From NCBI GenBank assembly GCA_944392765.1, contig CALXXU010000007.1, positions 1 to 56,682 of the forward strand: a stretch of DNA of 56,682 bases. The letters are read 5' to 3'. The number at the start of each line of letters is the position of its first letter. Positions within the stretch are counted from its first letter, which is position 1. Shown here in pieces: positions 1-56,682 of this stretch. This stretch comes from an uncultured Anaerobiospirillum sp. (GTDB lineage Bacteria; Pseudomonadota; Gammaproteobacteria; Enterobacterales; Succinivibrionaceae). The notes beneath the pieces are model-generated. The model was not told the origin of the DNA. It ran no database searches and saw only the letters and a program-made list of their open reading frames with translations. Made by a program: the position numbers and the translations under genes.

Positions 1-78
1 CCACCATAGGTGGACTGAGGCTAGTCAACCTGGGCTCGATTGCTCAAGCCCCGGTCGTAAGACCGGGGTAGTTGACCT
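1..78 (+). mobile_element. Hairpins resembling an IS200/IS605 (tnpB) right end / omega-RNA 3' scaffold
   Basis: Seen: a perfect hairpin CCACC/GGTGG at 1-13, then an 8-bp perfect stem CCCCGGTC/GACCGGGG (49-56 and 61-68) closed by a GTAA loop and followed by TAGTTGAC. The GTCAAC at 24-29 can pair with GTTGAC at 71-76 to enclose the inner hairpin. Known: a GC-rich hairpin followed by TAGTTGAC-like sequence is typical of right ends of tnpB-carrying IS605-family elements, where it forms the 3' part of the omega RNA. Inferred: the tnpB gene, if present, lies left of the window. The loop is GNRA-type only on this strand, which supports plus-strand RNA. It could instead be another structured RNA. Confidence 0.4.
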
Positions 79-159
79 ATAGACCTGCTCCCAGCGATTT
101 CTCATAAGCTAAGCACGCTTCTGCGCTCTGCTGATCGTTCTGTTTGACGCTTCATCTAA

Positions 160-206
160 AACCGGCGCGGATACCCCCGAGGTAACTCGGGGGAGGAAGC
201 GCCGCC
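160..206 (+). mobile_element. Second IS605-end-like hairpin
   Basis: A perfect 8-bp stem CCCCCGAG/CTCGGGGG (174-181 and 186-193) carries the same GTAA loop as the hairpin at 49-68. It is followed by AGGAAG and sits inside an outer CGGCGC/GCGCCG stem. The layout resembles the terminal hairpin of a second tnpB-type element, but there is no room for a tnpB gene between the two hairpins, so this would be a solo end or nested remnant. A further 7-bp stem TGGCCCA/TGGGCCA lies at 221-253. No U-tract follows, so a simple terminator is unlikely. Confidence 0.33.
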
Positions 207-289
207 TCATTTGTGATTCATGGCCCAGATCCGACAAAGGGCCTCGTGGGCCATCTGTAGTCAAATAATCACGGCTGGTGTTGGTAGCT

Positions 290-775
290 TTACTTTTTTG
301 GCTCTTCTTGCGCATCAGCGGCAGCAGCTGGTGCGGTATCGCTTTTATGCTCCTTTTGCTGTTGATGCTCGATCAAGGCGCGCTCTAATCCTTGCAAAAT
401 GAACTCAGAGTTTACCGCATGCTTTTCCACGGTTGCGATACGGGTATTGAGGTTTACCAGCTCCTGTTGCAGGAATTGGTAGTCGTTGCTGGCCTTGCTC
501 ACAATGTTCTGCATCGCATTGACCTCATCGCGCATGCGGCTGTAGTTCGAGCTTAAGATCTCGAGCTCACGCGAGATGTCGACCAAGTTGTTTTGCAGAG
601 TGTTGATCTTGTTCTTGACCGTGAAGACATTGGAGCTGCTTGATAAATAGCGCAGCGAGTCCTTTTGATCTTTGACCGTGAAGGTCAAGAACACCACCTG
701 TACTGAGAGAGTAATTACGGCTAATGACAAAGCGGCAGTAATGATGATCAAAGGCTTGCTGCTTTTACCTTCCAT
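290..775 (-). CDS. Membrane-anchored coiled-coil protein, function unknown
   Basis: I do not recognise this 161-residue protein. It has a short basic N-terminus, one transmembrane segment (about residues 9-32) and then a long heptad-rich region (about 35-140) lacking cysteines. It ends in an Ala/Glu/Lys-rich tail. The likely topology is N-in with a periplasmic coiled coil. An AGAGGT Shine-Dalgarno lies 4 bases before the ATG, supporting this start. It reads away from the BOF genes, with no co-directional neighbour inside the window. The architecture resembles small envelope or division-site scaffolds, but no motif assigns it to one. Confidence 0.7.
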   Translation of the reverse strand: MEGKSSKPLIIITAALSLAVITLSVQVVFLTFTVKDQKDSLRYLSSSSNVFTVKNKINTLQNNLVDISRELEILSSNYSRMRDEVNAMQNIVSKASNDYQFLQQELVNLNTRIATVEKHAVNSEFILQGLERALIEHQQQKEHKSDTAPAAAADAQEEPKK

Positions 776-1426
776 AATGACCTCTTGCTTCCCCGGTGGG
801 CTCCTACCTTGTAATTACTGACAAAAACCAGAACCCCGATCCGAGCCTAGTTCACAACCTTGCTATTTTATCCTTAGTTTGCTCGCGAACCAACGATTGA
901 TCCGGCTTTTTTGCTGATAAAAATGTAATAGAAGCCCAGAAACATCGCAGCGGCGGCGCTCACCTGTTAGAGCTAGGCTCAGGGGAGTTCACCATAAAAC
1001 GTAAGTTGTGGTGTCTATTCAAATTTGGGTAGGTAGTTTCACATAAGTGCCTGTTTTGCCTTAGTTGAGCCTTAGTGCTGTCTTGAGTGAAACTTAGGAA
1101 AATGGCTTATTTATCGCGTTTTTTAGGGATTTTGCTCACCTTTTTGCAACATTTTGGCAAAAAAACCAAAAAGCTTAGTTGCGCTAAGTTTTGGCTAAGA
1201 AGCGCATGCTTAAATGAACCCATAGACACGCAACACAGTACTTACTAATCCCCACCAGCTGCTGTTGTCAGCAGCTGTTTAGTAGGTGCTGGAATCTGAC
1301 CTAAAGCCTTTTTCTTGAGCGCACCCTCATTGTCCTAGGCGGTGGCGCAGTGCTTGAGTCAGTAACTTAGCGCAGTCCTTAAGCAGTTAGTTGCTGGTGG
1401 TCTGCCGCTCTACTAAGGAGAGTTTC
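776..1426. other. Long intergenic region with a strong hairpin
   Basis: No credible gene is visible. It is more AT-rich in 850-1210. A perfect 9-bp stem CAGCTGCTG/CAGCAGCTG with a TTGT loop lies at 1256-1277, flanked by TACTAA/TTAGTA arms (1243-1248 and 1279-1284). It has no U-tract, so it may be a leader structure or operator for the BOF genes that follow. The region must hold divergent promoters for the genes at 775 (minus) and 1427 (plus), but I cannot assign -35/-10 boxes with confidence. Confidence 0.4.
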
Positions 1427-1828
1427 ATGAATAAGTTAGCCGTTTTCGCAAGCGCTGTTACTTTAGCTTTAGCCGGTTCGTCCATTGCTGCAGCCAATGG
1501 CGCAGGTCCTGGTGGTTTTGGCCATCACAACTTACGCGGCGGTCCAGGCGGCTTTGGCGCCCCTAACCTGCCGGTAGTCACCGTCGCTCAATTACAGCAG
1601 TCCTACTATGACGATGCCCGCGTGGCTATGAAGGGCAAGCTTACCAATTACTACGGCCACGACCGCTACGAGTTCACCGATAAAACCGGTTCTATCTTGG
1701 TCGAGCTCGATGATGACCGCAACTGGTCCCACATCAATCGCGACCAGCTCATCATGATTTACGGCAAGGTCGACTATGACGACGGCCGCATCGAGGTTGA
1801 GGTTAAGCGCGCTCACCCACTTAACTAA
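1427..1828 (+). CDS. Periplasmic BOF (YgiW/DUF388-like OB-fold) protein 1
   Basis: A 133-residue exported protein starting MNKLAVF after an AAGGAG site at 1415-1420. It has an N-terminal signal peptide cleaved near AANG, a Gly/Pro/Phe-rich linker with repeated GGFG, and then a BOF domain. Matching YgiW landmarks are YDDARV, LTNYYGHDRYEF, ELDDDRNW and GKVDYDDGR. Family: YgiW/VisP-type bacterial OB-fold proteins are periplasmic and linked to stress and envelope adaptation; ligands are mostly unknown. It is the first of three tandem paralogues. The GHDRYEF and ELDDD blocks recur in all three copies. The upstream in-frame start at 1391 would destroy the signal peptide, so I reject it. Confidence 0.85.
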   Translation: MNKLAVFASAVTLALAGSSIAAANGAGPGGFGHHNLRGGPGGFGAPNLPVVTVAQLQQSYYDDARVAMKGKLTNYYGHDRYEFTDKTGSILVELDDDRNWSHINRDQLIMIYGKVDYDDGRIEVEVKRAHPLN

Positions 1829-1953
1829 GACGGCGCCTTCATCTAACTGATGTGATCACCCATGCTGCCCCCTGACTTTGTAGGCAGCGCCCCTAAGTTT
1901 CCATTGCTCTGTGCTTGGAACTTAGACCCAGATTGTTACTTAAGGAGTACTCC

Positions 1954-2361
1954 ATGAACAAGTTCACCGCCTTAGCAAGTGCTGTTGTTTTATCGGTTGT
2001 TGCCGGTACCGCCTTCGCTGCCCCTGTCAGTGGCTTTGGCAATGATCAGGCTCCAGCTCAATACACCACCCAAGGCCCAGCAGGTTTTGGTGGCGCCAAT
2101 GCCGCCCCTCAGAGCGTCCAACAGGTGTTAGCTAACGGCTATGACGATCAACGCGTCACCTTAACCGGCCGTCTCACCAACTACTTAGGCCACGATCGCT
2201 ACGAGTTCGCCGATGACACCGGCCGCATCGAGGTCGAGTTAGACGATGATCGCGATTGGTCCCACATCTCCAAGGATCAGCAGATCACTATCTTTGGTAA
2301 GGTCGACCGCGAGCGCCGCTATGTCAAGATCGACGTTAAGGATGCCCGTCCTGCCCAGTAA
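1954..2361 (+). CDS. Periplasmic BOF (YgiW/DUF388-like OB-fold) protein 2
   Basis: A 135-residue paralogue of the preceding gene. It has a signal peptide (MNKFTALASAVV, cleaved after AFA), a Gly/Pro/Gln-rich linker and a BOF domain containing YDDQRVTL, LTNYLGHDRYEF and ELDDDRDWSHI. It ends with a VDVK-like strand, IDVKDARPAQ. AAGGAG at 1942-1947 sets the start. The 125-bp gap to gene 1 suggests independent or shared transcription from upstream. It is closest to copy 1 in the domain core, with the WSHI motif shared, which fits local tandem duplication. The periplasmic role is inferred from the family. Confidence 0.85.
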   Translation: MNKFTALASAVVLSVVAGTAFAAPVSGFGNDQAPAQYTTQGPAGFGGANAAPQSVQQVLANGYDDQRVTLTGRLTNYLGHDRYEFADDTGRIEVELDDDRDWSHISKDQQITIFGKVDRERRYVKIDVKDARPAQ

Positions 2362-2457
2362 AACTAGTGTCTAGTTACACTAAAAAGGCGCACTTGATGC
2401 TTAAGTAAGCTGGGACTTCTGTCCTCACAGAATTTGAACATAGGAGTTTTTTTGATT

Positions 2458-2874
2458 ATGAAGAAGTTAGCTGTTTTAGCTGTGACCTCTGTATTCTGCT
2501 TGGCCGGTTCTGCCGCTTTCGCTGATGGCTGGTATGGCAACGGCGGCGCCCCACAGGGCTTTACTGCCAACTTAAACACCATCCAAGCCGTTAAGAGCGA
2601 TGCTCGTGATGACCAATATGTCACCTTACGCGGCCGCTTAGTTGATTACTTAGGCCACGATCACTACGAGTTTGCTGACAATACCGGCACGATCGAAGTT
2701 GAGCTGGATGACGACTACGACTGGTCCTTTATCTCCAAGGGCGAGTTAATCGAGATCTCCGGTCAGGTTGATAAGGACTTCTTCTCGACCTCGATTGATG
2801 TAAAGCGTGCCGTGTCCTTAGAGCAGGGCCCAGCAGCTCAGCCTCAGGTTCCACAAGGTCCAGGCCCTCGCTAA
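2458..2874 (+). CDS. Periplasmic BOF (YgiW/DUF388-like OB-fold) protein 3
   Basis: The third tandem paralogue, 138 residues, starts MKKLAVLAV after TAGGAG at 2441-2446. It has a signal peptide ending ...AAFAD, a short linker with QGFTANL, and a BOF core with RDDQYVTLRG, LGHDHYEF, ELDDDYDW and GQVDKD. This copy is the nearest to classical YgiW (VTLRG, VDKDxxxxxIDVK). It has an extra Pro/Gln-rich C-terminal tail of about 20 residues absent from copies 1 and 2. An in-frame TTG at 2434 could extend it by 8 residues but lacks a better ribosome site. It is followed by a clear terminator. Confidence 0.85.
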   Translation: MKKLAVLAVTSVFCLAGSAAFADGWYGNGGAPQGFTANLNTIQAVKSDARDDQYVTLRGRLVDYLGHDHYEFADNTGTIEVELDDDYDWSFISKGELIEISGQVDKDFFSTSIDVKRAVSLEQGPAAQPQVPQGPGPR

Positions 2875-2908
2875 ACGCTAGATTTCTTAGACTTGCAATT
2901 TGACTTGA

Positions 2909-2949
2909 AGGCGGCATTGGGCGCACAGCTCAGGCCGCCTTATCTTTTA
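2909..2949 (+). terminator. Rho-independent terminator of the BOF cluster
   Basis: A 7-bp GC-rich stem AGGCGGC (2909-2915) / GCCGCCT (2934-2940) with an 18-nt loop is followed by TATCTTTTAT. It lies 35 bp after the third BOF gene. Confidence 0.65.
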
Positions 2950-2956
2950 TGCGCCG

Positions 2957-3021
2957 TAGCGTGTGTCCTTGGGTGATTCTTAGCACGTGTCCTTGGGGGG
3001 CCTTAGCGCTGTGCCCTTGGG
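2957..3021 (+). repeat. Three imperfect 17-bp direct repeats
   Basis: TAGCGTGTGTCCTTGGG at 2957-2973 recurs with substitutions at 2981-2997 and 3004-3021, spaced about 23-24 bp. It lies between the BOF terminator and the ydiJ-like gene. It could be a small minisatellite or a spaced operator. No protein is encoded. Confidence 0.5.
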
Positions 3022-3175
3022 GACGCCTAGGCCTGCTCTGCGCCATTATGGGGCAATGAGCGGCGGAGGCGGGCGCAGCTATGGGGCAAGATTTTTTGAT
3101 CGCGGTCACGCAATGGCTTATGATCGCGCCAGTTTTCTTTCTTTTTCCTGTTTGCTCTGAGCTCAAGGAGGCGTA

Positions 3176-6100
3176 ATGGCCGGGATCATTCCGCGCATTG
3201 CTAATTTAGCCAAGGTCGAGGCTAATTACCAAAAGTTCTTGGAGGCGTTAGCTAAGTCGGGCTTTAAGGGCGAGATTGAGTCCAGCTACTCGGCTCGTCT
3301 CTTATGCGCCACCGATAACTCGGTCTATCAGCGCATGCCGCAAGCCGTGGTATTCCCGCAAGAGCGTGAAGATGTGGTCAAGCTCTTTAAGCTGGCCTCG
3401 GAGCGCCAATTCTCCGCGCTTGCCTTTGCCCCACGCGGCGGTGGTACCGGCACCAATGGTCAATCCTTGACCTCAGGTATTGTGATCGATCTGTCGCGCC
3501 ATATGAAGCGCGTCTCAGCGCTTGATGTCGCCGCGCGCAATGTCTGGGTTGAGGCCGGTGTCATTAAGGACGAGCTCAATGAGCTGCTCGCGCCACACAA
3601 CTTATTCTTCTCCCCTGAGCTCTCGACCTCATCACGTGCCTGCATCGGCGGCATGATCAGCAATGATGCTGCTGGCCAAGGCTCCTTAAAGTACGGCCGC
3701 ACTTCGCAGCATATCAACGCGGTCGAGGTGGTGCTGCGCGATGGTACCTTGACCACCTTTGGCCCGGTTTCGGGTTCCGCTTTGCAGGCTAAGCTGGCGC
3801 TGCCGGGTCTGGAGGGCGAGATTTACCGTGAATGCTATGAGCTGCTCAAGGCTAATGCCGCTCAGGTGGCGCAGCACTTCCCTAAGCTCAATCGCTTCCT
3901 CACCGGCTATGACCTGGCGCATGCTTACGATGCTAAAACTGACACTTTAAACTTAGCCCGTCTTATTTGTGGCGCTGAGGGCACCTTAGCTACTATCGTC
4001 GGGGCTGAGCTTGATTTAACAGTTAAGCCTGATTATCGCGCCTTAGTCGTGATCAAGTACCAAGACTACATCTCGGCCTTGCGCCACGCCAATGCCTTGA
4101 TTAAGGCCGGTGCTTTCTCAGTTGAGACCGTCGACTCCAAGGTCTTGACCTTAGCTAAGAAGGATCCAGTTTGGCTCACGGTCCAAGAGTACATTCAAGA
4201 TGTGCCGGGCGCTGAGATCATGGGCGTTAACATTGTGGAGTTTAATGGCGCCCAAGCTGAGGCTGCAGCTCAGGCCGCTCAGGTCGAGGCTTTAGCTCAG
4301 GCTTGCAACGCTAATAAGAAAGCAGGTCCTGGGGTTTTAGGAGCCCAGATTGTCTCTACCCCAAGTGGGATCAGTGCCGTCTATGGCATGCGCAAGAAGG
4401 CAGTAGGTCTGTTAGGTTCAGCCGCCGGAGCTAAGAAGTTGGTACCGTTTACTGAAGACACGGTGGTGCCTCCTGATAATCTGGCTGATTACATAGTCGA
4501 GTTCCGCGCTCTGCTTGATGGCTTAGGCGTCGAGTACGGCATGTTCGGCCACGTCGATACCGGCCTGATGCACGTCCGTCCGGCCTTAGATCTGACCCAA
4601 GACGAAGATCGACAAAAGCTCATCACGATCTCGCACGGGGTAGTTGAGCTGGTGAAGAAGTATGGCGGCCAGATGTGGGGTGAGCATGGCCGTGGCTATC
4701 GCTCCTGCTTTGGCGAGGTCTTCTTTGGTGAGCTCTATCCGGTCGCCCGCAAGGTTAAGGCGATCTTCGATCCTGAAAATCGCTTAAACCCAGGCAAGAT
4801 CTGCGTGCCATGGGGCAATGAGACCGACAAGCTGGTAGCCCTTGATGACCCGATGCGCGGTGATCTTGACCGCACCATCGATATCAAGGTGCGCACCTCC
4901 TTTGAGGGGGCCTTAAACTGCAATGGCAATGGTCAGTGCTTTAGCTACTCTAAGGCCGCCTTGATGTGCCCAAGCTATCGCTACAGCCACGACCACGTGA
5001 AGTCGCCAAAGGGCTATTCGGGCTTGATGCGCGAGTGGTTGCGCCTGATGACCGAACGCCAGGTGGATATCGATGCCGCCGAACAAGAGCTGCTCGCGGC
5101 CGCCTCGCGCGCCGATCGCTCCTTGGGTGATTACCTCAAGGAGGGCCTGACCTACCTCAAGAACTTAGGTCCGCGCACTTACCACACTATCTTTGAACGG
5201 GACGACTTCAATCACGAGTACTTAGGTCATGTCGCCACTTGCCTTGCGTGCAAGTCGTGCAAGACCCAATGCCCAGCGCATGTGAACGCCGCCGAACTCA
5301 ACTCGCGCTTCTTGAACTTCTACTACAGCCGCTATCTGCGTCCAAGCATGGATCTTTTGACCTTAAATGCCGAGCGCACCACTCCGTTGATGGCGCGCTT
5401 CCCGAAGATCGGCAATGCCTTGATGGACAACGGCTTAAGCAAGTTCCTCTTAGCTAAGGTCTGCAAGTTCGTCGACGTGCCGCGCTTTAACTCCGTGCCG
5501 CTTGCCGCGCAGGCTAAGGCCGCCGGTATTCCATGCCTTAAGATCAAGGAAGCAACCGAGCGTGCGGCCCACTACGATGTCATCGTGGTCACCAATGCCT
5601 TCACCGCAGGCTACGAGGCCGACGCCTTAATTGAGTGGGCTCAGCTCATCAAAGCCTTAGGCTTTAGAGTGGCCATCTTAAAGCCATACACCAATGGCAA
5701 GCTCATGGTGATCCGTGGTGCCCGTGGCCAGTTTATCAAGTGCGCCAGAAAGCAGGCTGTGCGCTTAAGTGGCCTCTATAACAAGGGCGTCACCTTAGTG
5801 GGCTTTGATCCAGCCTTAACTATCTGCTATCGCGACGAGTACCCAAGCTTAGTGCCGAACTGCCCTGAGTTTAAGGTGCTCTTACCTGAGGAGTGGTTAA
5901 AGCAGGCTCTTGCCTCCGAGCAATTCTTAAAGCGCGCCGCCGCGCTCAAGGAGCAGGTGCAAGCGGTACTGCATGAGAGCAAGGCTACGGTTGTGCCAAC
6001 TGAGGTCGCCGCAGATACCATCCCTGAGTGCAACTTTAGCCAGGACTTCTATCTGTTCTGTCACTGCACCGAGCAGGCCTTGGTGCCAACCTCAGTGCGC

Positions 6101-6373
6101 ATGTGGCAAGAGGTCTTTGCCGCCTTTGGCCTGAGCTTGTTGCCAATTCCGGTGGCTTGCTGCGGTATGGCAGGCTTATTTGGCCATATGCGACCAAATC
6201 AAGAGGAGAGCCGCAAGGTCTACGAGCAAAATTGGCAAGGCAAGCTCCATGAGCGTCCATTTGCTCAGTGCTTAGTCACCGGCTTTTCGTGCCGCTCGCA
6301 GGTGGCACGCATGGAGGGTAAGCGCGCCAACCACCCAATCCATGTCTTAAACTCATTAATTAAGGCCGCCTAG
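3176..6373 (+). CDS. ydiJ: YdiJ-like FAD/Fe-S dehydrogenase (D-2-hydroxyglutarate dehydrogenase family)
   Basis: A 1065-residue cytosolic oxidoreductase that matches E. coli YdiJ end to end; the family is about 1020 residues. The N-terminal half is a VAO/GlcD-type FAD domain with PRGGGTGTNGQ (about residues 87-97) and the C-terminal cap motif WGEHGRGYRS. A ferredoxin-like region follows, with CNGNGQC and the second cluster motif CLACKSCKTQCP. The C-terminal heterodisulfide-reductase-type (CCG) region contains CCGMAG. YdiJ proteins have been linked to oxidation of D-2-hydroxyglutarate, passing electrons to the respiratory chain; substrate here is inferred. An AAGGAGG site lies 5 bases before the ATG. 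It appears monocistronic. Confidence 0.9.
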   Translation: MAGIIPRIANLAKVEANYQKFLEALAKSGFKGEIESSYSARLLCATDNSVYQRMPQAVVFPQEREDVVKLFKLASERQFSALAFAPRGGGTGTNGQSLTSGIVIDLSRHMKRVSALDVAARNVWVEAGVIKDELNELLAPHNLFFSPELSTSSRACIGGMISNDAAGQGSLKYGRTSQHINAVEVVLRDGTLTTFGPVSGSALQAKLALPGLEGEIYRECYELLKANAAQVAQHFPKLNRFLTGYDLAHAYDAKTDTLNLARLICGAEGTLATIVGAELDLTVKPDYRALVVIKYQDYISALRHANALIKAGAFSVETVDSKVLTLAKKDPVWLTVQEYIQDVPGAEIMGVNIVEFNGAQAEAAAQAAQVEALAQACNANKKAGPGVLGAQIVSTPSGISAVYGMRKKAVGLLGSAAGAKKLVPFTEDTVVPPDNLADYIVEFRALLDGLGVEYGMFGHVDTGLMHVRPALDLTQDEDRQKLITISHGVVELVKKYGGQMWGEHGRGYRSCFGEVFFGELYPVARKVKAIFDPENRLNPGKICVPWGNETDKLVALDDPMRGDLDRTIDIKVRTSFEGALNCNGNGQCFSYSKAALMCPSYRYSHDHVKSPKGYSGLMREWLRLMTERQVDIDAAEQELLAAASRADRSLGDYLKEGLTYLKNLGPRTYHTIFERDDFNHEYLGHVATCLACKSCKTQCPAHVNAAELNSRFLNFYYSRYLRPSMDLLTLNAERTTPLMARFPKIGNALMDNGLSKFLLAKVCKFVDVPRFNSVPLAAQAKAAGIPCLKIKEATERAAHYDVIVVTNAFTAGYEADALIEWAQLIKALGFRVAILKPYTNGKLMVIRGARGQFIKCARKQAVRLSGLYNKGVTLVGFDPALTICYRDEYPSLVPNCPEFKVLLPEEWLKQALASEQFLKRAAALKEQVQAVLHESKATVVPTEVAADTIPECNFSQDFYLFCHCTEQALVPTSVRMWQEVFAAFGLSLLPIPVACCGMAGLFGHMRPNQEESRKVYEQNWQGKLHERPFAQCLVTGFSCRSQVARMEGKRANHPIHVLNSLIKAA

Positions 6374-6461
6374 CGCTAAGATAGCCTAGTCGCCGTGCGC
6401 AAATTGACAACTTAGCGTTAATTACCGGCTCAAAACTATGAGGTTTGGCCCTGCTCCAAGC

Positions 6462-6512
6462 AAAAAAAACGCCCCGAGCTCGCCCCGATATGGGGTTGAG
6501 CTCAGAGCCAAA
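6462..6512 (-). terminator. Possible hairpin terminator downstream of the ydiJ-like gene
   Basis: GAGCTC/GAGCTC arms enclose CCCCGATATGGGG, with an A8 run on the plus strand that reads as a U-run on the minus strand. It best fits a minus-strand terminator, though there is no minus-strand gene just upstream. It may act as a bidirectional barrier between ydiJ and the T6SS group. Confidence 0.3.
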
Positions 6513-6586
6513 GGTTTGGGCCAGCCACTTCTGATGTTTAAGCCGGAAATTGGAGCTGTGTCGCTGAGCTGAGCCCGTGGTTTAGC

Positions 6587-6592
6587 TATAAT
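6587..6592 (+). promoter_or_regulatory. Consensus -10 box before the plus-strand T6SS group
   Basis: TATAAT lies 34 bases before the first start codon of the plus-strand T6SS group. No good -35 hexamer is visible about 17 bp upstream, so an activator may be needed. Confidence 0.4.
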
Positions 6593-6625
6593 ATGAGCAG
6601 ATTGTTTTGAGCTGGGAGGGTGGCG

Positions 6626-7027
6626 ATGGCCCCATCAGATGAAAAAACACAAGATGACACTGCGGAGATTGCGGCAGAAATGGGTATCTTGGGTAGTGCC
6701 GCCATTGTGTTTGCCAAGGATGTGGCTCTAAACGGCTTAAAAAAGCTGTTGGTCTCATCGCGTCATAAACAGTCCTTGGCCGGCAGCGATGTGGTGGAAC
6801 CATCAAAGAGCGCATCGCGGGTTTCGGTGCGTGACTCGAGCGCCGAGCACAGCGAACAGGCGATCGTCGAGCAAAATGTCGTAGGTTCCCAAGAAGAGGT
6901 GCAAGGCAATGGCAACGAAGTCGTTGGGGTAGAGAATGAATCTACGGGCTCTGCCAATTCAGCCGAGGCCACTGCTACTAATGCGGGAGCCTCCAATATC
7001 TCGACCCAAGCGCTGGATATGAGATAA
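6626..7027 (+). CDS. Small acidic T6SS-linked protein of unknown function
   Basis: A 133-residue protein with no recognised domain. A helical segment (about residues 15-45, with GILGSAAIVFAKDVAL) precedes a low-complexity Ser/Ala/Glu/Asn-rich tail. The GGAGGG site at 6615-6620 suits the ATG at 6626 better than the GTG at 6620. It is the first gene of the plus-strand T6SS group and lies 52 bp before the next gene. It is not a recognisable Fha or PppA/PpkA regulator. Its role in secretion is inferred only from position. Confidence 0.55.
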   Translation: MAPSDEKTQDDTAEIAAEMGILGSAAIVFAKDVALNGLKKLLVSSRHKQSLAGSDVVEPSKSASRVSVRDSSAEHSEQAIVEQNVVGSQEEVQGNGNEVVGVENESTGSANSAEATATNAGASNISTQALDMR

Positions 7028-7079
7028 GCGGGGCTGGGATGCAAGAAAAGGCAGAGTTTGAGCGAAAGAGAGGTTCTCG

Positions 7080-8624
7080 ATGGCCGATGATTTAAGCTGG
7101 CTTAATCAACATGAGCTGTTGCATTTGCATGCGCAGGTAGCTGAGGTAGTAAGCCAAGAACAGCTCAAACTGACCACGGCGCAACAACAGTTAGCGCAGC
7201 GCTATCCGCTGAGCACCGATTACCTCGCGGCCTTAAGTGCTCAGAGCGAGTACAAGGATGCTTGTACCTTCCTTGCCTACAATCTGCATCATCGTATGGC
7301 CGTGTGGTGGGGCTATCGCTGCGTGGTCGATGTGCTCACCGAGATTTTGCACAAGCCTGCTCCGGTTAAAGATTTGAGTGATGTAGCCAAGCCACGCCCG
7401 ATGAAGTTGCCACCCTTTGTGGCCGAAATGCAGCAACAGGCGGCCCAAGAGTTGGCCGTAGATCCTAAGGTCATGGAACAGTTAGGAGCGGCTCAAGCGC
7501 GCTTAAAGGAGATCGAGCAACAGCTGCGACAAATCATTCCGGCGCCGCTGTTTGATTTTGCCGACCAAGCCCTGGCCGAGCAAAACGCTAAATTTAAAAG
7601 CATCCATGGAATGGAGCCGATGGAGCTGCTCAATTCCTTGATCAATCAAGCCGTGGAGCTTGAAGCAGAAGAAAAGCGTACTGGGATGAGCGGGCGCATT
7701 GATCCTAATAGTCCGATTTTCGCTGCGACCCAGGAGATTGAAGCTAAGGTCGAAAAAATTCGGCAAGAAACCGTCGCCTTGGTTAAATCGGCGCTGCCTG
7801 CGGTGGACACCGAGCAACAAACTAAGGATAAGGCCGCCTGTCTTGATGCCGTATTTGCCTATATCGCTGCGCCTGATGAGGTCAATGCCCAGCGTCTTTT
7901 AGAGCTGGGTAATAAGATCCCCGATAAGATTGAGGGTTTGTTGAGCCTGGTCGCCTTTTGGAGCTTTGGTGATCTGGTGCCCCAAGGCAAGCAAGTGATC
8001 CCAACCCCAGCAGGCTTGATGAGCAATGGCTTAAATTGCTTGCTGTTAAGCTGTGCCTTACAGCAAGGCGGAGTCTTTAACTTTGCACAGCGTTTCCAGC
8101 GCTATTATGAATTTGGCTATGAGTGCCTCTTAGGCAAGAGCAATTGGGCCCCGTATGTTGCACGTGGGGTCAGCCTCCATCAAGAGCGTATCGCGCAAAT
8201 CATGCAGTCACTGGGCGTGGCGCCTCAGCAGCAAGCGACGCCTACTCCTGATGCCGCCGCTGCAAATGCTGGTGCCTTGGGCGCCCGTGCCGCGCCTTTG
8301 GGGGCAGCGGGTGCTGACTTGAGTGCGCCCCAGGCACAAGCGGAGGTGCAAGCTGAATTGTTCTCAGAGCTCCAGCGCTTACATCAGCAAATCGAGCAAA
8401 TGACTGGGCCGGGGCCCAGCCCTAAGGCCAGCGCGGACGCAGCTGTTACGAGCCAGCCTGGTACAGGCGGTCGCACGGAGGAACAATTGCGCCAAGAGCT
8501 CCAGCAAATGCGCGCACAGTTGCAAGCGGCAGGCTCCAAGGTGGCAGCACCACCTGAATCTAATGGTGCGAGCGCAGGTCAGGCTGGGGTAGTGCCGCCT
8601 AATCTGCGCTTTCGGGGCAATTAA
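7080..8624 (+). CDS. T6SS-linked cytosolic protein, unknown function
   Basis: A 514-residue protein. The N-terminal part (1-130) contains HHRMAVWWGYRCV. The middle (about 120-260) is helical and Gln/Glu-rich. A second globular part (about 265-390) contains LVAFWSFGDLVP and NGLNCLLLSCALQQGG. The C-terminus (390-514) is Ala/Gln/Pro-rich low complexity. AVWW-containing proteins of this type are seen beside some T6SS loci, but I cannot assign a biochemical role. GAGAGG before the ATG supports the start. It lies 30 bp before tssA and is probably co-transcribed with it. Confidence 0.6.
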   Translation: MADDLSWLNQHELLHLHAQVAEVVSQEQLKLTTAQQQLAQRYPLSTDYLAALSAQSEYKDACTFLAYNLHHRMAVWWGYRCVVDVLTEILHKPAPVKDLSDVAKPRPMKLPPFVAEMQQQAAQELAVDPKVMEQLGAAQARLKEIEQQLRQIIPAPLFDFADQALAEQNAKFKSIHGMEPMELLNSLINQAVELEAEEKRTGMSGRIDPNSPIFAATQEIEAKVEKIRQETVALVKSALPAVDTEQQTKDKAACLDAVFAYIAAPDEVNAQRLLELGNKIPDKIEGLLSLVAFWSFGDLVPQGKQVIPTPAGLMSNGLNCLLLSCALQQGGVFNFAQRFQRYYEFGYECLLGKSNWAPYVARGVSLHQERIAQIMQSLGVAPQQQATPTPDAAAANAGALGARAAPLGAAGADLSAPQAQAEVQAELFSELQRLHQQIEQMTGPGPSPKASADAAVTSQPGTGGRTEEQLRQELQQMRAQLQAAGSKVAAPPESNGASAGQAGVVPPNLRFRGN

Positions 8625-8654
8625 GAGCTGATTTTCATTAAAAGGAGTACTGCT

Positions 8655-9731
8655 ATGAGCGAGCTTGACGCAGAACTAAGCGTACTGAGCGCCGATTCTC
8701 CAGCCGGGGTTAACCTTGAGTACGACCCGATCTATCTTGCCTTGGAGGATGAAGCAAGCTCGCATGGAGGCGGTGCGCTCGGTGATGAGGATGGCGTCGA
8801 GCAGGGCGCGGATTTTAAAGCCTTACAAAAGCATTGCGCCGCGCTGTGGGAGCAAACCCGTGACTTTAGGGTCGCGGTGTTCTATACCGTCGCCTTGACC
8901 GTCAACCAAGGCCTTGCTGGCTTTAATCATGGCCTTGCTTTGCTTAATTTCTTAAGCCGCGAACTGTGGAGCGAGGCTTACCCGCAGCTTGATCCTGATG
9001 ATGATTTAGATCCCACCGAGCGCCTCAATATCCTCTCAACACTGTCGCCACAAAATACGGTCAATGACCCGATCGACTTCCTCAGTCATTTGGGCCGCCT
9101 CAAGCTGGTGGCAGGAGCGCCGTACACCTTAAAGGATTTGCTCCAAGCTAAGGGCACGATCGAAAACAAAGACGAAATCGACTTGGCCCTGTTAAGCGCG
9201 CAAGTTCAGGCGGTCGGGCCACAAGCGGTGAGCGCGATGTGCACTGAGGTTGAGTCAGCTTTAAGCGCGCTTAATGAGCTTGAGCATAGCGTCAATGAGC
9301 ACTTGCAGGACACAGGCTACCTCCAATTTGAGCGTCTCCAGAAAATCTTAGGCGTCTGGCAGCATTTTGGCCAGGAGGTCAGCGCTGCTGTAGGCGCGGC
9401 TGAGGAGACTGGGGAGGCGGCCGTTGGGGACATGGGCGCTGCGGGTACGGCTGTGCCTGCGGCACCTGCTGCCAGCAACGCGGTAGCGCGCCCGCTGAGC
9501 GTGGCTGATGTGGTGATCACCAGCCGCAAAGATGCGCTCACCTTGATCGAAAAGTGCAGCGCTTACTTTCAGCTCAAAGAGCCGACCTCGCCAGTGCCTT
9601 TTTTACTCAAGCGCGCGATTGCGATGGCTGATATGGACTTTATTCAACTCTTGGGCGAAATCGATAGCTCGGCGCGCGAACGCGGCAAGGAACAGTTTGG
9701 TATCAAGGATGATAGCTCGGACAGCTATTAG
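8655..9731 (+). CDS. tssA: T6SS protein TssA (ImpA N-terminal domain)
   Basis: A 358-residue TssA. The N-terminal ImpA domain shows SPAGVNLEYDP, TRDFRVAVFYT and LDPDDDLDPTERLN. A Gly/Ala/Val-rich linker (about 245-270) leads to a C-terminal helical domain with SRKDALTLIEKCSAYF and EPTSPVPFLLKRA. TssA primes sheath and tube assembly on the baseplate or caps the distal sheath end, depending on subclass. This short form with a conserved SPVP region fits the common class. AAAGGAG at 8641-8647 sets the start. It is encoded apart from the main minus-strand T6SS operon, next to vgrG. Confidence 0.9.
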   Translation: MSELDAELSVLSADSPAGVNLEYDPIYLALEDEASSHGGGALGDEDGVEQGADFKALQKHCAALWEQTRDFRVAVFYTVALTVNQGLAGFNHGLALLNFLSRELWSEAYPQLDPDDDLDPTERLNILSTLSPQNTVNDPIDFLSHLGRLKLVAGAPYTLKDLLQAKGTIENKDEIDLALLSAQVQAVGPQAVSAMCTEVESALSALNELEHSVNEHLQDTGYLQFERLQKILGVWQHFGQEVSAAVGAAEETGEAAVGDMGAAGTAVPAAPAASNAVARPLSVADVVITSRKDALTLIEKCSAYFQLKEPTSPVPFLLKRAIAMADMDFIQLLGEIDSSARERGKEQFGIKDDSSDSY

Positions 9732-9812
9732 CCCGCATCAGGCTGGGCGTGAGCTTGGTGGATAGCTGCGCTGGGGCGGCTGCGCTGGTAGCTGAGGCGA
9801 GCGATGCGCTGA

Positions 9813-9908
9813 GCGTGAGCTGGGGTGAATGGCTGGGCGTGAGCTGGGGTGAATGGTTGGGCGTGAGCTGGGGTGAATGGTTGGGCGTGAGCTGGGGTGA
9901 ATGGCTGG
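9813..9908 (+). repeat. 24-bp minisatellite, four copies, between tssA and vgrG
   Basis: Four back-to-back 24-bp units start at 9813, 9837, 9861 and 9885 (unit begins GCGTGAGCTGGGGTGAATGG). Only C/T changes at one position are seen. The unit length is a multiple of 3. One frame reads SWGEWLGV repeatedly, but no convincing gene carries it. It ends 54 bp before the vgrG start, where unit number would change the tssA-vgrG spacing. Confidence 0.9.
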
Positions 9909-9962
9909 GCGGTGCGCAGCCTGCTGGCAATAACTTAGGTGGCGTGATGCGAGGTACTTGCG

Positions 9963-12947
9963 ATGGCTAATTGTCAACAAATCGAGCTGAGCTTTGCCGA
10001 TAGCGCTATTAGCTCGGCTCAGGGCTTGGGTTCAGGGCTCTTTGTGCTCAAGGCGACGCTGCACGAGGGACTTGATATCAGTGCCAGTGCGACCATTGAA
10101 GTGCTGGCTACTAACTTCTTAAATCCCAGTGCCTTACGCTCCTTAGTGCATGGCCAAAATGCGCGCCTTAAGCTCACCCAAGAGCGTGCGGCGCCTGCAG
10201 GTCAGCCGGGGGCCTTGAGTTATCGCTTTTTGTGCGGACAGATTCGGGCGGCTAAGTTTTTGGGTCAGACGGCGACGATGCACTATCAGGGACAAAAGAG
10301 CAATCTCTATCATTATGAGCTGCTCTTAGCCTCGCCCTTGCATGCTATGGCTGACCAGCATCATCTGCGCTCCTTTACTAACCACTGCGTACTGGAAGTG
10401 CTGCTTGCTGTGCTCTCGGACTATCTTCCACAAAAATGTATAGTGCTGGACGAAGAGAAGCTGCCGGCGGCCTTAAAGTCCACGCAGCAAATCTGGGTAC
10501 AGCACGGGGAAAGTGATGCCCAATTTGTGCAGCGCCTCTTGCTCACCCATGGCTTAAATTACTGCTTAAGCCACGATGGCTCGTCCTATCTGCCTAGCCT
10601 GTATTTAAGCTGGGGCTATCCTTTTGCCGAGGAGCACAAACTCTTTAGCGCGCCGTCCGGTCAGGTTCTGACGACTGCTCAGCTGCAAGGAAGTCTGAAC
10701 GCGCAAAGCAATTGCTTGCTGCTCAGTAACTTAGTCAGTGGCTATCATGAAGATGCTTTGACCCAAAGCTACAGCAGCGCCTCTGAGCTCGTGTCGGCTT
10801 ATCCGAGCTTGCTTCCGGTGATGAGTAAAGTCAACCGCGATGATGTCGGCTTTAAGCTCACTGAGCCGTACCAAGAGCATGTGGTGGCCAGCCTCGAGTA
10901 CTTCTTGGCCTTGCACCAGCAAGCGCTCGCCGCTGAGGGCGCTGATTTAGCCTTGCAGGTGGGCAATCGCGTCAGCTTACAGGACTTAGGTGCGCTTGAT
11001 TGCACTATCATCAAGACGACCACTCAGGCGATTGCGCCCTTGCCTGATAATATCTCCTTGCCCCAAGCGCTGGCTTCTACTCTAGCTGCGGGGTCAGGTC
11101 AGCTGCAGCGCCAGATTAAAGTCCAAATGGAGCTTAAGGAGTGGAGCGATCCCGCTTATAGTGGCACCGTGGATGGGGCCTTATGGCAGCTTAACCCTGC
11201 CTATCAGATTGTGAGCGCGACGGTTTGTGCGCCAAATGGTTTTCTAAGTCCTGAAGCAAATGCGGCGCCGCTTGATACCAGTGCGCGCCCTGGACTGTTT
11301 TACGCCTTAACCCCAGGGGCAGCAACGCCGATTGTGTTTAGTTATCAGCAGTCCCAGCTTAACCGGGTCGGAGGTTTGAGCCAGTATCCACGCCCAGGCG
11401 ATCAGGTGCTGCTGCTGCAAAACCAGCAAGGCTTTTTCTTCTTAGGCTTTGATCAAAGCAGCACTGCAAGTCGCAGCCTCTGGCACAACGATGTGCTGAT
11501 CGACGAGCAGCGCAAAGCGCAAGAGCTAACCTCGCTGAGCTTGGAGCATGTTAAGAGCACCGAGCAATTGGAGCTTTTAACCTCAGATGAGCGCGCACGC
11601 TTGAGCTTTGATTGCTTCAAGAGCGCCGACGATTGCGTCGCGTATCTGTGTTACTACGAAAACTTAGATCTGGTCTTTACCGCCTTAGCGGCGCATTACA
11701 ATCGGCCTGATGTCTGGCTCTTATACCAAAACAATTATCAAGCCCAGCTCAAGGCGCAAGCGCTGGCGATTAAAAACGCGCGCAAAATCCAGGTACAAAA
11801 TGGCGGCAGCGCTGAGAGCTCAGCGGCTCAAAGCACTGATCCGCAGATCGGTTTTGCCGCGCAGGTCAGTGCCTTCTACGCCAATATTCAAGCGCTCTTA
11901 CAGCAAACCAGTACGATCCTAGGTTTTAAGGACACCACTGACAATGAGCTGTTGCAGTCCTTGCAAAACATCAGAGCTAACTTGCTCACCGAGCACGGTG
12001 ATGTGCTGATCAGTGCGGCCCACGGTACCGCTCAGCTCCAAGGAAAGGCCTTAGGCTTGACGGCCACGGACGATCTCAATGTGCACGCCAATAACATCAC
12101 GATCAGTGCCGACAGTTCGATTAATTTGTGCGTGGGCAGCAACGTCATTGGCTTGAGCCAAAACGGCATAACGATTGAGTCGCAGAAGTGGACTAATTGT
12201 GCGGGTGTGCTCGATGCGTTTATTTACCTCGATGCGATCAACGGTGTTTCGGTTGGCGGCTTAAGTATCGCGCTGTCCTCTTATTTTAGTTCGGTGGTAA
12301 GCGATGGCTTTGGCGCGACCGTCAAGCTCAATAATGGCTCGCTGGAGCTTAGTGGTATCAACGTCGCCCAAAGCACCACTGACTTGATGAGCACGATCGA
12401 CAACGTTACCTCCTTTACCATCAACGTCTGCAATGAGTTGGCAAATTTAGTGACCTTCTTAGCCGCAGAAGATGGCTCGAGCGCTAAAAATACCAACTTG
12501 GCGTTCACCAACTCGCTTTCATGGATTATCCCTGCCGCCTGTGACGCCAGTACCTTTGTCCAAGCGAGCATCGATTCTTTTAACAAAACTAATAAGCTTG
12601 AGTCGGCGCAGCGCCGTTCCTTAGCGGTGCTGATTTTCCATACCGTGATCAGAACCATTATCCAGATTACCAATATTGTGCAAACCATTATGGTTGCGAA
12701 CTATAGTTCGGTCTTAAGTGAGCAGATCACGCCGCACTTTACGGTACGTGACGCCTTGCGCGCTATCCTCTTGTTGATGAAGACGACCAATTTGGTTTCG
12801 GCGATGGTCAGCGCCTTTGCGTTGCAAAAGGTCGATAAAACTGCGTCCTTTGTTTTAGACGGTTCTAATATCGCGGCTGAAGCGGAAAATAGAAAGGAGT
12901 TGTTCGTGTCCAGTGAACAGGCGGCTAGCCCGGTAGCGGCCATGTAG
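9963..12947 (+). CDS. vgrG: T6SS spike protein VgrG with long C-terminal extension
   Basis: A 994-residue VgrG/TssI. Residues about 1-360 are gp27-like. A gp5 OB-fold follows (about 390-500, with RPGLFYAL, NRVGGLSQYPRPGDQVLLL and FFFLGFDQSS). A linker helix region carries NNELLQSLQNI-like sequence, then the gp5-type beta-helix repeats (about 680-745, with GDVLISAAHG, NNITISADSSI). Beyond about residue 748 is a 245-residue extension, Ser/Thr-rich and then hydrophobic-helical (LAVLIFHTVIRTIIQITNIV). It has no recognised catalytic motif, and could be an effector domain or an adaptor. It is the last gene of the plus group, convergent with tssM. Confidence 0.9.
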   Translation: MANCQQIELSFADSAISSAQGLGSGLFVLKATLHEGLDISASATIEVLATNFLNPSALRSLVHGQNARLKLTQERAAPAGQPGALSYRFLCGQIRAAKFLGQTATMHYQGQKSNLYHYELLLASPLHAMADQHHLRSFTNHCVLEVLLAVLSDYLPQKCIVLDEEKLPAALKSTQQIWVQHGESDAQFVQRLLLTHGLNYCLSHDGSSYLPSLYLSWGYPFAEEHKLFSAPSGQVLTTAQLQGSLNAQSNCLLLSNLVSGYHEDALTQSYSSASELVSAYPSLLPVMSKVNRDDVGFKLTEPYQEHVVASLEYFLALHQQALAAEGADLALQVGNRVSLQDLGALDCTIIKTTTQAIAPLPDNISLPQALASTLAAGSGQLQRQIKVQMELKEWSDPAYSGTVDGALWQLNPAYQIVSATVCAPNGFLSPEANAAPLDTSARPGLFYALTPGAATPIVFSYQQSQLNRVGGLSQYPRPGDQVLLLQNQQGFFFLGFDQSSTASRSLWHNDVLIDEQRKAQELTSLSLEHVKSTEQLELLTSDERARLSFDCFKSADDCVAYLCYYENLDLVFTALAAHYNRPDVWLLYQNNYQAQLKAQALAIKNARKIQVQNGGSAESSAAQSTDPQIGFAAQVSAFYANIQALLQQTSTILGFKDTTDNELLQSLQNIRANLLTEHGDVLISAAHGTAQLQGKALGLTATDDLNVHANNITISADSSINLCVGSNVIGLSQNGITIESQKWTNCAGVLDAFIYLDAINGVSVGGLSIALSSYFSSVVSDGFGATVKLNNGSLELSGINVAQSTTDLMSTIDNVTSFTINVCNELANLVTFLAAEDGSSAKNTNLAFTNSLSWIIPAACDASTFVQASIDSFNKTNKLESAQRRSLAVLIFHTVIRTIIQITNIVQTIMVANYSSVLSEQITPHFTVRDALRAILLLMKTTNLVSAMVSAFALQKVDKTASFVLDGSNIAAEAENRKELFVSSEQAASPVAAM

Positions 12948-13129
12948 CCGCGTCGTCCCACGCTAAGCCAAGCCTCATCGCAGCAGAGATCCTGTACAGC
13001 TTCGTTATGGAACGCCCAGAGCCCAGTACCTCCGGGCTTAGGCTTGGTTTCGTCCTGGCTGGAGCCTAGTGCAGCTGGGCCAAACCGGGGCCGAGGCTTG
13101 ACCTGAGCCGAGGGTTGACCGGCATGGCC

Positions 13130-16100
13130 CTATTGAAAGTAGGTGAAAGTTTCGGAGCGGGGCCAGTTAGCAGGTTGCGGTAACGCTTCCCCTTGCTCTG
13201 AGCTAAGCGCTTTGAGCCCAACAAAGTAAATACTGGTGCCGAGCTTCGGATCGTTCACATACAGCGGGATATAGTGGCAGCCTTGCGTGCGATCAAAGAA
13301 GCCGTCCTCTTGGGTGTAGAGCTTAAGTAGTGGGTAAACATAACTAAAGCTCAAGCTGACCGTCGGCTCGCTTTGACCCAAGTAGCGGTAAAAGTGGAGC
13401 GCAAAGTCAGTGCTGTCCAAGCTGGTGGTCCATAAGGCGGCTCCCGCATGGGCGTCCGCGTTGACGGCGTCCGCCGCTGTGCTTGGTGTGCCTTGGGTTG
13501 GGACCAGGCGCTGTGGGGCGCTCAGAGTGTTGTGCTGCTCTAAGGACAGATAGCGATAGCGCAAGAGCGCCAGCGGTGAGATTAGGCCTAAGCGCTGCTT
13601 GAGCTCTTGCTGAGTGGCGCCATCGAGCAGCGTGATTTGCATCTTAAGCTGAGGCTCGGCCACCAAGGCGGAGAGCAAGGAGCCAATCTGGCTTAAGGCT
13701 TTTAATTTCTCACTGTTTAAGTTGAGCGGCTCAATGTGCGGGGTCGGCGCCGGACTTACCGCTGCGTTTAAGGAAAGGAGCGCTTGCTCGGCCGTATTTG
13801 GTATTGCCTCTTGCGGCGCGGTGATTTGCTCTAAGCCTAAGAGCTTGAATTGTTGATACAAGTTTTTAAGCTCGCTGCGGCTTAATGCCGTGTCGCTTGC
13901 ACCATCGGCGGCTAAAGGAAAAGCATCAAGGCGCATGAGTAGAGCGTTGATCGTGAGGTCACTTTCTTCGTGGACATTGTGCTGTAAGAGCTCACGCCCT
14001 AACTTAGTAAAGTGATCCCACCACGGCAGATATGAGGCACTCTCTGGGCTCTCGGGAGCAAATAAACGCTCGCCTTGTCCTGAGCTGAGCAGATTATTGA
14101 CCTGCCTGGTGGCTTGCAGCGCTGAGTTAGGCAATAAGGACCAAGTGTTGATGGTACCGGCGCATTGATCGTTAAAATCAAGCGAGAAGCAGTCAAGGCG
14201 CTGCTCAATTAAGGCCTGAGCTTGGGTTTGGCGTTGATAGGCGGCTTCGCTGAGCAGCTCCGGTGGAATTTGCGCTAAGCTCTCCTGGCTTAACTCATAG
14301 AGCTTTTGCAATTGGGCATTGAGCTCATAGGCCTTAAACTGCTGGGTTGCCAGATGAAATTCGTAGTAGGACTGAGCGCTAAACGCGACACTATCGGCCA
14401 GGCGCGCCCAATAGTTGAGATAGGCCTGGGTATAGCTTTGGAGTGCGTGCCACAAGCTACGTAACTGCATATTACTGCGTAAAAAGTCCGCGCTGAAATC
14501 AGGGCTACCCTCGACCGTGCTATCGGCGGCGCCACCTGGGGGGAAAGCAGCTTCTTGAGCTGGGGTAGCTTCTTGAGCTGAGGCAGCTCCTGGTGCTGAG
14601 GCATTTCCTAGCGCCGTGCTGGCGTGCTCTTTTGGTTGCAGCTTCTGGTGCAAATAAACTAACGGTTCTACCAGCGCGGCAAAGCCGTGCGGATTGAACT
14701 CAGAGCGCAGGTTAACTTGGCCGATGAGATTGAGATAGTCACTATCAAGCTGATGCTCTGCTAACACCTCTTGCATTGGGAAGCGGCCAATGGCTAAGGA
14801 CAGATCGGCTAGCTGGGTTTGGGCCTTAGCGCTATCAGGATAGAGCGCTAAGAGGCGCTGGTAGAGGTCAATCTGCGCTTCTTGGTACTGGTAGTCTAAC
14901 AGCTGAGGCCAGAGCTCCTGGGTGCTTTGGGCGATATAGCTTGGTTCGTAGTGCTTAAGGAGTGCCGTGAGCGCCTGTAATTGCTGGTGGTAGGCCTGAT
15001 CTAAGTTCTTGAGGGCGCTGAGGGCACTGGGCACATCGACGATTTCGCTTTTATGCTCAGGGATAATGATAAGTTGGCTTAATTGCGCCAATACCTCATA
15101 CTCAAACGGGTTTGGTTCAGCGCTGTCTTGGCTTAACCCAACGGTATTCAATAAAGGACCGGTAAACACTTGCTTGAGCAAGTCGTTCACCTGGGCAAAA
15201 TCGTGTTCTAACGCCGAGTTGATCTGGTTTTTGAGCTCAGGCAAGTTAACGTCAGCTTGGGCGACGCGATTGGTTTGGTGCAAGGCGGCGCGCAGCGGCT
15301 CCAATTGCGTGAAATCAGTCTCCAGCTGCTCTTGATAGTGCGCATAAGCTTGCTTGAGCTGCTGCCCTAAGGCTAAGCCGATTGCCACTGTGGCGCTCGG
15401 TTCGTTGCTCGGTACGCTGCTTAGTTCGTTGCTCGACGCGCTGCTTGGTGCGTTGCTCGACGCGCTGCTTGGTGCGCTGCTCGACGCGCTGCTTGGTGCG
15501 CTGCTCGACGCTGCACTCTTAGCTTGGTTCTTGGCACTTAGTTGATGCGCGAGCGTGGTCACTAAGTGGGGCAGGAAGTGCGGATCGATTGCTTGGACTG
15601 ACGCTAAGAGACTCTGGCGCCACGTGCGTACTTGCTGATTAAATGCGGTGAGCTGCTCCTGCGATAAGGGCGCGTGCTCGAGGACGCTGAGCTCTTGGCG
15701 TAAGTACTCGGCTTGCGCTAAGAGCTTAAGCTGCTGCTTAAATTGTTGGTAGGTGCTTTCAGGGTAATTGTGGAGCCCTTGCCATTGGGTTAAAAAGTCC
15801 GTAATGCTGCGCTCGCACAGCTGCTGGTAGAACACATCGAGCACAATGGTGTCGTTGGTGGCTTGGGCGTGATAGTCATACTCAGGCAGGAAGTAGCTGA
15901 GCTTGCGCGTTAAATTGGTCCCCAGCTGCGGGTAAAGATAGGCTAAGAAGGACGCCATGATGTCCGCGTTGTAGGCTTGATTGTGGCGCGCGTCGGCGTT
16001 GAGCTCGTGGAAAGAGGCGATCTCCAGTAGGGCAAAGAGCGCATTGCGCTTGCTCAGCTCATAAGGCTGATCGAGGTTGCGCTCTAAATGGCGTTCTACG

Positions 16101-18025
16101 GTGCGCACTAAGGGCAGATAAGCCATCTGCGTTTGGATTTGATCGTAGATGAAGTAGCGCTCAGGCATCGCGGTGCGATCGCCGCTAAAGAAGAAGTTGA
16201 CCCAAGGCGCAAAATGCCACGGTAAGTCTTCGTCCATATTGAGGCGCAGCTGGGCTTGGCTAAAAAAGTTAAGCCGCGTCCAGGCGGTCATATTGGGCAT
16301 GGGCTGCTCAAAGTAAGTTTGCGGCTGACCTTGGGCGTCTAAGTCAAAGAGGATGGCATGGTCAATGTCGTTGTGCCTTAAGAGCTGCGCTAAGCTCTGG
16401 TAATAGAGCACATCGTCTTGAAGGGCACGCGATAAACGCGGGGCTTGCCAAATAGCGCCATAGAGCGCGATTACGCTCAGTACCGTGCACATGGCCGCGC
16501 CGCCCAGCCATGGCAATTGCGCGCGCCAGCGTCCAGCGCGATTGTAGTGGGCGGCACTGATAACTTGCGGGGCTAAGCAGCGCAAGAGCGCGTCCTTGAT
16601 GAAATAAGGTTTGCTGACGGCATGGGCCGCAAAGTGCGGCGGCTGGGCCAGGGCTCCCGTCGCGGGGCTGGTGCCTGCGCTGGTGCCTGCACTGGTGCCT
16701 GCGCTGGTGCCTGCGCTGGTGCCTGCACTGGTGCCGACGTTGGGGGCTACGCTGGGGTTTTGGCTTGCAGGGCCCACTTGCTCGGTGGTGCTTTCTGGGG
16801 TGACGGCCTTGGGATCAAAGTAGAGAGCGTCATCGATCGCTTGGTGACTAAGCTGGGCAAAACTTTCGTTAAAGCAGACCCCATGGTCTTGGGCTGAAGA
16901 AAAATAAACTCCCTTGAGCGTGATGTAATGCTGCTTGGCGTTGCTGCTGTGGCCAAAGATGGTGTTGAGGTAGAGCGTGAGCTGCGGCTCGAGCGCGGCA
17001 AAGTTCTGGGCAAAAAGGTAGATCAAAGCGGTTTTATCAAGACGCGAGCGTCCTTGGTTATTGAGCGCTAAGACCTCAGGGCTTAACATGAGCTCAAGCG
17101 CGCCCTCTTGGAGGCGTGCGGTGAGGTCGCTAAAGAATTGATGCAGGCGCTCTGGTTCATAGTACTCATCGGAACCAAGGCTCATGCCTAATGCTTGCTG
17201 GGACATCTTTTCGCCCAGCGCCGCTGCGTATTCACGTAGGCCTAAGACCTCGTCTAACTTGGTGATCATGACCGTGACCGGCAGATACATCTTAAGTTGT
17301 GCGGTCAGCCGTAAGAGCTCGTCGGCAATTAAGCTGGCTTTGCGCTGGGCGATTTCGACGCGGTCCGCTAAGAGGGCATCGGCCGGAATGCACAGCATGA
17401 TTTCATTGAGGGGCAGGGCGCGCTGGCGCTTGTTGGCGCGCAAGAGCTTGATGATGTGGGCAAACTCGGCGCCTGAGCCGTTGGCCCAGGCATCAAAGAA
17501 GATCTGACCTTTGACCTCAATGACGACGGCCTCTGGCCCCACGACAAATTGCACCGGCAGCTCGGTGTGGTCGTCGGTGTTACCGTTGGTGGTGCCGTCG
17601 GCTTTGCGCATATAGTGCCAGTCTAAGGCACTGTTGCGTATGAGGCTCGACTTACCGGCGTGTGGCTCGCCTAACAGTAAGACCCACGGCTGATTTTTCC
17701 CTAAATGACGGTGCTGCTTGACGTGCTTTAAGCCCTGCGTCAGGGCACGCTCAATTTCTTGCAATTTGACGCTGAGCGCGCTTTTGGCCTGATCGGCCTC
17801 CTTGCCGCCGCGCACCAAGGCCGACAGGCGCGACCAGATCATGAGGTCTTGGTGTAAGGAGCGCACCTCACGCTGCTTGCGATAGCGCCCCCATAAGCCC
17901 AGAGCGAGCCGCAGGCCGATAAAGAGCACGCCTAAGATCAAGACCACTCCTAAGATGATGGCCACTAAGGACAGATACCACGGCCAAGCACTCATCGTGG
18001 CAAACAGGCTCGCTTCGTTGCTCAT
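13130..18025 (-). CDS. tssM: T6SS membrane-complex protein TssM (IcmF)
   Basis: A 1631-residue inner-membrane protein, longer than the usual 1100-1300. Transmembrane segments lie at about 15-47 and 505-530. Between them is the cytoplasmic IcmF GTPase-like domain with Walker A GEPHAGKS (119-126) and TKLDEV. The C-terminal periplasmic part is about 1100 residues. Added length comes partly from low-complexity tracts, a (TSAG)n stretch before the second membrane helix and an SSAPSSAS stretch in the periplasmic part, each encoded by a minisatellite. TssM links TssL to the lipoprotein TssJ. AAGGA before the ATG supports the start. It is last in the minus-strand operon, after an A11 run. Confidence 0.9.
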   Translation of the reverse strand: MSNEASLFATMSAWPWYLSLVAIILGVVLILGVLFIGLRLALGLWGRYRKQREVRSLHQDLMIWSRLSALVRGGKEADQAKSALSVKLQEIERALTQGLKHVKQHRHLGKNQPWVLLLGEPHAGKSSLIRNSALDWHYMRKADGTTNGNTDDHTELPVQFVVGPEAVVIEVKGQIFFDAWANGSGAEFAHIIKLLRANKRQRALPLNEIMLCIPADALLADRVEIAQRKASLIADELLRLTAQLKMYLPVTVMITKLDEVLGLREYAAALGEKMSQQALGMSLGSDEYYEPERLHQFFSDLTARLQEGALELMLSPEVLALNNQGRSRLDKTALIYLFAQNFAALEPQLTLYLNTIFGHSSNAKQHYITLKGVYFSSAQDHGVCFNESFAQLSHQAIDDALYFDPKAVTPESTTEQVGPASQNPSVAPNVGTSAGTSAGTSAGTSAGTSAGTSPATGALAQPPHFAAHAVSKPYFIKDALLRCLAPQVISAAHYNRAGRWRAQLPWLGGAAMCTVLSVIALYGAIWQAPRLSRALQDDVLYYQSLAQLLRHNDIDHAILFDLDAQGQPQTYFEQPMPNMTAWTRLNFFSQAQLRLNMDEDLPWHFAPWVNFFFSGDRTAMPERYFIYDQIQTQMAYLPLVRTVERHLERNLDQPYELSKRNALFALLEIASFHELNADARHNQAYNADIMASFLAYLYPQLGTNLTRKLSYFLPEYDYHAQATNDTIVLDVFYQQLCERSITDFLTQWQGLHNYPESTYQQFKQQLKLLAQAEYLRQELSVLEHAPLSQEQLTAFNQQVRTWRQSLLASVQAIDPHFLPHLVTTLAHQLSAKNQAKSAASSSAPSSASSSAPSSASSNAPSSASSNELSSVPSNEPSATVAIGLALGQQLKQAYAHYQEQLETDFTQLEPLRAALHQTNRVAQADVNLPELKNQINSALEHDFAQVNDLLKQVFTGPLLNTVGLSQDSAEPNPFEYEVLAQLSQLIIIPEHKSEIVDVPSALSALKNLDQAYHQQLQALTALLKHYEPSYIAQSTQELWPQLLDYQYQEAQIDLYQRLLALYPDSAKAQTQLADLSLAIGRFPMQEVLAEHQLDSDYLNLIGQVNLRSEFNPHGFAALVEPLVYLHQKLQPKEHASTALGNASAPGAASAQEATPAQEAAFPPGGAADSTVEGSPDFSADFLRSNMQLRSLWHALQSYTQAYLNYWARLADSVAFSAQSYYEFHLATQQFKAYELNAQLQKLYELSQESLAQIPPELLSEAAYQRQTQAQALIEQRLDCFSLDFNDQCAGTINTWSLLPNSALQATRQVNNLLSSGQGERLFAPESPESASYLPWWDHFTKLGRELLQHNVHEESDLTINALLMRLDAFPLAADGASDTALSRSELKNLYQQFKLLGLEQITAPQEAIPNTAEQALLSLNAAVSPAPTPHIEPLNLNSEKLKALSQIGSLLSALVAEPQLKMQITLLDGATQQELKQRLGLISPLALLRYRYLSLEQHNTLSAPQRLVPTQGTPSTAADAVNADAHAGAALWTTSLDSTDFALHFYRYLGQSEPTVSLSFSYVYPLLKLYTQEDGFFDRTQGCHYIPLYVNDPKLGTSIYFVGLKALSSEQGEALPQPANWPRSETFTYFQ
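15435..15506 (-). repeat. 24-bp minisatellite inside tssM
   Basis: Three near-identical 24-bp units start at 15435, 15459 and 15483, with a partial copy from 15507. In the tssM frame they encode PSSASSSA-like octapeptides in the periplasmic half. Confidence 0.85.
16667..16738 (-). repeat. 12-bp minisatellite inside tssM
   Basis: Six 12-bp units (GCTGGTGCCTGC on the plus strand, with A for G in two units and a diverged last unit) encode TSAG/SAGT repeats just before the second transmembrane segment of TssM. Confidence 0.9.
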
Positions 18026-18058
18026 GGGCTAATTCCTTGTACTTTGGGGCGATTTTTC

Positions 18059-18069
18059 TTTTTTTTTTT
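18059..18069 (-). repeat. A11 homopolymer between tssL and tssM
   Basis: An 11-base T run on the plus strand (A11 in the transcript), flanked by further A/G-rich sequence, lies 6 bp after the tssL stop and 34 bp before the tssM start. It is outside both reading frames. Length change or polymerase slippage here would alter the tssL-tssM spacing, not the proteins. Confidence 0.8.
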
Positions 18070-18075
18070 CTTTCT

Positions 18076-18786
18076 TTAGCTTTGATACGGGTTGGAGCTG
18101 TGGGCCGCCGCATCGACCGCATCGAGAAACGGACTTATCGCATGGTACAACGCTGACAAATTAAAGGCCCACGAGAGCACCATAATGATGATAAGCAAGT
18201 AAATCAGCTTCTTGAGGGTAAAGAGGGAGCGCAAGCGCGCTTGCGCCGGGGCTTGCTCCTGGGGCTCCTCTTGCGGGCACAGCTCGGTACTTTGTACCGC
18301 AAAGGTGGGCGGTAAGCGCTCCTTGATTTGATGCATCAGCTCGTGCACATATGAGCGTTCGCGCTTGAAAATGCCGTCAAAGCCCAGCCCTAACAGGATA
18401 TAGAACAGGCGCAACAGCTCGAGATCGGTGCCCTGCTTGAGCGTCGCCTCCAAGAGGTCAAAGAACTTTTCATCGCCTGAGAACTCATGGAAGGCGCGCG
18501 CCATCTCTTCGTATTGCTCCGAGTAGCTAAATTGGCCTTCCTTGACCGTGTAGTCGATAAAAAACACCACGACTTGCTCGATCTGGGCATAGCGCTGTTG
18601 CAGCAGCGGCGAGGCACTACAGCGCAAGGAGAGAGCATTGAGCTCGCTTTTTAAGGTGCCGTATAAGAGCTCATAGGGCACTTCTTTTCCTACTTGCTTG
18701 AAGGCATAGAACTCACAGAGCTTGCTCAATAAGGGCTGCAACAAATCTGAGGCCGCAAAGGTGCGGCCGGGGTTAGCATCTGCCAT
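18076..18786 (-). CDS. tssL: T6SS membrane-complex protein TssL (DotU/IcmH), short form
   Basis: A 236-residue DotU-family protein. A cytoplasmic helical domain (about 1-170) has family landmarks FIDYTVKEG, FFDLLEA and YILLGLGFDG. A basic linker precedes a C-terminal transmembrane segment (about 192-215). There is no OmpA/peptidoglycan-binding domain, so anchoring to the wall must come from another protein or be absent. TssL contacts TssM and the baseplate through TssK. It lies 34 bp after tssK, in the same operon. A GAGACGAGG site supports the start. Confidence 0.9.
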   Translation of the reverse strand: MADANPGRTFAASDLLQPLLSKLCEFYAFKQVGKEVPYELLYGTLKSELNALSLRCSASPLLQQRYAQIEQVVVFFIDYTVKEGQFSYSEQYEEMARAFHEFSGDEKFFDLLEATLKQGTDLELLRLFYILLGLGFDGIFKRERSYVHELMHQIKERLPPTFAVQSTELCPQEEPQEQAPAQARLRSLFTLKKLIYLLIIIMVLSWAFNLSALYHAISPFLDAVDAAAHSSNPYQS

Positions 18787-18820
18787 GCGCGCTGCCTCGT
18801 CTCAAGAAAATTGCCATTAT

Positions 18821-20335
18821 TTAGTGGGTCGGGCTGACCACAATGAGTTGGGCCTTGATGGGACCCCACAGCTCCGGGGCGTAATCAAGTAAGAGGGCCT
18901 TATCGCTCATGATGTAATGCCAGACCCGCACCGACTCATCCGTTTTGACCCGAAAGAGCAGATTAAAATTGCTCTGAGGCAGGTACTGCGGAGGGTAGCG
19001 CAGATAGGAGAGCTTGACGCCGCGAATGCGCTCGTTGTACGAAGCCGGATCGAGCAGGCGGAATTTGTCGCCCGATTCAATCGTTTGCGCGATTTGCAGC
19101 AAGGTCAGGCCGGTGCCGCCTGCCCCGGCAGCGCCTGTCCCCGCAGCGCTTGTCCCGGCAGCGCCTGTCCCCGCAGCGCTTGTCCCCGCCGCACCTGTCC
19201 CCGCAGCACCTGTCCCCGCCGCGCTCGTTCCTGCCGCGCTGGTATTTGGCAGATCCACATGCAGGGCGAGGTAAATCTCATTGCTCTCTAATGGCGCCGT
19301 TTGGGTCAAGCGCAAGATTTGGGTGTTAGGCGTGTGTGGCTCAAAATCGAAGATCTGGCACTCGGTGTTGCTCTCTTCGTGCAAGAACAGGCGGATCAAG
19401 CGCACCACTTGCTCGCAGCACGGCAGGGCATTGTCGTGCTCGTAGGGCTTAAGCTGCAAGTTCACTTGCGGGCGGAGGATGCTCAGCTGTGATAGGAGCT
19501 CGACTAACTCTAAATAGAACGCAAAGGGGGTGATGAGCTGCGGCTGCAAAAAGCACTGGGCTTTGGCGACAAAACCGGTGAGAGTCGCTAAGACCTGCAG
19601 CTTGATCACTTCGGCGGCGGTGAAGACCTGATTTTCTAAGGCGCGCTCGCTTAGCTGATGCTGCAGTTGTAATTGCTGCTGGCGTAAGGTTAAGAGCAGC
19701 TCTTGCCCTAAGTGCAATAACGGACAGGTAGCCGATACGGTCAGATAAGGGGGCATGTAGTGCTGATTGAGGCTTAAGCTGAGCTGCCCTTGCTCGGTGC
19801 TGCTCCAATTAAGCTGGATTAACGGCAGGGCGAGAGCTTGATCTGGTACCTGAGAGCGCTCACACAAGAAGGCGTGATAGCGGCGCATTACCAGCGTGAC
19901 CTCGCTTAAACCCTGATCGCGGTTTTCATCGCCGACCTCTTCTAAGCTGAGCTCATAGCGCCCCTGATTTTTCTCCTTGGTGCAGACATTACTGTGCTGA
20001 GTGGACAGGAGCGGAACGCACAGACAAATCTCAATGGTCGGAGCATTGAGCTTAGAGGTCAGATCGGTGGTGACGGTTAAGGGCGGGACGCTGGCATTGT
20101 GGGGCACGTCCAATAAGGTGCCATCGCTGAGTACGGCCTTGAGCTTTCTTACCTCCACCCGTTGCTCGAGCAAGGCGTCTTCGTTGAGCTCCAACTCAAT
20201 CACCCCATAGGGGTAGGGCTGCTGCAAGGCAAAGAGCGCATAGCTGTCGTGGGCCACGTTTTGTTGGAAGCGTTGTAAATGCTGTGGCTGTAAGAACAAG
20301 CCCTCGGCCCAGTGCACAGGTGATGTGAAGTGCAT
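18821..20335 (-). CDS. tssK: T6SS baseplate-membrane adaptor TssK
   Basis: A 504-residue TssK (family about 440-450). It starts with the signature VHWAEGLFLQPQHLQ. N-terminal shoulder and middle helical domains (with SERALENQVFTAAEV) lead to a C-terminal head domain with LSYLRYPPQYLPQ and VWHYIMSDKA. The extra length is a (GTSAA/GTGAA)n stretch of about 45 residues between the middle and head domains, encoded by a 15-bp minisatellite. TssK trimers link the TssFG wedge to TssL/TssM. GGAG precedes the ATG. The gap to tssJ is only 5 bp. Confidence 0.92.
   Translation of the reverse strand: MHFTSPVHWAEGLFLQPQHLQRFQQNVAHDSYALFALQQPYPYGVIELELNEDALLEQRVEVRKLKAVLSDGTLLDVPHNASVPPLTVTTDLTSKLNAPTIEICLCVPLLSTQHSNVCTKEKNQGRYELSLEEVGDENRDQGLSEVTLVMRRYHAFLCERSQVPDQALALPLIQLNWSSTEQGQLSLSLNQHYMPPYLTVSATCPLLHLGQELLLTLRQQQLQLQHQLSERALENQVFTAAEVIKLQVLATLTGFVAKAQCFLQPQLITPFAFYLELVELLSQLSILRPQVNLQLKPYEHDNALPCCEQVVRLIRLFLHEESNTECQIFDFEPHTPNTQILRLTQTAPLESNEIYLALHVDLPNTSAAGTSAAGTGAAGTGAAGTSAAGTGAAGTSAAGTGAAGAGGTGLTLLQIAQTIESGDKFRLLDPASYNERIRGVKLSYLRYPPQYLPQSNFNLLFRVKTDESVRVWHYIMSDKALLLDYAPELWGPIKAQLIVVSPTH
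19111..19244 (-). repeat. 15-bp minisatellite inside tssK
   Basis: Nine imperfect 15-bp units encode GTSAA/GTGAA pentapeptides. Alternation of the two unit types (CGGCAGCGCCTGTCC and CCGCAGCGCTTGTCC) suggests expansion of a 30-bp dimer. Confidence 0.9.
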
Positions 20336-20340
20336 AAGAC

Positions 20341-21198
20341 TTACTCCAAAACTATTGGCTCAAACGGAGCGGTAACGTTCAGATTAGGGGCGTTGCTCTC
20401 AAGCGCGTCCGTCGGGCTAAGACTCTGTAGCGCTTGCGCCTCAGCCTCTAAGGCGGCAGCTAAAGCTTGTTCTTGCGCGCTTGGTTCGGCGCTTTGAGCT
20501 AAGCTCGGGCTTGATTGGGGCTCGGGCTCGTCTGCGACCTTGATGACGCCACTTGAGGTGATCTCAACAATATGCGAGGAGCTGTCCTTGATAAAGCCGT
20601 CGTGCATCTCAATAAAGAGCATGCGACTGTCAGGGGCGCCATCCTTACTTGCGGCACTAAGCTTAGGCAGATTGCACAGCACCATCACATATTCCGCGCC
20701 GCGTTGCTCCCACAGCTCCCACGCGGCAAAACTCTTTTCGATACTGTAAGGGCGCTGTTGCAGGGGCGAGAAGTACAAGGTAATCGGCTGAATGCTCGCG
20801 CGCACCGTACTGTGGGGCGCAAAATATTGCTCGACCGTAGTGTGCTCTAAGGCCTGCTTTTGCGCGGCGGTGACTCCGGCCACATCTACCTCAAGTGAAG
20901 GCACCTCGCCGTAGGTTTGCGCGACTTCTGGGGCAAGATAGACCGCCAAGTTGACCGTACTGGACGAGCAGGCGCTGAGCGTCAGTGCGCCGCTCAGCAC
21001 GAGCGCGCTTAGCAGCGCTTGAAGCAGCGCCCGTGGGCCTAGTAGCTTGCTAAGGCCCAGTAGCTTGCTAAGGCCTAGTAGCTTGCTAAGGCCCAGTAGC
21101 TTGCTCGGGCGCAGCCGAGTCTTTGGGCGCTGAGAGCTGGGGCGCAGCGTACGCGCTGAGCGCCGCGTGGCGTGAGCTAAGTGCCAAGTGCCAAGCAT
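20341..21198 (-). CDS. tssJ: T6SS outer-membrane lipoprotein TssJ with unusual N-terminal repeats
   Basis: A 285-residue lipoprotein. The hydrophobic core and lipobox (LSAC, Cys77) are followed by a transthyretin-like TssJ domain (NLAVYLAPEVAQ through VEITSSGVIKV). An Ala/Glu/Ser-rich tail follows. Between the start and the signal peptide core are about 55 unusual basic residues, including four copies of a SKLLGL unit encoded by 18-bp repeats. GAGGAA is well placed before the ATG at 21198 and no later start codon lies before the hydrophobic core, so the long n-region appears real. TssJ anchors TssM at the outer membrane. It lies 15 bp after the PAAR gene. Confidence 0.88.
   Translation of the reverse strand: MLGTWHLAHATRRSARTLRPSSQRPKTRLRPSKLLGLSKLLGLSKLLGLSKLLGPRALLQALLSALVLSGALTLSACSSSTVNLAVYLAPEVAQTYGEVPSLEVDVAGVTAAQKQALEHTTVEQYFAPHSTVRASIQPITLYFSPLQQRPYSIEKSFAAWELWEQRGAEYVMVLCNLPKLSAASKDGAPDSRMLFIEMHDGFIKDSSSHIVEITSSGVIKVADEPEPQSSPSLAQSAEPSAQEQALAAALEAEAQALQSLSPTDALESNAPNLNVTAPFEPIVLE
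21041..21105 (-). repeat. 18-bp minisatellite in the tssJ signal region
   Basis: Three full and one partial 18-bp units (AGTAGCTTGCTAAGGCCC on the plus strand, with C/T at the last base) encode SKLLGL hexapeptides ahead of the TssJ signal core. Confidence 0.9.
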
Positions 21199-21213
21199 AA
21201 GCGATTCCTCACC

Positions 21214-21501
21214 TTAGACTAAGCGCGTTACATTGGGGCTTACCGCAATGGCCGTGGTGACCGGGATGCCGGTAATGGGATTGACCCCCACTACTTGGGT
21301 CGTCACATTGGCCACCGGGCGGCCGCCCATTAAACGCGTGACGGCGGTGGAAACCGCCATACTGCCAGTGCAGACCGGACCTGTCACCATATCGCCGACA
21401 CAGGCGATCGGCAGGCCGCCACAGATGCGGTTGGGCATACCTACGGCCGTGATGACATCGCCGGTGGCACTAGCATTGGTCAAAGTTGCGGTGGGCATCA
21501 T
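21214..21501 (-). CDS. Stand-alone PAAR spike-tip protein
   Basis: A 95-residue PAAR-repeat protein with the expected Gly/Pro-rich beta pattern: VGMPNRICGGLP, VGDMVTGPVC, VNPITGIPVTT and SPNVTRLV. PAAR proteins form the sharp tip on VgrG and recruit effectors. There is no C-terminal extension, so it carries no toxin of its own. AAGGAGG lies before the ATG ATG start. It lies between clpV (41 bp) and tssJ (12 bp), inside the core operon and not beside vgrG, which is on the other strand. Confidence 0.85.
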   Translation of the reverse strand: MMPTATLTNASATGDVITAVGMPNRICGGLPIACVGDMVTGPVCTGSMAVSTAVTRLMGGRPVANVTTQVVGVNPITGIPVTTAIAVSPNVTRLV

Positions 21502-21542
21502 AAAGCAGCCTCCTTTGCCGGTGTTGGCACTAAATCAGAGCT

Positions 21543-24233
21543 CTAATCCTGCGGCGCGCACTCAAAAGAAAATTCAAATTTTCCTTGAGCGGCATCGGCA
21601 GTTACGCTAACTAAGCGTTGTCCCTGGAGGGTAACTTCGAGGAATTTAGCGCTGAGCTGCGGTAACAGCTCGTTGTTGATCAGGGCATCAATCATCCGGG
21701 CCCCGGCACTGATATTATCACAGCGGGCAATCAGCTCATCGACCAAGGCCTCCGTTATGTTCAGGCGCGCATGGTAGTTCTGCTCGACGCGTGTGACCAC
21801 CTTAGTGAGCTTCTGACGCACAATGGCTTGCAGCGCTTTTTTGCCTAAAGGATAGTAGGCGATGACGTTGAGGCGGCCCAATAACGCTGCCGGGAAGATC
21901 TGCTTGAGCTTGCTATCAATGCCCTTGGCTAGCGCCTCAGGGCTGGGGAGCTTGCTCGGATCGTCGGCCTCAATGGCTTGAGCACAAGCCTGCATAATGG
22001 CCTCATCTCCGACATTGGTGGTCAAGATGATGATGCAGTTTTTAAAGTTGATGAGGCGCCCGGCACCATCTTCCATTTGACCTTGATCGAAGATCTGGAA
22101 AAAGATCTCGTGGACATCGCGATGCGCCTTTTCAATTTCGTCCAGCAAGACCACCGAGTAAGGACGGCGCCGCACCGCCTCAGTTAAGACGCCGCCTTCC
22201 CCGTAGCCGACATAGCCCGGAGGGGCACCCTTGAGCGTGGAGACGGTATGAGCCTCTTGGAACTCACTCATATTGATCGTGATGAGATTGCGTTCGGTGC
22301 CGTAGATTAAATCAGCCAAGGCATGAGCCGTTTCCGTTTTACCCACGCCCGAGGGACCGGCGAGCATCAGCACCGCAATCGGCCGATTAGGGTCTGCAAG
22401 TTGCGCCCGTGAGGTCAAGACGCGCTTGGCAATGAGCTCTAAGGCGTGATCTTGGCCAATCACACGGGTCTTTAAGGTGTCCGCAAGTTGCAGCAGCGTT
22501 TGCATTTCATCCTTAACCATGCGCCCCAGCGGAATACCGGTCCACTCGGAAATTACGCTGGCCACCGCCTGCTCATCGACCTCGGTTAAGACTAAGGGCT
22601 CTTCCCCTTGTACTTCTTGTAAGTGCTGCTGGGCGGCGCTAAGTTGCGCCGTAAACTCAGCGCTTTGATTGTCCGTGGCTTGGGCGCGCAGTTGTAAATA
22701 GTCTTGCAGGGCCGCTTGGGTCTGATGCCAGCGCGCTTCTAAGGCGGTCAGTTCCTCTTGGCACTTGACAAGTTTTTGCTCTACTTGCTCCAGCTCAGTG
22801 TGATGGGTGAAACCTGCTTGTTCTTCTTGCTGTAAGTTGTTTATCTCTTGTTGCAGTTGCTGCTTGCGATGGCGCAGAAACTCTAAGTGGGCCGGTTCAT
22901 TGTTTTGGCTTAAGGCGACCTTAGCGCAGGCGGTGTCCAAAATCGAAACCGCCTTATCGGGCAATTGGCGCGTCGGGATATAGCGCGCCGAGAGCTTGAC
23001 CGCCGCCGCTAAGGCTTCCTCGAGAATCGTGACATGATGGTGCTGTTCTAACATGCCCTTTAACGCGCGCATCATCGGTAATGCCTGCTCGAAATCAGGC
23101 TCTCCGACCAAGATGTTTTCAAAGCGGCGACTTAGAGCTGGATCTTTTTCAAAGTACTTAATGTACTCTTGGTAGGTGGTGGCGGCAATGCAGCGCAAAT
23201 TGCCACGGGCTAAGGCCGGTTTTAACAGATTGGCCGCGTCATTTTGCCCAGCAGTGCCACCCGCGCCGATTAAGGTATGAGCTTCATCGATAAAGAGGAT
23301 GATCGGGGTTTCTGAGGCCGCAATTTCCTCTAAGATTTGCTTGAGGCGGTTCTCAAACTCGCCCTTCATCGAAGCGCCCGCTTGTAAGAGGCCTAAGTCT
23401 AAGGACAAGAGGAGGCTGCCTTTTAAGGCATCAGGCACCTTATTTTGCGCTAAGCGCAGGGCAAAGCCCTCGACCACGGCGGTTTTACCCACACCGGCCT
23501 CACCGGTGAGCATCGGGTTGTTTTGCCGCCGCCGCAGCAGAATGTCCATCAGGCGACGAATTTCGCGATCGCGCCCCACAATTTCGTCAATCTCCCCAGC
23601 TTGGGCACGGGCGGTGAGGTCGACGCAGTACAAGGAAAGCGCTTCCCCCTTGCCCATCGCCGGATTGCTCAGTAAAGCCTCCGGTTGGCCGGTCGCGGCG
23701 GTGTTTCCTGCGGCCATACCGCCAGCACTGCGCTTGAGCAGCGCATTGCGTTGGGCCTCGGCGCAATCTTTGACGATCTCGGGCAATTGTTGCTGGAGCA
23801 GATCGGCGTTGATCTTAAGAAACTCGCGGCTGATGCCATGTAGCAGCGGGGCGAGGTTATCGTGAGTCTTGAGCGCCAATAAGAGGTGCCCGGAGCTGAT
23901 GCGCGGCTGCTTATAGACCAGTTCAGCGAGCATAAAGCTCTCTTTGATCAACAGCTCGATATGCGGCGAGAAATCTAAAATGGCGGAGGCGCCCCGTGGC
24001 AGGCGATCGAGGGCGGCAATCAAGTCGTGCGCTAGCTGATCGCTATTGCAGTCAAAATGCTGAGTGATTGCGACCAACTCACTTTCATGGTGCAAGAAGA
24101 GCTGATTGAGCAAGTGGACTACTTCCACATAAGGATTGCCCCGGCTCTTACAGAGCACCGTGGCGCTCTCACAGCTTTGATAGCACAGCTCATCAAGCCG
24201 TGCAAAAAGATCCATTCGGGTAAGCTTGAACAT
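21543..24233 (-). CDS. clpV: T6SS sheath-recycling ATPase ClpV (TssH)
   Basis: An 896-residue ClpB-family AAA+ protein. A Clp-N domain (1-150) precedes the first AAA domain with Walker A GEAGVGKT (about 243) and FIDEAHTLIGAGG. A short Gln/Glu-rich middle coiled coil (about 440-535) follows. The second AAA domain has GPSGVGKTETAH (about 625) and LLDEIEKAH, and a Clp D2-small domain ends the protein. The N-domain and place in the operon identify ClpV and not a housekeeping ClpB. It dismantles contracted TssBC sheaths. TAGGAG lies 5 bases before the ATG. It lies 12 bp after tssG. Confidence 0.93.
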   Translation of the reverse strand: MFKLTRMDLFARLDELCYQSCESATVLCKSRGNPYVEVVHLLNQLFLHHESELVAITQHFDCNSDQLAHDLIAALDRLPRGASAILDFSPHIELLIKESFMLAELVYKQPRISSGHLLLALKTHDNLAPLLHGISREFLKINADLLQQQLPEIVKDCAEAQRNALLKRSAGGMAAGNTAATGQPEALLSNPAMGKGEALSLYCVDLTARAQAGEIDEIVGRDREIRRLMDILLRRRQNNPMLTGEAGVGKTAVVEGFALRLAQNKVPDALKGSLLLSLDLGLLQAGASMKGEFENRLKQILEEIAASETPIILFIDEAHTLIGAGGTAGQNDAANLLKPALARGNLRCIAATTYQEYIKYFEKDPALSRRFENILVGEPDFEQALPMMRALKGMLEQHHHVTILEEALAAAVKLSARYIPTRQLPDKAVSILDTACAKVALSQNNEPAHLEFLRHRKQQLQQEINNLQQEEQAGFTHHTELEQVEQKLVKCQEELTALEARWHQTQAALQDYLQLRAQATDNQSAEFTAQLSAAQQHLQEVQGEEPLVLTEVDEQAVASVISEWTGIPLGRMVKDEMQTLLQLADTLKTRVIGQDHALELIAKRVLTSRAQLADPNRPIAVLMLAGPSGVGKTETAHALADLIYGTERNLITINMSEFQEAHTVSTLKGAPPGYVGYGEGGVLTEAVRRRPYSVVLLDEIEKAHRDVHEIFFQIFDQGQMEDGAGRLINFKNCIIILTTNVGDEAIMQACAQAIEADDPSKLPSPEALAKGIDSKLKQIFPAALLGRLNVIAYYPLGKKALQAIVRQKLTKVVTRVEQNYHARLNITEALVDELIARCDNISAGARMIDALINNELLPQLSAKFLEVTLQGQRLVSVTADAAQGKFEFSFECAPQD

Positions 24234-24245
24234 AGCTGCTCCTAT

Positions 24246-25430
24246 CTAAACGTGCGCGTCGGCGCTGTGGTTGAAGTGAATGATGGTGCGCCCCGACCAA
24301 TAAGATTCTGCGGTGCTGGTTCGTACTGCTTTTTGGGGCGAACAGAGGATAGTACCTTGGCCTAAGGCACAACTCCCATTGAGGTTAATTGCTTGTGCGT
24401 GCTCGGGGCGTAAGCGATATTCCACCTCACACTCTAACGAGCGCTCTTTTAGGGCGAGGGCCAGCAGTAAGGTGACCGCGTCTTGGTGCTGTGCGCGCAG
24501 CGCTACCAATTGCTCGTAGGTGAGGGGGCCTAAGATCAGGGCAAAACGCCGCTGACTTGAGGGGTAATGGGAGCCCAGCATGGCGTCTTGACCTAGGGTG
24601 CAATTGCGCTGACCCAGGCTGGTTTGCAGTTGCGCTGCTAAGGGGTATAAGCCAAACACATGTTCGACCACTTGAACCTGACAGCCGAGGGCTTGCCGCA
24701 GTAAACGCTCTAAGCTGGGCGCGCTGCCTTGATCTAAGGTATTGATAGCGCTGAGGGCGCCGCGCAACAGCTTGGGCGGCAGCTGGTAGTTAAAATCGTT
24801 GTGGGCGCCTAATAAGGCCAAACACAGCTGTTCGTACCAAGCGGCATGGTGCACACTTTGGCCTGAGGCTAAATTAACGCAGTGAGCATAGAGCTGGCTT
24901 AAGCGCTCGGTGAGCAAACGGATAAAGTCGTTAAGAGAAGTTTGCCCGTCTTGAACTTGCAAAGTGAGTTCTTGCAACAGCTCCAAGGGCATCGGCCCTT
25001 CCAAGCTCACCAGGCTTGGTGCGTAAACAGTGAGCTCGACTTGGCCCGAGTCAAGGAGCCTAACTTGTGCTACTTGGCCGGAGTGCGGCTTCAGGCTAAT
25101 TTGGTAGCGATAGTAAATTGGATGCGGTAGCGGACTTAACGCATGGATGTGCCGCTCTAACTCAGATAAGGACAGCTCTTGGGCGCGGTGTTGCACCAGG
25201 TATTGGGCCCACTGCACTAAGGCGCGCAAGGCCGCCGGGATTACGGTAGCCGTCGGGGCGGGCGCCATGCTTGGCGCAGAGGCGGGAGCCGGAGCAGGTG
25301 TCATGTTGGGCGCTGGAGAAGGTGTCATGTTGGGCGCTGGAGCGGGGGTCATACGGACCGCTGGGGCGGGGGGCACGCTGACCGCAGCGCGGCGCTCTGG
25401 GCTCGCGGGGGCGAAGCTTAGTGGGTCCAT
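24246..25430 (-). CDS. tssG: T6SS baseplate protein TssG
   Basis: A 394-residue TssG (ImpH/VasB family). The first 55 residues are Pro/Ala/Met low complexity with (PAPNMTP)n partly encoded by a 24-bp repeat. The conserved domain follows, with FVL-like motifs such as SLEGPMPLELLQELT, NDFNYQLPPKLLRG and LILGPLTYEQL. It pairs with TssF in the wedge complex. GGAGG sits 7 bases before its ATG and inside the tssF 3' end. The 13-bp overlap with tssF suggests translational coupling. Confidence 0.88.
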   Translation of the reverse strand: MDPLSFAPASPERRAAVSVPPAPAVRMTPAPAPNMTPSPAPNMTPAPAPASAPSMAPAPTATVIPAALRALVQWAQYLVQHRAQELSLSELERHIHALSPLPHPIYYRYQISLKPHSGQVAQVRLLDSGQVELTVYAPSLVSLEGPMPLELLQELTLQVQDGQTSLNDFIRLLTERLSQLYAHCVNLASGQSVHHAAWYEQLCLALLGAHNDFNYQLPPKLLRGALSAINTLDQGSAPSLERLLRQALGCQVQVVEHVFGLYPLAAQLQTSLGQRNCTLGQDAMLGSHYPSSQRRFALILGPLTYEQLVALRAQHQDAVTLLLALALKERSLECEVEYRLRPEHAQAINLNGSCALGQGTILCSPQKAVRTSTAESYWSGRTIIHFNHSADAHV

Positions 25431-27313
25431 ACGCCGACCTCCATGCCGGTGGTGGTGCGCACCTGCACTTGCGCTTGGGTATTGACCGCTAAGGCGCTGA
25501 GCAGGACTTGCGCCCAGAGTTCGGCCACAAACATGAGTCCACTGCCGCCTAATTTGCTCTCGTCTAAGGTCACCGTGAGGCGCGCCCCTTCTTCAAAAAA
25601 GACTACGCCTTGCTTGATGCGCCGAAAAGTCTGGGGCTCGCGGCTAAAGCTTACTAAGCACTGCGCTAATTGCTCTACCTCAAGGCTGTGGTTGCCTAAG
25701 GTCAGCAAGAGTGAGCGCAGGTAAGCTACGATTTCTTGGTTAGGTTGCCGTAACAGCGCGGTGGTGTTGATCAGCACCAAGGACAAGAGCTTGAGCTCAT
25801 CGTCCGTCACGGTGGTCAAACGCGCCGGTACCATCTTGGTGACATCGCCTACAATCGAGCCATGCAGCACATCATTACTGCTGCGTACACTTGCGTCTTG
25901 GGTCAGAAAATAGGGCAGATCCCCATTGGAGCAATAACATTGCGCCACCAAGTCCAAACCTAGGTCGCGTACTGCCGCTTGCGGGACGGGCGCCGTATTT
26001 GGTTCCCATAATTTGTTTTCAAGTGCTGCGAGCGCCTCATTGTACGCTTGGCGATAAGCGGGGCCGCTTAAAGCCACAAACATATTGCTGATCGGGTAGG
26101 GCGAGCGGGGGTTGGGCCGTACCTGCGGCAGGCGTCGCTCACAGCTGAAGCTAACGCTGTTGACTTCAGGGGTATCAGGGAGTGGCCTAAGTCCAGTGAG
26201 TGGGTGGGCCACGAAGCGTAAGCGTTGCTGTTGGTCGTAACATTCAAGCACGCTGATTGCTAACACTTCGTAATCAAGCGGGTGCGTGCGGTCGATCTGG
26301 ATCTGATAGTCAGAGCGTAAGGTCAAAGCGGTGCGATTGGAGCGGGCGCTAAAGACGTTGATCAGCGGTACGACATCAGTCAGGATACTAAGCTCGAGGG
26401 CTAGGTTCAGCTCCCGCTTAAATACCACGATTAAGCGCCCCGAGCTGAGATTGAGCTTCAGCCATTGCGCGAGCAGATTGGACAGCCTGATAAACTTACA
26501 CAGTTGCGGATAATTAAGATAGAGCGCGAGATAGTCTAATGCGGATGCTCCGCCCACCACTTCCTGCAGATAGGACGGTTGCTGGTAGAGTGAAGCTACA
26601 GCGGTCAAGGGCTCAAGCTGCTGTAATCTGGTGCGCCCATTGAGCTCAGTGGTGCGCACGTAGACCGCAATTTGGTCGTGGCGCAAGAGCTGATATAAAG
26701 CGGCCGCTGTGCTTTCGGGCATATTGCAAAAGAGCTCAAGCGCGCCGGCCGCCTGCGGCTGCTGTTGCCGTTCGAGCCAGGAGCGCGCGGCGCTCTGAGG
26801 CACCTTGAGCGTGACATCACAAGCCAACACACTTTTGGCTTGGGCTCCCAGCCTTAATTCGGGCAGTTCAGCGGCAACGTTGTGATGATAGGTCCAATTT
26901 TGTGCGGATAGCGGATGCACGGCCGCAGGCCACAGGGCACTGAAGGTGCAGTTCTGCCCCTTAACAGTCGGGAGCGTAAAGCTTTGCCCTGCGGCGATCA
27001 CAGGCAATTGGCCTGATTGCTGGGCGCTGAGCTGAACACAGGTCAGGGCCGGTAAGGGCGTGTTAAAGAGTGGGGCGCTATGGGCTACTAATTGCTGTAA
27101 TAAGCGGGCGTAGCCGCTGTCTAAGTGGGCTTCCACTTGGGAGGCGATAAAGGCCGAGCCCTCGAGCAGGCGCTCGACAAAGGGATCGGCACAGGCAAAA
27201 CTATCCAGTGCCAGATTTGCGGCAATCTTGGGATAGGCATGGGCAAAGTCAGCAGCGGCAGAGCGTAAGGACTGGAGATTTTTACGATAATAATCTAAGA
27301 AATCAGCTTGCAT
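25418..27313 (-). CDS. tssF: T6SS baseplate protein TssF
   Basis: A 631-residue TssF (VasA/ImpG family). It starts MQADFLDYYRKNLQ, with family landmarks FAHAYPKIA, DPFVERLLEGSAFI and LDSGYARLLQQL in the N-terminal domain. FSCERRLPQVRPNPR-like and LSGPAYRQAYNEALAAL-like stretches follow later. GGAGGG 6 bases upstream supports this ATG over one 27 bp earlier. TssF with TssG and TssE builds the baseplate wedge around VgrG. It overlaps tssG by 13 bp and lies 92 bp after tssE. Confidence 0.9.
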   Translation of the reverse strand: MQADFLDYYRKNLQSLRSAAADFAHAYPKIAANLALDSFACADPFVERLLEGSAFIASQVEAHLDSGYARLLQQLVAHSAPLFNTPLPALTCVQLSAQQSGQLPVIAAGQSFTLPTVKGQNCTFSALWPAAVHPLSAQNWTYHHNVAAELPELRLGAQAKSVLACDVTLKVPQSAARSWLERQQQPQAAGALELFCNMPESTAAALYQLLRHDQIAVYVRTTELNGRTRLQQLEPLTAVASLYQQPSYLQEVVGGASALDYLALYLNYPQLCKFIRLSNLLAQWLKLNLSSGRLIVVFKRELNLALELSILTDVVPLINVFSARSNRTALTLRSDYQIQIDRTHPLDYEVLAISVLECYDQQQRLRFVAHPLTGLRPLPDTPEVNSVSFSCERRLPQVRPNPRSPYPISNMFVALSGPAYRQAYNEALAALENKLWEPNTAPVPQAAVRDLGLDLVAQCYCSNGDLPYFLTQDASVRSSNDVLHGSIVGDVTKMVPARLTTVTDDELKLLSLVLINTTALLRQPNQEIVAYLRSLLLTLGNHSLEVEQLAQCLVSFSREPQTFRRIKQGVVFFEEGARLTVTLDESKLGGSGLMFVAELWAQVLLSALAVNTQAQVQVRTTTGMEVGVWTH

Positions 27314-27405
27314 CAGCGCCCTCCGCTTGATAAACCACACCTCAAGTCAGGAATTTGTGATTCGGATTAGCGCGACCAGGACTACTTTGCTCTGGTCTGC
27401 TTGGA

Positions 27406-28041
27406 CTAATCTTGACCGCGCCCTGAACTGAGGCGTACGACATTAGCTCCACTTTCTAAGTCTAAAAGTGTGGTGCACTTAAAGACCTGATCGGCGAGCA
27501 AACTAGGATGGATTTGCGCCACTATCTCCAAGTTGATAGTGTGGTTTAAGCTATTAGACGTGCCATCTGAGATGAGGTGTACCTGCACACTGTCAGGATC
27601 CAAGCGCGGCTCAAAGTGCACGATTTGCTCTCTGATCTGCTGCTGTAATTGCGCCAAGGATTGGGCGGCGTGGGAGTGACCACAGAAGTCGGTAAGTCCC
27701 ATCCCCAGAACTGAGTAGGACAATTCCCGATCCCCGTGCAGATCGCTTAAGCGCGGATGTGAGTGTGAATTGAGAATCAGCACGATGTTGTGCAAAATCT
27801 CAGCACGCAATAAATCCTTGGTGCGCTCAAAGCTCAATGGGGCACGGGTGGAACCCAACTCAGTAGAGCTGCCGCCCGGTTGAGGGTTTGAGTCTGACGC
27901 CGCCTGAGAGCTTACTCTTAAGTGTCCGCTCAGTAATGAAAAGGTGCAGGGCAAGAAAGTGCTAGCCTGCGGCTCTTGCGGGCGCGGGCTGCTTGCTGCA
28001 CCTGCCTGATTGGGATCTGTGACCTCATGTGGTGGCGCCAT
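27406..28041 (-). CDS. tssE: T6SS baseplate protein TssE (gp25-like)
   Basis: A 211-residue gp25-like wedge protein. The conserved part (about 75-205) contains HPRLSDLHGDRELSYSVLG and GLTDFCG, followed by QLQQQIREQIVHFEPRL, as in T4 gp25 relatives. It nucleates sheath assembly on the baseplate. The first about 70 residues are Pro/Ser/Gln-rich and longer than typical TssE. The start has only a weak GGAAG site, so translation could begin later. Upstream lies the 16-bp repeat array, not a conventional leader. Confidence 0.82.
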   Translation of the reverse strand: MAPPHEVTDPNQAGAASSPRPQEPQASTFLPCTFSLLSGHLRVSSQAASDSNPQPGGSSTELGSTRAPLSFERTKDLLRAEILHNIVLILNSHSHPRLSDLHGDRELSYSVLGMGLTDFCGHSHAAQSLAQLQQQIREQIVHFEPRLDPDSVQVHLISDGTSNSLNHTINLEIVAQIHPSLLADQVFKCTTLLDLESGANVVRLSSGRGQD

Positions 28042-28082
28042 AGCTTGCTTCCACTAGGAAAGCCAAGCTCAAGCCGAGAGCG

Positions 28083-28202
28083 CTTGCGGCTCGGAGCATT
28101 TGCGGCTCGGAGCGTTTGCGCTTCGGAGCATTTGCGCTTCGGAGCGTTTGCGGCTCGGAGCATTTGCGCTTCGGAGCGTTTGCAGCTCGGAACGTTTGCG
28201 CT
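28083..28202. repeat. 16-bp tandem repeat array between hcp and tssE
   Basis: About 7.5 units of 16 bp (TTTGCGCTTCGGAGCG and variants) have starts at 28099, 28115, 28131, 28147, 28163, 28179 and 28195. Unit length is not a multiple of 3, which fits a non-coding location. In the transcript it lies between the abundant hcp message and tssE, where it might affect processing or spacing. Confidence 0.9.
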
Positions 28203-28235
28203 AAGAGCTCAGAGCTAGAGCTTGGCGTGAATGCT

Positions 28236-28721
28236 CTAGGCGTTTTCCAGCTGGTTGAACGAAGCTTCAACCGCGCCGTCCTTGGTGTTGTCAGGCTTAA
28301 TTGGCGTGACTTTCCAAGTGATCTTGCCTGCCACTAATTCCACGTGCTCAATTGGAAGGGTACTGCCTTCGTTGGTGTCTTTGCCTTCGATCAAGCAGGA
28401 GAGAATCTTAACGTTTTCTAAGGTTACTTCGTACACTGGCACCTGAGCACCACCAATCGCGCGGCAGCTGACGAATTGGGCCTTGGCAATCTTTTGGCCT
28501 GACATGCAGTAGTGTTGGATCTTAGGCGTGGCCTTGTCGACATAGTGGGTAAAGACGAAAGGCTTAAACTGTCCACGCCCAGCAACATCACTGACGCGGC
28601 CGGTGGCTACGTTTTGCATCGAGCCATGGTTAAACTCAATCACCTCAATCCACTTGCTGTGGGCCTTATCGTAAGAGTCGCCGTCAATACCGTCGAGCTT
28701 GATGAAGTTATCACTAGCCAT
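28236..28721 (-). CDS. hcp: T6SS tube protein Hcp (TssD)
   Basis: A 161-residue Hcp, normal family length. Landmarks are FIKLDGIDGDSYDKAH, IEVIEFNHG, FVFTHYVDKATP and VYEVTLENVKI. It forms the hexameric inner tube and can carry small effectors in its lumen. AGGGG 8 bases before the ATG at 28721 supports this start over the upstream in-frame TTG-type extension at 28739. It lies 57 bp after tssC in the operon. Confidence 0.93.
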   Translation of the reverse strand: MASDNFIKLDGIDGDSYDKAHSKWIEVIEFNHGSMQNVATGRVSDVAGRGQFKPFVFTHYVDKATPKIQHYCMSGQKIAKAQFVSCRAIGGAQVPVYEVTLENVKILSCLIEGKDTNEGSTLPIEHVELVAGKITWKVTPIKPDNTKDGAVEASFNQLENA

Positions 28722-28778
28722 GATAGAACCCCTTAACACCTAAGGATGTTAGATAAAGTAAAGAATAGATCACGTTAA

Positions 28779-30275
28779 CTAAGCTGCGCCGCTTGGAACT
28801 TTAGCGGTTAAGCGTAAGGAGGTTGTTAAGCCTTCCAGCTGGTAGTGCGGGCGCAGGTAGAAACGAGCGTTGTAATAACCTGGTTGTCCTTCGATTTCAT
28901 CGACCTCAACACGAGCTTCAGCCAAAGGATATTTGGCTTTGACTTCTTCAGAGGCGTTAGGATCAGAGGTGACGTAGTTGGAGATCCAGTCGGACAGCCA
29001 GTTTTGCATATCAGAACGCTCTTTAAAGGAGCCGATCTTGTCGCGCACAATGCACTTTAAGTAGTGGGCAAAGCGCGAGGTAGCAAAGATGTAAGGCAGA
29101 CGCGCGCTTAAGGCTGCGTTGGCCGTAGCGTCAGCGTTGTCGTACTCCTGCGGCTTGTTGACAGTTTGACCACCTAAAAAGACGGCATAGTCGGTATTTT
29201 TCCAGTAGCACAGCGGCAAGAAGCCATTTTTGGACAGCTCGGCCTCACGACGATCGGTGATTGCAATTTCAGTTGGGCACTTGGTGGCGATACCGCCGTC
29301 ATCGGTTGGGAAGGTGTGGGTCGGCAAATCCGCAACGATACCACCTGATTCCACGCCGCGAATATGGGCACACCAGCCATAATCGGCAAAGGAACGATTG
29401 ATGTTAACGCCCATAGCGTAGGCCGCATTCATCCACACATATTTAGAGGAATCGCCATCGGAGGTATCCTCGACGAAGGCAAAACCCTCAACTGGATTGG
29501 TCTCAGGGCCATAAGGCATACGGCTTAAGACGCGCGGCAGGGTCAGTGCGACATAGCGGCTCTCATCGGTTTCACGGAAGGAGCGCCAAGCGGCATATTC
29601 TGGGGTGGTGAAGATCTTGGTGAGATCGCGCGGATTGGACAGATCTTGCCAGGAGTCCAGATTGAGCATGGAAGGATCGGCGGCGGCAATAAATGGAGCA
29701 TGAGCAGCCGATGCAATTTGCGCGATGCCCTTGAGTACTTCTAGATCAGGAGCGCTTTGGTTGAAGTAGTAATTGCCGATCAAAGCACCGTAAGGTTCAC
29801 CACCAGCGGTACCGTACTCGGATTCATAGACCATCTTAAAGATTGGGCTTTGATCCCACGATGAGCCCTTAAACTTCTTTAAGGTCTTACCCAGCTCTTG
29901 CTTGGAGATATTGAGCACGCGAATCTTGAGTTGCTCTGAGGTTTCGGTATGGGATACCAAGTAATCAAGGCCACGCCAGGCGCTTTCTAAGTCCTCGAAA
30001 TTCTGATGGTGAATGATTTCATTGACTTGAGCGGTGAGCTTCTTATCAAGCTCAGCAATCATGCCTTCGATCGTCTTGATCGCGTCCGTGCTGATTAAGT
30101 TGGCATTTTGCAGTGCTTGTTCGACTAAGACATTAACCGCGCCTTGTACTGCGGTATTGGCTTCCTCAGACTTAGGCTTAAACTCCTGCTGGAGTAATTT
30201 CTCAAAGTCGGAAACCTCGATGGAGCTTGCGGGGGCGCTCGTGTTTTGTGCGGCAGTTGGATTAATTTCGCTCAT
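28779..30275 (-). CDS. tssC: T6SS sheath large subunit TssC (VipB)
   Basis: A 498-residue TssC of normal length. Family landmarks are ESAWRGLDYLVSHTETS, DQSPIFKMVYESEYGT, GEPYGALIGNYYF, VALTLPRVLSRMPYG and the C-terminal LRPHYQLEGLTTSLRL. With TssB it forms the contractile sheath. It lies 41 bp after tssB and the two are surely co-transcribed. Confidence 0.95.
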   Translation of the reverse strand: MSEINPTAAQNTSAPASSIEVSDFEKLLQQEFKPKSEEANTAVQGAVNVLVEQALQNANLISTDAIKTIEGMIAELDKKLTAQVNEIIHHQNFEDLESAWRGLDYLVSHTETSEQLKIRVLNISKQELGKTLKKFKGSSWDQSPIFKMVYESEYGTAGGEPYGALIGNYYFNQSAPDLEVLKGIAQIASAAHAPFIAAADPSMLNLDSWQDLSNPRDLTKIFTTPEYAAWRSFRETDESRYVALTLPRVLSRMPYGPETNPVEGFAFVEDTSDGDSSKYVWMNAAYAMGVNINRSFADYGWCAHIRGVESGGIVADLPTHTFPTDDGGIATKCPTEIAITDRREAELSKNGFLPLCYWKNTDYAVFLGGQTVNKPQEYDNADATANAALSARLPYIFATSRFAHYLKCIVRDKIGSFKERSDMQNWLSDWISNYVTSDPNASEEVKAKYPLAEARVEVDEIEGQPGYYNARFYLRPHYQLEGLTTSLRLTAKVPSGAA

Positions 30276-30316
30276 AACTTCCTACCTTGCTCAATTGTAG
30301 CGGTTAAACCTAGCGC

Positions 30317-30853
30317 TTATGGGGCAGCAGGCGTAGGTTCGCTGGCGTTATCCTCGGGGGCGTCCGGTTTCTTTTGGGCCGCCAAGGCTTGCAAGAGGGT
30401 AGGGTCGGCCAGAAGTTTCGCGATCAACTCTTCGGCGCCACTCTTACCATCCATATAAGATAGGAGATTGGAGAGCTGCTCACGGGCTTCGAGTAATTGC
30501 TTTAAGCCATCGACCTTAGCTGCGACCTTATCAGGGGTAAAGTCGTCCATACTCTCAAAGGTCAGATCGACCGCCATATTACCTTCGCCCGAGATGACAT
30601 TAGGGACGGTAAAGGCGACGCGGGGCTTCATACTCTTTAAGCGCTCATCGAAGTTATCGGCGTCGATATCGACAAAGTCACGTTCAGCGACCTTAGGTAG
30701 TGGCTCGGAAGGCTTGCCCGAGAGATCGGAGAGCACGCCCATCACGAATGGCAGGTTAACCTTTTTCTCAGCTCCATAGAGTTCGACGTCGTACTCAACC
30801 TGAACGCGCGGCGCTCGGTTTTGCCCAATGAACTTCTGCGCATCTTTTGCCAT
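30317..30853 (-). CDS. tssB: T6SS sheath small subunit TssB (VipA)
   Basis: A 178-residue TssB. It has the typical N-terminus QKFIGQNRAPRVQVEYDVE and the motifs LPFVMGVLSDLSG and FDERLKSMKPRVAF. FESMDDFTPDKVAAKVDGL leads to the ClpV-interacting C-terminal helix region. A Pro/Glu/Ala tail ends the protein. It is the first gene of the minus-strand T6SS operon; the promoter must lie in 30854-31040, shared with the divergent methyltransferase gene. Confidence 0.95.
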   Translation of the reverse strand: MAKDAQKFIGQNRAPRVQVEYDVELYGAEKKVNLPFVMGVLSDLSGKPSEPLPKVAERDFVDIDADNFDERLKSMKPRVAFTVPNVISGEGNMAVDLTFESMDDFTPDKVAAKVDGLKQLLEAREQLSNLLSYMDGKSGAEELIAKLLADPTLLQALAAQKKPDAPEDNASEPTPAAP

Positions 30854-31040
30854 ATCTTACCCCTTATGAATCCCGCTAGTAATATGGAGCACAGCACCAT
30901 ATTTGCGGTAAAACTTCTTACTAATCTATCATAACCGAATTAGTGAGTCCATTGTGATAAACAGCTTAAACTCTAATGAGAGCTACCACACAATAGGTTG
31001 TTGTAAACTGAGCAAAGCTTTCTTGGACATGAGGTCGGCT

Positions 31041-31559
31041 ATGCACTTTACGTTGAAGGACAAGCTCTTAACGGTACTGGGCTTTATCATCTTCTTGGTG
31101 GTCGGGCCGCTTGTCATGGTCTATTTATCCACCTTAGACCCTACGACCTTCCTTGATAATAAGGACACCACGCTCTATTTAGCAGGACTGATGTCAGCGG
31201 TGGGCTTAGCGCTTGCGGTCTGGGCCAATTACACCTTGATCGTCAAGGGTGAGGGCGGCGCGGGCAATTTTGGTCCGGTCAAGCTCATGACCGAGACGCG
31301 CCACCTGGTGCGCACCGGTCCCTACAGCATCTGCCGCAACCCGATGCATTTGGGCGTATTCTTTTACTATGCTGGCTTTGCTTGTGCTCTCAATTCCTTG
31401 TTTGCGCTGATCGTGCCCTTGGCCTTTATCGCCTTTGCGTATTTCAATGCCATCGTGCTCGATGAGCCGCGCTTGAAGCGCGACTTCCCTGAGGAGTGGA
31501 GCGTGTACAAGGAAGAGGTACCGCGCTTCTTACCGCGTGCTCTCAAGCGCCGCAAGTAG
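31041..31559 (+). CDS. ICMT/PEMT-like membrane methyltransferase
   Basis: A 172-residue integral membrane protein with four or five predicted helices. It carries the isoprenylcysteine carboxyl methyltransferase-type SAM motif: HLVRTGPYSICRNPMHLG, then the C-terminal DEPRLKRDFPEEW and VPRFLP. Bacterial members methylate lipids or small molecules at the membrane; the substrate here is unknown. GAGG at 31031-31034 favours the ATG at 31041 over starts at 31029 or 30954. It is divergent from tssB, and there is no sign it belongs to the T6SS. Confidence 0.75.
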   Translation: MHFTLKDKLLTVLGFIIFLVVGPLVMVYLSTLDPTTFLDNKDTTLYLAGLMSAVGLALAVWANYTLIVKGEGGAGNFGPVKLMTETRHLVRTGPYSICRNPMHLGVFFYYAGFACALNSLFALIVPLAFIAFAYFNAIVLDEPRLKRDFPEEWSVYKEEVPRFLPRALKRRK

Positions 31560-31568
31560 GGACAGCGG

Positions 31569-31626
31569 CGCAAGTAGGCATCGTGCCGCACCTAGGAGTA
31601 GCGTCGCAAGTAGGCATCGTGCCGCA
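31569..31626 (+). repeat. 22-bp direct repeat downstream of the methyltransferase gene
   Basis: A 22-bp unit starting CGCAAGTAGGCATCGTGCCG occurs identically at 31569-31590 and 31605-31626, a 36-bp period, with further CGCAAGTAG copies around it including the 3' end of the preceding gene. Confidence 0.75.
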
Positions 31627-31708
31627 AGTGGACTAGGCCAAGCATGGCGCTGTAGTAAGGTTAAGTTAGTCCTCGGTTTGTTTTGGAGTTGGAAAAGGAG
31701 AGATGGGA

Positions 31709-32758
31709 ATGGAGGCTCAGGCCAAACAGGAGCTGTTAGCCCGCGTACACGAGCTTTATGAGCAAAATGCCTTTGAGGGCATTATCGACTTGCTCGAGCC
31801 AAATATTGAAACGCTGGAGTTTGAGCTGGCACTCGAGCTAGCGCGCGCCTACATCAATCATGGCAATACGATGGGCCAAGGGCGCGGCGACGAGCGCTAC
31901 TTGCAGGCCAATGCCTTGCTCGATAAGTACGGCTCCCAAGGCAAGGAACATGCACCGTTCTTGTTTTACAAGGGCTATGCCCTCTTTAAGCTGGGCTTAG
32001 TCAACGACGCCTTAATCCGTTTCAATCGCGCGCTGCGCTTTGTGAAGCTGGGCGTAGACGATTCCTTGCTCCCGACCATTGAGCGCATGAAGGCCCTGTG
32101 TGAGAGCTTTGATCCGGACAATCAGGCCAATAAGCTCAGCGAAGCTGACGAGGCCTTGCTGGATGCTCATATCAAGGAGCATATGGGCACCTATCAAATC
32201 CTGTTTAAGACCGATCGCTATGAGCTGCTGCATATCAAGCCGGACGATGCCCACCCTTGGAATTTAATTGTTACCAAGGGCCTGGCCGGTAAGAAGCTCA
32301 AGGTACCATTAGGCGTCGATGAGCTCACCAATAGCCATGTGGAGCTGGCAGTATGCCTGCCACCGGAGTGGCAATTTAGCACCAGCGAAGAGTATAACCT
32401 CTGGCCAATCAATGCCATGTGCGAGCTTATCAACTTCATCTTAGCCGGTAATGAGTTTGTCGGCTTCGGCTATACCTTCAGCAACGATAAGCCTTGGCAC
32501 AGCTCTACTGACTTTAGCGGCGGCATGCTCACCGCTTTAGGTGGCTACAACCACCGCGCCCAAGAGGCTGTGCTCTCAGATGGTAGCTACGTGCGCTTCT
32601 TTGAGCTCATCTTCTTGTACCCAATGGAGCTGGCGTTCCGCAAGAGCCATGATGCCTCGGCCTTAATCGAGCTCTTCGTGCAAAAGGGCGTGCGCCCAAG
32701 CCCAGTGCGCAAGCGCTCGGACGTCTGCGCAGCCCCAGCTAACTTCACCAAGATCTAA
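31709..32758 (+). CDS. TPR plus suppressor-of-fused (SUFU-like) domain protein
   Basis: A 349-residue cytosolic protein. TPR-like helices (about 10-125, with LALELARAYINHG, LFYKGYALFKLG and DALIRFNRAL) precede a SUFU-type domain (about 165-330). That domain has WNLIVTKGLAGKKLKVP, ELAVCLPPEWQ and WPINAMCELINFIL. Family: bacterial SUFU domains are often immunity proteins in polymorphic-toxin systems, but also occur as lone genes. AAGGAG at 31695-31700 fits the ATG at 31709 better than the one at 31703. It ends 3 bp before the transposase-remnant ORF, giving an apparent operon. Confidence 0.75.
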   Translation: MEAQAKQELLARVHELYEQNAFEGIIDLLEPNIETLEFELALELARAYINHGNTMGQGRGDERYLQANALLDKYGSQGKEHAPFLFYKGYALFKLGLVNDALIRFNRALRFVKLGVDDSLLPTIERMKALCESFDPDNQANKLSEADEALLDAHIKEHMGTYQILFKTDRYELLHIKPDDAHPWNLIVTKGLAGKKLKVPLGVDELTNSHVELAVCLPPEWQFSTSEEYNLWPINAMCELINFILAGNEFVGFGYTFSNDKPWHSSTDFSGGMLTALGGYNHRAQEAVLSDGSYVRFFELIFLYPMELAFRKSHDASALIELFVQKGVRPSPVRKRSDVCAAPANFTKI

Positions 32759-32761
32759 GCG

Positions 32762-33568
32762 ATGGCCGAAGTAATTGTGCTTAACTCCTATGGCTTAACG
32801 GCCGGAGCCTTGCGCTACTTTCATTTTATGGAGGTGGTCAATCAAGCCTTAGAGCCTGAGCACAGGGCTAAGCTGGATCCAGGGGGTGTGAGTGCAGCCA
32901 TGTTGCTGCAGCTCACCGATCCCTTTCAACCTGGCTTGCTGTACTTAAGCGAGTTTTTGCGGCGCTTGCGCATTGAGTACTTGCTTGGGGTGAGCTATAC
33001 CAATACGGCGCTGACCTATCAGGTCCAAACCAAATGCTTAGAGCAAATTGCATCCTATGGTCCAGAACGGCTCTATACCGCGCTCAAAAAGCAGGTGGCC
33101 GCTCAGCTCAAAGAGTTGGGGTTAACCTCAAGCTTTAAGCGCAGCGACTTGCTGGACGGTTCGGACTATAGCGCGACCTTGCGCGAAGTATGGCCGCCAC
33201 TCCAGCTCGACGAGGGTTTTACTGAGAGCCCAGAGTATTGCCATGCGCTCTGTGGGCTGCTGGCGTGTGCTCAGCTCATCACTACAGCGGCGCAGCGCCT
33301 GTTGCGCCAGCGCTGCCAAGAGCAGCAGATTGTGGTCCCTAATCCCGATCGCTCTCAGGGCAGTAAGCTGGGGCCGACGTGGCAGCGTATCTGCTTTCTC
33401 TTTACCTGCGACTCAATCTCCATCTACCTTGACGACGAGCTTCAGACGGAGCTGGTTAACATGAGCCCCTTAGAGCGAAAGATCGTGCAGGCTTTAGGGG
33501 CTCCATGGAGCCAGATCTACGATCCGCGTGCTATCAGGCAGTTTGGCTTTGAGCTGAGCGCGGTCTAA
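32762..33568 (+). pseudogene. IS1634-type transposase remnant lacking the central catalytic region
   Basis: A 268-residue open frame. The N-terminal 115 residues resemble the DUF4277 domain of IS1634-family transposases (VIVLNSYGLTAGALRYF, PFQPGLLYLSEFLRRL, YLLGVSYTNTAL). The last about 75 residues resemble the far C-terminus of such proteins (PTWQRICFLF, MSPLERKIVQALGAPW, YDP). The RNase-H-like DDE core of a full protein of about 550 residues appears absent, as if deleted in frame. No stop interrupts it and it follows the SUFU gene by 3 bp, so it may still be translated. Its 3' end overlaps the convergent EcoRI-type methylase by 35 bp. Confidence 0.55.
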
Positions 33569-34514
33569 TCAGAATACGAAAATAGGTGGGCTTGCCTGCG
33601 ATCTTCAGATCTTTGCCATCATCGCCTTTGCGAAAGCGCACGACCTCAAATTGTGCTGGGTTGAATTTGTGCAAGAAGGTGATAGGCACGCCCATCAACC
33701 CGAAGTAATCGCAGGGGATGTCCTTGGTGCGGTTGACGTTGATTGCCGGGCAATTGTCATAGTAGGGATAGCTGTCCTCATGGCCTTGATAGCGCTGCGT
33801 CAATGGGAGAAAGTCATGACGCGCAGTGTGGTCAAGGTTGGTGAGCCACATGCAGTTATTGGTCGCGACAATGCGCTGCCCCAGCTCATTGACCTTGGTC
33901 TCAAGGCCGTAGAGTGGGTAGTGCTCTGGCACGATAAAGCCTGAGATGCCCCGGCCTAAATTAATGCCAAGCCATACCTTATTTTTAGCAATTAGACTAA
34001 AGATCTCTTTATAGGTTATTGCATTAATATTACTGATTACTAAGAACTTCTTGCCAAATTCCATAATTTGAGCAATGTATTCACGAAAAAGTGAAAATGG
34101 TGGATTTGTAACAACAATGTCAGCTTGCTCAAGAAGAGATTGACACTCGAAACTGCGAAAATCACCGTTTCCCTTTAATGAAGTTACTTTGTAAGATGTT
34201 TTTGACTTGGACCCATCATAAACAGCAAACTTGCCATGAGTTGAAATATCGATTTGATTAAGCAGATTATTATCTGAATTGTTGTAACATGAGCAAATAA
34301 GGCGTTTTAATCCCAAGCGTTCAAAATTGCTAATAAAATATTTTGCAAAATTGCTTGCCGAAATATCATCGCAATTGCATAACACTGTTTTATTAGCAAA
34401 GTGATGCTCGTAATGAATAAGCTCTCTCTCAATATCACTAAGCTGAGTATAGAACTCATCCTTTTTGCCTGACTTGGCTTGATGTAGTGTTGATTGACCT
34501 GCCTTTCTGGCCAT
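33534..34514 (-). CDS. ecoRIM: EcoRI-type DNA adenine methyltransferase
   Basis: A 326-residue close relative of M.EcoRI (326 residues). The catalytic motif is NPPF (137-140, within VVTNPPFSLFREY). Other shared blocks are LCNCDD, GDFRSFE, SNINAITYKE, WLGINLGRGISGF, NNCMWLTNLD and GVPITFLHKFNP. It methylates adenine in GAATTC and protects the host from the neighbouring nuclease. It lies 41 bp after the nuclease gene on the same strand, the same R-then-M order as plasmid pMB1. The 5' two thirds are AT-rich while the last about 140 codons are GC-rich like the host, suggesting a mosaic gene. Confidence 0.96.
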   Translation of the reverse strand: MARKAGQSTLHQAKSGKKDEFYTQLSDIERELIHYEHHFANKTVLCNCDDISASNFAKYFISNFERLGLKRLICSCYNNSDNNLLNQIDISTHGKFAVYDGSKSKTSYKVTSLKGNGDFRSFECQSLLEQADIVVTNPPFSLFREYIAQIMEFGKKFLVISNINAITYKEIFSLIAKNKVWLGINLGRGISGFIVPEHYPLYGLETKVNELGQRIVATNNCMWLTNLDHTARHDFLPLTQRYQGHEDSYPYYDNCPAINVNRTKDIPCDYFGLMGVPITFLHKFNPAQFEVVRFRKGDDGKDLKIAGKPTYFRILIRPRSAQSQTA

Positions 34515-34555
34515 TTAGCCTCCTGTTGACTTGACTGTTGTATTGATAAGATTTA

Positions 34556-35368
34556 TTATAATTCGTTTTTCAACATGTAAAGTGAGGTGCGTGCTACATC
34601 TAACATGATGTCTATCATTTCATTTAAAGGCCACTTTTCACCATTGTTTTTTGTAAATATTGATGCAGCTTGAAGCATAGAGTGCCGGCCATTTGTCGAG
34701 ATAAATTTATTTTTACATAAATTTACATTAATCGCCATGCCGTAGTTGGCAGCTGATAATCTGTCCAAGCGATTGATAAAACCGGAATTGCATTTTAATT
34801 CCACATTGCGTCCATCTGGACGAGTAACAATGACGTCTTTTGTTAAGAAGTTTGATCCTTCTAGAAATATAATGTAGGGAAAATATGATTCAGCTAACAT
34901 TAGATTAGCAATTTCTGAGATATTTTTATGTGCACGTTCAATGGCGTTTCCTGCAGCCATTAAATCTTGATCATTATTTTTGCCAACTAATTTTCCTTGT
35001 TTTATATTTTCTATATCATTGCCTTGATGCTTTGCTTCTGATACTAGGACAATACGCCAGTTGCCATTAGTATCTTGAACTTCAATAATGCCCCCATCTG
35101 GTTTGATGCTTGATTCTGGAACAAATAATGTTTTGCCAAGATCTGGATCTAACTTTTGTAAAGCTTTATTGATCTCTAGCTTGGATATACTTTTCCGGTG
35201 TCTAAATTTCAAATTAGGGTGCTCAGATTGGAGCTGTTTCATTGTAAACAGTGCAGCTTGGGATACTGCTGCGTCGTGAAGTTGTGCTGCTGTACCAAAA
35301 ATACCTGCCGCACCATGATTTTCTTTCTGCTGATTTGTTAAACGGTTGGATTGATTGGTTTGAGACAT
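34556..35368 (-). CDS. ecoRIR: EcoRI-type restriction endonuclease
   Basis: A 270-residue close relative of EcoRI (277 residues). Catalytic residues fall at the same numbers as in EcoRI: Asp91 (KPDGG), Glu111 and Lys113 (EAKHQ). The recognition segment AAGNAIERAHKN keeps Asn141, Ala142 and Arg145. All other blocks (DPDLGKTLFV, SSIKPDGGI, FLEGSNFLT, NYGMAINVNLC) are conserved, so I predict cleavage at GAATTC. It is AT-rich compared with the flanks, which indicates horizontal origin. No controller (C) protein gene is visible. The first 12 residues (MSQTNQSNRLTN) also align, supporting the start. Confidence 0.96.
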   Translation of the reverse strand: MSQTNQSNRLTNQQKENHGAAGIFGTAAQLHDAAVSQAALFTMKQLQSEHPNLKFRHRKSISKLEINKALQKLDPDLGKTLFVPESSIKPDGGIIEVQDTNGNWRIVLVSEAKHQGNDIENIKQGKLVGKNNDQDLMAAGNAIERAHKNISEIANLMLAESYFPYIIFLEGSNFLTKDVIVTRPDGRNVELKCNSGFINRLDRLSAANYGMAINVNLCKNKFISTNGRHSMLQAASIFTKNNGEKWPLNEMIDIMLDVARTSLYMLKNEL

Positions 35369-35405
35369 ATTCTAGACCCTACAACTAGTGGACTCCTGTG
35401 GTGCC

Positions 35406-37421
35406 TTATTTTACGCTATTCTTGGTTTGTGCGCCTCCTTTGTTCATATCTTCTTCATTTGCATTATCATTCTCAGTTGAGATTCCAGCTGAAACCTTGC
35501 TCTTACGGCGTTGCATGCTTGGTTTGCTTTCTTCTCCTGGCTGAGTCAGAGCAAGGTGGTTGGCTTCCGTTGGTGCGTCAGCGTTGACCTCAGATTGAGC
35601 CTCAGCGCTAACCTCGAGGTCGTTTTTGACCAGTGCTGCCGTGCGCTCGTGCTCAAAGTCGAGCTCGATTTGCGCGAGGGCTTGTGCGGTGAGTGCAGGG
35701 GCCTTGCTGGCAAAGCTACCTAAGAGCCCATTGAGATTACCGCGACCATCATAAAGCGAGGTGGAGAGGGTCTTGGTGGCATTGGTTAAAGTCTCAAGGG
35801 CACGGGTCACGGCCTGAAAATCGCGGCAGACTTTGTCGCCCTTGATCGCAATGCGCTCAGCTAACTTGCTGAGCTGCTTAAACTTCTCGCCTTGCTCAGC
35901 TAAGCTCCAGAGATTGCCCACTAAGCGTAAGGCCGGGAGCAGGGAGGATGGTGATACCAAGAAGATACCCTTTTCTTGGGCCTTGGTATAAAGATCAGGC
36001 TTAGCACGTAGCGCCAGGCCTAAGGCATGGTCAATCGGTACAAACATGAAGACCAAGTCTGGGCTGCCGTACTGCTCATATTGAGGGTAGTTGCGATCCA
36101 CCAGTTCGCCGACATGATGCTCCACCGACTCAATATGACGCTTTAAGGCGTCGCTCAAGCGCGCACGCAAGTCAGATGGAGAGATAGAGGTAATCGAGCC
36201 CTTAAGTTCGGTGAGCTTAGGGCTAGACTCGGCGTCAGTCAGCTCCGCATTAGGCGTGCTGGCAATGTCTAGAGAAGTGTCTTGAGCAGTGTCTTGAGCC
36301 GCGAGCGCAGGGACATCATCAGCTTTTGCTTCCAGATTAAAGAGCATGGCACTGGCATCAAGGCCGACACTGAGTGCCAATTGTTCGAGGTTGACGTACT
36401 CGGTGTAGGCTGCCAGTGAGCACTTGGCATCGATGACGATACCACGGTGGCCAGGGAGCTTAACGAGCGCATCAACGCGGCCGCGCTTACCTTGCTCATC
36501 ATCCTTGACTGCGACCTCGCGCAAATAGGTGACATCGCGCACTAAGCCAGCGGACTCAAGTACCAGCTCTAACTGCTGTTCACCCCAGATACCTTGGCTC
36601 TTATTGCCTTGCAGCAGGGCGGCCGCTAACTTATCGGCTTGTAAGCCCAAGCTTTGTTGGGCGGCATGGAGGTGCTTGAGCTCATTTTGTAATTGGCCTG
36701 CTTGCTCGGAGTTAGTCTTTTGGGTCGCAGTTAAGAGGTTGCGGAAGGTTTCAAGCTCAGAGGCTAGAGGCTTGATGATGGTACCCATCTGCTCCGAATT
36801 GAGCTTTTGCAGCGACTCGGAGCGTTCTTTGAGCAGGCGCTCCCCTAAGTTGTTAAGGCGCAGTTCCAGCTCTTGGGATGCCTTGTCATAGCGCTCTTGA
36901 TCAGCTTCACGCAGCTTTTGCACTGCCTCTTTTTCGCTCTTGGCCTGAGTTAAGTCATTGGTGGTGCTTTGTAGCTTAGTGCGCAGTGCTTCAAGCTCCG
37001 TGACTTGAGTGGCAATGCTTGCCTCGAGCTTTGAGACGGCATCTTGGTGGGCGGCCTTCACCTCTGCTAAGGTCTTTTGGTTTTCTTCTTGGCACTGGGC
37101 GCGGACCTGAGTCTCCTTCGCCGCTAGCTGCTCATGCAGGGCCTTGATGGCTTGATCGCGCTCGGCCAGGCTGGTGTCAAAGTGCGCTTTATCGGCACTT
37201 AAAGCCGCATTTTGGCTGGTTAAGCTCATATTGTCTTGTTGCAGGCGCACCAGCTCTTGGTTCTGGCCCTCTGAGCTTTGCTGTAAGCGCAGCAGCTCTT
37301 GTTGTAAGCCGCTGTTCTTGGTTTTGAAAATGGCCGCGCACACCACGGCAGCTAAGGCTACTACTAATAGAGCGATCAAGATGAGATTATCCACCAACGA
37401 AATCCTCACGATATCGAACAC
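35406..37421 (-). CDS. rmuC: DNA recombination protein RmuC
   Basis: A 671-residue RmuC-family protein. An N-terminal transmembrane segment (about 12-32) is followed by a long coiled coil (about 35-250). The RmuC nuclease-like domain comes next (GNKSQGIWGEQQLELVLE, VDALVKLPGHRGIVIDAKCSLAAY, LVFMFVPIDHALGLAL, LVSPSSLLPALRLVGNLW). A roughly 45-residue acidic Ala/Asp/Ser insert and a charged C-terminal tail make it longer than E. coli RmuC (475). The start is uncertain: GTG at 37421 is used here, but AGGA at 37404-37407 favours TTG/GTG at 37397 or 37394. RmuC limits sequence inversions at short repeats. Confidence 0.9.
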   Translation of the reverse strand: MFDIVRISLVDNLILIALLVVALAAVVCAAIFKTKNSGLQQELLRLQQSSEGQNQELVRLQQDNMSLTSQNAALSADKAHFDTSLAERDQAIKALHEQLAAKETQVRAQCQEENQKTLAEVKAAHQDAVSKLEASIATQVTELEALRTKLQSTTNDLTQAKSEKEAVQKLREADQERYDKASQELELRLNNLGERLLKERSESLQKLNSEQMGTIIKPLASELETFRNLLTATQKTNSEQAGQLQNELKHLHAAQQSLGLQADKLAAALLQGNKSQGIWGEQQLELVLESAGLVRDVTYLREVAVKDDEQGKRGRVDALVKLPGHRGIVIDAKCSLAAYTEYVNLEQLALSVGLDASAMLFNLEAKADDVPALAAQDTAQDTSLDIASTPNAELTDAESSPKLTELKGSITSISPSDLRARLSDALKRHIESVEHHVGELVDRNYPQYEQYGSPDLVFMFVPIDHALGLALRAKPDLYTKAQEKGIFLVSPSSLLPALRLVGNLWSLAEQGEKFKQLSKLAERIAIKGDKVCRDFQAVTRALETLTNATKTLSTSLYDGRGNLNGLLGSFASKAPALTAQALAQIELDFEHERTAALVKNDLEVSAEAQSEVNADAPTEANHLALTQPGEESKPSMQRRKSKVSAGISTENDNANEEDMNKGGAQTKNSVK

Positions 37422-37828
37422 AACGCTCTCATCTTAGCCTAAAACGCCATCAAGGGCAGCAAAGTCTTACGTTCAACAGCAATTAACTGGGCAGAGTAGA
37501 TTGTTTAAGGCAGGTACACCATATAAACAGCGCTCAGCCAGGAAAGTATAAGTACAGAACCGTGATTTTTACGGGGGATGTTGGAAAAGCGACGCAATTT
37601 TTTTGAAATTTGCTTGATCTTTGTGTTAGTAGTAGTCTACCATGGTTGTGTGTTATCGTTATTTAGTAGTTCCAGTAATGTGAACTCAAGTGTCGGAGTG
37701 GATGCGGCGCGCTCTTAGCTCCCGTGTCATTAGTTGGTCTTTTTGTTAAGTCACAGTTTTGCTGCTTTTGTCTTATGCTCAAGCTAATTTGATGCTAAGA
37801 TGAGAGGTAGCTTGTGCAGGTGGTCGTT
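37422..37828. other. AT-rich intergenic region at the left edge of the accessory block
   Basis: No gene is visible in about 400 bp. GC content drops and stays low into the following membrane-protein gene. It must hold divergent promoters for rmuC and the gene at 37829, but I cannot fix their boxes. Confidence 0.4.
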
Positions 37829-38221
37829 ATGTTTGACAAAATTGCTGAAGCTATTTTGGGTAATTACCCTGATAATAGCCAAGCCAGAGAATTAGAGATT
37901 CTCTGCCGGATTCTGGCATTAATTATATTAGGTGCTGTTATTTACCTTTTTACTGAAGAGGAAGATTCCGATCCTGTTAAGCATAAAGTGGTTTATTCGG
38001 TTCTTATATTAAGCCTGATAATCATATTATTTGTTAGTAATAAAATTTGTAAAATCAGACATAATGAACGTGCCAAGATGATGGCCACTCAAAATGAACT
38101 TCAACAGACTATTATTGCATATAATAAAGCTAATACTGAACGTGTAAAAGCTGAAACTGAAAAAATAAAGGCAGAAATAGATGTAATTAGAAGTAGTTCA
38201 ATTCCTTTGTCTAATCAATAG
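37829..38221 (+). CDS. Two-helix membrane protein with C-terminal coiled coil
   Basis: A 130-residue protein of unknown function. Two transmembrane segments (about 26-43 and 56-74), separated by an acidic EEEDSDP loop, precede a Lys/Glu-rich coiled coil (about 78-122). Start at ATG 37829 (MFDKIAEAI) after CAGGTGG; a GTG at 37814 is possible. It is AT-rich with different codon use from rmuC and ppk, so likely acquired. It lies 17 bp before the first of the small single-helix proteins, and the pair could be a functional unit. Confidence 0.65.
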   Translation: MFDKIAEAILGNYPDNSQARELEILCRILALIILGAVIYLFTEEEDSDPVKHKVVYSVLILSLIIILFVSNKICKIRHNERAKMMATQNELQQTIIAYNKANTERVKAETEKIKAEIDVIRSSSIPLSNQ

Positions 38222-38238
38222 CTTTGGAGGAGATAGCG

Positions 38239-38316
38239 GTGGAAGCTTATGTAGGAGTAACTATTGTAATTGCTTTTCTGGTGGTTGTATTCAGCTTTAT
38301 CTGGATGTACCACTAA
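38239..38316 (+). CDS. 25-residue single-helix membrane microprotein (copy A)
   Basis: Too short for routine gene calling. GTG start, MEAYVGVT, hydrophobic core, then SFIWMYH and stop. A strong GGAGG site lies 8 bases upstream. It is related to the small proteins at 49820, 49924 and 50549 by length, one central helix and the C-terminal F-x-R/W-M-Y motif. It is left of the terminator repeat, 17 bp after the 130-residue membrane protein. Candidate roles are a type I toxin-like peptide or a small subunit of a membrane complex; neither is proven. Confidence 0.55.
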   Translation: MEAYVGVTIVIAFLVVVFSFIWMYH

Positions 38317-38421
38317 TATAGAAGCTATGTTTTAGCTATTAATTGTGTAATAGCTGACTAGGGTAATTTGGAATCAAGATTGCGCTTTGCTTCTAAGCCG
38401 AATGCATCCCTTCCTTTTGCA

Positions 38422-38510
38422 TTTGGTTGTTGTCGGCTCAAACAAAACGCCCCACAATGCGCGCGCTGAGCGCGCAGCATTGTGGGGCGTTTTGCCTAAG
38501 GTTAGGATGG
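38422..38510. terminator. Bidirectional terminator, left copy of an island-flanking direct repeat
   Basis: A perfect 18-bp stem CAAAACGCCCCACAATGC (38443-38460) / its complement (38477-38494), extended by GCGCG pairs, gives an A-run 5' and a U-run 3', so it works on both strands. About 85 bp around it (TTTGGTTGTTG...GGTTAGGATG) is repeated with few changes at 50860-50944, in the same orientation. Confidence 0.85.
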
Positions 38511-38651
38511 TGATCTGCTTTCCACAATTTTAGTGTGGGATGTAGCAAAACGGCTGCCTGTACATACGGGCTTTAACTGACTATCCCTAACTAAATTACG
38601 GTGAGCCGGTATTAGGTCAGAACTTATGGGAATAGGAGAGAGGGCTCGTAG

Positions 38652-40271
38652 ATGGCTTCACTGACACTGACACATGTCTGCATGTGGTCAGAGCACGGGT
38701 GGAAGCGAATTACAGCAAAAAAGGCTGCGCGACTGCATGCCGGTGGAACCGTATCTGCGCATAGCGGTCTATTCATGTGCGAGCTGTGCGGACAGTATGT
38801 CACTCTTACTGATGGTGAGATCCGAACACGTCATTTCAGACACAGCGCCGCTGAAAAAGACAAAGATTGCCCTGAGCGTACTTTCGGGCCAAATTATTCG
38901 GTCTCGTATGAGCCGCAGAAACATAAGCTGCCTATTCGCATTGTGGTAACTGCGGGGGCTGCTCATGAGCCTTCATCTGCTTCATTTAGATTTGAGCTTG
39001 GTCTGATTAGGGCTCCCATCAGTACATTGGGCGCCGATTTTCGCATCGAGCTTAAACCTGCGGGCGCGCCGGAACCCAGCTGGGTGTTCACCAAAGAGCG
39101 GCTGAACAGCGAAGGTATTACCTATCTGACGCTCGGTTCTTTGCCTAGTGAAAAATACATTCTCGGTTTTAGCAACCTGAGTGATACACAGCACGATACA
39201 TTGCGCAAATTCTGGCCGGAAGAAATCAGCGGCATTAATCCTGAGGGTACCTTGTTTGACAAGGAAACAGGCCGTAAACTCACCTATGATGCTGATGTTG
39301 AGATTAACAAAGAGTATTACCTGCTCGTGTTAAACCGACCTGATAAGGCCGGTCTGTGCTCAAGCTCGAGCAGCAGCATACGCTTACAGGAGATTGCGCA
39401 GAAGAGAGCTGGTTGGGGCAGCTGGATTCTGTACGAAGTTTGCGCCTCTTCGTTGTGTGAAGAAGCAGCTAGGTTTTTTCTTAATTTTCACTGCCGCCTA
39501 ACAGATCATCCGATTTCGTTACAACCTGTGTGGCCTTTGTATGTGGCAGGCGAGTTCCTGATAAAACACAACCAGAACAACATGTTTATGTTTGTTGCAG
39601 GTAATGTGTTAGCAGTCAATACTTTTCCCCAGACCAAGGTACGCCCGCTAAGGTCTAGTAAGTCAGAGCAGTCCAAGCTCTATGAAATCAGCTGCCAAGG
39701 CAGGCAGCAGCTGATATCGGCAGGCCGTACTCAACCGTTGCAATACACCTATTTCTGGAAAGAGCCTCTTGCTAAGGTGGTCGCAATTCCAGAAATCTCA
39801 GTGCAGGATCTGTCCCAATCAGAGGTTCCACCCGGTGAAACCGATACGCTGCCGCGCAAAGGAGTCCTGCGATTCACATCCGCTTTTGACGGCGAACTCA
39901 TCATCTCTTATGGCAATCGTGTTACAGGCAGGCGAAAAATCCATGCCGACCAAATGCTGGAGCTGGATAGTCTGTCTTTTGGTGTTAAGGTACAGGCGCT
40001 CATCGGTCTGGATGAGGTCTGGTATATCCATTTCAAGAAACAGCAATCTGTCATCGCAGATAATGAGTCAGAAATCTTAAAGTACATCACTCGTACTTCC
40101 GGAGCCTCAATCCCATCCCCTCATGCGCTGCGCAACATTGCAGCCGCTTTAGCGGCTCGAGGCCGGTATCCGCAGCTGTGCCAGTGGCTGCGCTTATGTA
40201 TTCGGGATGGTTCCATCAATGAGCAGTCCTACCGAAAATTGCAACAGTTCTATCGAAATATAAATATATAA
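38652..40271 (+). CDS. Operon protein 1: CoiA-like zinc-site protein, unknown function
   Basis: A 539-residue protein. The N-terminal 80 residues form a probable zinc site, with Cys43 and Cys46 in MCELCG, His61 and His64 in RHFRH, and Cys73. This layout resembles the N-terminal finger of CoiA-like and other nuclease-associated proteins. The rest (80-539) looks beta-rich with no nuclease motif I recognise, and ends in a helical segment. AGGAGAGAGG lies before the ATG. It is the first gene of a four-gene operon ending in the large helicase, 31 bp before the next gene. DNA or protein sensing is possible, but inferred only. Confidence 0.65.
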   Translation: MASLTLTHVCMWSEHGWKRITAKKAARLHAGGTVSAHSGLFMCELCGQYVTLTDGEIRTRHFRHSAAEKDKDCPERTFGPNYSVSYEPQKHKLPIRIVVTAGAAHEPSSASFRFELGLIRAPISTLGADFRIELKPAGAPEPSWVFTKERLNSEGITYLTLGSLPSEKYILGFSNLSDTQHDTLRKFWPEEISGINPEGTLFDKETGRKLTYDADVEINKEYYLLVLNRPDKAGLCSSSSSSIRLQEIAQKRAGWGSWILYEVCASSLCEEAARFFLNFHCRLTDHPISLQPVWPLYVAGEFLIKHNQNNMFMFVAGNVLAVNTFPQTKVRPLRSSKSEQSKLYEISCQGRQQLISAGRTQPLQYTYFWKEPLAKVVAIPEISVQDLSQSEVPPGETDTLPRKGVLRFTSAFDGELIISYGNRVTGRRKIHADQMLELDSLSFGVKVQALIGLDEVWYIHFKKQQSVIADNESEILKYITRTSGASIPSPHALRNIAAALAARGRYPQLCQWLRLCIRDGSINEQSYRKLQQFYRNINI

Positions 40272-40302
40272 ATATGCAGAAATAAGAGATTAGGAGCGAT
40301 TT

Positions 40303-43194
40303 ATGAACTATATTGGACGTCTTAATAAAGAAGAAAAGGTAACATTATTTGTAATGTTACTCTCTGGTAAAGATTGCAAACAATTCTTTATACGTAACTC
40401 GTCGGTATTTAATTCGATAAAAAAGGGTTTTAGAGCAACAAAGATAACAGAAAATAAAGCATTATTAATTGCTTTAGATAATATAGATGATGCTCGTATT
40501 TTACTGAGTTTTAACAATGTGGTTGATGATCGCATTAAGCAGATTCATAAAGAAATCTCACATCTTGAAGAAAATGGAGCATCTCATAACACTGCTTTAG
40601 CAACAGCTCTGATTAATAGTGAATTTTTTATGAATATTGAGCTGTACTTCAAGCTGACGGATAATGTTCTGGATAATGATACCCGCGCTGCTATTTATGC
40701 TGAAATGAATAACCTATCTCATCTTTTGAATGAAACGTTCGATCAGGTTGAGGCAACTGAACAGAAAAATCGCAGTTTGACTGATCAGAACCTCAATCTG
40801 ACCAAACAGGTTGAAGCTGCTGAACAGAAAAATCGCAGCCTGACAGAGCAGAATCACAGTCTGACCGAACAGGTTGATGCGATGATTGAGGTGATCCGTA
40901 GCAGCAAAGCAGCCAGCGAGGAGAAAGTTCGGGAAATAGAGAAGAGTAAAGCCTCATTAGATTCTAAGCTTACTGCAGCACAGGCCAAAATTGCAGAATT
41001 GGAGACCGCTGCCGCAGCTGCTACCATTGCTGTAAATACTGTCACCATTGCTGACGCTGGTTCCGGTGCTGATGCTGATTATCTGACACAATTTGATGAC
41101 ACAAACACTGCTGCCCTATCTGCTGATGGTCCTGATGAAATCATTTCTTTATGCACTATCTCTAATCTTAACGACCAGCATAACCCGAAGGAACTCAGAC
41201 GATATGCCGATTTGGATAATGGTCGTTATAACACTTTTCTGAGAGATAGAAGTATTTCACCATATTTCAAAAATAGAGATAGATTGTTCTGTAATGACGG
41301 ACCTTCTGATGTTGGCTTTTATGGCATCTGGAATTGGTCTGCTATCCCGAAGGCGAATGATCCGGAAAAGGATTTTATAAAATCATCTTATAATAAAGAT
41401 ATAGCTGCTATTGAAGTTGTTACAGTGGCGGATGTAACTACCATTGATGAGCTTGCAGAACTCCTGAAAAATGGTATTGAATTTGTGCCACATAGCGGAA
41501 AAGTAATGTTTACTACTTGTGCCTCCGGAGGTCGATATACCGGCATTCTCTGTGAAGTTAAGAAATTGCATACTGCTAATGGTAAAACTACTATTTCCGC
41601 AGATTGCACTGTGCTTCCTGTTTATGAATTTGCCGGAGATGATGTTCTGCGTTTGGGCAATATCTCCTTCTATCGTAAAGCATTTGCCGGTATTCCCAAC
41701 AGACTTTGTTATCTGAAAAGTCAGCTTGAAACTGTTAAAGATATTGTTTTGTCATCACTTTCCTGGGGTGTGTATAAAACAAGAAATATAACTCATGCTC
41801 AACATCGGGCATTCAAAGAGTTTGTCGAGGCAATTCCGGTTGATGATATAACACAAAAGATAGTAGCTGCATGTCACTGTTCCCTTGCTGCGGCTAAAGA
41901 ACTGCTCGATGAGTTTCTGCGCACAGTCGATAAATATGTAGATGGCGACAGTTTGGGCGATGAAATTGTCCGCTCGGCGGTTGCAGCAAATGCGAGCGTT
42001 CGCGAAAAAGCGAAGAATCTGGTTCGCCAGGACTGGGAAGCGGAAAATGCAAAGCTGTTGAGTGATGCCAAAGGACAGCTTGAGTCACTGCGTGCTGAGC
42101 AAGAATCAGCAGCTGGAGACTTACGTAATGCGCAGGATGCGCTGGAAAAGGCTAAAGCTGAAGAAGCGCGCCTGACTGACTCCATCGTCAAAAAGGAAAA
42201 TTTAGCTGCTGAGGTCGAACAGGCGGTTGCTGCCAGGATCCAGAAAGCTCGTGAGAATGCGGCGGATTTCATTGCCGAAATGGCTTTCGCTGGTATGCCT
42301 GCCGTTCAGTCAATGCCACAGATGCCAGCCAGAGGTGCAGCGGTGCAAGGCCTTCCGGTTTCCTCGTCTGAGACTTATCGCGTATGTCCTGAAAGTGATA
42401 ACCGCAACGAGCTTGAAGAGCATCTCTTTTGGGAAGATGTCATCATGGCAACTGAGCTCGGACTGGGAGATGCGGGGGTGGCCCAAAAATACGGTCAAGG
42501 TCTCGCGGCATTTCTCTGCGCAGCCTATATTAAAAAGCAACCGTTGTTACTGGTAGGGCCTAATGCCATTGATATCATCGAGGCCTTCAGCGCAACTTTA
42601 TGTGCTCATAAGCATGGAGTGCTCTGTTGTGAGGGCAGCTACGACCGTCAGGCGATTGAGAAAATCGGTGCCGCAGGCGAAAGCATCGTGCTTATCAATA
42701 ACCTCCTCGCCAGTGGTTGGATAAATCGACTGCCGGAGATTCTGGCTCGAAAAGACATCTTCTATGTCGCGACCCATCCGTATGCCGCAGACATTCAGGT
42801 TGAACCGGGGAGCCTGTATGGCTTTATGCTGCCGCTGTTCACGGAGCTTCTGGTAGATCAACCGGCAAATGGTCAATACTTGGGTGGATATCTGGCTGAA
42901 GAGTTAAAAGAAGAGATCAAAACATATCAGGCACCAAAGCGGGAGCTACCTGTCCTCTCTGAACTTGCGCCAAGCCTGCTGGTTAAGAACAGGATCGAGT
43001 GCCTTGCAGCTACGATGCACAAGATTTGTCCTAATGCTACAGCGGACGATGATTTCATGTTCTGCTTGCTCCCAATTGCCTATGCCTCAATGGCTGTGAA
43101 TAAGCTTGCGGAGAAAATGGCTGACCCACAGAGAGGCATTGTCATTTCTAAAAATCTCAAAGATGACCTTAAGTTTGTGCTGGGAGAGCTTTGA
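40303..43194 (+). CDS. Operon protein 2: coiled-coil protein with degenerate ATPase-like C-terminus
   Basis: A 963-residue protein. Residues 1-140 are a helical domain. Residues about 145-235 are a coiled coil built from internal repeats (QVEATEQKNRSLTDQN and QVEAAEQKNRSLTEQN). A globular middle (about 275-520) is followed by a second coiled coil (about 580-670). The C-terminal domain (about 700-963) contains LLLVGPNAIDII where a P-loop would sit, without the GKS/T, so an inactive AAA/P-loop fold is suspected. The 5' third is AT-rich and the rest is not. Its stop shares an A with the next start (TGATG). By position and size it may correspond to DruF of type II Druantia; I cannot confirm this. 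Confidence 0.6.
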   Translation: MNYIGRLNKEEKVTLFVMLLSGKDCKQFFIRNSSVFNSIKKGFRATKITENKALLIALDNIDDARILLSFNNVVDDRIKQIHKEISHLEENGASHNTALATALINSEFFMNIELYFKLTDNVLDNDTRAAIYAEMNNLSHLLNETFDQVEATEQKNRSLTDQNLNLTKQVEAAEQKNRSLTEQNHSLTEQVDAMIEVIRSSKAASEEKVREIEKSKASLDSKLTAAQAKIAELETAAAAATIAVNTVTIADAGSGADADYLTQFDDTNTAALSADGPDEIISLCTISNLNDQHNPKELRRYADLDNGRYNTFLRDRSISPYFKNRDRLFCNDGPSDVGFYGIWNWSAIPKANDPEKDFIKSSYNKDIAAIEVVTVADVTTIDELAELLKNGIEFVPHSGKVMFTTCASGGRYTGILCEVKKLHTANGKTTISADCTVLPVYEFAGDDVLRLGNISFYRKAFAGIPNRLCYLKSQLETVKDIVLSSLSWGVYKTRNITHAQHRAFKEFVEAIPVDDITQKIVAACHCSLAAAKELLDEFLRTVDKYVDGDSLGDEIVRSAVAANASVREKAKNLVRQDWEAENAKLLSDAKGQLESLRAEQESAAGDLRNAQDALEKAKAEEARLTDSIVKKENLAAEVEQAVAARIQKARENAADFIAEMAFAGMPAVQSMPQMPARGAAVQGLPVSSSETYRVCPESDNRNELEEHLFWEDVIMATELGLGDAGVAQKYGQGLAAFLCAAYIKKQPLLLVGPNAIDIIEAFSATLCAHKHGVLCCEGSYDRQAIEKIGAAGESIVLINNLLASGWINRLPEILARKDIFYVATHPYAADIQVEPGSLYGFMLPLFTELLVDQPANGQYLGGYLAEELKEEIKTYQAPKRELPVLSELAPSLLVKNRIECLAATMHKICPNATADDDFMFCLLPIAYASMAVNKLAEKMADPQRGIVISKNLKDDLKFVLGEL

Positions 43195-44255
43195 TGAGCA
43201 GAAATGGCGAACTGCTCATGCAGGTGGCGCAGCAGTATCACCTTCTTAAAGGTGACCGAGAGGCTGATAGTGAGTGGAAAGCCCGGCTTATTTACAGCAT
43301 CTGTGGGATGATGGCCTATGCCAGCCTCTGGGACGAGTCAGCAGAACCCTCCTCGGACGAGGGCAGGCATCTGCAAACTGTCTCGATTGTGCACCTGAAA
43401 AGAAGAGTCAGCAGGATCCTTGCTGTTTATCAAGCCTTGTACCCCGAACTTGCGGCGAGCTTGCCAGCTGACGCTCAAGCGCTGGCTGATGAAATTGAAC
43501 AGCAGTTCACCGCTACGGGCGTTGTTTATCATCGTCCTTATAGAATGGCTCCGGCTGCACGGCGTGAGGCACCGTGCTGTGACATTCTCTTCCAGAGAGG
43601 CATTGCGCTGGATGATATCTCGCGGGTGTCCGGCCTTGGCTTTTATGCGTTAGCTGCCGGGCATGATGGTGAAGCTAATCCAGATACCAATGCTGCTGCA
43701 ACGATGTTAGGGCTAGAACAGGAGCCACTGCAAGAGCTGTGGCACAGAATAGTGGCTGCTGCCGCATGGCGCGCTCCGGAATATTATTTTGAGACCTCAT
43801 CTGATACGGAGTACCTGCGCTTAAAGCCGCCATTTTCCGGTGGGTACTGGGGGCCAAAGCCGGATCAATCTGGTAGCGCTGCCATGCTGCGTAGTGGTAA
43901 TCCTGGGGCGCAACTGTATTATCTGTACCGGTACCGAGATAAGGTGCTTGAGGTCAGCCAGCTGCCGCAGTGGCAGGTGGAAAATTCTAACTACAGAACT
44001 TTGGCCTGTGCCTGTCTTGCAGACCGGGGCACATTACCACCGATTACGTACTGTGAGGACGGCCCACTGATTCATATTCGTCTTGGTTACCTGTTGCCAC
44101 CGCGTGAGCTTAACTTTCTTAAGTGCTATAGTTGGCCAGAAACGTGTAACGAGCTGCCGTGTGATTTCAAGCGCAAGCTGTCCACAGAAGTATTTATTGC
44201 CATTAAAAGCCTTTTGTCTCAAGCAGGGTATATCTTTCAAGAGGGGAGGTTCTGA
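43194..44255 (+). CDS. Operon protein 3: unknown, coupled to the helicase
   Basis: A 353-residue protein with no recognised motif. The N-terminal part is helical (RLIYSICGMMAYASLW) and the C-terminal half is mixed with several Cys and Trp residues. ATG at 43194 overlaps the previous stop by one base (TGATG) and GGAG lies 8 bases before it. The TTG at 43191 is less likely. Its own stop again overlaps the helicase start by TGATG, so proteins 2, 3 and 4 are translationally coupled and probably form a complex. A DruG-like role is possible from gene order only. Confidence 0.6.
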   Translation: MSRNGELLMQVAQQYHLLKGDREADSEWKARLIYSICGMMAYASLWDESAEPSSDEGRHLQTVSIVHLKRRVSRILAVYQALYPELAASLPADAQALADEIEQQFTATGVVYHRPYRMAPAARREAPCCDILFQRGIALDDISRVSGLGFYALAAGHDGEANPDTNAAATMLGLEQEPLQELWHRIVAAAAWRAPEYYFETSSDTEYLRLKPPFSGGYWGPKPDQSGSAAMLRSGNPGAQLYYLYRYRDKVLEVSQLPQWQVENSNYRTLACACLADRGTLPPITYCEDGPLIHIRLGYLLPPRELNFLKCYSWPETCNELPCDFKRKLSTEVFIAIKSLLSQAGYIFQEGRF

Positions 44256-47200
44256 TGTCTGAGCGAGCAACTGGGAGCACTAAAGCCACCGGAGCCAATT
44301 CGGTTCACAAGCAGCTGAGAACGGGACTTGAAGACTACATTAAATCCCAGTACTTTGGTAAGTCCCCGCTGTTGCTTGCGGCACTGAACCAGCATATTGA
44401 CGATGAAGGCTTGCTGTACCAGAAACCATTCATTGAGTCCTCGCCCTCCTATGTGACCGTACCAAATGGCATAGAGAAGGCAGCCCTTGAAGATTGGATG
44501 AAAGCTTACTTCCTACAGCTGGCCCAGGCGGGTACGGGAGTCTTCACTTCGCCTTTTGCCCACCAGATTGCGGCGCTGGAGGCGGCGGTGTGTGGTGAAG
44601 ACCTGTTTGTGGCGACAGGAACTGGCTCGGGTAAAACCGAGTGCTTTATGTGGCCGCTTCTGGCCAAGATGGCGACGGAGGCAAGAAACTCAAAGGATTC
44701 GTGGGCTCAACGTGGTGTTCGCACTATTATCATGTACCCTATGAACGCCTTAGTTTCAGATCAGATCAGTCGCTTAAGAAAGATGATCGGAGATCCAGCC
44801 AGGAAATTTGTTCGGATCTTTCGCGATACTTGCGGTGCTCAAGTGCGTCGCCCGCAGTTTGGAATGTACACCGGTAGAACGCCATACCCTGGACCTCAGC
44901 CTTCTGAGCCTCAAGACAAAAGGCTGGCCAAGACCCTCAAGAGCATATCTTTTCCACGCAGCGATGCAGAAAAGGATTTTTTTAACCGTCTGCTCCAAGA
45001 GGGAAAGATTCCGGCCAAGGCCGAGATGAGCCGCTTTCTTCAGGAGCTGCTCGAGAGTCAGCATCTTCCAGACGATGAAGATGCCGAACTGATTACCCGC
45101 TTTGAGATGCAGCAGTTCTGCCCAGATATTCTCATCACTAACTATTCGATGCTGGAATACATGCTGCTGCGCCCGACCGAGCAAAAGATCTGGAACGATA
45201 CCCGTGCCTGGCTGGCGTCTGACCCTGCCAACAAACTGCTATTTGTCATCGATGAAGCTCACATGTACCGTGGTTCATCAGGTGGTGAGGTAGCCTTGCT
45301 GATCCGTCGGCTCTTCCATAAGCTTGGTATTGGTCGTGACCGGGTGCAGTTCATTCTCACCACAGCCAGTATGCCTAACAACAGCCCGCAGGACAAAGAT
45401 GCCGTAAAGAAGTTTGCCACTGAGCTTACGGCTTGCGATATGGCTTCAGGTACGGCCCAATCTTTCCACTATTTGACCGGAGAAAGAGAGGTCATTGACG
45501 GGCAGCTGCGATACGATATTCCGGCCGCTCTGCTTCTGAGCTCAGATCCCGGCCGCTTTGAAGACCGCGATGAAGTTAAACTTCCGGCGCTGCTAGCATT
45601 CTGGAGCCAGGTGTCTGGGTTTGACTCTACTATTTCCTCTTTGGATGGGCTGTACCACTGGATGTACGACCATCTGGCCCAGTACCGGCCGTTCAATGAG
45701 CTGATCAGGCTATGCCGAGGCAATGCGGTATCCCTAGGCGAGCTTGCTGCTGCGATTTTCCCAAAGCTTGGTCAAGAAGAGGCACTCAAAGCGGTTAGTG
45801 TCCTGCTAGCGATTGCTCCGCTAGCGCGCAATGCCAAGGGCTCGGTGCTCTTTCCGGCCCGTATGCATATGCTCTTCCGGGGCATTTCTGGGGTCTATGC
45901 CTGTGCCAATGCGGACTGTCCTCATGCTCATAGTGCCGGTGGCCTCACTCTGGGCGAAATCTTTCTCTCGGATGGTCATCTGGTCTGTCCCCACTGTGGC
46001 AGCGTGGTCTATGAGCTTTATAACGACCGCCGTTGTGGCGCATTGTTCTTTAAGGGCTATGTGTTGGAAACTGCGGCGGGACAGGGCTTTCAGGAAGATG
46101 CCGTTTATCTGTGGCGTTATCCTGGTCAGCTGATGGATCAGCGGATGAAGGAAATCCATCTGTTCATTCCGACCGATGATTTTGTGCTCCCGGCTAAACA
46201 GGGTAAAAACTCAGTCAAACCATGCTACCTTGATGTCACAAGTGGCTTTATCAACTTCACCGACGACTCCTTGGCCGGAAAGCCTGGGATTAGAAAGCTA
46301 TACTGGTGTGACTACTCCGCTAAAGGTCGGCCGCAGATTCTCACCTTCACCACCTGTCCGCATTGCTGGCATCAGCTTTCGGCCACTCAGCTCACCTCGT
46401 TCAACACCCGAGGCAATCTATCCTTTTTCAATCTGATCAAAGCGCAGTTCCAGCTCCAGCCAGCGGTGCCGGGTAAGGATAAAGATCCGGACCGCTTCCC
46501 TAATGCCGGACGTAAGGTCCTGCTCTTTTCAGATAGCCGTCAGCGGGCGGCAAAACTGGCGCGCGATATGTCTGAGGCCTCGGATATCGCAGCGGCCCGA
46601 CAGCTCTTTGCTCTTGCCATCAAAATGATGGATGAGCAAGCGACGCAGCAGTCCGAGGAACAGTCAATGGATTGTTTGTATGGCTGGTTCTGTCTTGCCG
46701 CTGTGCAGCGTCATGTCCAGATTTTTCATGGTGAGGAGCGCAAGGACTTTGCTGACGACTGTCGCCAAGTCTTGAATTTACTCAATTTATGTGCCCGGCA
46801 CGGTAGAGAGTTCGTTCCGTCTTTGTTTTTGGCAAATGCTCCGGTGCAGATGCAAGAGTATCTGTTAAGGCTGTTTGCCGGGGGCTATAACACCCTGTAT
46901 GACTCGGCAACCAGCTGGATTGAGCCTACTTGGCAGCCGCTTTGTTATGCGCTCGATGAGCTTGCTGATAATGGTGTGTCGGTTACTGAGGCTGAATTTA
47001 TTGAACTTTTCAATGCCTGGATGCTGTCTATCTGTGATGTAGCTACCGCGATCGGTCATACCATCACCGATGATGTCAGAAAGAAAGTCCGTCCTAACTA
47101 TGGTGGCTATGGCCTTGATCAGAATTGGGGCTTCTCTAAAACTATCCGTGAAATTATGGGATGGCGCGGAGACAACGAGACCGAGCAGGTGTGGAAACGG

Positions 47201-49582
47201 GTGTTAAAGGATAGATTCCTTGAAACTAATCGCTCTGACAGCGGGAAGTTGTACGTTGACATTACGCGGGTGAAACCACGCTTTGATGCCGAGCATGTGT
47301 GGTACAAGTGTGAGCAGTGCTCGGAACTTACTCCGTTTACGCTGAAGGGCAGATGCCCAAGCTGCGGCTCTGAGCATATCCATGCAATGCAGCTGGACGA
47401 ATACGATGCTCTCAGTTTCTGGCGGCGGCCGATTGATGAGGCGCTGCACGGCGCGCCGATTCATGTGATCGACACTGAAGAGCACACCGCTCAGCTTTCG
47501 CACAAAGATCAACGTGATGACCTCTGGAGCAAAACTGAGGAGTATGAACTGCGCTTCCAAGACTTGGTTCCGGAGGGAGAAACGCCGGTTGATATCTTAA
47601 GTAGTACCACTACGATGGAGGTTGGTATTGATATTGGCTCGCTGGTCGCGGTCGGTTTGCGCAATATTCCGCCGATGCGTGAAAATTACCAACAGCGTGC
47701 CGGTCGTGCCGGTCGACGCGGTTCCATTCTGTCCACTATTATTACTTTCTGCGAAGACGGTCCGCATGACACCCTGTACTTCAACAACCCAATTCCTATG
47801 CTCCGTGGTGACCCTCGGCGGCCGTGGATTGATACCAGAAGTGAGAAGCTGCTGCAGCGCCATCTGGCGATGGTGATTCTCCAGGAGTTTCTGGCACAAA
47901 AACAGACGAGCTTGGATACGCTGGCAGCGTCGGACTTTCTTAACACTTACCTTGACGCTTTTGAGAGCTGGCTGGCTGTTTATGATGTTACTAAGGACAG
48001 CTTGCTCCTGCCGACCGGGGTATCTTTTGACGAGGCCGCGTTTAAGGACGAACTTAAAAAATCCTTGGCCGCACTGAAGCAAAAATGCCAGCAACATCCG
48101 GAGCTCTTTGGAGTTGAAGAGAGCGAAGCAGAATCCAAATATGGCAGAAGGAAGGCCAAGGCGCTCCTCGATGCGCTCTATGAAGAAGGCATCATCCCGA
48201 CCTATTCTTTCCCGAAGAATGTTGTCAGCACCTACATCCAAGATAATCAAGGCAAAATCAACTACGAGGTTGACCGTGGTCTCGATATCGCCATTGGTGA
48301 ATATGCGCCGGGCCGGGCCATTGTCGTGGACAAGCAGACTTACCAGATCGGCGGCTTCTTCTATCCGGGTAGTGAACAACGTCGGGGTACGTTGCTAAGT
48401 CCGGCCCGTACTTACACTGACGATCCAAATTATGTCAAGGAGATTCTTACTTGTCCCGAGTGTGGCTGGTTTGGTCTTAAAGAAGAGCAGATCAGGCGTT
48501 GTCCTTTCTGTGGCAACGGAACACTGGAACAGACGCTCGATATGATGCGCCCATGGGGCTTTGCGCCGCGAAATGCCGAATCAATTCCGGAGGCTCAGCT
48601 CGAGGAAGAGTACACGGCGGTGCAGCAGCCGCTGTATTCGACTCTGCCTGAAGCCGAAGAAATGAAGCTGGCGCCGGGCTGTAAAAATATTCGGATAGCC
48701 GCGCGCACCAACCAGCGCATTATCATGATGAATAAGGGCGCAAGTAACAAGGGCTTCATGGTCTGCAAAGATTGTGGTGCCGCCATGCCTGGTGATAATC
48801 CTGCCGTACTCAAAGGCATCAAAAGGCCTTATAGGTCGAACTTACTCAGAAGTAACAAATGCAGTCACAACGAGTGTTTCAATGTTAACCTTGGCTATGA
48901 CTTCATCACGGACATGCTGGTGCTCGAGTTCACCATTGACGGCAAGCAAATTGATGACCGCAGAAAGGACAACCCATGGCTGAACCGTGCGGCACAGTCA
49001 CTGGCCGAGGCTTTTCGTCTCACCGCCAGTAAAAAGCTTGATGTTGAGTTCACTGAGTTGGTAACCGGTTACCGTCTCAGAACTGGTGCGCAAGCCTCTT
49101 ACGTCGACATCTATCTTTATGACAATCTGTCGAGCGGCGCCGGCTATGCCGTCAGTGTCGCGGATGCGATTGATGAGCTGCTTACTGACATGAGGGAGCT
49201 GTTGAGCTCATGCGATTGTGGATCGGCCTGCTCCAAATGTCTTAAGCACTACCGCAACCAGTACGTACACGGCATGCTCGACCGCTTTGCGGCACTGCAA
49301 CTGCTGGAGTGGGGGGGTGACGGAAAAAAGGCTGAGCCGCTCACAGCGGAGCAGCAGTGGAACATTATTGAGCCATTGAAGCACATTCTCAGTCAGTACG
49401 GCTGTGAGATTGTCACGGACGGCGCAATCAAGGTAATCGGACGTGGTGGCACCGCCAAAAAGCTTGTGGTCTATCCGGCAATGTGGGCCGAGCCGCAGGC
49501 TGCCGATACCATTTTCGTCAGCGATGCCTATATCAGGTACGCTAAGCCTTATGCGGTCCGAAAGATTCAGGATCTCAGCTGA
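44255..49582 (+). CDS. Operon protein 4: large YprA/DruE-type DEAH helicase with DUF1998
   Basis: A 1775-residue superfamily 2 helicase. Walker A is TGTGSGKT (121-128), the DEAH box 333-336, and motifs V-VI STTTMEVGIDIG and QRAGRAGRRG near 1146-1156. Between and after the RecA domains are several zinc-ribbon pairs (CPHCG, CPHCW, CEQC with CPSCG, CPECG with CPFCG, CKDCG). The C-terminal DUF1998/MZB-like domain has SSGAGYAVSVADAI and a C-x-C-x3-C-x2-C cluster near 1652. Known relatives: YprA/MrfA helicases, DISARM DrmA/B and Druantia DruE. The size and fusion of helicase to DUF1998 fit DruE best. A GGGGAGG site precedes the ATG. Confidence 0.8.
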   Translation: MSERATGSTKATGANSVHKQLRTGLEDYIKSQYFGKSPLLLAALNQHIDDEGLLYQKPFIESSPSYVTVPNGIEKAALEDWMKAYFLQLAQAGTGVFTSPFAHQIAALEAAVCGEDLFVATGTGSGKTECFMWPLLAKMATEARNSKDSWAQRGVRTIIMYPMNALVSDQISRLRKMIGDPARKFVRIFRDTCGAQVRRPQFGMYTGRTPYPGPQPSEPQDKRLAKTLKSISFPRSDAEKDFFNRLLQEGKIPAKAEMSRFLQELLESQHLPDDEDAELITRFEMQQFCPDILITNYSMLEYMLLRPTEQKIWNDTRAWLASDPANKLLFVIDEAHMYRGSSGGEVALLIRRLFHKLGIGRDRVQFILTTASMPNNSPQDKDAVKKFATELTACDMASGTAQSFHYLTGEREVIDGQLRYDIPAALLLSSDPGRFEDRDEVKLPALLAFWSQVSGFDSTISSLDGLYHWMYDHLAQYRPFNELIRLCRGNAVSLGELAAAIFPKLGQEEALKAVSVLLAIAPLARNAKGSVLFPARMHMLFRGISGVYACANADCPHAHSAGGLTLGEIFLSDGHLVCPHCGSVVYELYNDRRCGALFFKGYVLETAAGQGFQEDAVYLWRYPGQLMDQRMKEIHLFIPTDDFVLPAKQGKNSVKPCYLDVTSGFINFTDDSLAGKPGIRKLYWCDYSAKGRPQILTFTTCPHCWHQLSATQLTSFNTRGNLSFFNLIKAQFQLQPAVPGKDKDPDRFPNAGRKVLLFSDSRQRAAKLARDMSEASDIAAARQLFALAIKMMDEQATQQSEEQSMDCLYGWFCLAAVQRHVQIFHGEERKDFADDCRQVLNLLNLCARHGREFVPSLFLANAPVQMQEYLLRLFAGGYNTLYDSATSWIEPTWQPLCYALDELADNGVSVTEAEFIELFNAWMLSICDVATAIGHTITDDVRKKVRPNYGGYGLDQNWGFSKTIREIMGWRGDNETEQVWKRVLKDRFLETNRSDSGKLYVDITRVKPRFDAEHVWYKCEQCSELTPFTLKGRCPSCGSEHIHAMQLDEYDALSFWRRPIDEALHGAPIHVIDTEEHTAQLSHKDQRDDLWSKTEEYELRFQDLVPEGETPVDILSSTTTMEVGIDIGSLVAVGLRNIPPMRENYQQRAGRAGRRGSILSTIITFCEDGPHDTLYFNNPIPMLRGDPRRPWIDTRSEKLLQRHLAMVILQEFLAQKQTSLDTLAASDFLNTYLDAFESWLAVYDVTKDSLLLPTGVSFDEAAFKDELKKSLAALKQKCQQHPELFGVEESEAESKYGRRKAKALLDALYEEGIIPTYSFPKNVVSTYIQDNQGKINYEVDRGLDIAIGEYAPGRAIVVDKQTYQIGGFFYPGSEQRRGTLLSPARTYTDDPNYVKEILTCPECGWFGLKEEQIRRCPFCGNGTLEQTLDMMRPWGFAPRNAESIPEAQLEEEYTAVQQPLYSTLPEAEEMKLAPGCKNIRIAARTNQRIIMMNKGASNKGFMVCKDCGAAMPGDNPAVLKGIKRPYRSNLLRSNKCSHNECFNVNLGYDFITDMLVLEFTIDGKQIDDRRKDNPWLNRAAQSLAEAFRLTASKKLDVEFTELVTGYRLRTGAQASYVDIYLYDNLSSGAGYAVSVADAIDELLTDMRELLSSCDCGSACSKCLKHYRNQYVHGMLDRFAALQLLEWGGDGKKAEPLTAEQQWNIIEPLKHILSQYGCEIVTDGAIKVIGRGGTAKKLVVYPAMWAEPQAADTIFVSDAYIRYAKPYAVRKIQDLS

Positions 49583-49819
49583 ACCTCCTGATAATCTCCG
49601 CTGAACCACCGCCTGATCTGGGCCGTAGAACGTCCAGATCAGGTATTTGATCTGATTGCAGACACAGCTCACAAAGTTTCAGCACAGATATGCGGTAATG
49701 GGAGAAAATAGAGTAATTTGAATGAAAATACAAATTTAGGCACAGATGCGCCTAAATCTTGAAAGCTCAAGCATAAATGCCATAGCAGGCCAGATGCCAG
49801 ATTCGATGGAGAAATCTTT
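49583..49819 (+). promoter_or_regulatory. Leader region of microprotein copy B
   Basis: AT-rich spacer after the helicase stop. A perfect 8-bp hairpin ATTTAGGC/GCCTAAAT (49734-49741 and 49750-49757) lies about 62 bases before the ATG. The last 30 bases (TGCCAGATTCGATGGAGAAA) match the leader of copy D at 50549. Confidence 0.45.
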
Positions 49820-49903
49820 ATGGACCTTGATACCTTTATCAATATCGGTTTAGTTGTTGGTTTTGCTATTATAGTGCTTAGTTTTGTTAGAATGTACTGG
49901 TAG
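49820..49903 (+). CDS. 27-residue single-helix membrane microprotein (copy B)
   Basis: MDLDTFINIG, a hydrophobic helix of about 15 residues, then SFVRMYW and stop. GGAG lies exactly 8 bases before the ATG. It is nearly identical to copy D at 50549, where substitutions are conservative and third-base changes are frequent, a sign of selection on the peptide. Predicted topology is a short acidic N-terminus outside and a basic/aromatic end inside the membrane. It lies about 240 bp downstream of the helicase. Confidence 0.7.
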   Translation: MDLDTFINIGLVVGFAIIVLSFVRMYW

Positions 49904-49923
49904 TTTAGTAAAGGATAATAAAA

Positions 49924-50022
49924 GTGGAGATTGTTATTGGCATCACTGTTTGCTGTGGTATTGGTACTATATTCGTGAATTTCGCCAGAATCGGTACGAT
50001 GTACCGAACATACGTTTCATAA
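49924..50022 (+). CDS. 32-residue single-helix membrane microprotein (copy C)
   Basis: GTG start after AAGGAT, MEIVIGIT, Cys-Cys in the helix, then NFARIGTMYRTYVS. It is related to copies A, B and D in length, central helix and the R-x-x-x-M-Y end, and starts only 20 bp after copy B. Its 3' half forms the left arm of an inverted repeat whose right arm encodes a decayed antisense copy. Confidence 0.55.
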   Translation: MEIVIGITVCCGIGTIFVNFARIGTMYRTYVS

Positions 50023-50227
50023 AATTTTAAAAATTCTAGCAACATTTGCCTTAAGATTAACCATTGACGTTGAAAATAACTGGCATTTTAAGTTGAGAAA
50101 TGTCTGATTAATCTGTGTACCTATGGTACACCGAGAAAATTTAATATATGAAGCAGATTTATTGATGGTTATATCCTTGTCGCAAGGCAAAAGTTGCTAG
50201 AATTTTTAAAATTTTATGAAACGTATG
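50009..50227. repeat. Perfect 35-bp inverted repeat with 149-bp spacer
   Basis: 50009-50043 (starts CATACGTTTCATAAAATTTT) is exactly complementary to 50193-50227. Weaker complementarity extends outward on both sides for about 45 bp, across the coding part of microprotein copy C. The spacer holds a palindrome TGTACC-TAT-GGTACA near 50117-50131 and a TTGACG hexamer at about 50067. The two arms arose by inverted duplication and may form a long stem in RNA or DNA. Confidence 0.85.
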
Positions 50228-50291
50228 ATCGGTGCGTTGTACCAATTCTAGAGAAATTTACGTATATTGTATGGTCTTTACTACATGGCAA
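50214..50291 (-). pseudogene. Inverted, decayed copy of microprotein C
   Basis: Read on the minus strand, this frame ends VNFSRIGTTHRSYVS and stop, against VNFARIGTMYRTYVS in copy C. The N-terminal half has diverged, the ATG/GTG and ribosome site are lost (only a TTG near 50291), and an in-frame stop lies just upstream. Confidence 0.6.
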
Positions 50292-50548
50292 ATGGCCCTA
50301 TCTTTAAGAAGAAAAATAAATTAAGATAATCCTAATTTAGATCAAGGCTGTGAGTTTAACGTAAATCTAATGAGCCGGTAATAACTCTTAGTAAATTGGT
50401 TTAAGCCCAACGCAAGCTTGCTCTTAAGACATTGATGGCTTATTAGCTCAAATCGCATAAACATGCGGTTTAATGCTTGCACTCCAACTGCGCTGGATGA
50501 ATATGGAAACATACGTAGTTGATTGCCAGATTTGGTGGAGAAAGCTTT
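50292..50548 (+). promoter_or_regulatory. Leader region of microprotein copy D
   Basis: AT-rich spacer. A 9-bp hairpin AAATCGCAT/ATGCGGTTT with one G-T pair lies at 50450-50471, about 78 bases before the ATG. The final block TGCCAGATTTGGTGGAGAAA is shared with copy B. No other gene is visible. Confidence 0.4.
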
Positions 50549-50632
50549 ATGGATCTGGATGTTTTTATAAATATAGGTTTAGTGGTTGGTTTTGCGGTTA
50601 TGTTATTTAGTTTTATTAGGATGTATTGGTAG
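50549..50632 (+). CDS. 27-residue single-helix membrane microprotein (copy D)
   Basis: MDLDVFINIG, a helix beginning LVVGFAVML, then SFIRMYW and stop. GGAG lies 8 bases before the ATG, as in copy B. Of 27 residues only about 5 differ from copy B, while several silent changes separate the genes. It lies about 230 bp left of the right terminator repeat, with no larger gene between. Confidence 0.7.
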   Translation: MDLDVFINIGLVVGFAVMLFSFIRMYW

Positions 50633-50859
50633 TACGTCCTTAAGACTGCAAAGCTAAGCCCCGTCGCACATTTGGCACCACGAGAATCGATTTTCTAGAA
50701 ATGGCCATTACAAGCCAATCTTGACGCGTCATGGCGGTGTACGACCCACTAAAGCATAACCTCCAACCCATGGATGCATGTGGTAAAACCGCGAAAATAA
50801 GGGATTTTACTTAATTCGTTAGCTCTGGTGCCAAATATGCGCTCCGTCATGCTTCTGCC

Positions 50860-50944
50860 TTTGGTTGCTGTTGGCTCAAACAAAACGCCCCACAATGCGC
50901 GCTGGGCGCGGCATTGCGGGGCGTTTTGCCTAGAGGTTAGGATG
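50860..50944. terminator. Terminator of ppk; right copy of the island-flanking direct repeat
   Basis: Stem CAAAACGCCCCACAATGC (50881-50898) pairs with 50911-50928 with one mismatch. A-run and U-run flanks make it bidirectional. It lies just after the ppk stop on the minus strand. About 85 bp match the copy at 38422-38510 in direct orientation. Confidence 0.85.
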
Positions 50945-50955
50945 AGGAGCGCGGA

Positions 50956-53133
50956 CTACTTCTTCTTTTTGTCCTTGGAGTCCTTATCCTTGGACTTCTT
51001 GTCCTTGGCCTCGGCGGCCTCTTGAGCCTTGCGGGCGGCTTCCTCGAGCTCGGCGGCTTGGGCGGCCTCGTCTAACTTAGCCTCAACTGCCTGGAGATAG
51101 CGGTGGATCTCAATCTGCGAACGGATCTTCGGGGCACCCTCGAGATGAGGTACGTACTCGTTCTTTTGGTCGGCGTCGATGATGCGGGCCTTCTGATTGT
51201 CCGAGTCCTGAAGCTTGAAGATAGTGCGGATGCGATCGCGCAGTACTGGATCTAAGACTGGGGTGCCAACCTCAATGCGGTAGTCGAGGTTGCGGGTCAT
51301 CCAGTCAGCCGAGGAGATGTAGAGCTCCTCTTGGTTGTTGTTGCAGAACACCATCACGCGTGGGTGCTCTAAGAAGCGATCCACAATCGAAGTGATGTAG
51401 ATGTTCTCAGACAGGCCTGGAATGCCTGGGCGCAGCGAGCACATGCCACGAATGATGGCACGAATCTTAACGCCACCTTGCGAGGCCTTGTACAGGCGCT
51501 CAACTAAGCCCTTATCTACCAGGTTGTTGACCTTGATGTTGATGTAGGCTGGCAGGCCCATGGCTGCATTCTCAATCTCACGGTCGATCATCGCGTAGAT
51601 GCGCTGACGGGCGTTTAGCGGCGAGACTAAGAGCTTGTCAAAGCGTGGGCGGGTGTATGGGTACTCAATGAACTCAAAGACATTATTGACCTCTTGGGTT
51701 AAGGTCGGATCCTTGGTGAAGAGCGCAAAGTCGGTGTAGATCTTGGCGGTCTTCTCATTGAAGTTACCAGTGCCGATGTGGGCATAACGAACATGTTCGC
51801 CATTCTCGCGGCGCGAGACGATGCACAGCTTGGAGTGAATCTTTAATGTTGGCAGACCAAAGAGCACCTTAACACCAGCGTCGGTTAAGTGCGAAGCCCA
51901 GCGAATATTGTTGGCCTCATCAAAGCGGGCCTTGAGCTCGACGACAACCGTGACGCGCTTGCCGTTGTTGGCGGCGTCGATTAAGGAGTCAATCACGCGG
52001 CTCTTCTTGGCGACACGATAGATGTTGATCTTGATCGAGCTGACCTTAGGGTCATAGGAGGCCTGACGTAAGAACTCGGTGAAGTAGTCAAACGAGTAGT
52101 ATGGGTAGTACAGCAGGATATCGCCCGCGCTAATGGCCTCAAAGACATTCTTGTGGCGGTCAAAAGCGGTCGAAGCAATGGCTGGTAATGGTGGGTTCTC
52201 AAACTCGTCCGAGCGGATGCTTGGGAAGCTCAAGAAGTCCTTGAAGTTGTGGTAGCGATTGCCCGGCATGCACGAATCGATATCTGAGAGCTTGAGCTCC
52301 TTGCTCATAAACTCGACCATCTCCTTTGGCATCGCGCGGTCATAGGCAAAGCGGACTGGCTTGGCGTTTAAGCGCTGCTTTAAGGAGTTGGACATATTCT
52401 CGAGCACGGACATATCGACGTTGCCTTGCAGGTCGTACTCGGCATCGCGGTTCATCTTGATCGAGTAGGCTTCAATGGTGTCGTAGTCAAAGAAGCTCTT
52501 GAAGATGTCATCTAAGCCAATGCGGATCACATTGTCTAAGAACATCAAGGTGGTCTCGCCTTCCTGGGTTGGCATCGAGATAAAGCGTGGCAGTACGTCC
52601 GATGGAATCTCGATTAAGGCGTAGTTGACCTCGTTCTTGCCGGTCATGCGTACCAAAAGGTAGGTGTACTGATCCTTTAAGAACTGGTCTAAGTGGATAT
52701 TGTCCGCGATAATAATCGGGTTGATGTGCTGGAGCACGTGCCGATTGAAGTAGTTGCGCACCCAAGCCTTTTGCTCTTCGGTGATCTCAGTCTCGTCGCG
52801 CAGGTAGATCTTGTTGTCGGCCAGTTCCTTGATCAGATCACGGTAAATCTGGTTTAAGACGCCCTGATACTCGCTGACGGTATTTTGGACTTCCTTTAAC
52901 AGCTTGACCTCTAAGGCGCCATCGCCATTGGCCTTATTGATGATGATCTGACGCTTTAAGTCAGCGACACGAACCTTGAAGAATTCGTCTTGGTTATTGG
53001 AGTAAATACCCATAAAACGAATCTTCTCGATCAGTGGTACCGACTTATCGGCGGCCTCTTGGAGCACGCGACCGTTAAACGATAACCAGCTGATCTCCTT
53101 AGGCACCAAATCTACTTTTTCTACTTCTGCCAT
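50956..53133 (-). CDS. ppk: Polyphosphate kinase 1
   Basis: A 725-residue PPK1, family about 690. N-terminal and CHAD-like head domains start with ISWLSFNGRVLQEA and SNNQDEFF. Two PLD-like catalytic domains follow. The autophosphorylated histidine is His452 in YAHIGTGNFNEKTAKIYTD. It makes long-chain polyphosphate from ATP at the inner face of the membrane. Unusual is a C-terminal tail of about 40 residues, Ala/Glu-rich then Lys/Asp-rich (KDKKSKDKDSKDKKKK), absent in E. coli. No ppx follows; the gene is followed directly by its terminator. Confidence 0.95.
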   Translation of the reverse strand: MAEVEKVDLVPKEISWLSFNGRVLQEAADKSVPLIEKIRFMGIYSNNQDEFFKVRVADLKRQIIINKANGDGALEVKLLKEVQNTVSEYQGVLNQIYRDLIKELADNKIYLRDETEITEEQKAWVRNYFNRHVLQHINPIIIADNIHLDQFLKDQYTYLLVRMTGKNEVNYALIEIPSDVLPRFISMPTQEGETTLMFLDNVIRIGLDDIFKSFFDYDTIEAYSIKMNRDAEYDLQGNVDMSVLENMSNSLKQRLNAKPVRFAYDRAMPKEMVEFMSKELKLSDIDSCMPGNRYHNFKDFLSFPSIRSDEFENPPLPAIASTAFDRHKNVFEAISAGDILLYYPYYSFDYFTEFLRQASYDPKVSSIKINIYRVAKKSRVIDSLIDAANNGKRVTVVVELKARFDEANNIRWASHLTDAGVKVLFGLPTLKIHSKLCIVSRRENGEHVRYAHIGTGNFNEKTAKIYTDFALFTKDPTLTQEVNNVFEFIEYPYTRPRFDKLLVSPLNARQRIYAMIDREIENAAMGLPAYINIKVNNLVDKGLVERLYKASQGGVKIRAIIRGMCSLRPGIPGLSENIYITSIVDRFLEHPRVMVFCNNNQEELYISSADWMTRNLDYRIEVGTPVLDPVLRDRIRTIFKLQDSDNQKARIIDADQKNEYVPHLEGAPKIRSQIEIHRYLQAVEAKLDEAAQAAELEEAARKAQEAAEAKDKKSKDKDSKDKKKK

Positions 53134-53473
53134 GACCTGACTTTGATCCTCGTAACAGCAAAAACATTGAGGCGTACGCTGAGCCCTTGAGGTTGTCCTT
53201 AGGTACTCACCGCGCAGCCCTCATCTTGCGGCTTTAGGTCGCGTTCTTGGGGCGGCAATTACTCTGCCTTTGGGCGGTAATTGTCCCACTGTAGCACGCC
53301 CTCAAGCTTAGCATAATGCTTTGGGGCATTGGTGAACAGAACTGACCGAGTTGCGCACTTATATGACCTCAAGTTGTGCGCTATTTGTTGACACGAAATA
53401 GCGCAAATTAAATTAGTCTACTAGGCGTAAGTTAGCTCTGCGTTAAAACTGGGTAAAGTTAGTGTAAAAGCGC
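53134..53473. promoter_or_regulatory. ppk upstream region with a 10-bp inverted repeat
   Basis: No gene is visible. A perfect inverted repeat TGCGCTATTT (53377-53386) / AAATAGCGCA (53396-53405) encloses GTTGACACG, which contains a plus-strand TTGACA. A GGGCGGYAATT block is directly repeated at 53250-53260 and 53272-53282, nearer to ppk. Both look like regulator sites, but I cannot name the regulator. No classical Pho box is seen. Confidence 0.4.
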
Positions 53474-54472
53474 TTATTTTTCGGCTTCGAGCTTCTTGAT
53501 ACGTTCCATTGCCGCCTGGCGCATTTGCTCAGTGCGGGCCTCCATTTCAGCTAAACGCGCTTGATGGGCCTGACGATTGCGCAGTTGCGGGTTACTTGCG
53601 AGCCCTTCCTTGCCCGAGAGACGTCTGAGGTGGGCGGCGTTTTGCTCTTCTTGGCTGGCATTGGCTGCGGTCTGTGGGGCAGCTGTTTGTGTTTCCGCTG
53701 ACTGCTGGTTAGCAGCACGCTTGGCAGCCTTGGCTACCGCCTTTTTACCGGCCTTTTTGTCGGCTTTACTGTCATCTAGGTCAGCGCTGTCTTGGTTGTT
53801 TTCGTCATCGTCGACGTAGGTGTTGGCAGTGATCTGTTGATAGTAGCTTGAGCCTGGGTTCATTAAGCCTAAGAGCATTTGGCGCGCGTTGTGATTGCCC
53901 ATACGCGCTGATTGCTCTAAGAGTCTGACGCCCGTCGGGATAGTACGCAGATCCTGAATAAAGACGCGGCCTGCGACCTCTAGGCCATCGCGCTCGCCTT
54001 TGACATTGACCAAGCGCCTGAGCCAAAAGGCGCCTTCGGCTGGTTCATTGTTCGCGTAGAAGAAGCGCGCGGTGCGGGCGATGCGTCCTTGGCGCACAAT
54101 CATGTTCTCAAAAGGCTTGCGATTGCCCATAATCATGGCCTTTTGCGCGCACTTCTCAAAGGCGTTGGTCGGCTCCATGCGCTGGTAGATAAAGGCATCT
54201 GGGCCCCAATCAAGCCGTCCGGTGTAGCTGCTTAAGTAGGTGGCGACGAGCTCGTCAATTTGGGGGTTAGTGAGATTGCCTTCAATGCAGATGCGGCAGT
54301 TGGCTAAGAAGCGCTCATAGTCGTTGGTAGCTTGCGCCAGCAATTGCGCGCCGCTGACGCGATCAACCGCGACCTTGGCTTCTTGTTGATCTTCTTGCTC
54401 AATGGAGCAGCCTGAGAGCACGAGGGAGGCCACGGCTAGGGCCAGCGTCAGCGGGCGTAGGTTTAAAGTCAT
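53474..54472 (-). CDS. Outer-membrane or periplasmic lipoprotein, unknown function
   Basis: A 332-residue lipoprotein. Signal peptide with lipobox LSGC (Cys22) is followed by a globular domain (about 40-215) with an NCRICIEGNL pair of cysteines and a Sel1/TPR-like stretch (GVRLLEQSARMGNHNARQMLLGLM). A Lys/Ala-rich linker (about 235-285) and a charged coiled C-terminus (about 295-332) could bind peptidoglycan or nucleic acid-like polyanions. GTGGAG before the ATG at 54472 supports this start over 54490. It lies between bamE and ppk on the same strand. Confidence 0.75.
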   Translation of the reverse strand: MTLNLRPLTLALAVASLVLSGCSIEQEDQQEAKVAVDRVSGAQLLAQATNDYERFLANCRICIEGNLTNPQIDELVATYLSSYTGRLDWGPDAFIYQRMEPTNAFEKCAQKAMIMGNRKPFENMIVRQGRIARTARFFYANNEPAEGAFWLRRLVNVKGERDGLEVAGRVFIQDLRTIPTGVRLLEQSARMGNHNARQMLLGLMNPGSSYYQQITANTYVDDDENNQDSADLDDSKADKKAGKKAVAKAAKRAANQQSAETQTAAPQTAANASQEEQNAAHLRRLSGKEGLASNPQLRNRQAHQARLAEMEARTEQMRQAAMERIKKLEAEK

Positions 54473-54668
54473 AACAACTCCACGTAACAAGATGGGATAT
54501 GAGCTCTTGCATGGTTAGGGCCCAGGGCCAGGGGGCTTACAGCTTGCTCGGTGCTTGCAGTTTGCTGGGCGCTTGGGTTCTGAGCTCGGGCAGGTTCGCT
54601 CTGGGTTTGCTGGCAGCTTGCGGACAGCTTGCTTCGGCGCTTGCTCAGTGGCAGGGGCCCAAAATGAC

Positions 54669-54704
54669 CACGGCCTGACCTAACTTACGTCGGGTCAGGC
54701 CGTG
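54669..54704 (-). terminator. bamE terminator
   Basis: A perfect 12-bp stem CACGGCCTGACC (54669-54680) / GGTCAGGCCGTG (54693-54704). On the minus strand it is followed by GTCATTTTGG. It lies 26 bp after the bamE stop. Confidence 0.75.
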
Positions 54705-54729
54705 CGGCGGCATTAAGGCGTTTTAGTCC

Positions 54730-55107
54730 TTACTGCTGGCCAAAGTTGATCTTTTGGATGTTCTGAGTGCCGTCGTAGAAATTGGCTGGCTTCTCAAAGT
54801 CACCTTCGATGTCAGATAAGGTGCGGCCTTCAAACACCACTACTAAATTCTTGATCTCAGGATCGTCCCAGCCCTGACGCAGATAGTGCACGTAGTACCA
54901 GCGGCTGTTGTCAAAAGGATCGGTCAGCATTGGCGTACCTAAGATGTACTGTACTTGGGCCGCGCTCATGCCTTGGCGCAGTTGGTCCACCGCATCTTGT
55001 TCGACAAAGTTGCCCTGGGCCAAATCAGTACGATAGGCACAGCCTGATGAGATGGTGGCAACTGCGGTGAATAAAGCACCTACCATCAGTAATTTGCGCA
55101 ATTGCAT
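54730..55107 (-). CDS. bamE: Outer-membrane assembly lipoprotein BamE (SmpA)
   Basis: A 125-residue BamE. Signal peptide with lipobox SSGC is followed by the SmpA/OmlA fold: VDQLRQGMSAAQVQYILGTP, FDNSRWYYVHYLRQG and LVVVFEGRTLSDIEGD. It helps the BAM complex insert beta-barrels. AAAGG lies before the ATG at 55107; the in-frame extension to 55248 would bury the signal peptide and is rejected. It is divergent from grpE. Confidence 0.93.
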   Translation of the reverse strand: MQLRKLLMVGALFTAVATISSGCAYRTDLAQGNFVEQDAVDQLRQGMSAAQVQYILGTPMLTDPFDNSRWYYVHYLRQGWDDPEIKNLVVVFEGRTLSDIEGDFEKPANFYDGTQNIQKINFGQQ

Positions 55108-55350
55108 GGTTACTAACCTTTCCTGAATATCAACGTTATACCCCGCCAGGCTCACTAGCCACTTGGGGCCTGTCAATTCTACCAAACTTTGCTTAGCGCT
55201 ATCTTTGATTTTGCGCTTGGCCTTGAAATAGCGTGAGTCCGCCCCCATTTAGCCTGAGATCGAGTGTGCTGTGCCGCGTCCATGCTTTGGACACGCAGCG
55301 CTGTTATGCTATCGTGTACGGGTTAGATTTGTTCGTAGCAGGAAAGTTAG
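55108..55350. promoter_or_regulatory. Divergent promoter region bamE/grpE
   Basis: Holds both promoters. For grpE, TTGGAC near 55283 with TATCGT 17 bp later is a possible sigma-70 pair. No convincing sigma-32 (CTTGAA...CCCCAT) promoter is seen. The grpE ribosome site is AGGAAAG. Confidence 0.35.
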
Positions 55351-56298
55351 ATGCAACAAAATTTTGGTAATGACCAGAAACTCCAAGATGCTGTCAATAC
55401 TTTAGAGGCACAGGCTGGGGTAAAAGGCAACGATGCTCAAGCAGGACAAGCCAAATACGATGCCGATTATGCAGCTCGTATGGCCGGTGCCTATGCACAA
55501 AATCCTGTTAACGAGGAGGCTCAGGCTCCAGCTCAGGATGCTGCCTCAGCAGCTCCTGCTGCTCAGAGCGTACGTGATCCACACGCAGCCGCTGCTACCG
55601 CCGCTTATACTCAGACCCAAAGCTATGGCTCAGAGTCTAAGGCTGCCTTTAATGCCAATGGCAATCCTCAGGACGGCGATAAGAATGTCGCTAATAGCTC
55701 CGATCCTAACTTTGCTGAGCTCAAGGAGCAGTATCAGCAGCAAGGCCAGAGCCTCCAAGAGGATGAGCCCGATGTCGACGATGATATCGACTTAGACGAA
55801 GAGGTCGACACCGAGGAATTAGAGGCGGAGTTAAGCCAGCTGCGCGGCCAGATGGAGATTATCAAGAAGTCCTACGCTGCTGAGCATGACAAGATGCTGC
55901 GCGCCGTCGCTGAGGTTGAGAACATCAGAAAGCGCACCGAGCAAGAAATCGACCGCGAGCGTAAGTTCGCCCTCGAGCGCTTTGTTCGCTCCTTACTGCC
56001 AATCTACGACGCCTTAGAGCAGGCCATGAAGTTCTCAGATCCTAACAATGAGGCCACTAAGGGCACCTATGATGGTGTTAAGCAGACCTTAGATCTGTTC
56101 TTAAAGGAGATGTCCAACTTCGGCGTTGAGGTGATCGACCCAACCGGCAAGCCATTTGATCCTAATTTCCATCAGGCCATCTCGATGTTCCCTGATCCCA
56201 ACGTCCCAAATGGCCACGTTAGCAGTACGATGCAAAAGGGCTTCACCTTAAATGGCCGTGTGGTTCGCCCAGCTATGGTCGTAGTCTCGAAGTCATAA
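55351..56298 (+). CDS. grpE: Nucleotide exchange factor GrpE with long N-terminal extension
   Basis: A 315-residue GrpE against about 197 in E. coli. The first about 145 residues are Ala/Gln/Asp-rich low complexity ending in an acidic DVDDDIDLDEEVDTEELE stretch. Then come the long paired helix, ENIRKRTEQEIDRERKFALE, the four-helix part LLPIYDALEQAM, and the beta-wing with DPNFHQAISM and VVRPAMVVVSKS. It releases ADP from DnaK. The acidic, disordered extension is unusual. It has its own terminator, and dnaK is not within the remaining 380 bp. Confidence 0.94.
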   Translation: MQQNFGNDQKLQDAVNTLEAQAGVKGNDAQAGQAKYDADYAARMAGAYAQNPVNEEAQAPAQDAASAAPAAQSVRDPHAAAATAAYTQTQSYGSESKAAFNANGNPQDGDKNVANSSDPNFAELKEQYQQQGQSLQEDEPDVDDDIDLDEEVDTEELEAELSQLRGQMEIIKKSYAAEHDKMLRAVAEVENIRKRTEQEIDRERKFALERFVRSLLPIYDALEQAMKFSDPNNEATKGTYDGVKQTLDLFLKEMSNFGVEVIDPTGKPFDPNFHQAISMFPDPNVPNGHVSSTMQKGFTLNGRVVRPAMVVVSKS

Positions 56299-56325
56299 GA
56301 GCACGCTACCTCGTTTTCCTTTCTG

Positions 56326-56369
56326 GTGCAGCCTGCTTGAGCTTTCCTTGAGCAGGCTGCACTGTTTTT
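56326..56369 (+). terminator. grpE terminator
   Basis: A perfect 12-bp stem GTGCAGCCTGCT (56326-56337) / AGCAGGCTGCAC (56351-56362) followed by TGTTTTTA. Confidence 0.9.
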
Positions 56370-56682
56370 AGTGCTGGCAACTTGAACCAGTGCCTTATGC
56401 TTGTCCGCTATTTGTGCTTGCCCGCTCCTTGTGCTTGCCTGCTCCTTATTTTGGTTCGTGCCCTCGGCCGATAACGCGCTTGCAGCCTACGGCCGCTTGA
56501 GGCGTGCTCGGGCGGTGTCGTCTGGGGCTGCATCGTCTGAAGCTGCTTATTCTATGCGCTACCGCTTTGACGTGGTCTTGCAGGACGTGCGCGCTGCGCT
56601 GTCAGTTTGGGCTGGAGGCACGATATTGCGTTGGCGTGGTCGGCGCGGGTGATCGGTTGAGCGCGCTCGGGCGGTCTCTTGG
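56370..56682. other. No gene recognised at the right edge
   Basis: A short repeated TTGTGCTTGCCCGCTCC-like unit occurs at about 56395-56450. An open frame here has biased, unnatural composition and no ribosome site. Nothing else is supported. Confidence 0.4.

Follow-up and report, generated by a model that had tools for sequence, protein, structure and literature searches.

A divergent Druantia operon of the type I lineage without a detectable druA, predicted to act against phage, in an uncultured Anaerobiospirillum sp.

The window analysed here is a 56,682-nucleotide stretch of contig CALXXU010000007.1 from an uncultured Anaerobiospirillum sp., whose genome is available as a draft assembly of 3.59 Mb in 180 contigs. 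Positions 38652-49582 of the window hold four open reading frames in one direction, all with intact frames, between two genes of the opposite strand. The features referred to below are as follows.

35406-37421, minus strand: rmuC (Pfam RmuC)
37407..50950: approximate limits of the island, from blastn of the rmuC-ppk junctions of genomes G402 and G405
37814-38221: 135-aa ORF upstream of the operon
38443..38494: terminator-like hairpin, copy 1, just before druB (MFE -45.9 kcal/mol, z -8.0)
38652..40271, plus strand: gene 1, predicted DruB homologue, 539 aa
40303..43194, plus strand: gene 2, predicted DruC homologue, 963 aa
43194..44255, plus strand: gene 3, predicted DruD homologue, 353 aa (start taken at the ATG of the TGATG overlap)
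44255..49582, plus strand: gene 4, predicted DruE of type I, 1775 aa
Residues 1584-1663 of gene 4: MZB domain (Pfam)
Residues 550/555/578/581/594, 701/704, 1019/1022/1034/1037, 1400/1403/1416/1419, 1504/1507/1536 and 1653/1655/1659/1662 of gene 4: DruE cysteine clusters
50881..50928: terminator-like hairpin, copy 2, next to the ppk stop (MFE -36.2 kcal/mol, z -5.6)
50956-53133, minus strand: 725-aa gene, putative ppk

The four co-directional genes and the two TGATG start-stop overlaps described in the original prediction are present in the sequence, the overlaps at the junctions of genes 2/3 and genes 3/4, while genes 1 and 2 are separated by 31 bp. The ORF of gene 3 has an alternative TTG start at 43191 that would yield a product of 354 aa. 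Downstream of the operon come 1.4 kb devoid of large ORFs, followed by the 725-aa gene on the opposite strand. No methylase-sized ORF other than the four genes was found between rmuC and ppk, and in the window the helicase has neither a methylase nor another helicase or a PLD gene beside it, which bears out the earlier description of an operon lacking a methylase. The 135-aa ORF was considered as a fifth gene and set aside, as it had no match in PADLOC and its best Pfam match (E 0.0048) lay below the cut-off of that family.

The genes rmuC and ppk are present in all ten genomes of the genus and lie on the same contig in nine of them (on two contigs in G398). In the two genomes closest by ppk identity, G402 (96%) and G405 (94%), they adjoin, and blastn alignments of these junctions stop at window positions 37406 and 37396 and resume at 50951 and 50971, respectively. 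Since rmuC and ppk are contiguous in these relatives, the 13.5 kb that holds the operon is an insertion in the source genome. A gap of about 4.4 kb separates the two genes in G406. The first hairpin falls within a 121-base stretch (38400-38520) that is repeated at 50852-50944, and a search of the source genome found the near-identical hairpin, of about 50 bases, at these two sites only; the repeats may mark how the insertion took place or may be copies of the ppk terminator.

The product of gene 4 matched the PADLOC DruE1 model PDLC00013 over virtually its full length (1718.7 bits across residues 10-1772 of 1775), whereas the best type II model, DruE2, scored 609.9 bits, 1109 bits lower. Pfam domains DEAD, Helicase_C and MZB (the MrfA Zn-binding domain, which we take to be the former DUF1998) were identified, and these, with the conserved cysteine clusters, agree with the earlier description of a 1775-residue DEAH helicase with zinc ribbons and DUF1998; the broader claim, that the operon is Druantia-related and centred on a YprA-family helicase, is likewise upheld by the full-length DruE1 match. 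In an alignment of 72 DruE sequences the Walker A motif GTGSGKT, the DEAH motif and 20 cysteines were invariant, the window included, and the MZB cysteines were conserved in 97-100%. Among the best 25 of 30 families, matches to DrmA and DpdJ reached at best 36.1 and 73.4 bits, respectively, and were partial. No PLD domain was found by Pfam in gene 4, and the short region past the MZB domain shows no conserved set of acidic and lysine residues typical of a nuclease in the 72-sequence alignment, which agrees with the report that the Vsr domain is inactivated in type I Druantia (PMC12458937).

Genes 1-3 were identified through profiles of their families. Taken singly, genes 1 and 3 gave weak matches to the PADLOC models DruB1 (14.7 bits, confined to the zinc site) and DruD1 (14.4 bits), and gene 2 alone had no match to a DruC model up to E=1. 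For comparison we used the operon on Pseudomonas putida plasmid pKF715A (NZ_AP015030.1, locus L023), which is annotated with DruA. The family profiles matched genes 2, 3 and 4 of that operon in order (2e-13, 3e-7 and 4e-5), although the first of these values may be partly circular because the P. putida DruB is in the final member list. When the target was kept outside the profile, hhalign linked the gene 1 family to P. putida DruB at 97.6% (E 3.4e-12), the gene 2 family to DruC at 82% (E 1e-5) and the gene 3 family to DruD at 90% (E 1.5e-6), while a negative cross-comparison of the DruB family with DruC gave 0.1%. Of the 50 aligned proteins of the gene 3 family, 44 hit the DruD1 model PDLC00008 with E<=0.01 (best 1.5e-166), and among the 54 gene 2 family members 18 match PDLC00006 and 5 match PDLC00007, both DruC models, at E 0.01. 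Two loci act as bridging members: that of Anoxybacillus (L110), which has no DruA, scored 881 bits with DruB1, 1176 with DruC1 and 551 with DruD1, and L102 scored 373 bits with DruB1 and 517 with DruD1, with no match to a DruC model. The DruE1 score of gene 4, the profile links to P. putida and the bridging loci together make it very probable that the four genes belong to the type I Druantia lineage, with druB, druC, druD and druE in the order and on the single strand seen in type I. On these matches DruC is the weakest identification of the four. The gene 2 profile missed (0.2%) the 954-aa protein at the DruB-DruC position of a DruA-positive operon (L020). Of 54 gene 2 homologues, 2 touch a DruG model (best 9.5e-4), possibly through their coiled coil. 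Drm proteins gave no match for genes 1-3 in PADLOC, and DruH is absent among their matches; an identity as DISARM or Dpd was rejected, as PADLOC found matches to the helicase only.

The putative DruB bears a zinc-type site at its N-terminus. Residues 39-76 gave sub-threshold Pfam matches to CoiA_N (17.8 bits, cut-off 26.3) and DUF7830 (20.3 bits, cut-off 27.5), and C43, C46, F62, H64 and C73 are kept in 98% of 60 aligned sequences; in that alignment, conservation of 98% or above is confined to the four Cys/His ligands together with F62 and P295. The CoiA-like Cys/His site of the original prediction is thus recovered at sub-threshold level, as the conserved C43, C46, H64 and C73. A CoiA-type nuclease was considered for this gene and rejected, as Pfam yielded just the sub-threshold zinc site and no nuclease domain. 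In an AlphaFold2 model (pLDDT 89.2) the N-terminal region with this site is accompanied by several beta sandwiches and by helices at the C-terminus, and Foldseek aligned the model with Ig/Fn3 proteins (E 2.6e-5 and weaker, TM-scores low). Profiles of gene 1 and of gene 3 each gave a single, chance-level match in the PDB. The DruB proteins of L023-L025 are 15% identical to gene 1 by alignment.

The model of the putative DruC (pLDDT 80.7, pTM 0.40) comprises a helical N-terminus, a coiled coil, a beta domain (about 280-470), a second coiled coil and an alpha/beta domain, with coiled-coil helices at 125-239 and 564-660. The best Foldseek match was RavA (6q7l, E 6.8e-4, the sole one below 0.001), followed by BrxL, with low TM-scores; by inference these matches were assigned to the C-terminal domain. 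The Walker A lysine is missing in all 54 family members, and GxxxxGK[ST] occurs nowhere in any of them. In Walker B, 22 of the 54 keep an acidic residue (D or E) at the first position, whereas at the second acid 47 have N or G and 2 have D. We therefore read the C-terminal domain as an inactive AAA+ domain, which fits the coiled-coil protein with a P-loop-like, Walker-less domain that had been described from the sequence. Matches of the gene 2 profile in the PDB were to coiled coils, and the gene was not taken for an SMC/JetC-like ATPase, as such matches fell on the coiled coil only. For genome G400, a fusion of DruC with an active RlmL-like methyltransferase was also rejected: UPF0020 scored above its cut-off in one protein, but neither protein contains a [DNS]PP[YFW] motif.

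Genome contigs were scanned with the DruE alignment and the 80 loci that best matched the window DruE were kept, two of which (L059 and L074) were dropped because their contigs were already represented by L016/L017 and L035, leaving 78. Selection by similarity to the window DruE biases this sample, and counts of druA-less loci cover that clade rather than all type I systems. Within the genus, the operon also occurs in Anaerobiospirillum succiniciproducens DSM 6400 (L059) and in genome G406. All four genes were found in 68 of the 78 loci, gene 1 homologues thus accompanying the helicase there, which supports the original inclusion of protein 1 in the system. In 67 the genes stand in order on one strand (druE is convergent to druBCD in L062); with this recurrence the four-gene arrangement is not a matter of chance. 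Overlapping or touching neighbours occur among these 67 loci at genes 1/2 in 46, at genes 2/3 in 47 and at genes 3/4 in 41. Ten loci have fewer than four genes; nine of them start within 0.6 kb of a contig edge, and the tenth (L119) has 2.3 kb upstream yet no recognised partner gene. A contig scan with one protein produced no confirmed relative, and no DNA match to the first 3938 bases of the L020 druE was found in E. coli.

A DruE tree of 91 rows placed the window in a 74-row clade with SH-aLRT support of 100 in which no DruA was seen, some rows having little upstream DNA, and all eight DruA-positive rows lie outside it. In a second tree, from which eight long, partial or outgroup rows were omitted, the 70 remaining clade rows again fell on one side of a 100-supported branch; both trees were quick ones, built without a mixture model. 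Four Bacillota loci without DruA (L110, L115, L116 and L118) lie outside the clade, beside the DruA-positive P. putida row of the 91-row tree. Because of these four loci, DruA was lost or gained more than once, the fewest changes being 4 and 3 in the two trees. The DruE proteins nearest to that of the window belong to gut-type Clostridia (Flavonifractor, 79% identity), in another phylum, and the A. succiniciproducens copies occupy another branch of the 91-row tree, so that transfer between phyla is the simplest reading of these sequences. Presence within the family is patchy (DruE1 at E<=1e-60 in 7 of 56 genomes). The druA-less branch comes mostly from gut bacteria.

DruA (DUF4338, PF14236) was sought at several levels. 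None was found in the window, nor PF14236 in the source draft genome, by a search that also matched in no control genome; when PF14236 was searched again in other genomes with positive controls, 4 of 31 genomes or records were positive, each of the 4 being a DruA-positive operon included as a control. Four DruA phmmer queries against 97 loci found DruA only in L020 and L023-L026, and a 10-member DruA profile against 105 loci matched its own ten members only, each being recovered at 302-835 bits when left out. By neither approach was DruA found beside any of the 78 related loci. Since druA, of 1.2 kb, precedes druB in L020, L023 and L026, the 57 of the 78 loci that include druB and at least 1.5 kb upstream have room for it, while the other 21 lack druB or that upstream stretch. 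Plasmids differ: where a record covers 80% or more of DruE, DruA is present too in 8 of 9 cases; the ninth, from Natribaculum (L133), has none in the 23 kb read. As the source genome and several relatives are draft assemblies, a DruA encoded elsewhere could be missed.

Methyltransferase genes adjoin the operon in parts of the clade. In seven loci (L035, L072, L073, L076, L077, L078 and L080) a C5 methyltransferase and then an endonuclease lie upstream of druB, the endonuclease ending about 15-51 bp before it; the C5 methyltransferase of L073, the one scanned, bears a fused HTH_26. The endonuclease is Eco47II-like, a single seed detecting it throughout, in L035, L073, L076, L078 and L080 and also in an eighth locus, L083, where it alone is visible, at a contig edge, and overlaps druB; it is EcoO109I in L072 by Pfam, and that of L077 is 80% identical to it. 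The tree label DCM includes L083 as well as L109, in which a C5 methyltransferase lies 1.9 kb downstream of druE. A D12 adenine methyltransferase follows druE by 1-132 bp in nine loci (confirmed by Pfam in L102), and a small HTH ORF precedes druB by 22-114 bp in six, HTH_26 being found in both of the two scanned. The window copy has no flanking methyltransferase, and in its half of the clade (38 rows) no such C5 or D12 gene was found in the DNA covered; of the 89 neighbour proteins scanned there, at most three match any one family (best 25 of 76 families). HsdM-like type I methylase genes occur at 0.1-8.6 kb in L048, L060, L077, L092 and L106. The source genome has C5 methyltransferase matches on five contigs other than that of the window and no D12 match.

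These data allow the competing readings of the locus to be weighed. The original prediction was of a methylase-less type II Druantia in which a zinc protein takes the place of DruM, a reading we now consider highly improbable. It draws on the match of the helicase to DruE2 models as well, and on the plan of gene 2, a coiled coil plus an inactive NTPase, which recalls a type II protein described as an McrB-like GTPase that is inactivated and bears a long coiled coil (PMC12458937), but the DruE1 score exceeds that of DruE2 by 1109 bits and, up to E=1 in PADLOC, genes 1-3 match none of DruF, DruG and DruM, in a search in which HMMER filters drop most matches above 0.1. In particular, the possibility raised with that prediction, that proteins 2 and 3 are ordinary DruF and DruG, finds no such match. 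As genes 1-3 link instead to type I DruB, DruC and DruD, the zinc protein sits in the DruB place, not that of DruM, and the real departure from the named type I system is the missing DruA. A chromosomal repair or housekeeping helicase operon with no part in defence is also very unlikely: YprA-family helicases do include repair enzymes, according to the same source (PMC12458937), whereas this operon is patchily distributed in its family, lies in an island between core genes that adjoin in close relatives, has its nearest kin in another phylum and has restriction-modification genes attached to it in relatives.

The absence of DruA raises the question of whether the operon is the remnant of a five-gene type I system, non-functional through loss of DruA or served by a DruA encoded elsewhere. 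DruA is a named type I component (PMC7251935) and accompanies DruE in 8 of the 9 plasmid records described above; against this, the four frames are open, their order is kept in 67 of 78 loci, nearly all of them in the 100-supported clade where no DruA was seen, and PF14236 is lacking in 27 of the 31 genomes or records. Such long conservation of the four-gene set argues for function, and we regard an incomplete system as quite unlikely. Alternatively, a methyltransferase may take the part of DruA, with DruBCDE acting on unmodified phage DNA and, in the present genome, the methyltransferase supplied from another locus. The C5 and Eco47II- or EcoO109I-type pairs upstream of druB in seven loci and the edge-cut eighth, the D12 genes behind druE in nine, and the C5 matches on other contigs of the source genome speak for such an arrangement, as does a phage protein that evades type I Druantia by promoting methylation, mentioned in a review (PMC12904381). 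However, the window copy is not flanked by a methyltransferase, neither C5 nor D12 genes were seen in the 38 rows of its half of the clade, no family matched more than three of the 89 neighbours (best 25 of 76 families), and the source genome lacks a D12 gene; moreover, the HsdM-like genes near five loci imply that the cassettes may merely share defence islands. This arrangement is possible, though unlikely.

We favour the reading that the locus is a divergent, druA-less Druantia operon of the type I lineage, druB-druC-druD-druE, predicted to be antiphage, in which druA is missing by lineage and not by local damage, and we give this joint reading a probability of roughly 0.75. Druantia is listed as methylation-dependent in the review cited above (PMC12904381), whereas no methyltransferase adjoins the operon here, and this counts against the favoured reading. 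The operon is predicted to protect against phage and to work as a helicase machine. Our working hypothesis for its mechanism, held tentatively and at somewhat less than even odds, is by analogy with type III, in which DruE is reported to be a helicase-nuclease engaging 3'-tailed DNA, the part of sensor being probably played by DruH, which has Ig-like domains (PMC13192584). A helicase-driven complex would act on phage replication intermediates: DruE would load on 3' single-stranded tails, or on stalled or recombining phage DNA, as reported for type III, and translocate with ATP; DruC, judging by its fold, would be a scaffold of AAA+ and coiled-coil parts that does not hydrolyse ATP and on which the complex assembles at the DNA; DruB, again by fold, would recognise a phage protein or DNA ends of an unusual kind through its zinc site and Ig-like domains; and DruD may be a structural adaptor. 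None of the four predicted proteins contains a recognisable nuclease, though a non-canonical one is possible, so the likelier output would be that phage DNA is blocked or unwound, or handed to host nucleases. In the sub-branches that co-encode a methyltransferase, this enzyme may mark the host and so provide self/non-self discrimination.

Type I Druantia is already known, reportedly from the work of Doron et al. in 2018. With the type I operon of P. putida pKF715A the window operon has in common DruE1, homologues of DruB, DruC and DruD, the gene order, the DruB zinc site and the DruC coiled coil, but DruA, present in type I, is found neither here nor, as far as seen, in the clade. Type II Druantia, or Type IV CoCoNuT (DruM-DruF-DruG-DruE), shares the YprA-family helicase and a protein in which a coiled coil is combined with an NTPase domain that is inactive (the latter described for type II in PMC12458937), whereas the window has no DruM, DruF or DruG and its DruE scores far lower on type II models. 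Type III (DruH-DruE) shares the DruE helicase core and Ig-like partner domains, those of DruH being described in PMC13192584 and those of gene 1 resting on the fold search, but the window lacks DruH, and its DruE, of 1775 aa against 2107 aa in an E. coli plasmid helicase (L134), has no PLD match in Pfam. DISARM, ARMADA and Dpd share a YprA-like helicase, while the window gives partial DrmA and DpdJ matches only. Type I Druantia, with DruA among its components, is described in PMC7251935; in open-access PMC text we found no mechanism for type I, and in titles and the beginnings of abstracts there no druA-less type I branch or methyltransferase cassettes. Druantia of this kind can already be picked up, since PADLOC models match the druA-less Anoxybacillus locus strongly, but counts based on such models may miss copies like the present one, whose DruB and DruD scored 14-15 bits.

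It is possible, though on balance doubtful, that the druA-less clade constitutes a separate Druantia subtype, in which DruBCDE is self-sufficient and nuclease-free, interchangeable DNA methyltransferases (an HTH-C5 enzyme with a restriction partner, or a D12 adenine enzyme) provide the self/non-self signal in sub-branches and so assume the role of DruA in canonical type I, and the system has spread between phyla in the gut. The same core is found attached to restriction-modification genes or to an adenine methyltransferase, and the inactive AAA+-like domain and lack of a recognisable nuclease sharpen the question of what stops phage DNA. The failure to find DruA throughout a broad natural branch suggests that it lies outside the obligatory core of the system, and the operon offers a four-gene minimal set for reconstitution.

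Several small sequence features lie within and around the druB-druC-druD-druE operon, and are listed here by window coordinates.

38224-38316: tiny membrane-span ORF, on the druB side of the operon
38400-38520: strong hairpin-forming repeat, at one edge of the island
40744-40869: 63-base tandem duplication in druC, copies 83% identical
49820-49903: tiny membrane-span ORF, beyond druE
49965-50271: inverted repeat shortly 3' of druE, with 88-base arms that are 88% complementary
50549-50632: tiny membrane-span ORF, beyond druE
50852-50944: strong hairpin-forming repeat, at the other edge of the island

The duplication falls within the coiled-coil region of druC. The hairpin-forming repeat is present as one copy per island edge, and a search of the genome from which the window derives found no further copies of it elsewhere. 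The three tiny ORFs (27-30 aa), which flank the operon, have similar endings, the likeness of the ORF on the druB side having been judged by eye. The two ORFs beyond druE have a 32-base motif in common; it had 0 matches in 100 shuffles, a result obtained with a pattern that was itself written from these two places.

On contig C15, the same draft genome encodes a second DruE-like helicase, a distant one that is 2030 aa long (locus L022, 9815-15907); its gene is followed by one encoding 1049 aa. DruA-type DUF4338 genes were also seen in another setting, on Rhodobacterales plasmids (L129 and L130), where they come after a gene for an ATP-binding protein; no DruE was found within the 26.5 kb read of L130.

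The same-genus genome G400 has an operon (L018) that encodes two DruC-like proteins, one of 1547 aa (1720-6363) and one of 1633 aa (7114-12015), adjoined by shorter druB-like and druC-like pieces. The two proteins have an N-terminal region in common; in the first this region is RlmL-like by Pfam (UPF0020, 27.9 bits), and the [DNS]PP[YFW] motif is absent from both. In relative G429, druBCD is on a different contig from the DruE sequence, which is a fragment containing an internal stop (L038 on C57 and L042 on C8). The A. succiniciproducens genome (G406) has one full druBCDE on contig C31 (L016, L041), followed by a small ORF and then by a second druB-C-D with a druE truncated by the contig end, and contig C87 (L036) of this genome carries a second DruE together with another DruC-like gene.
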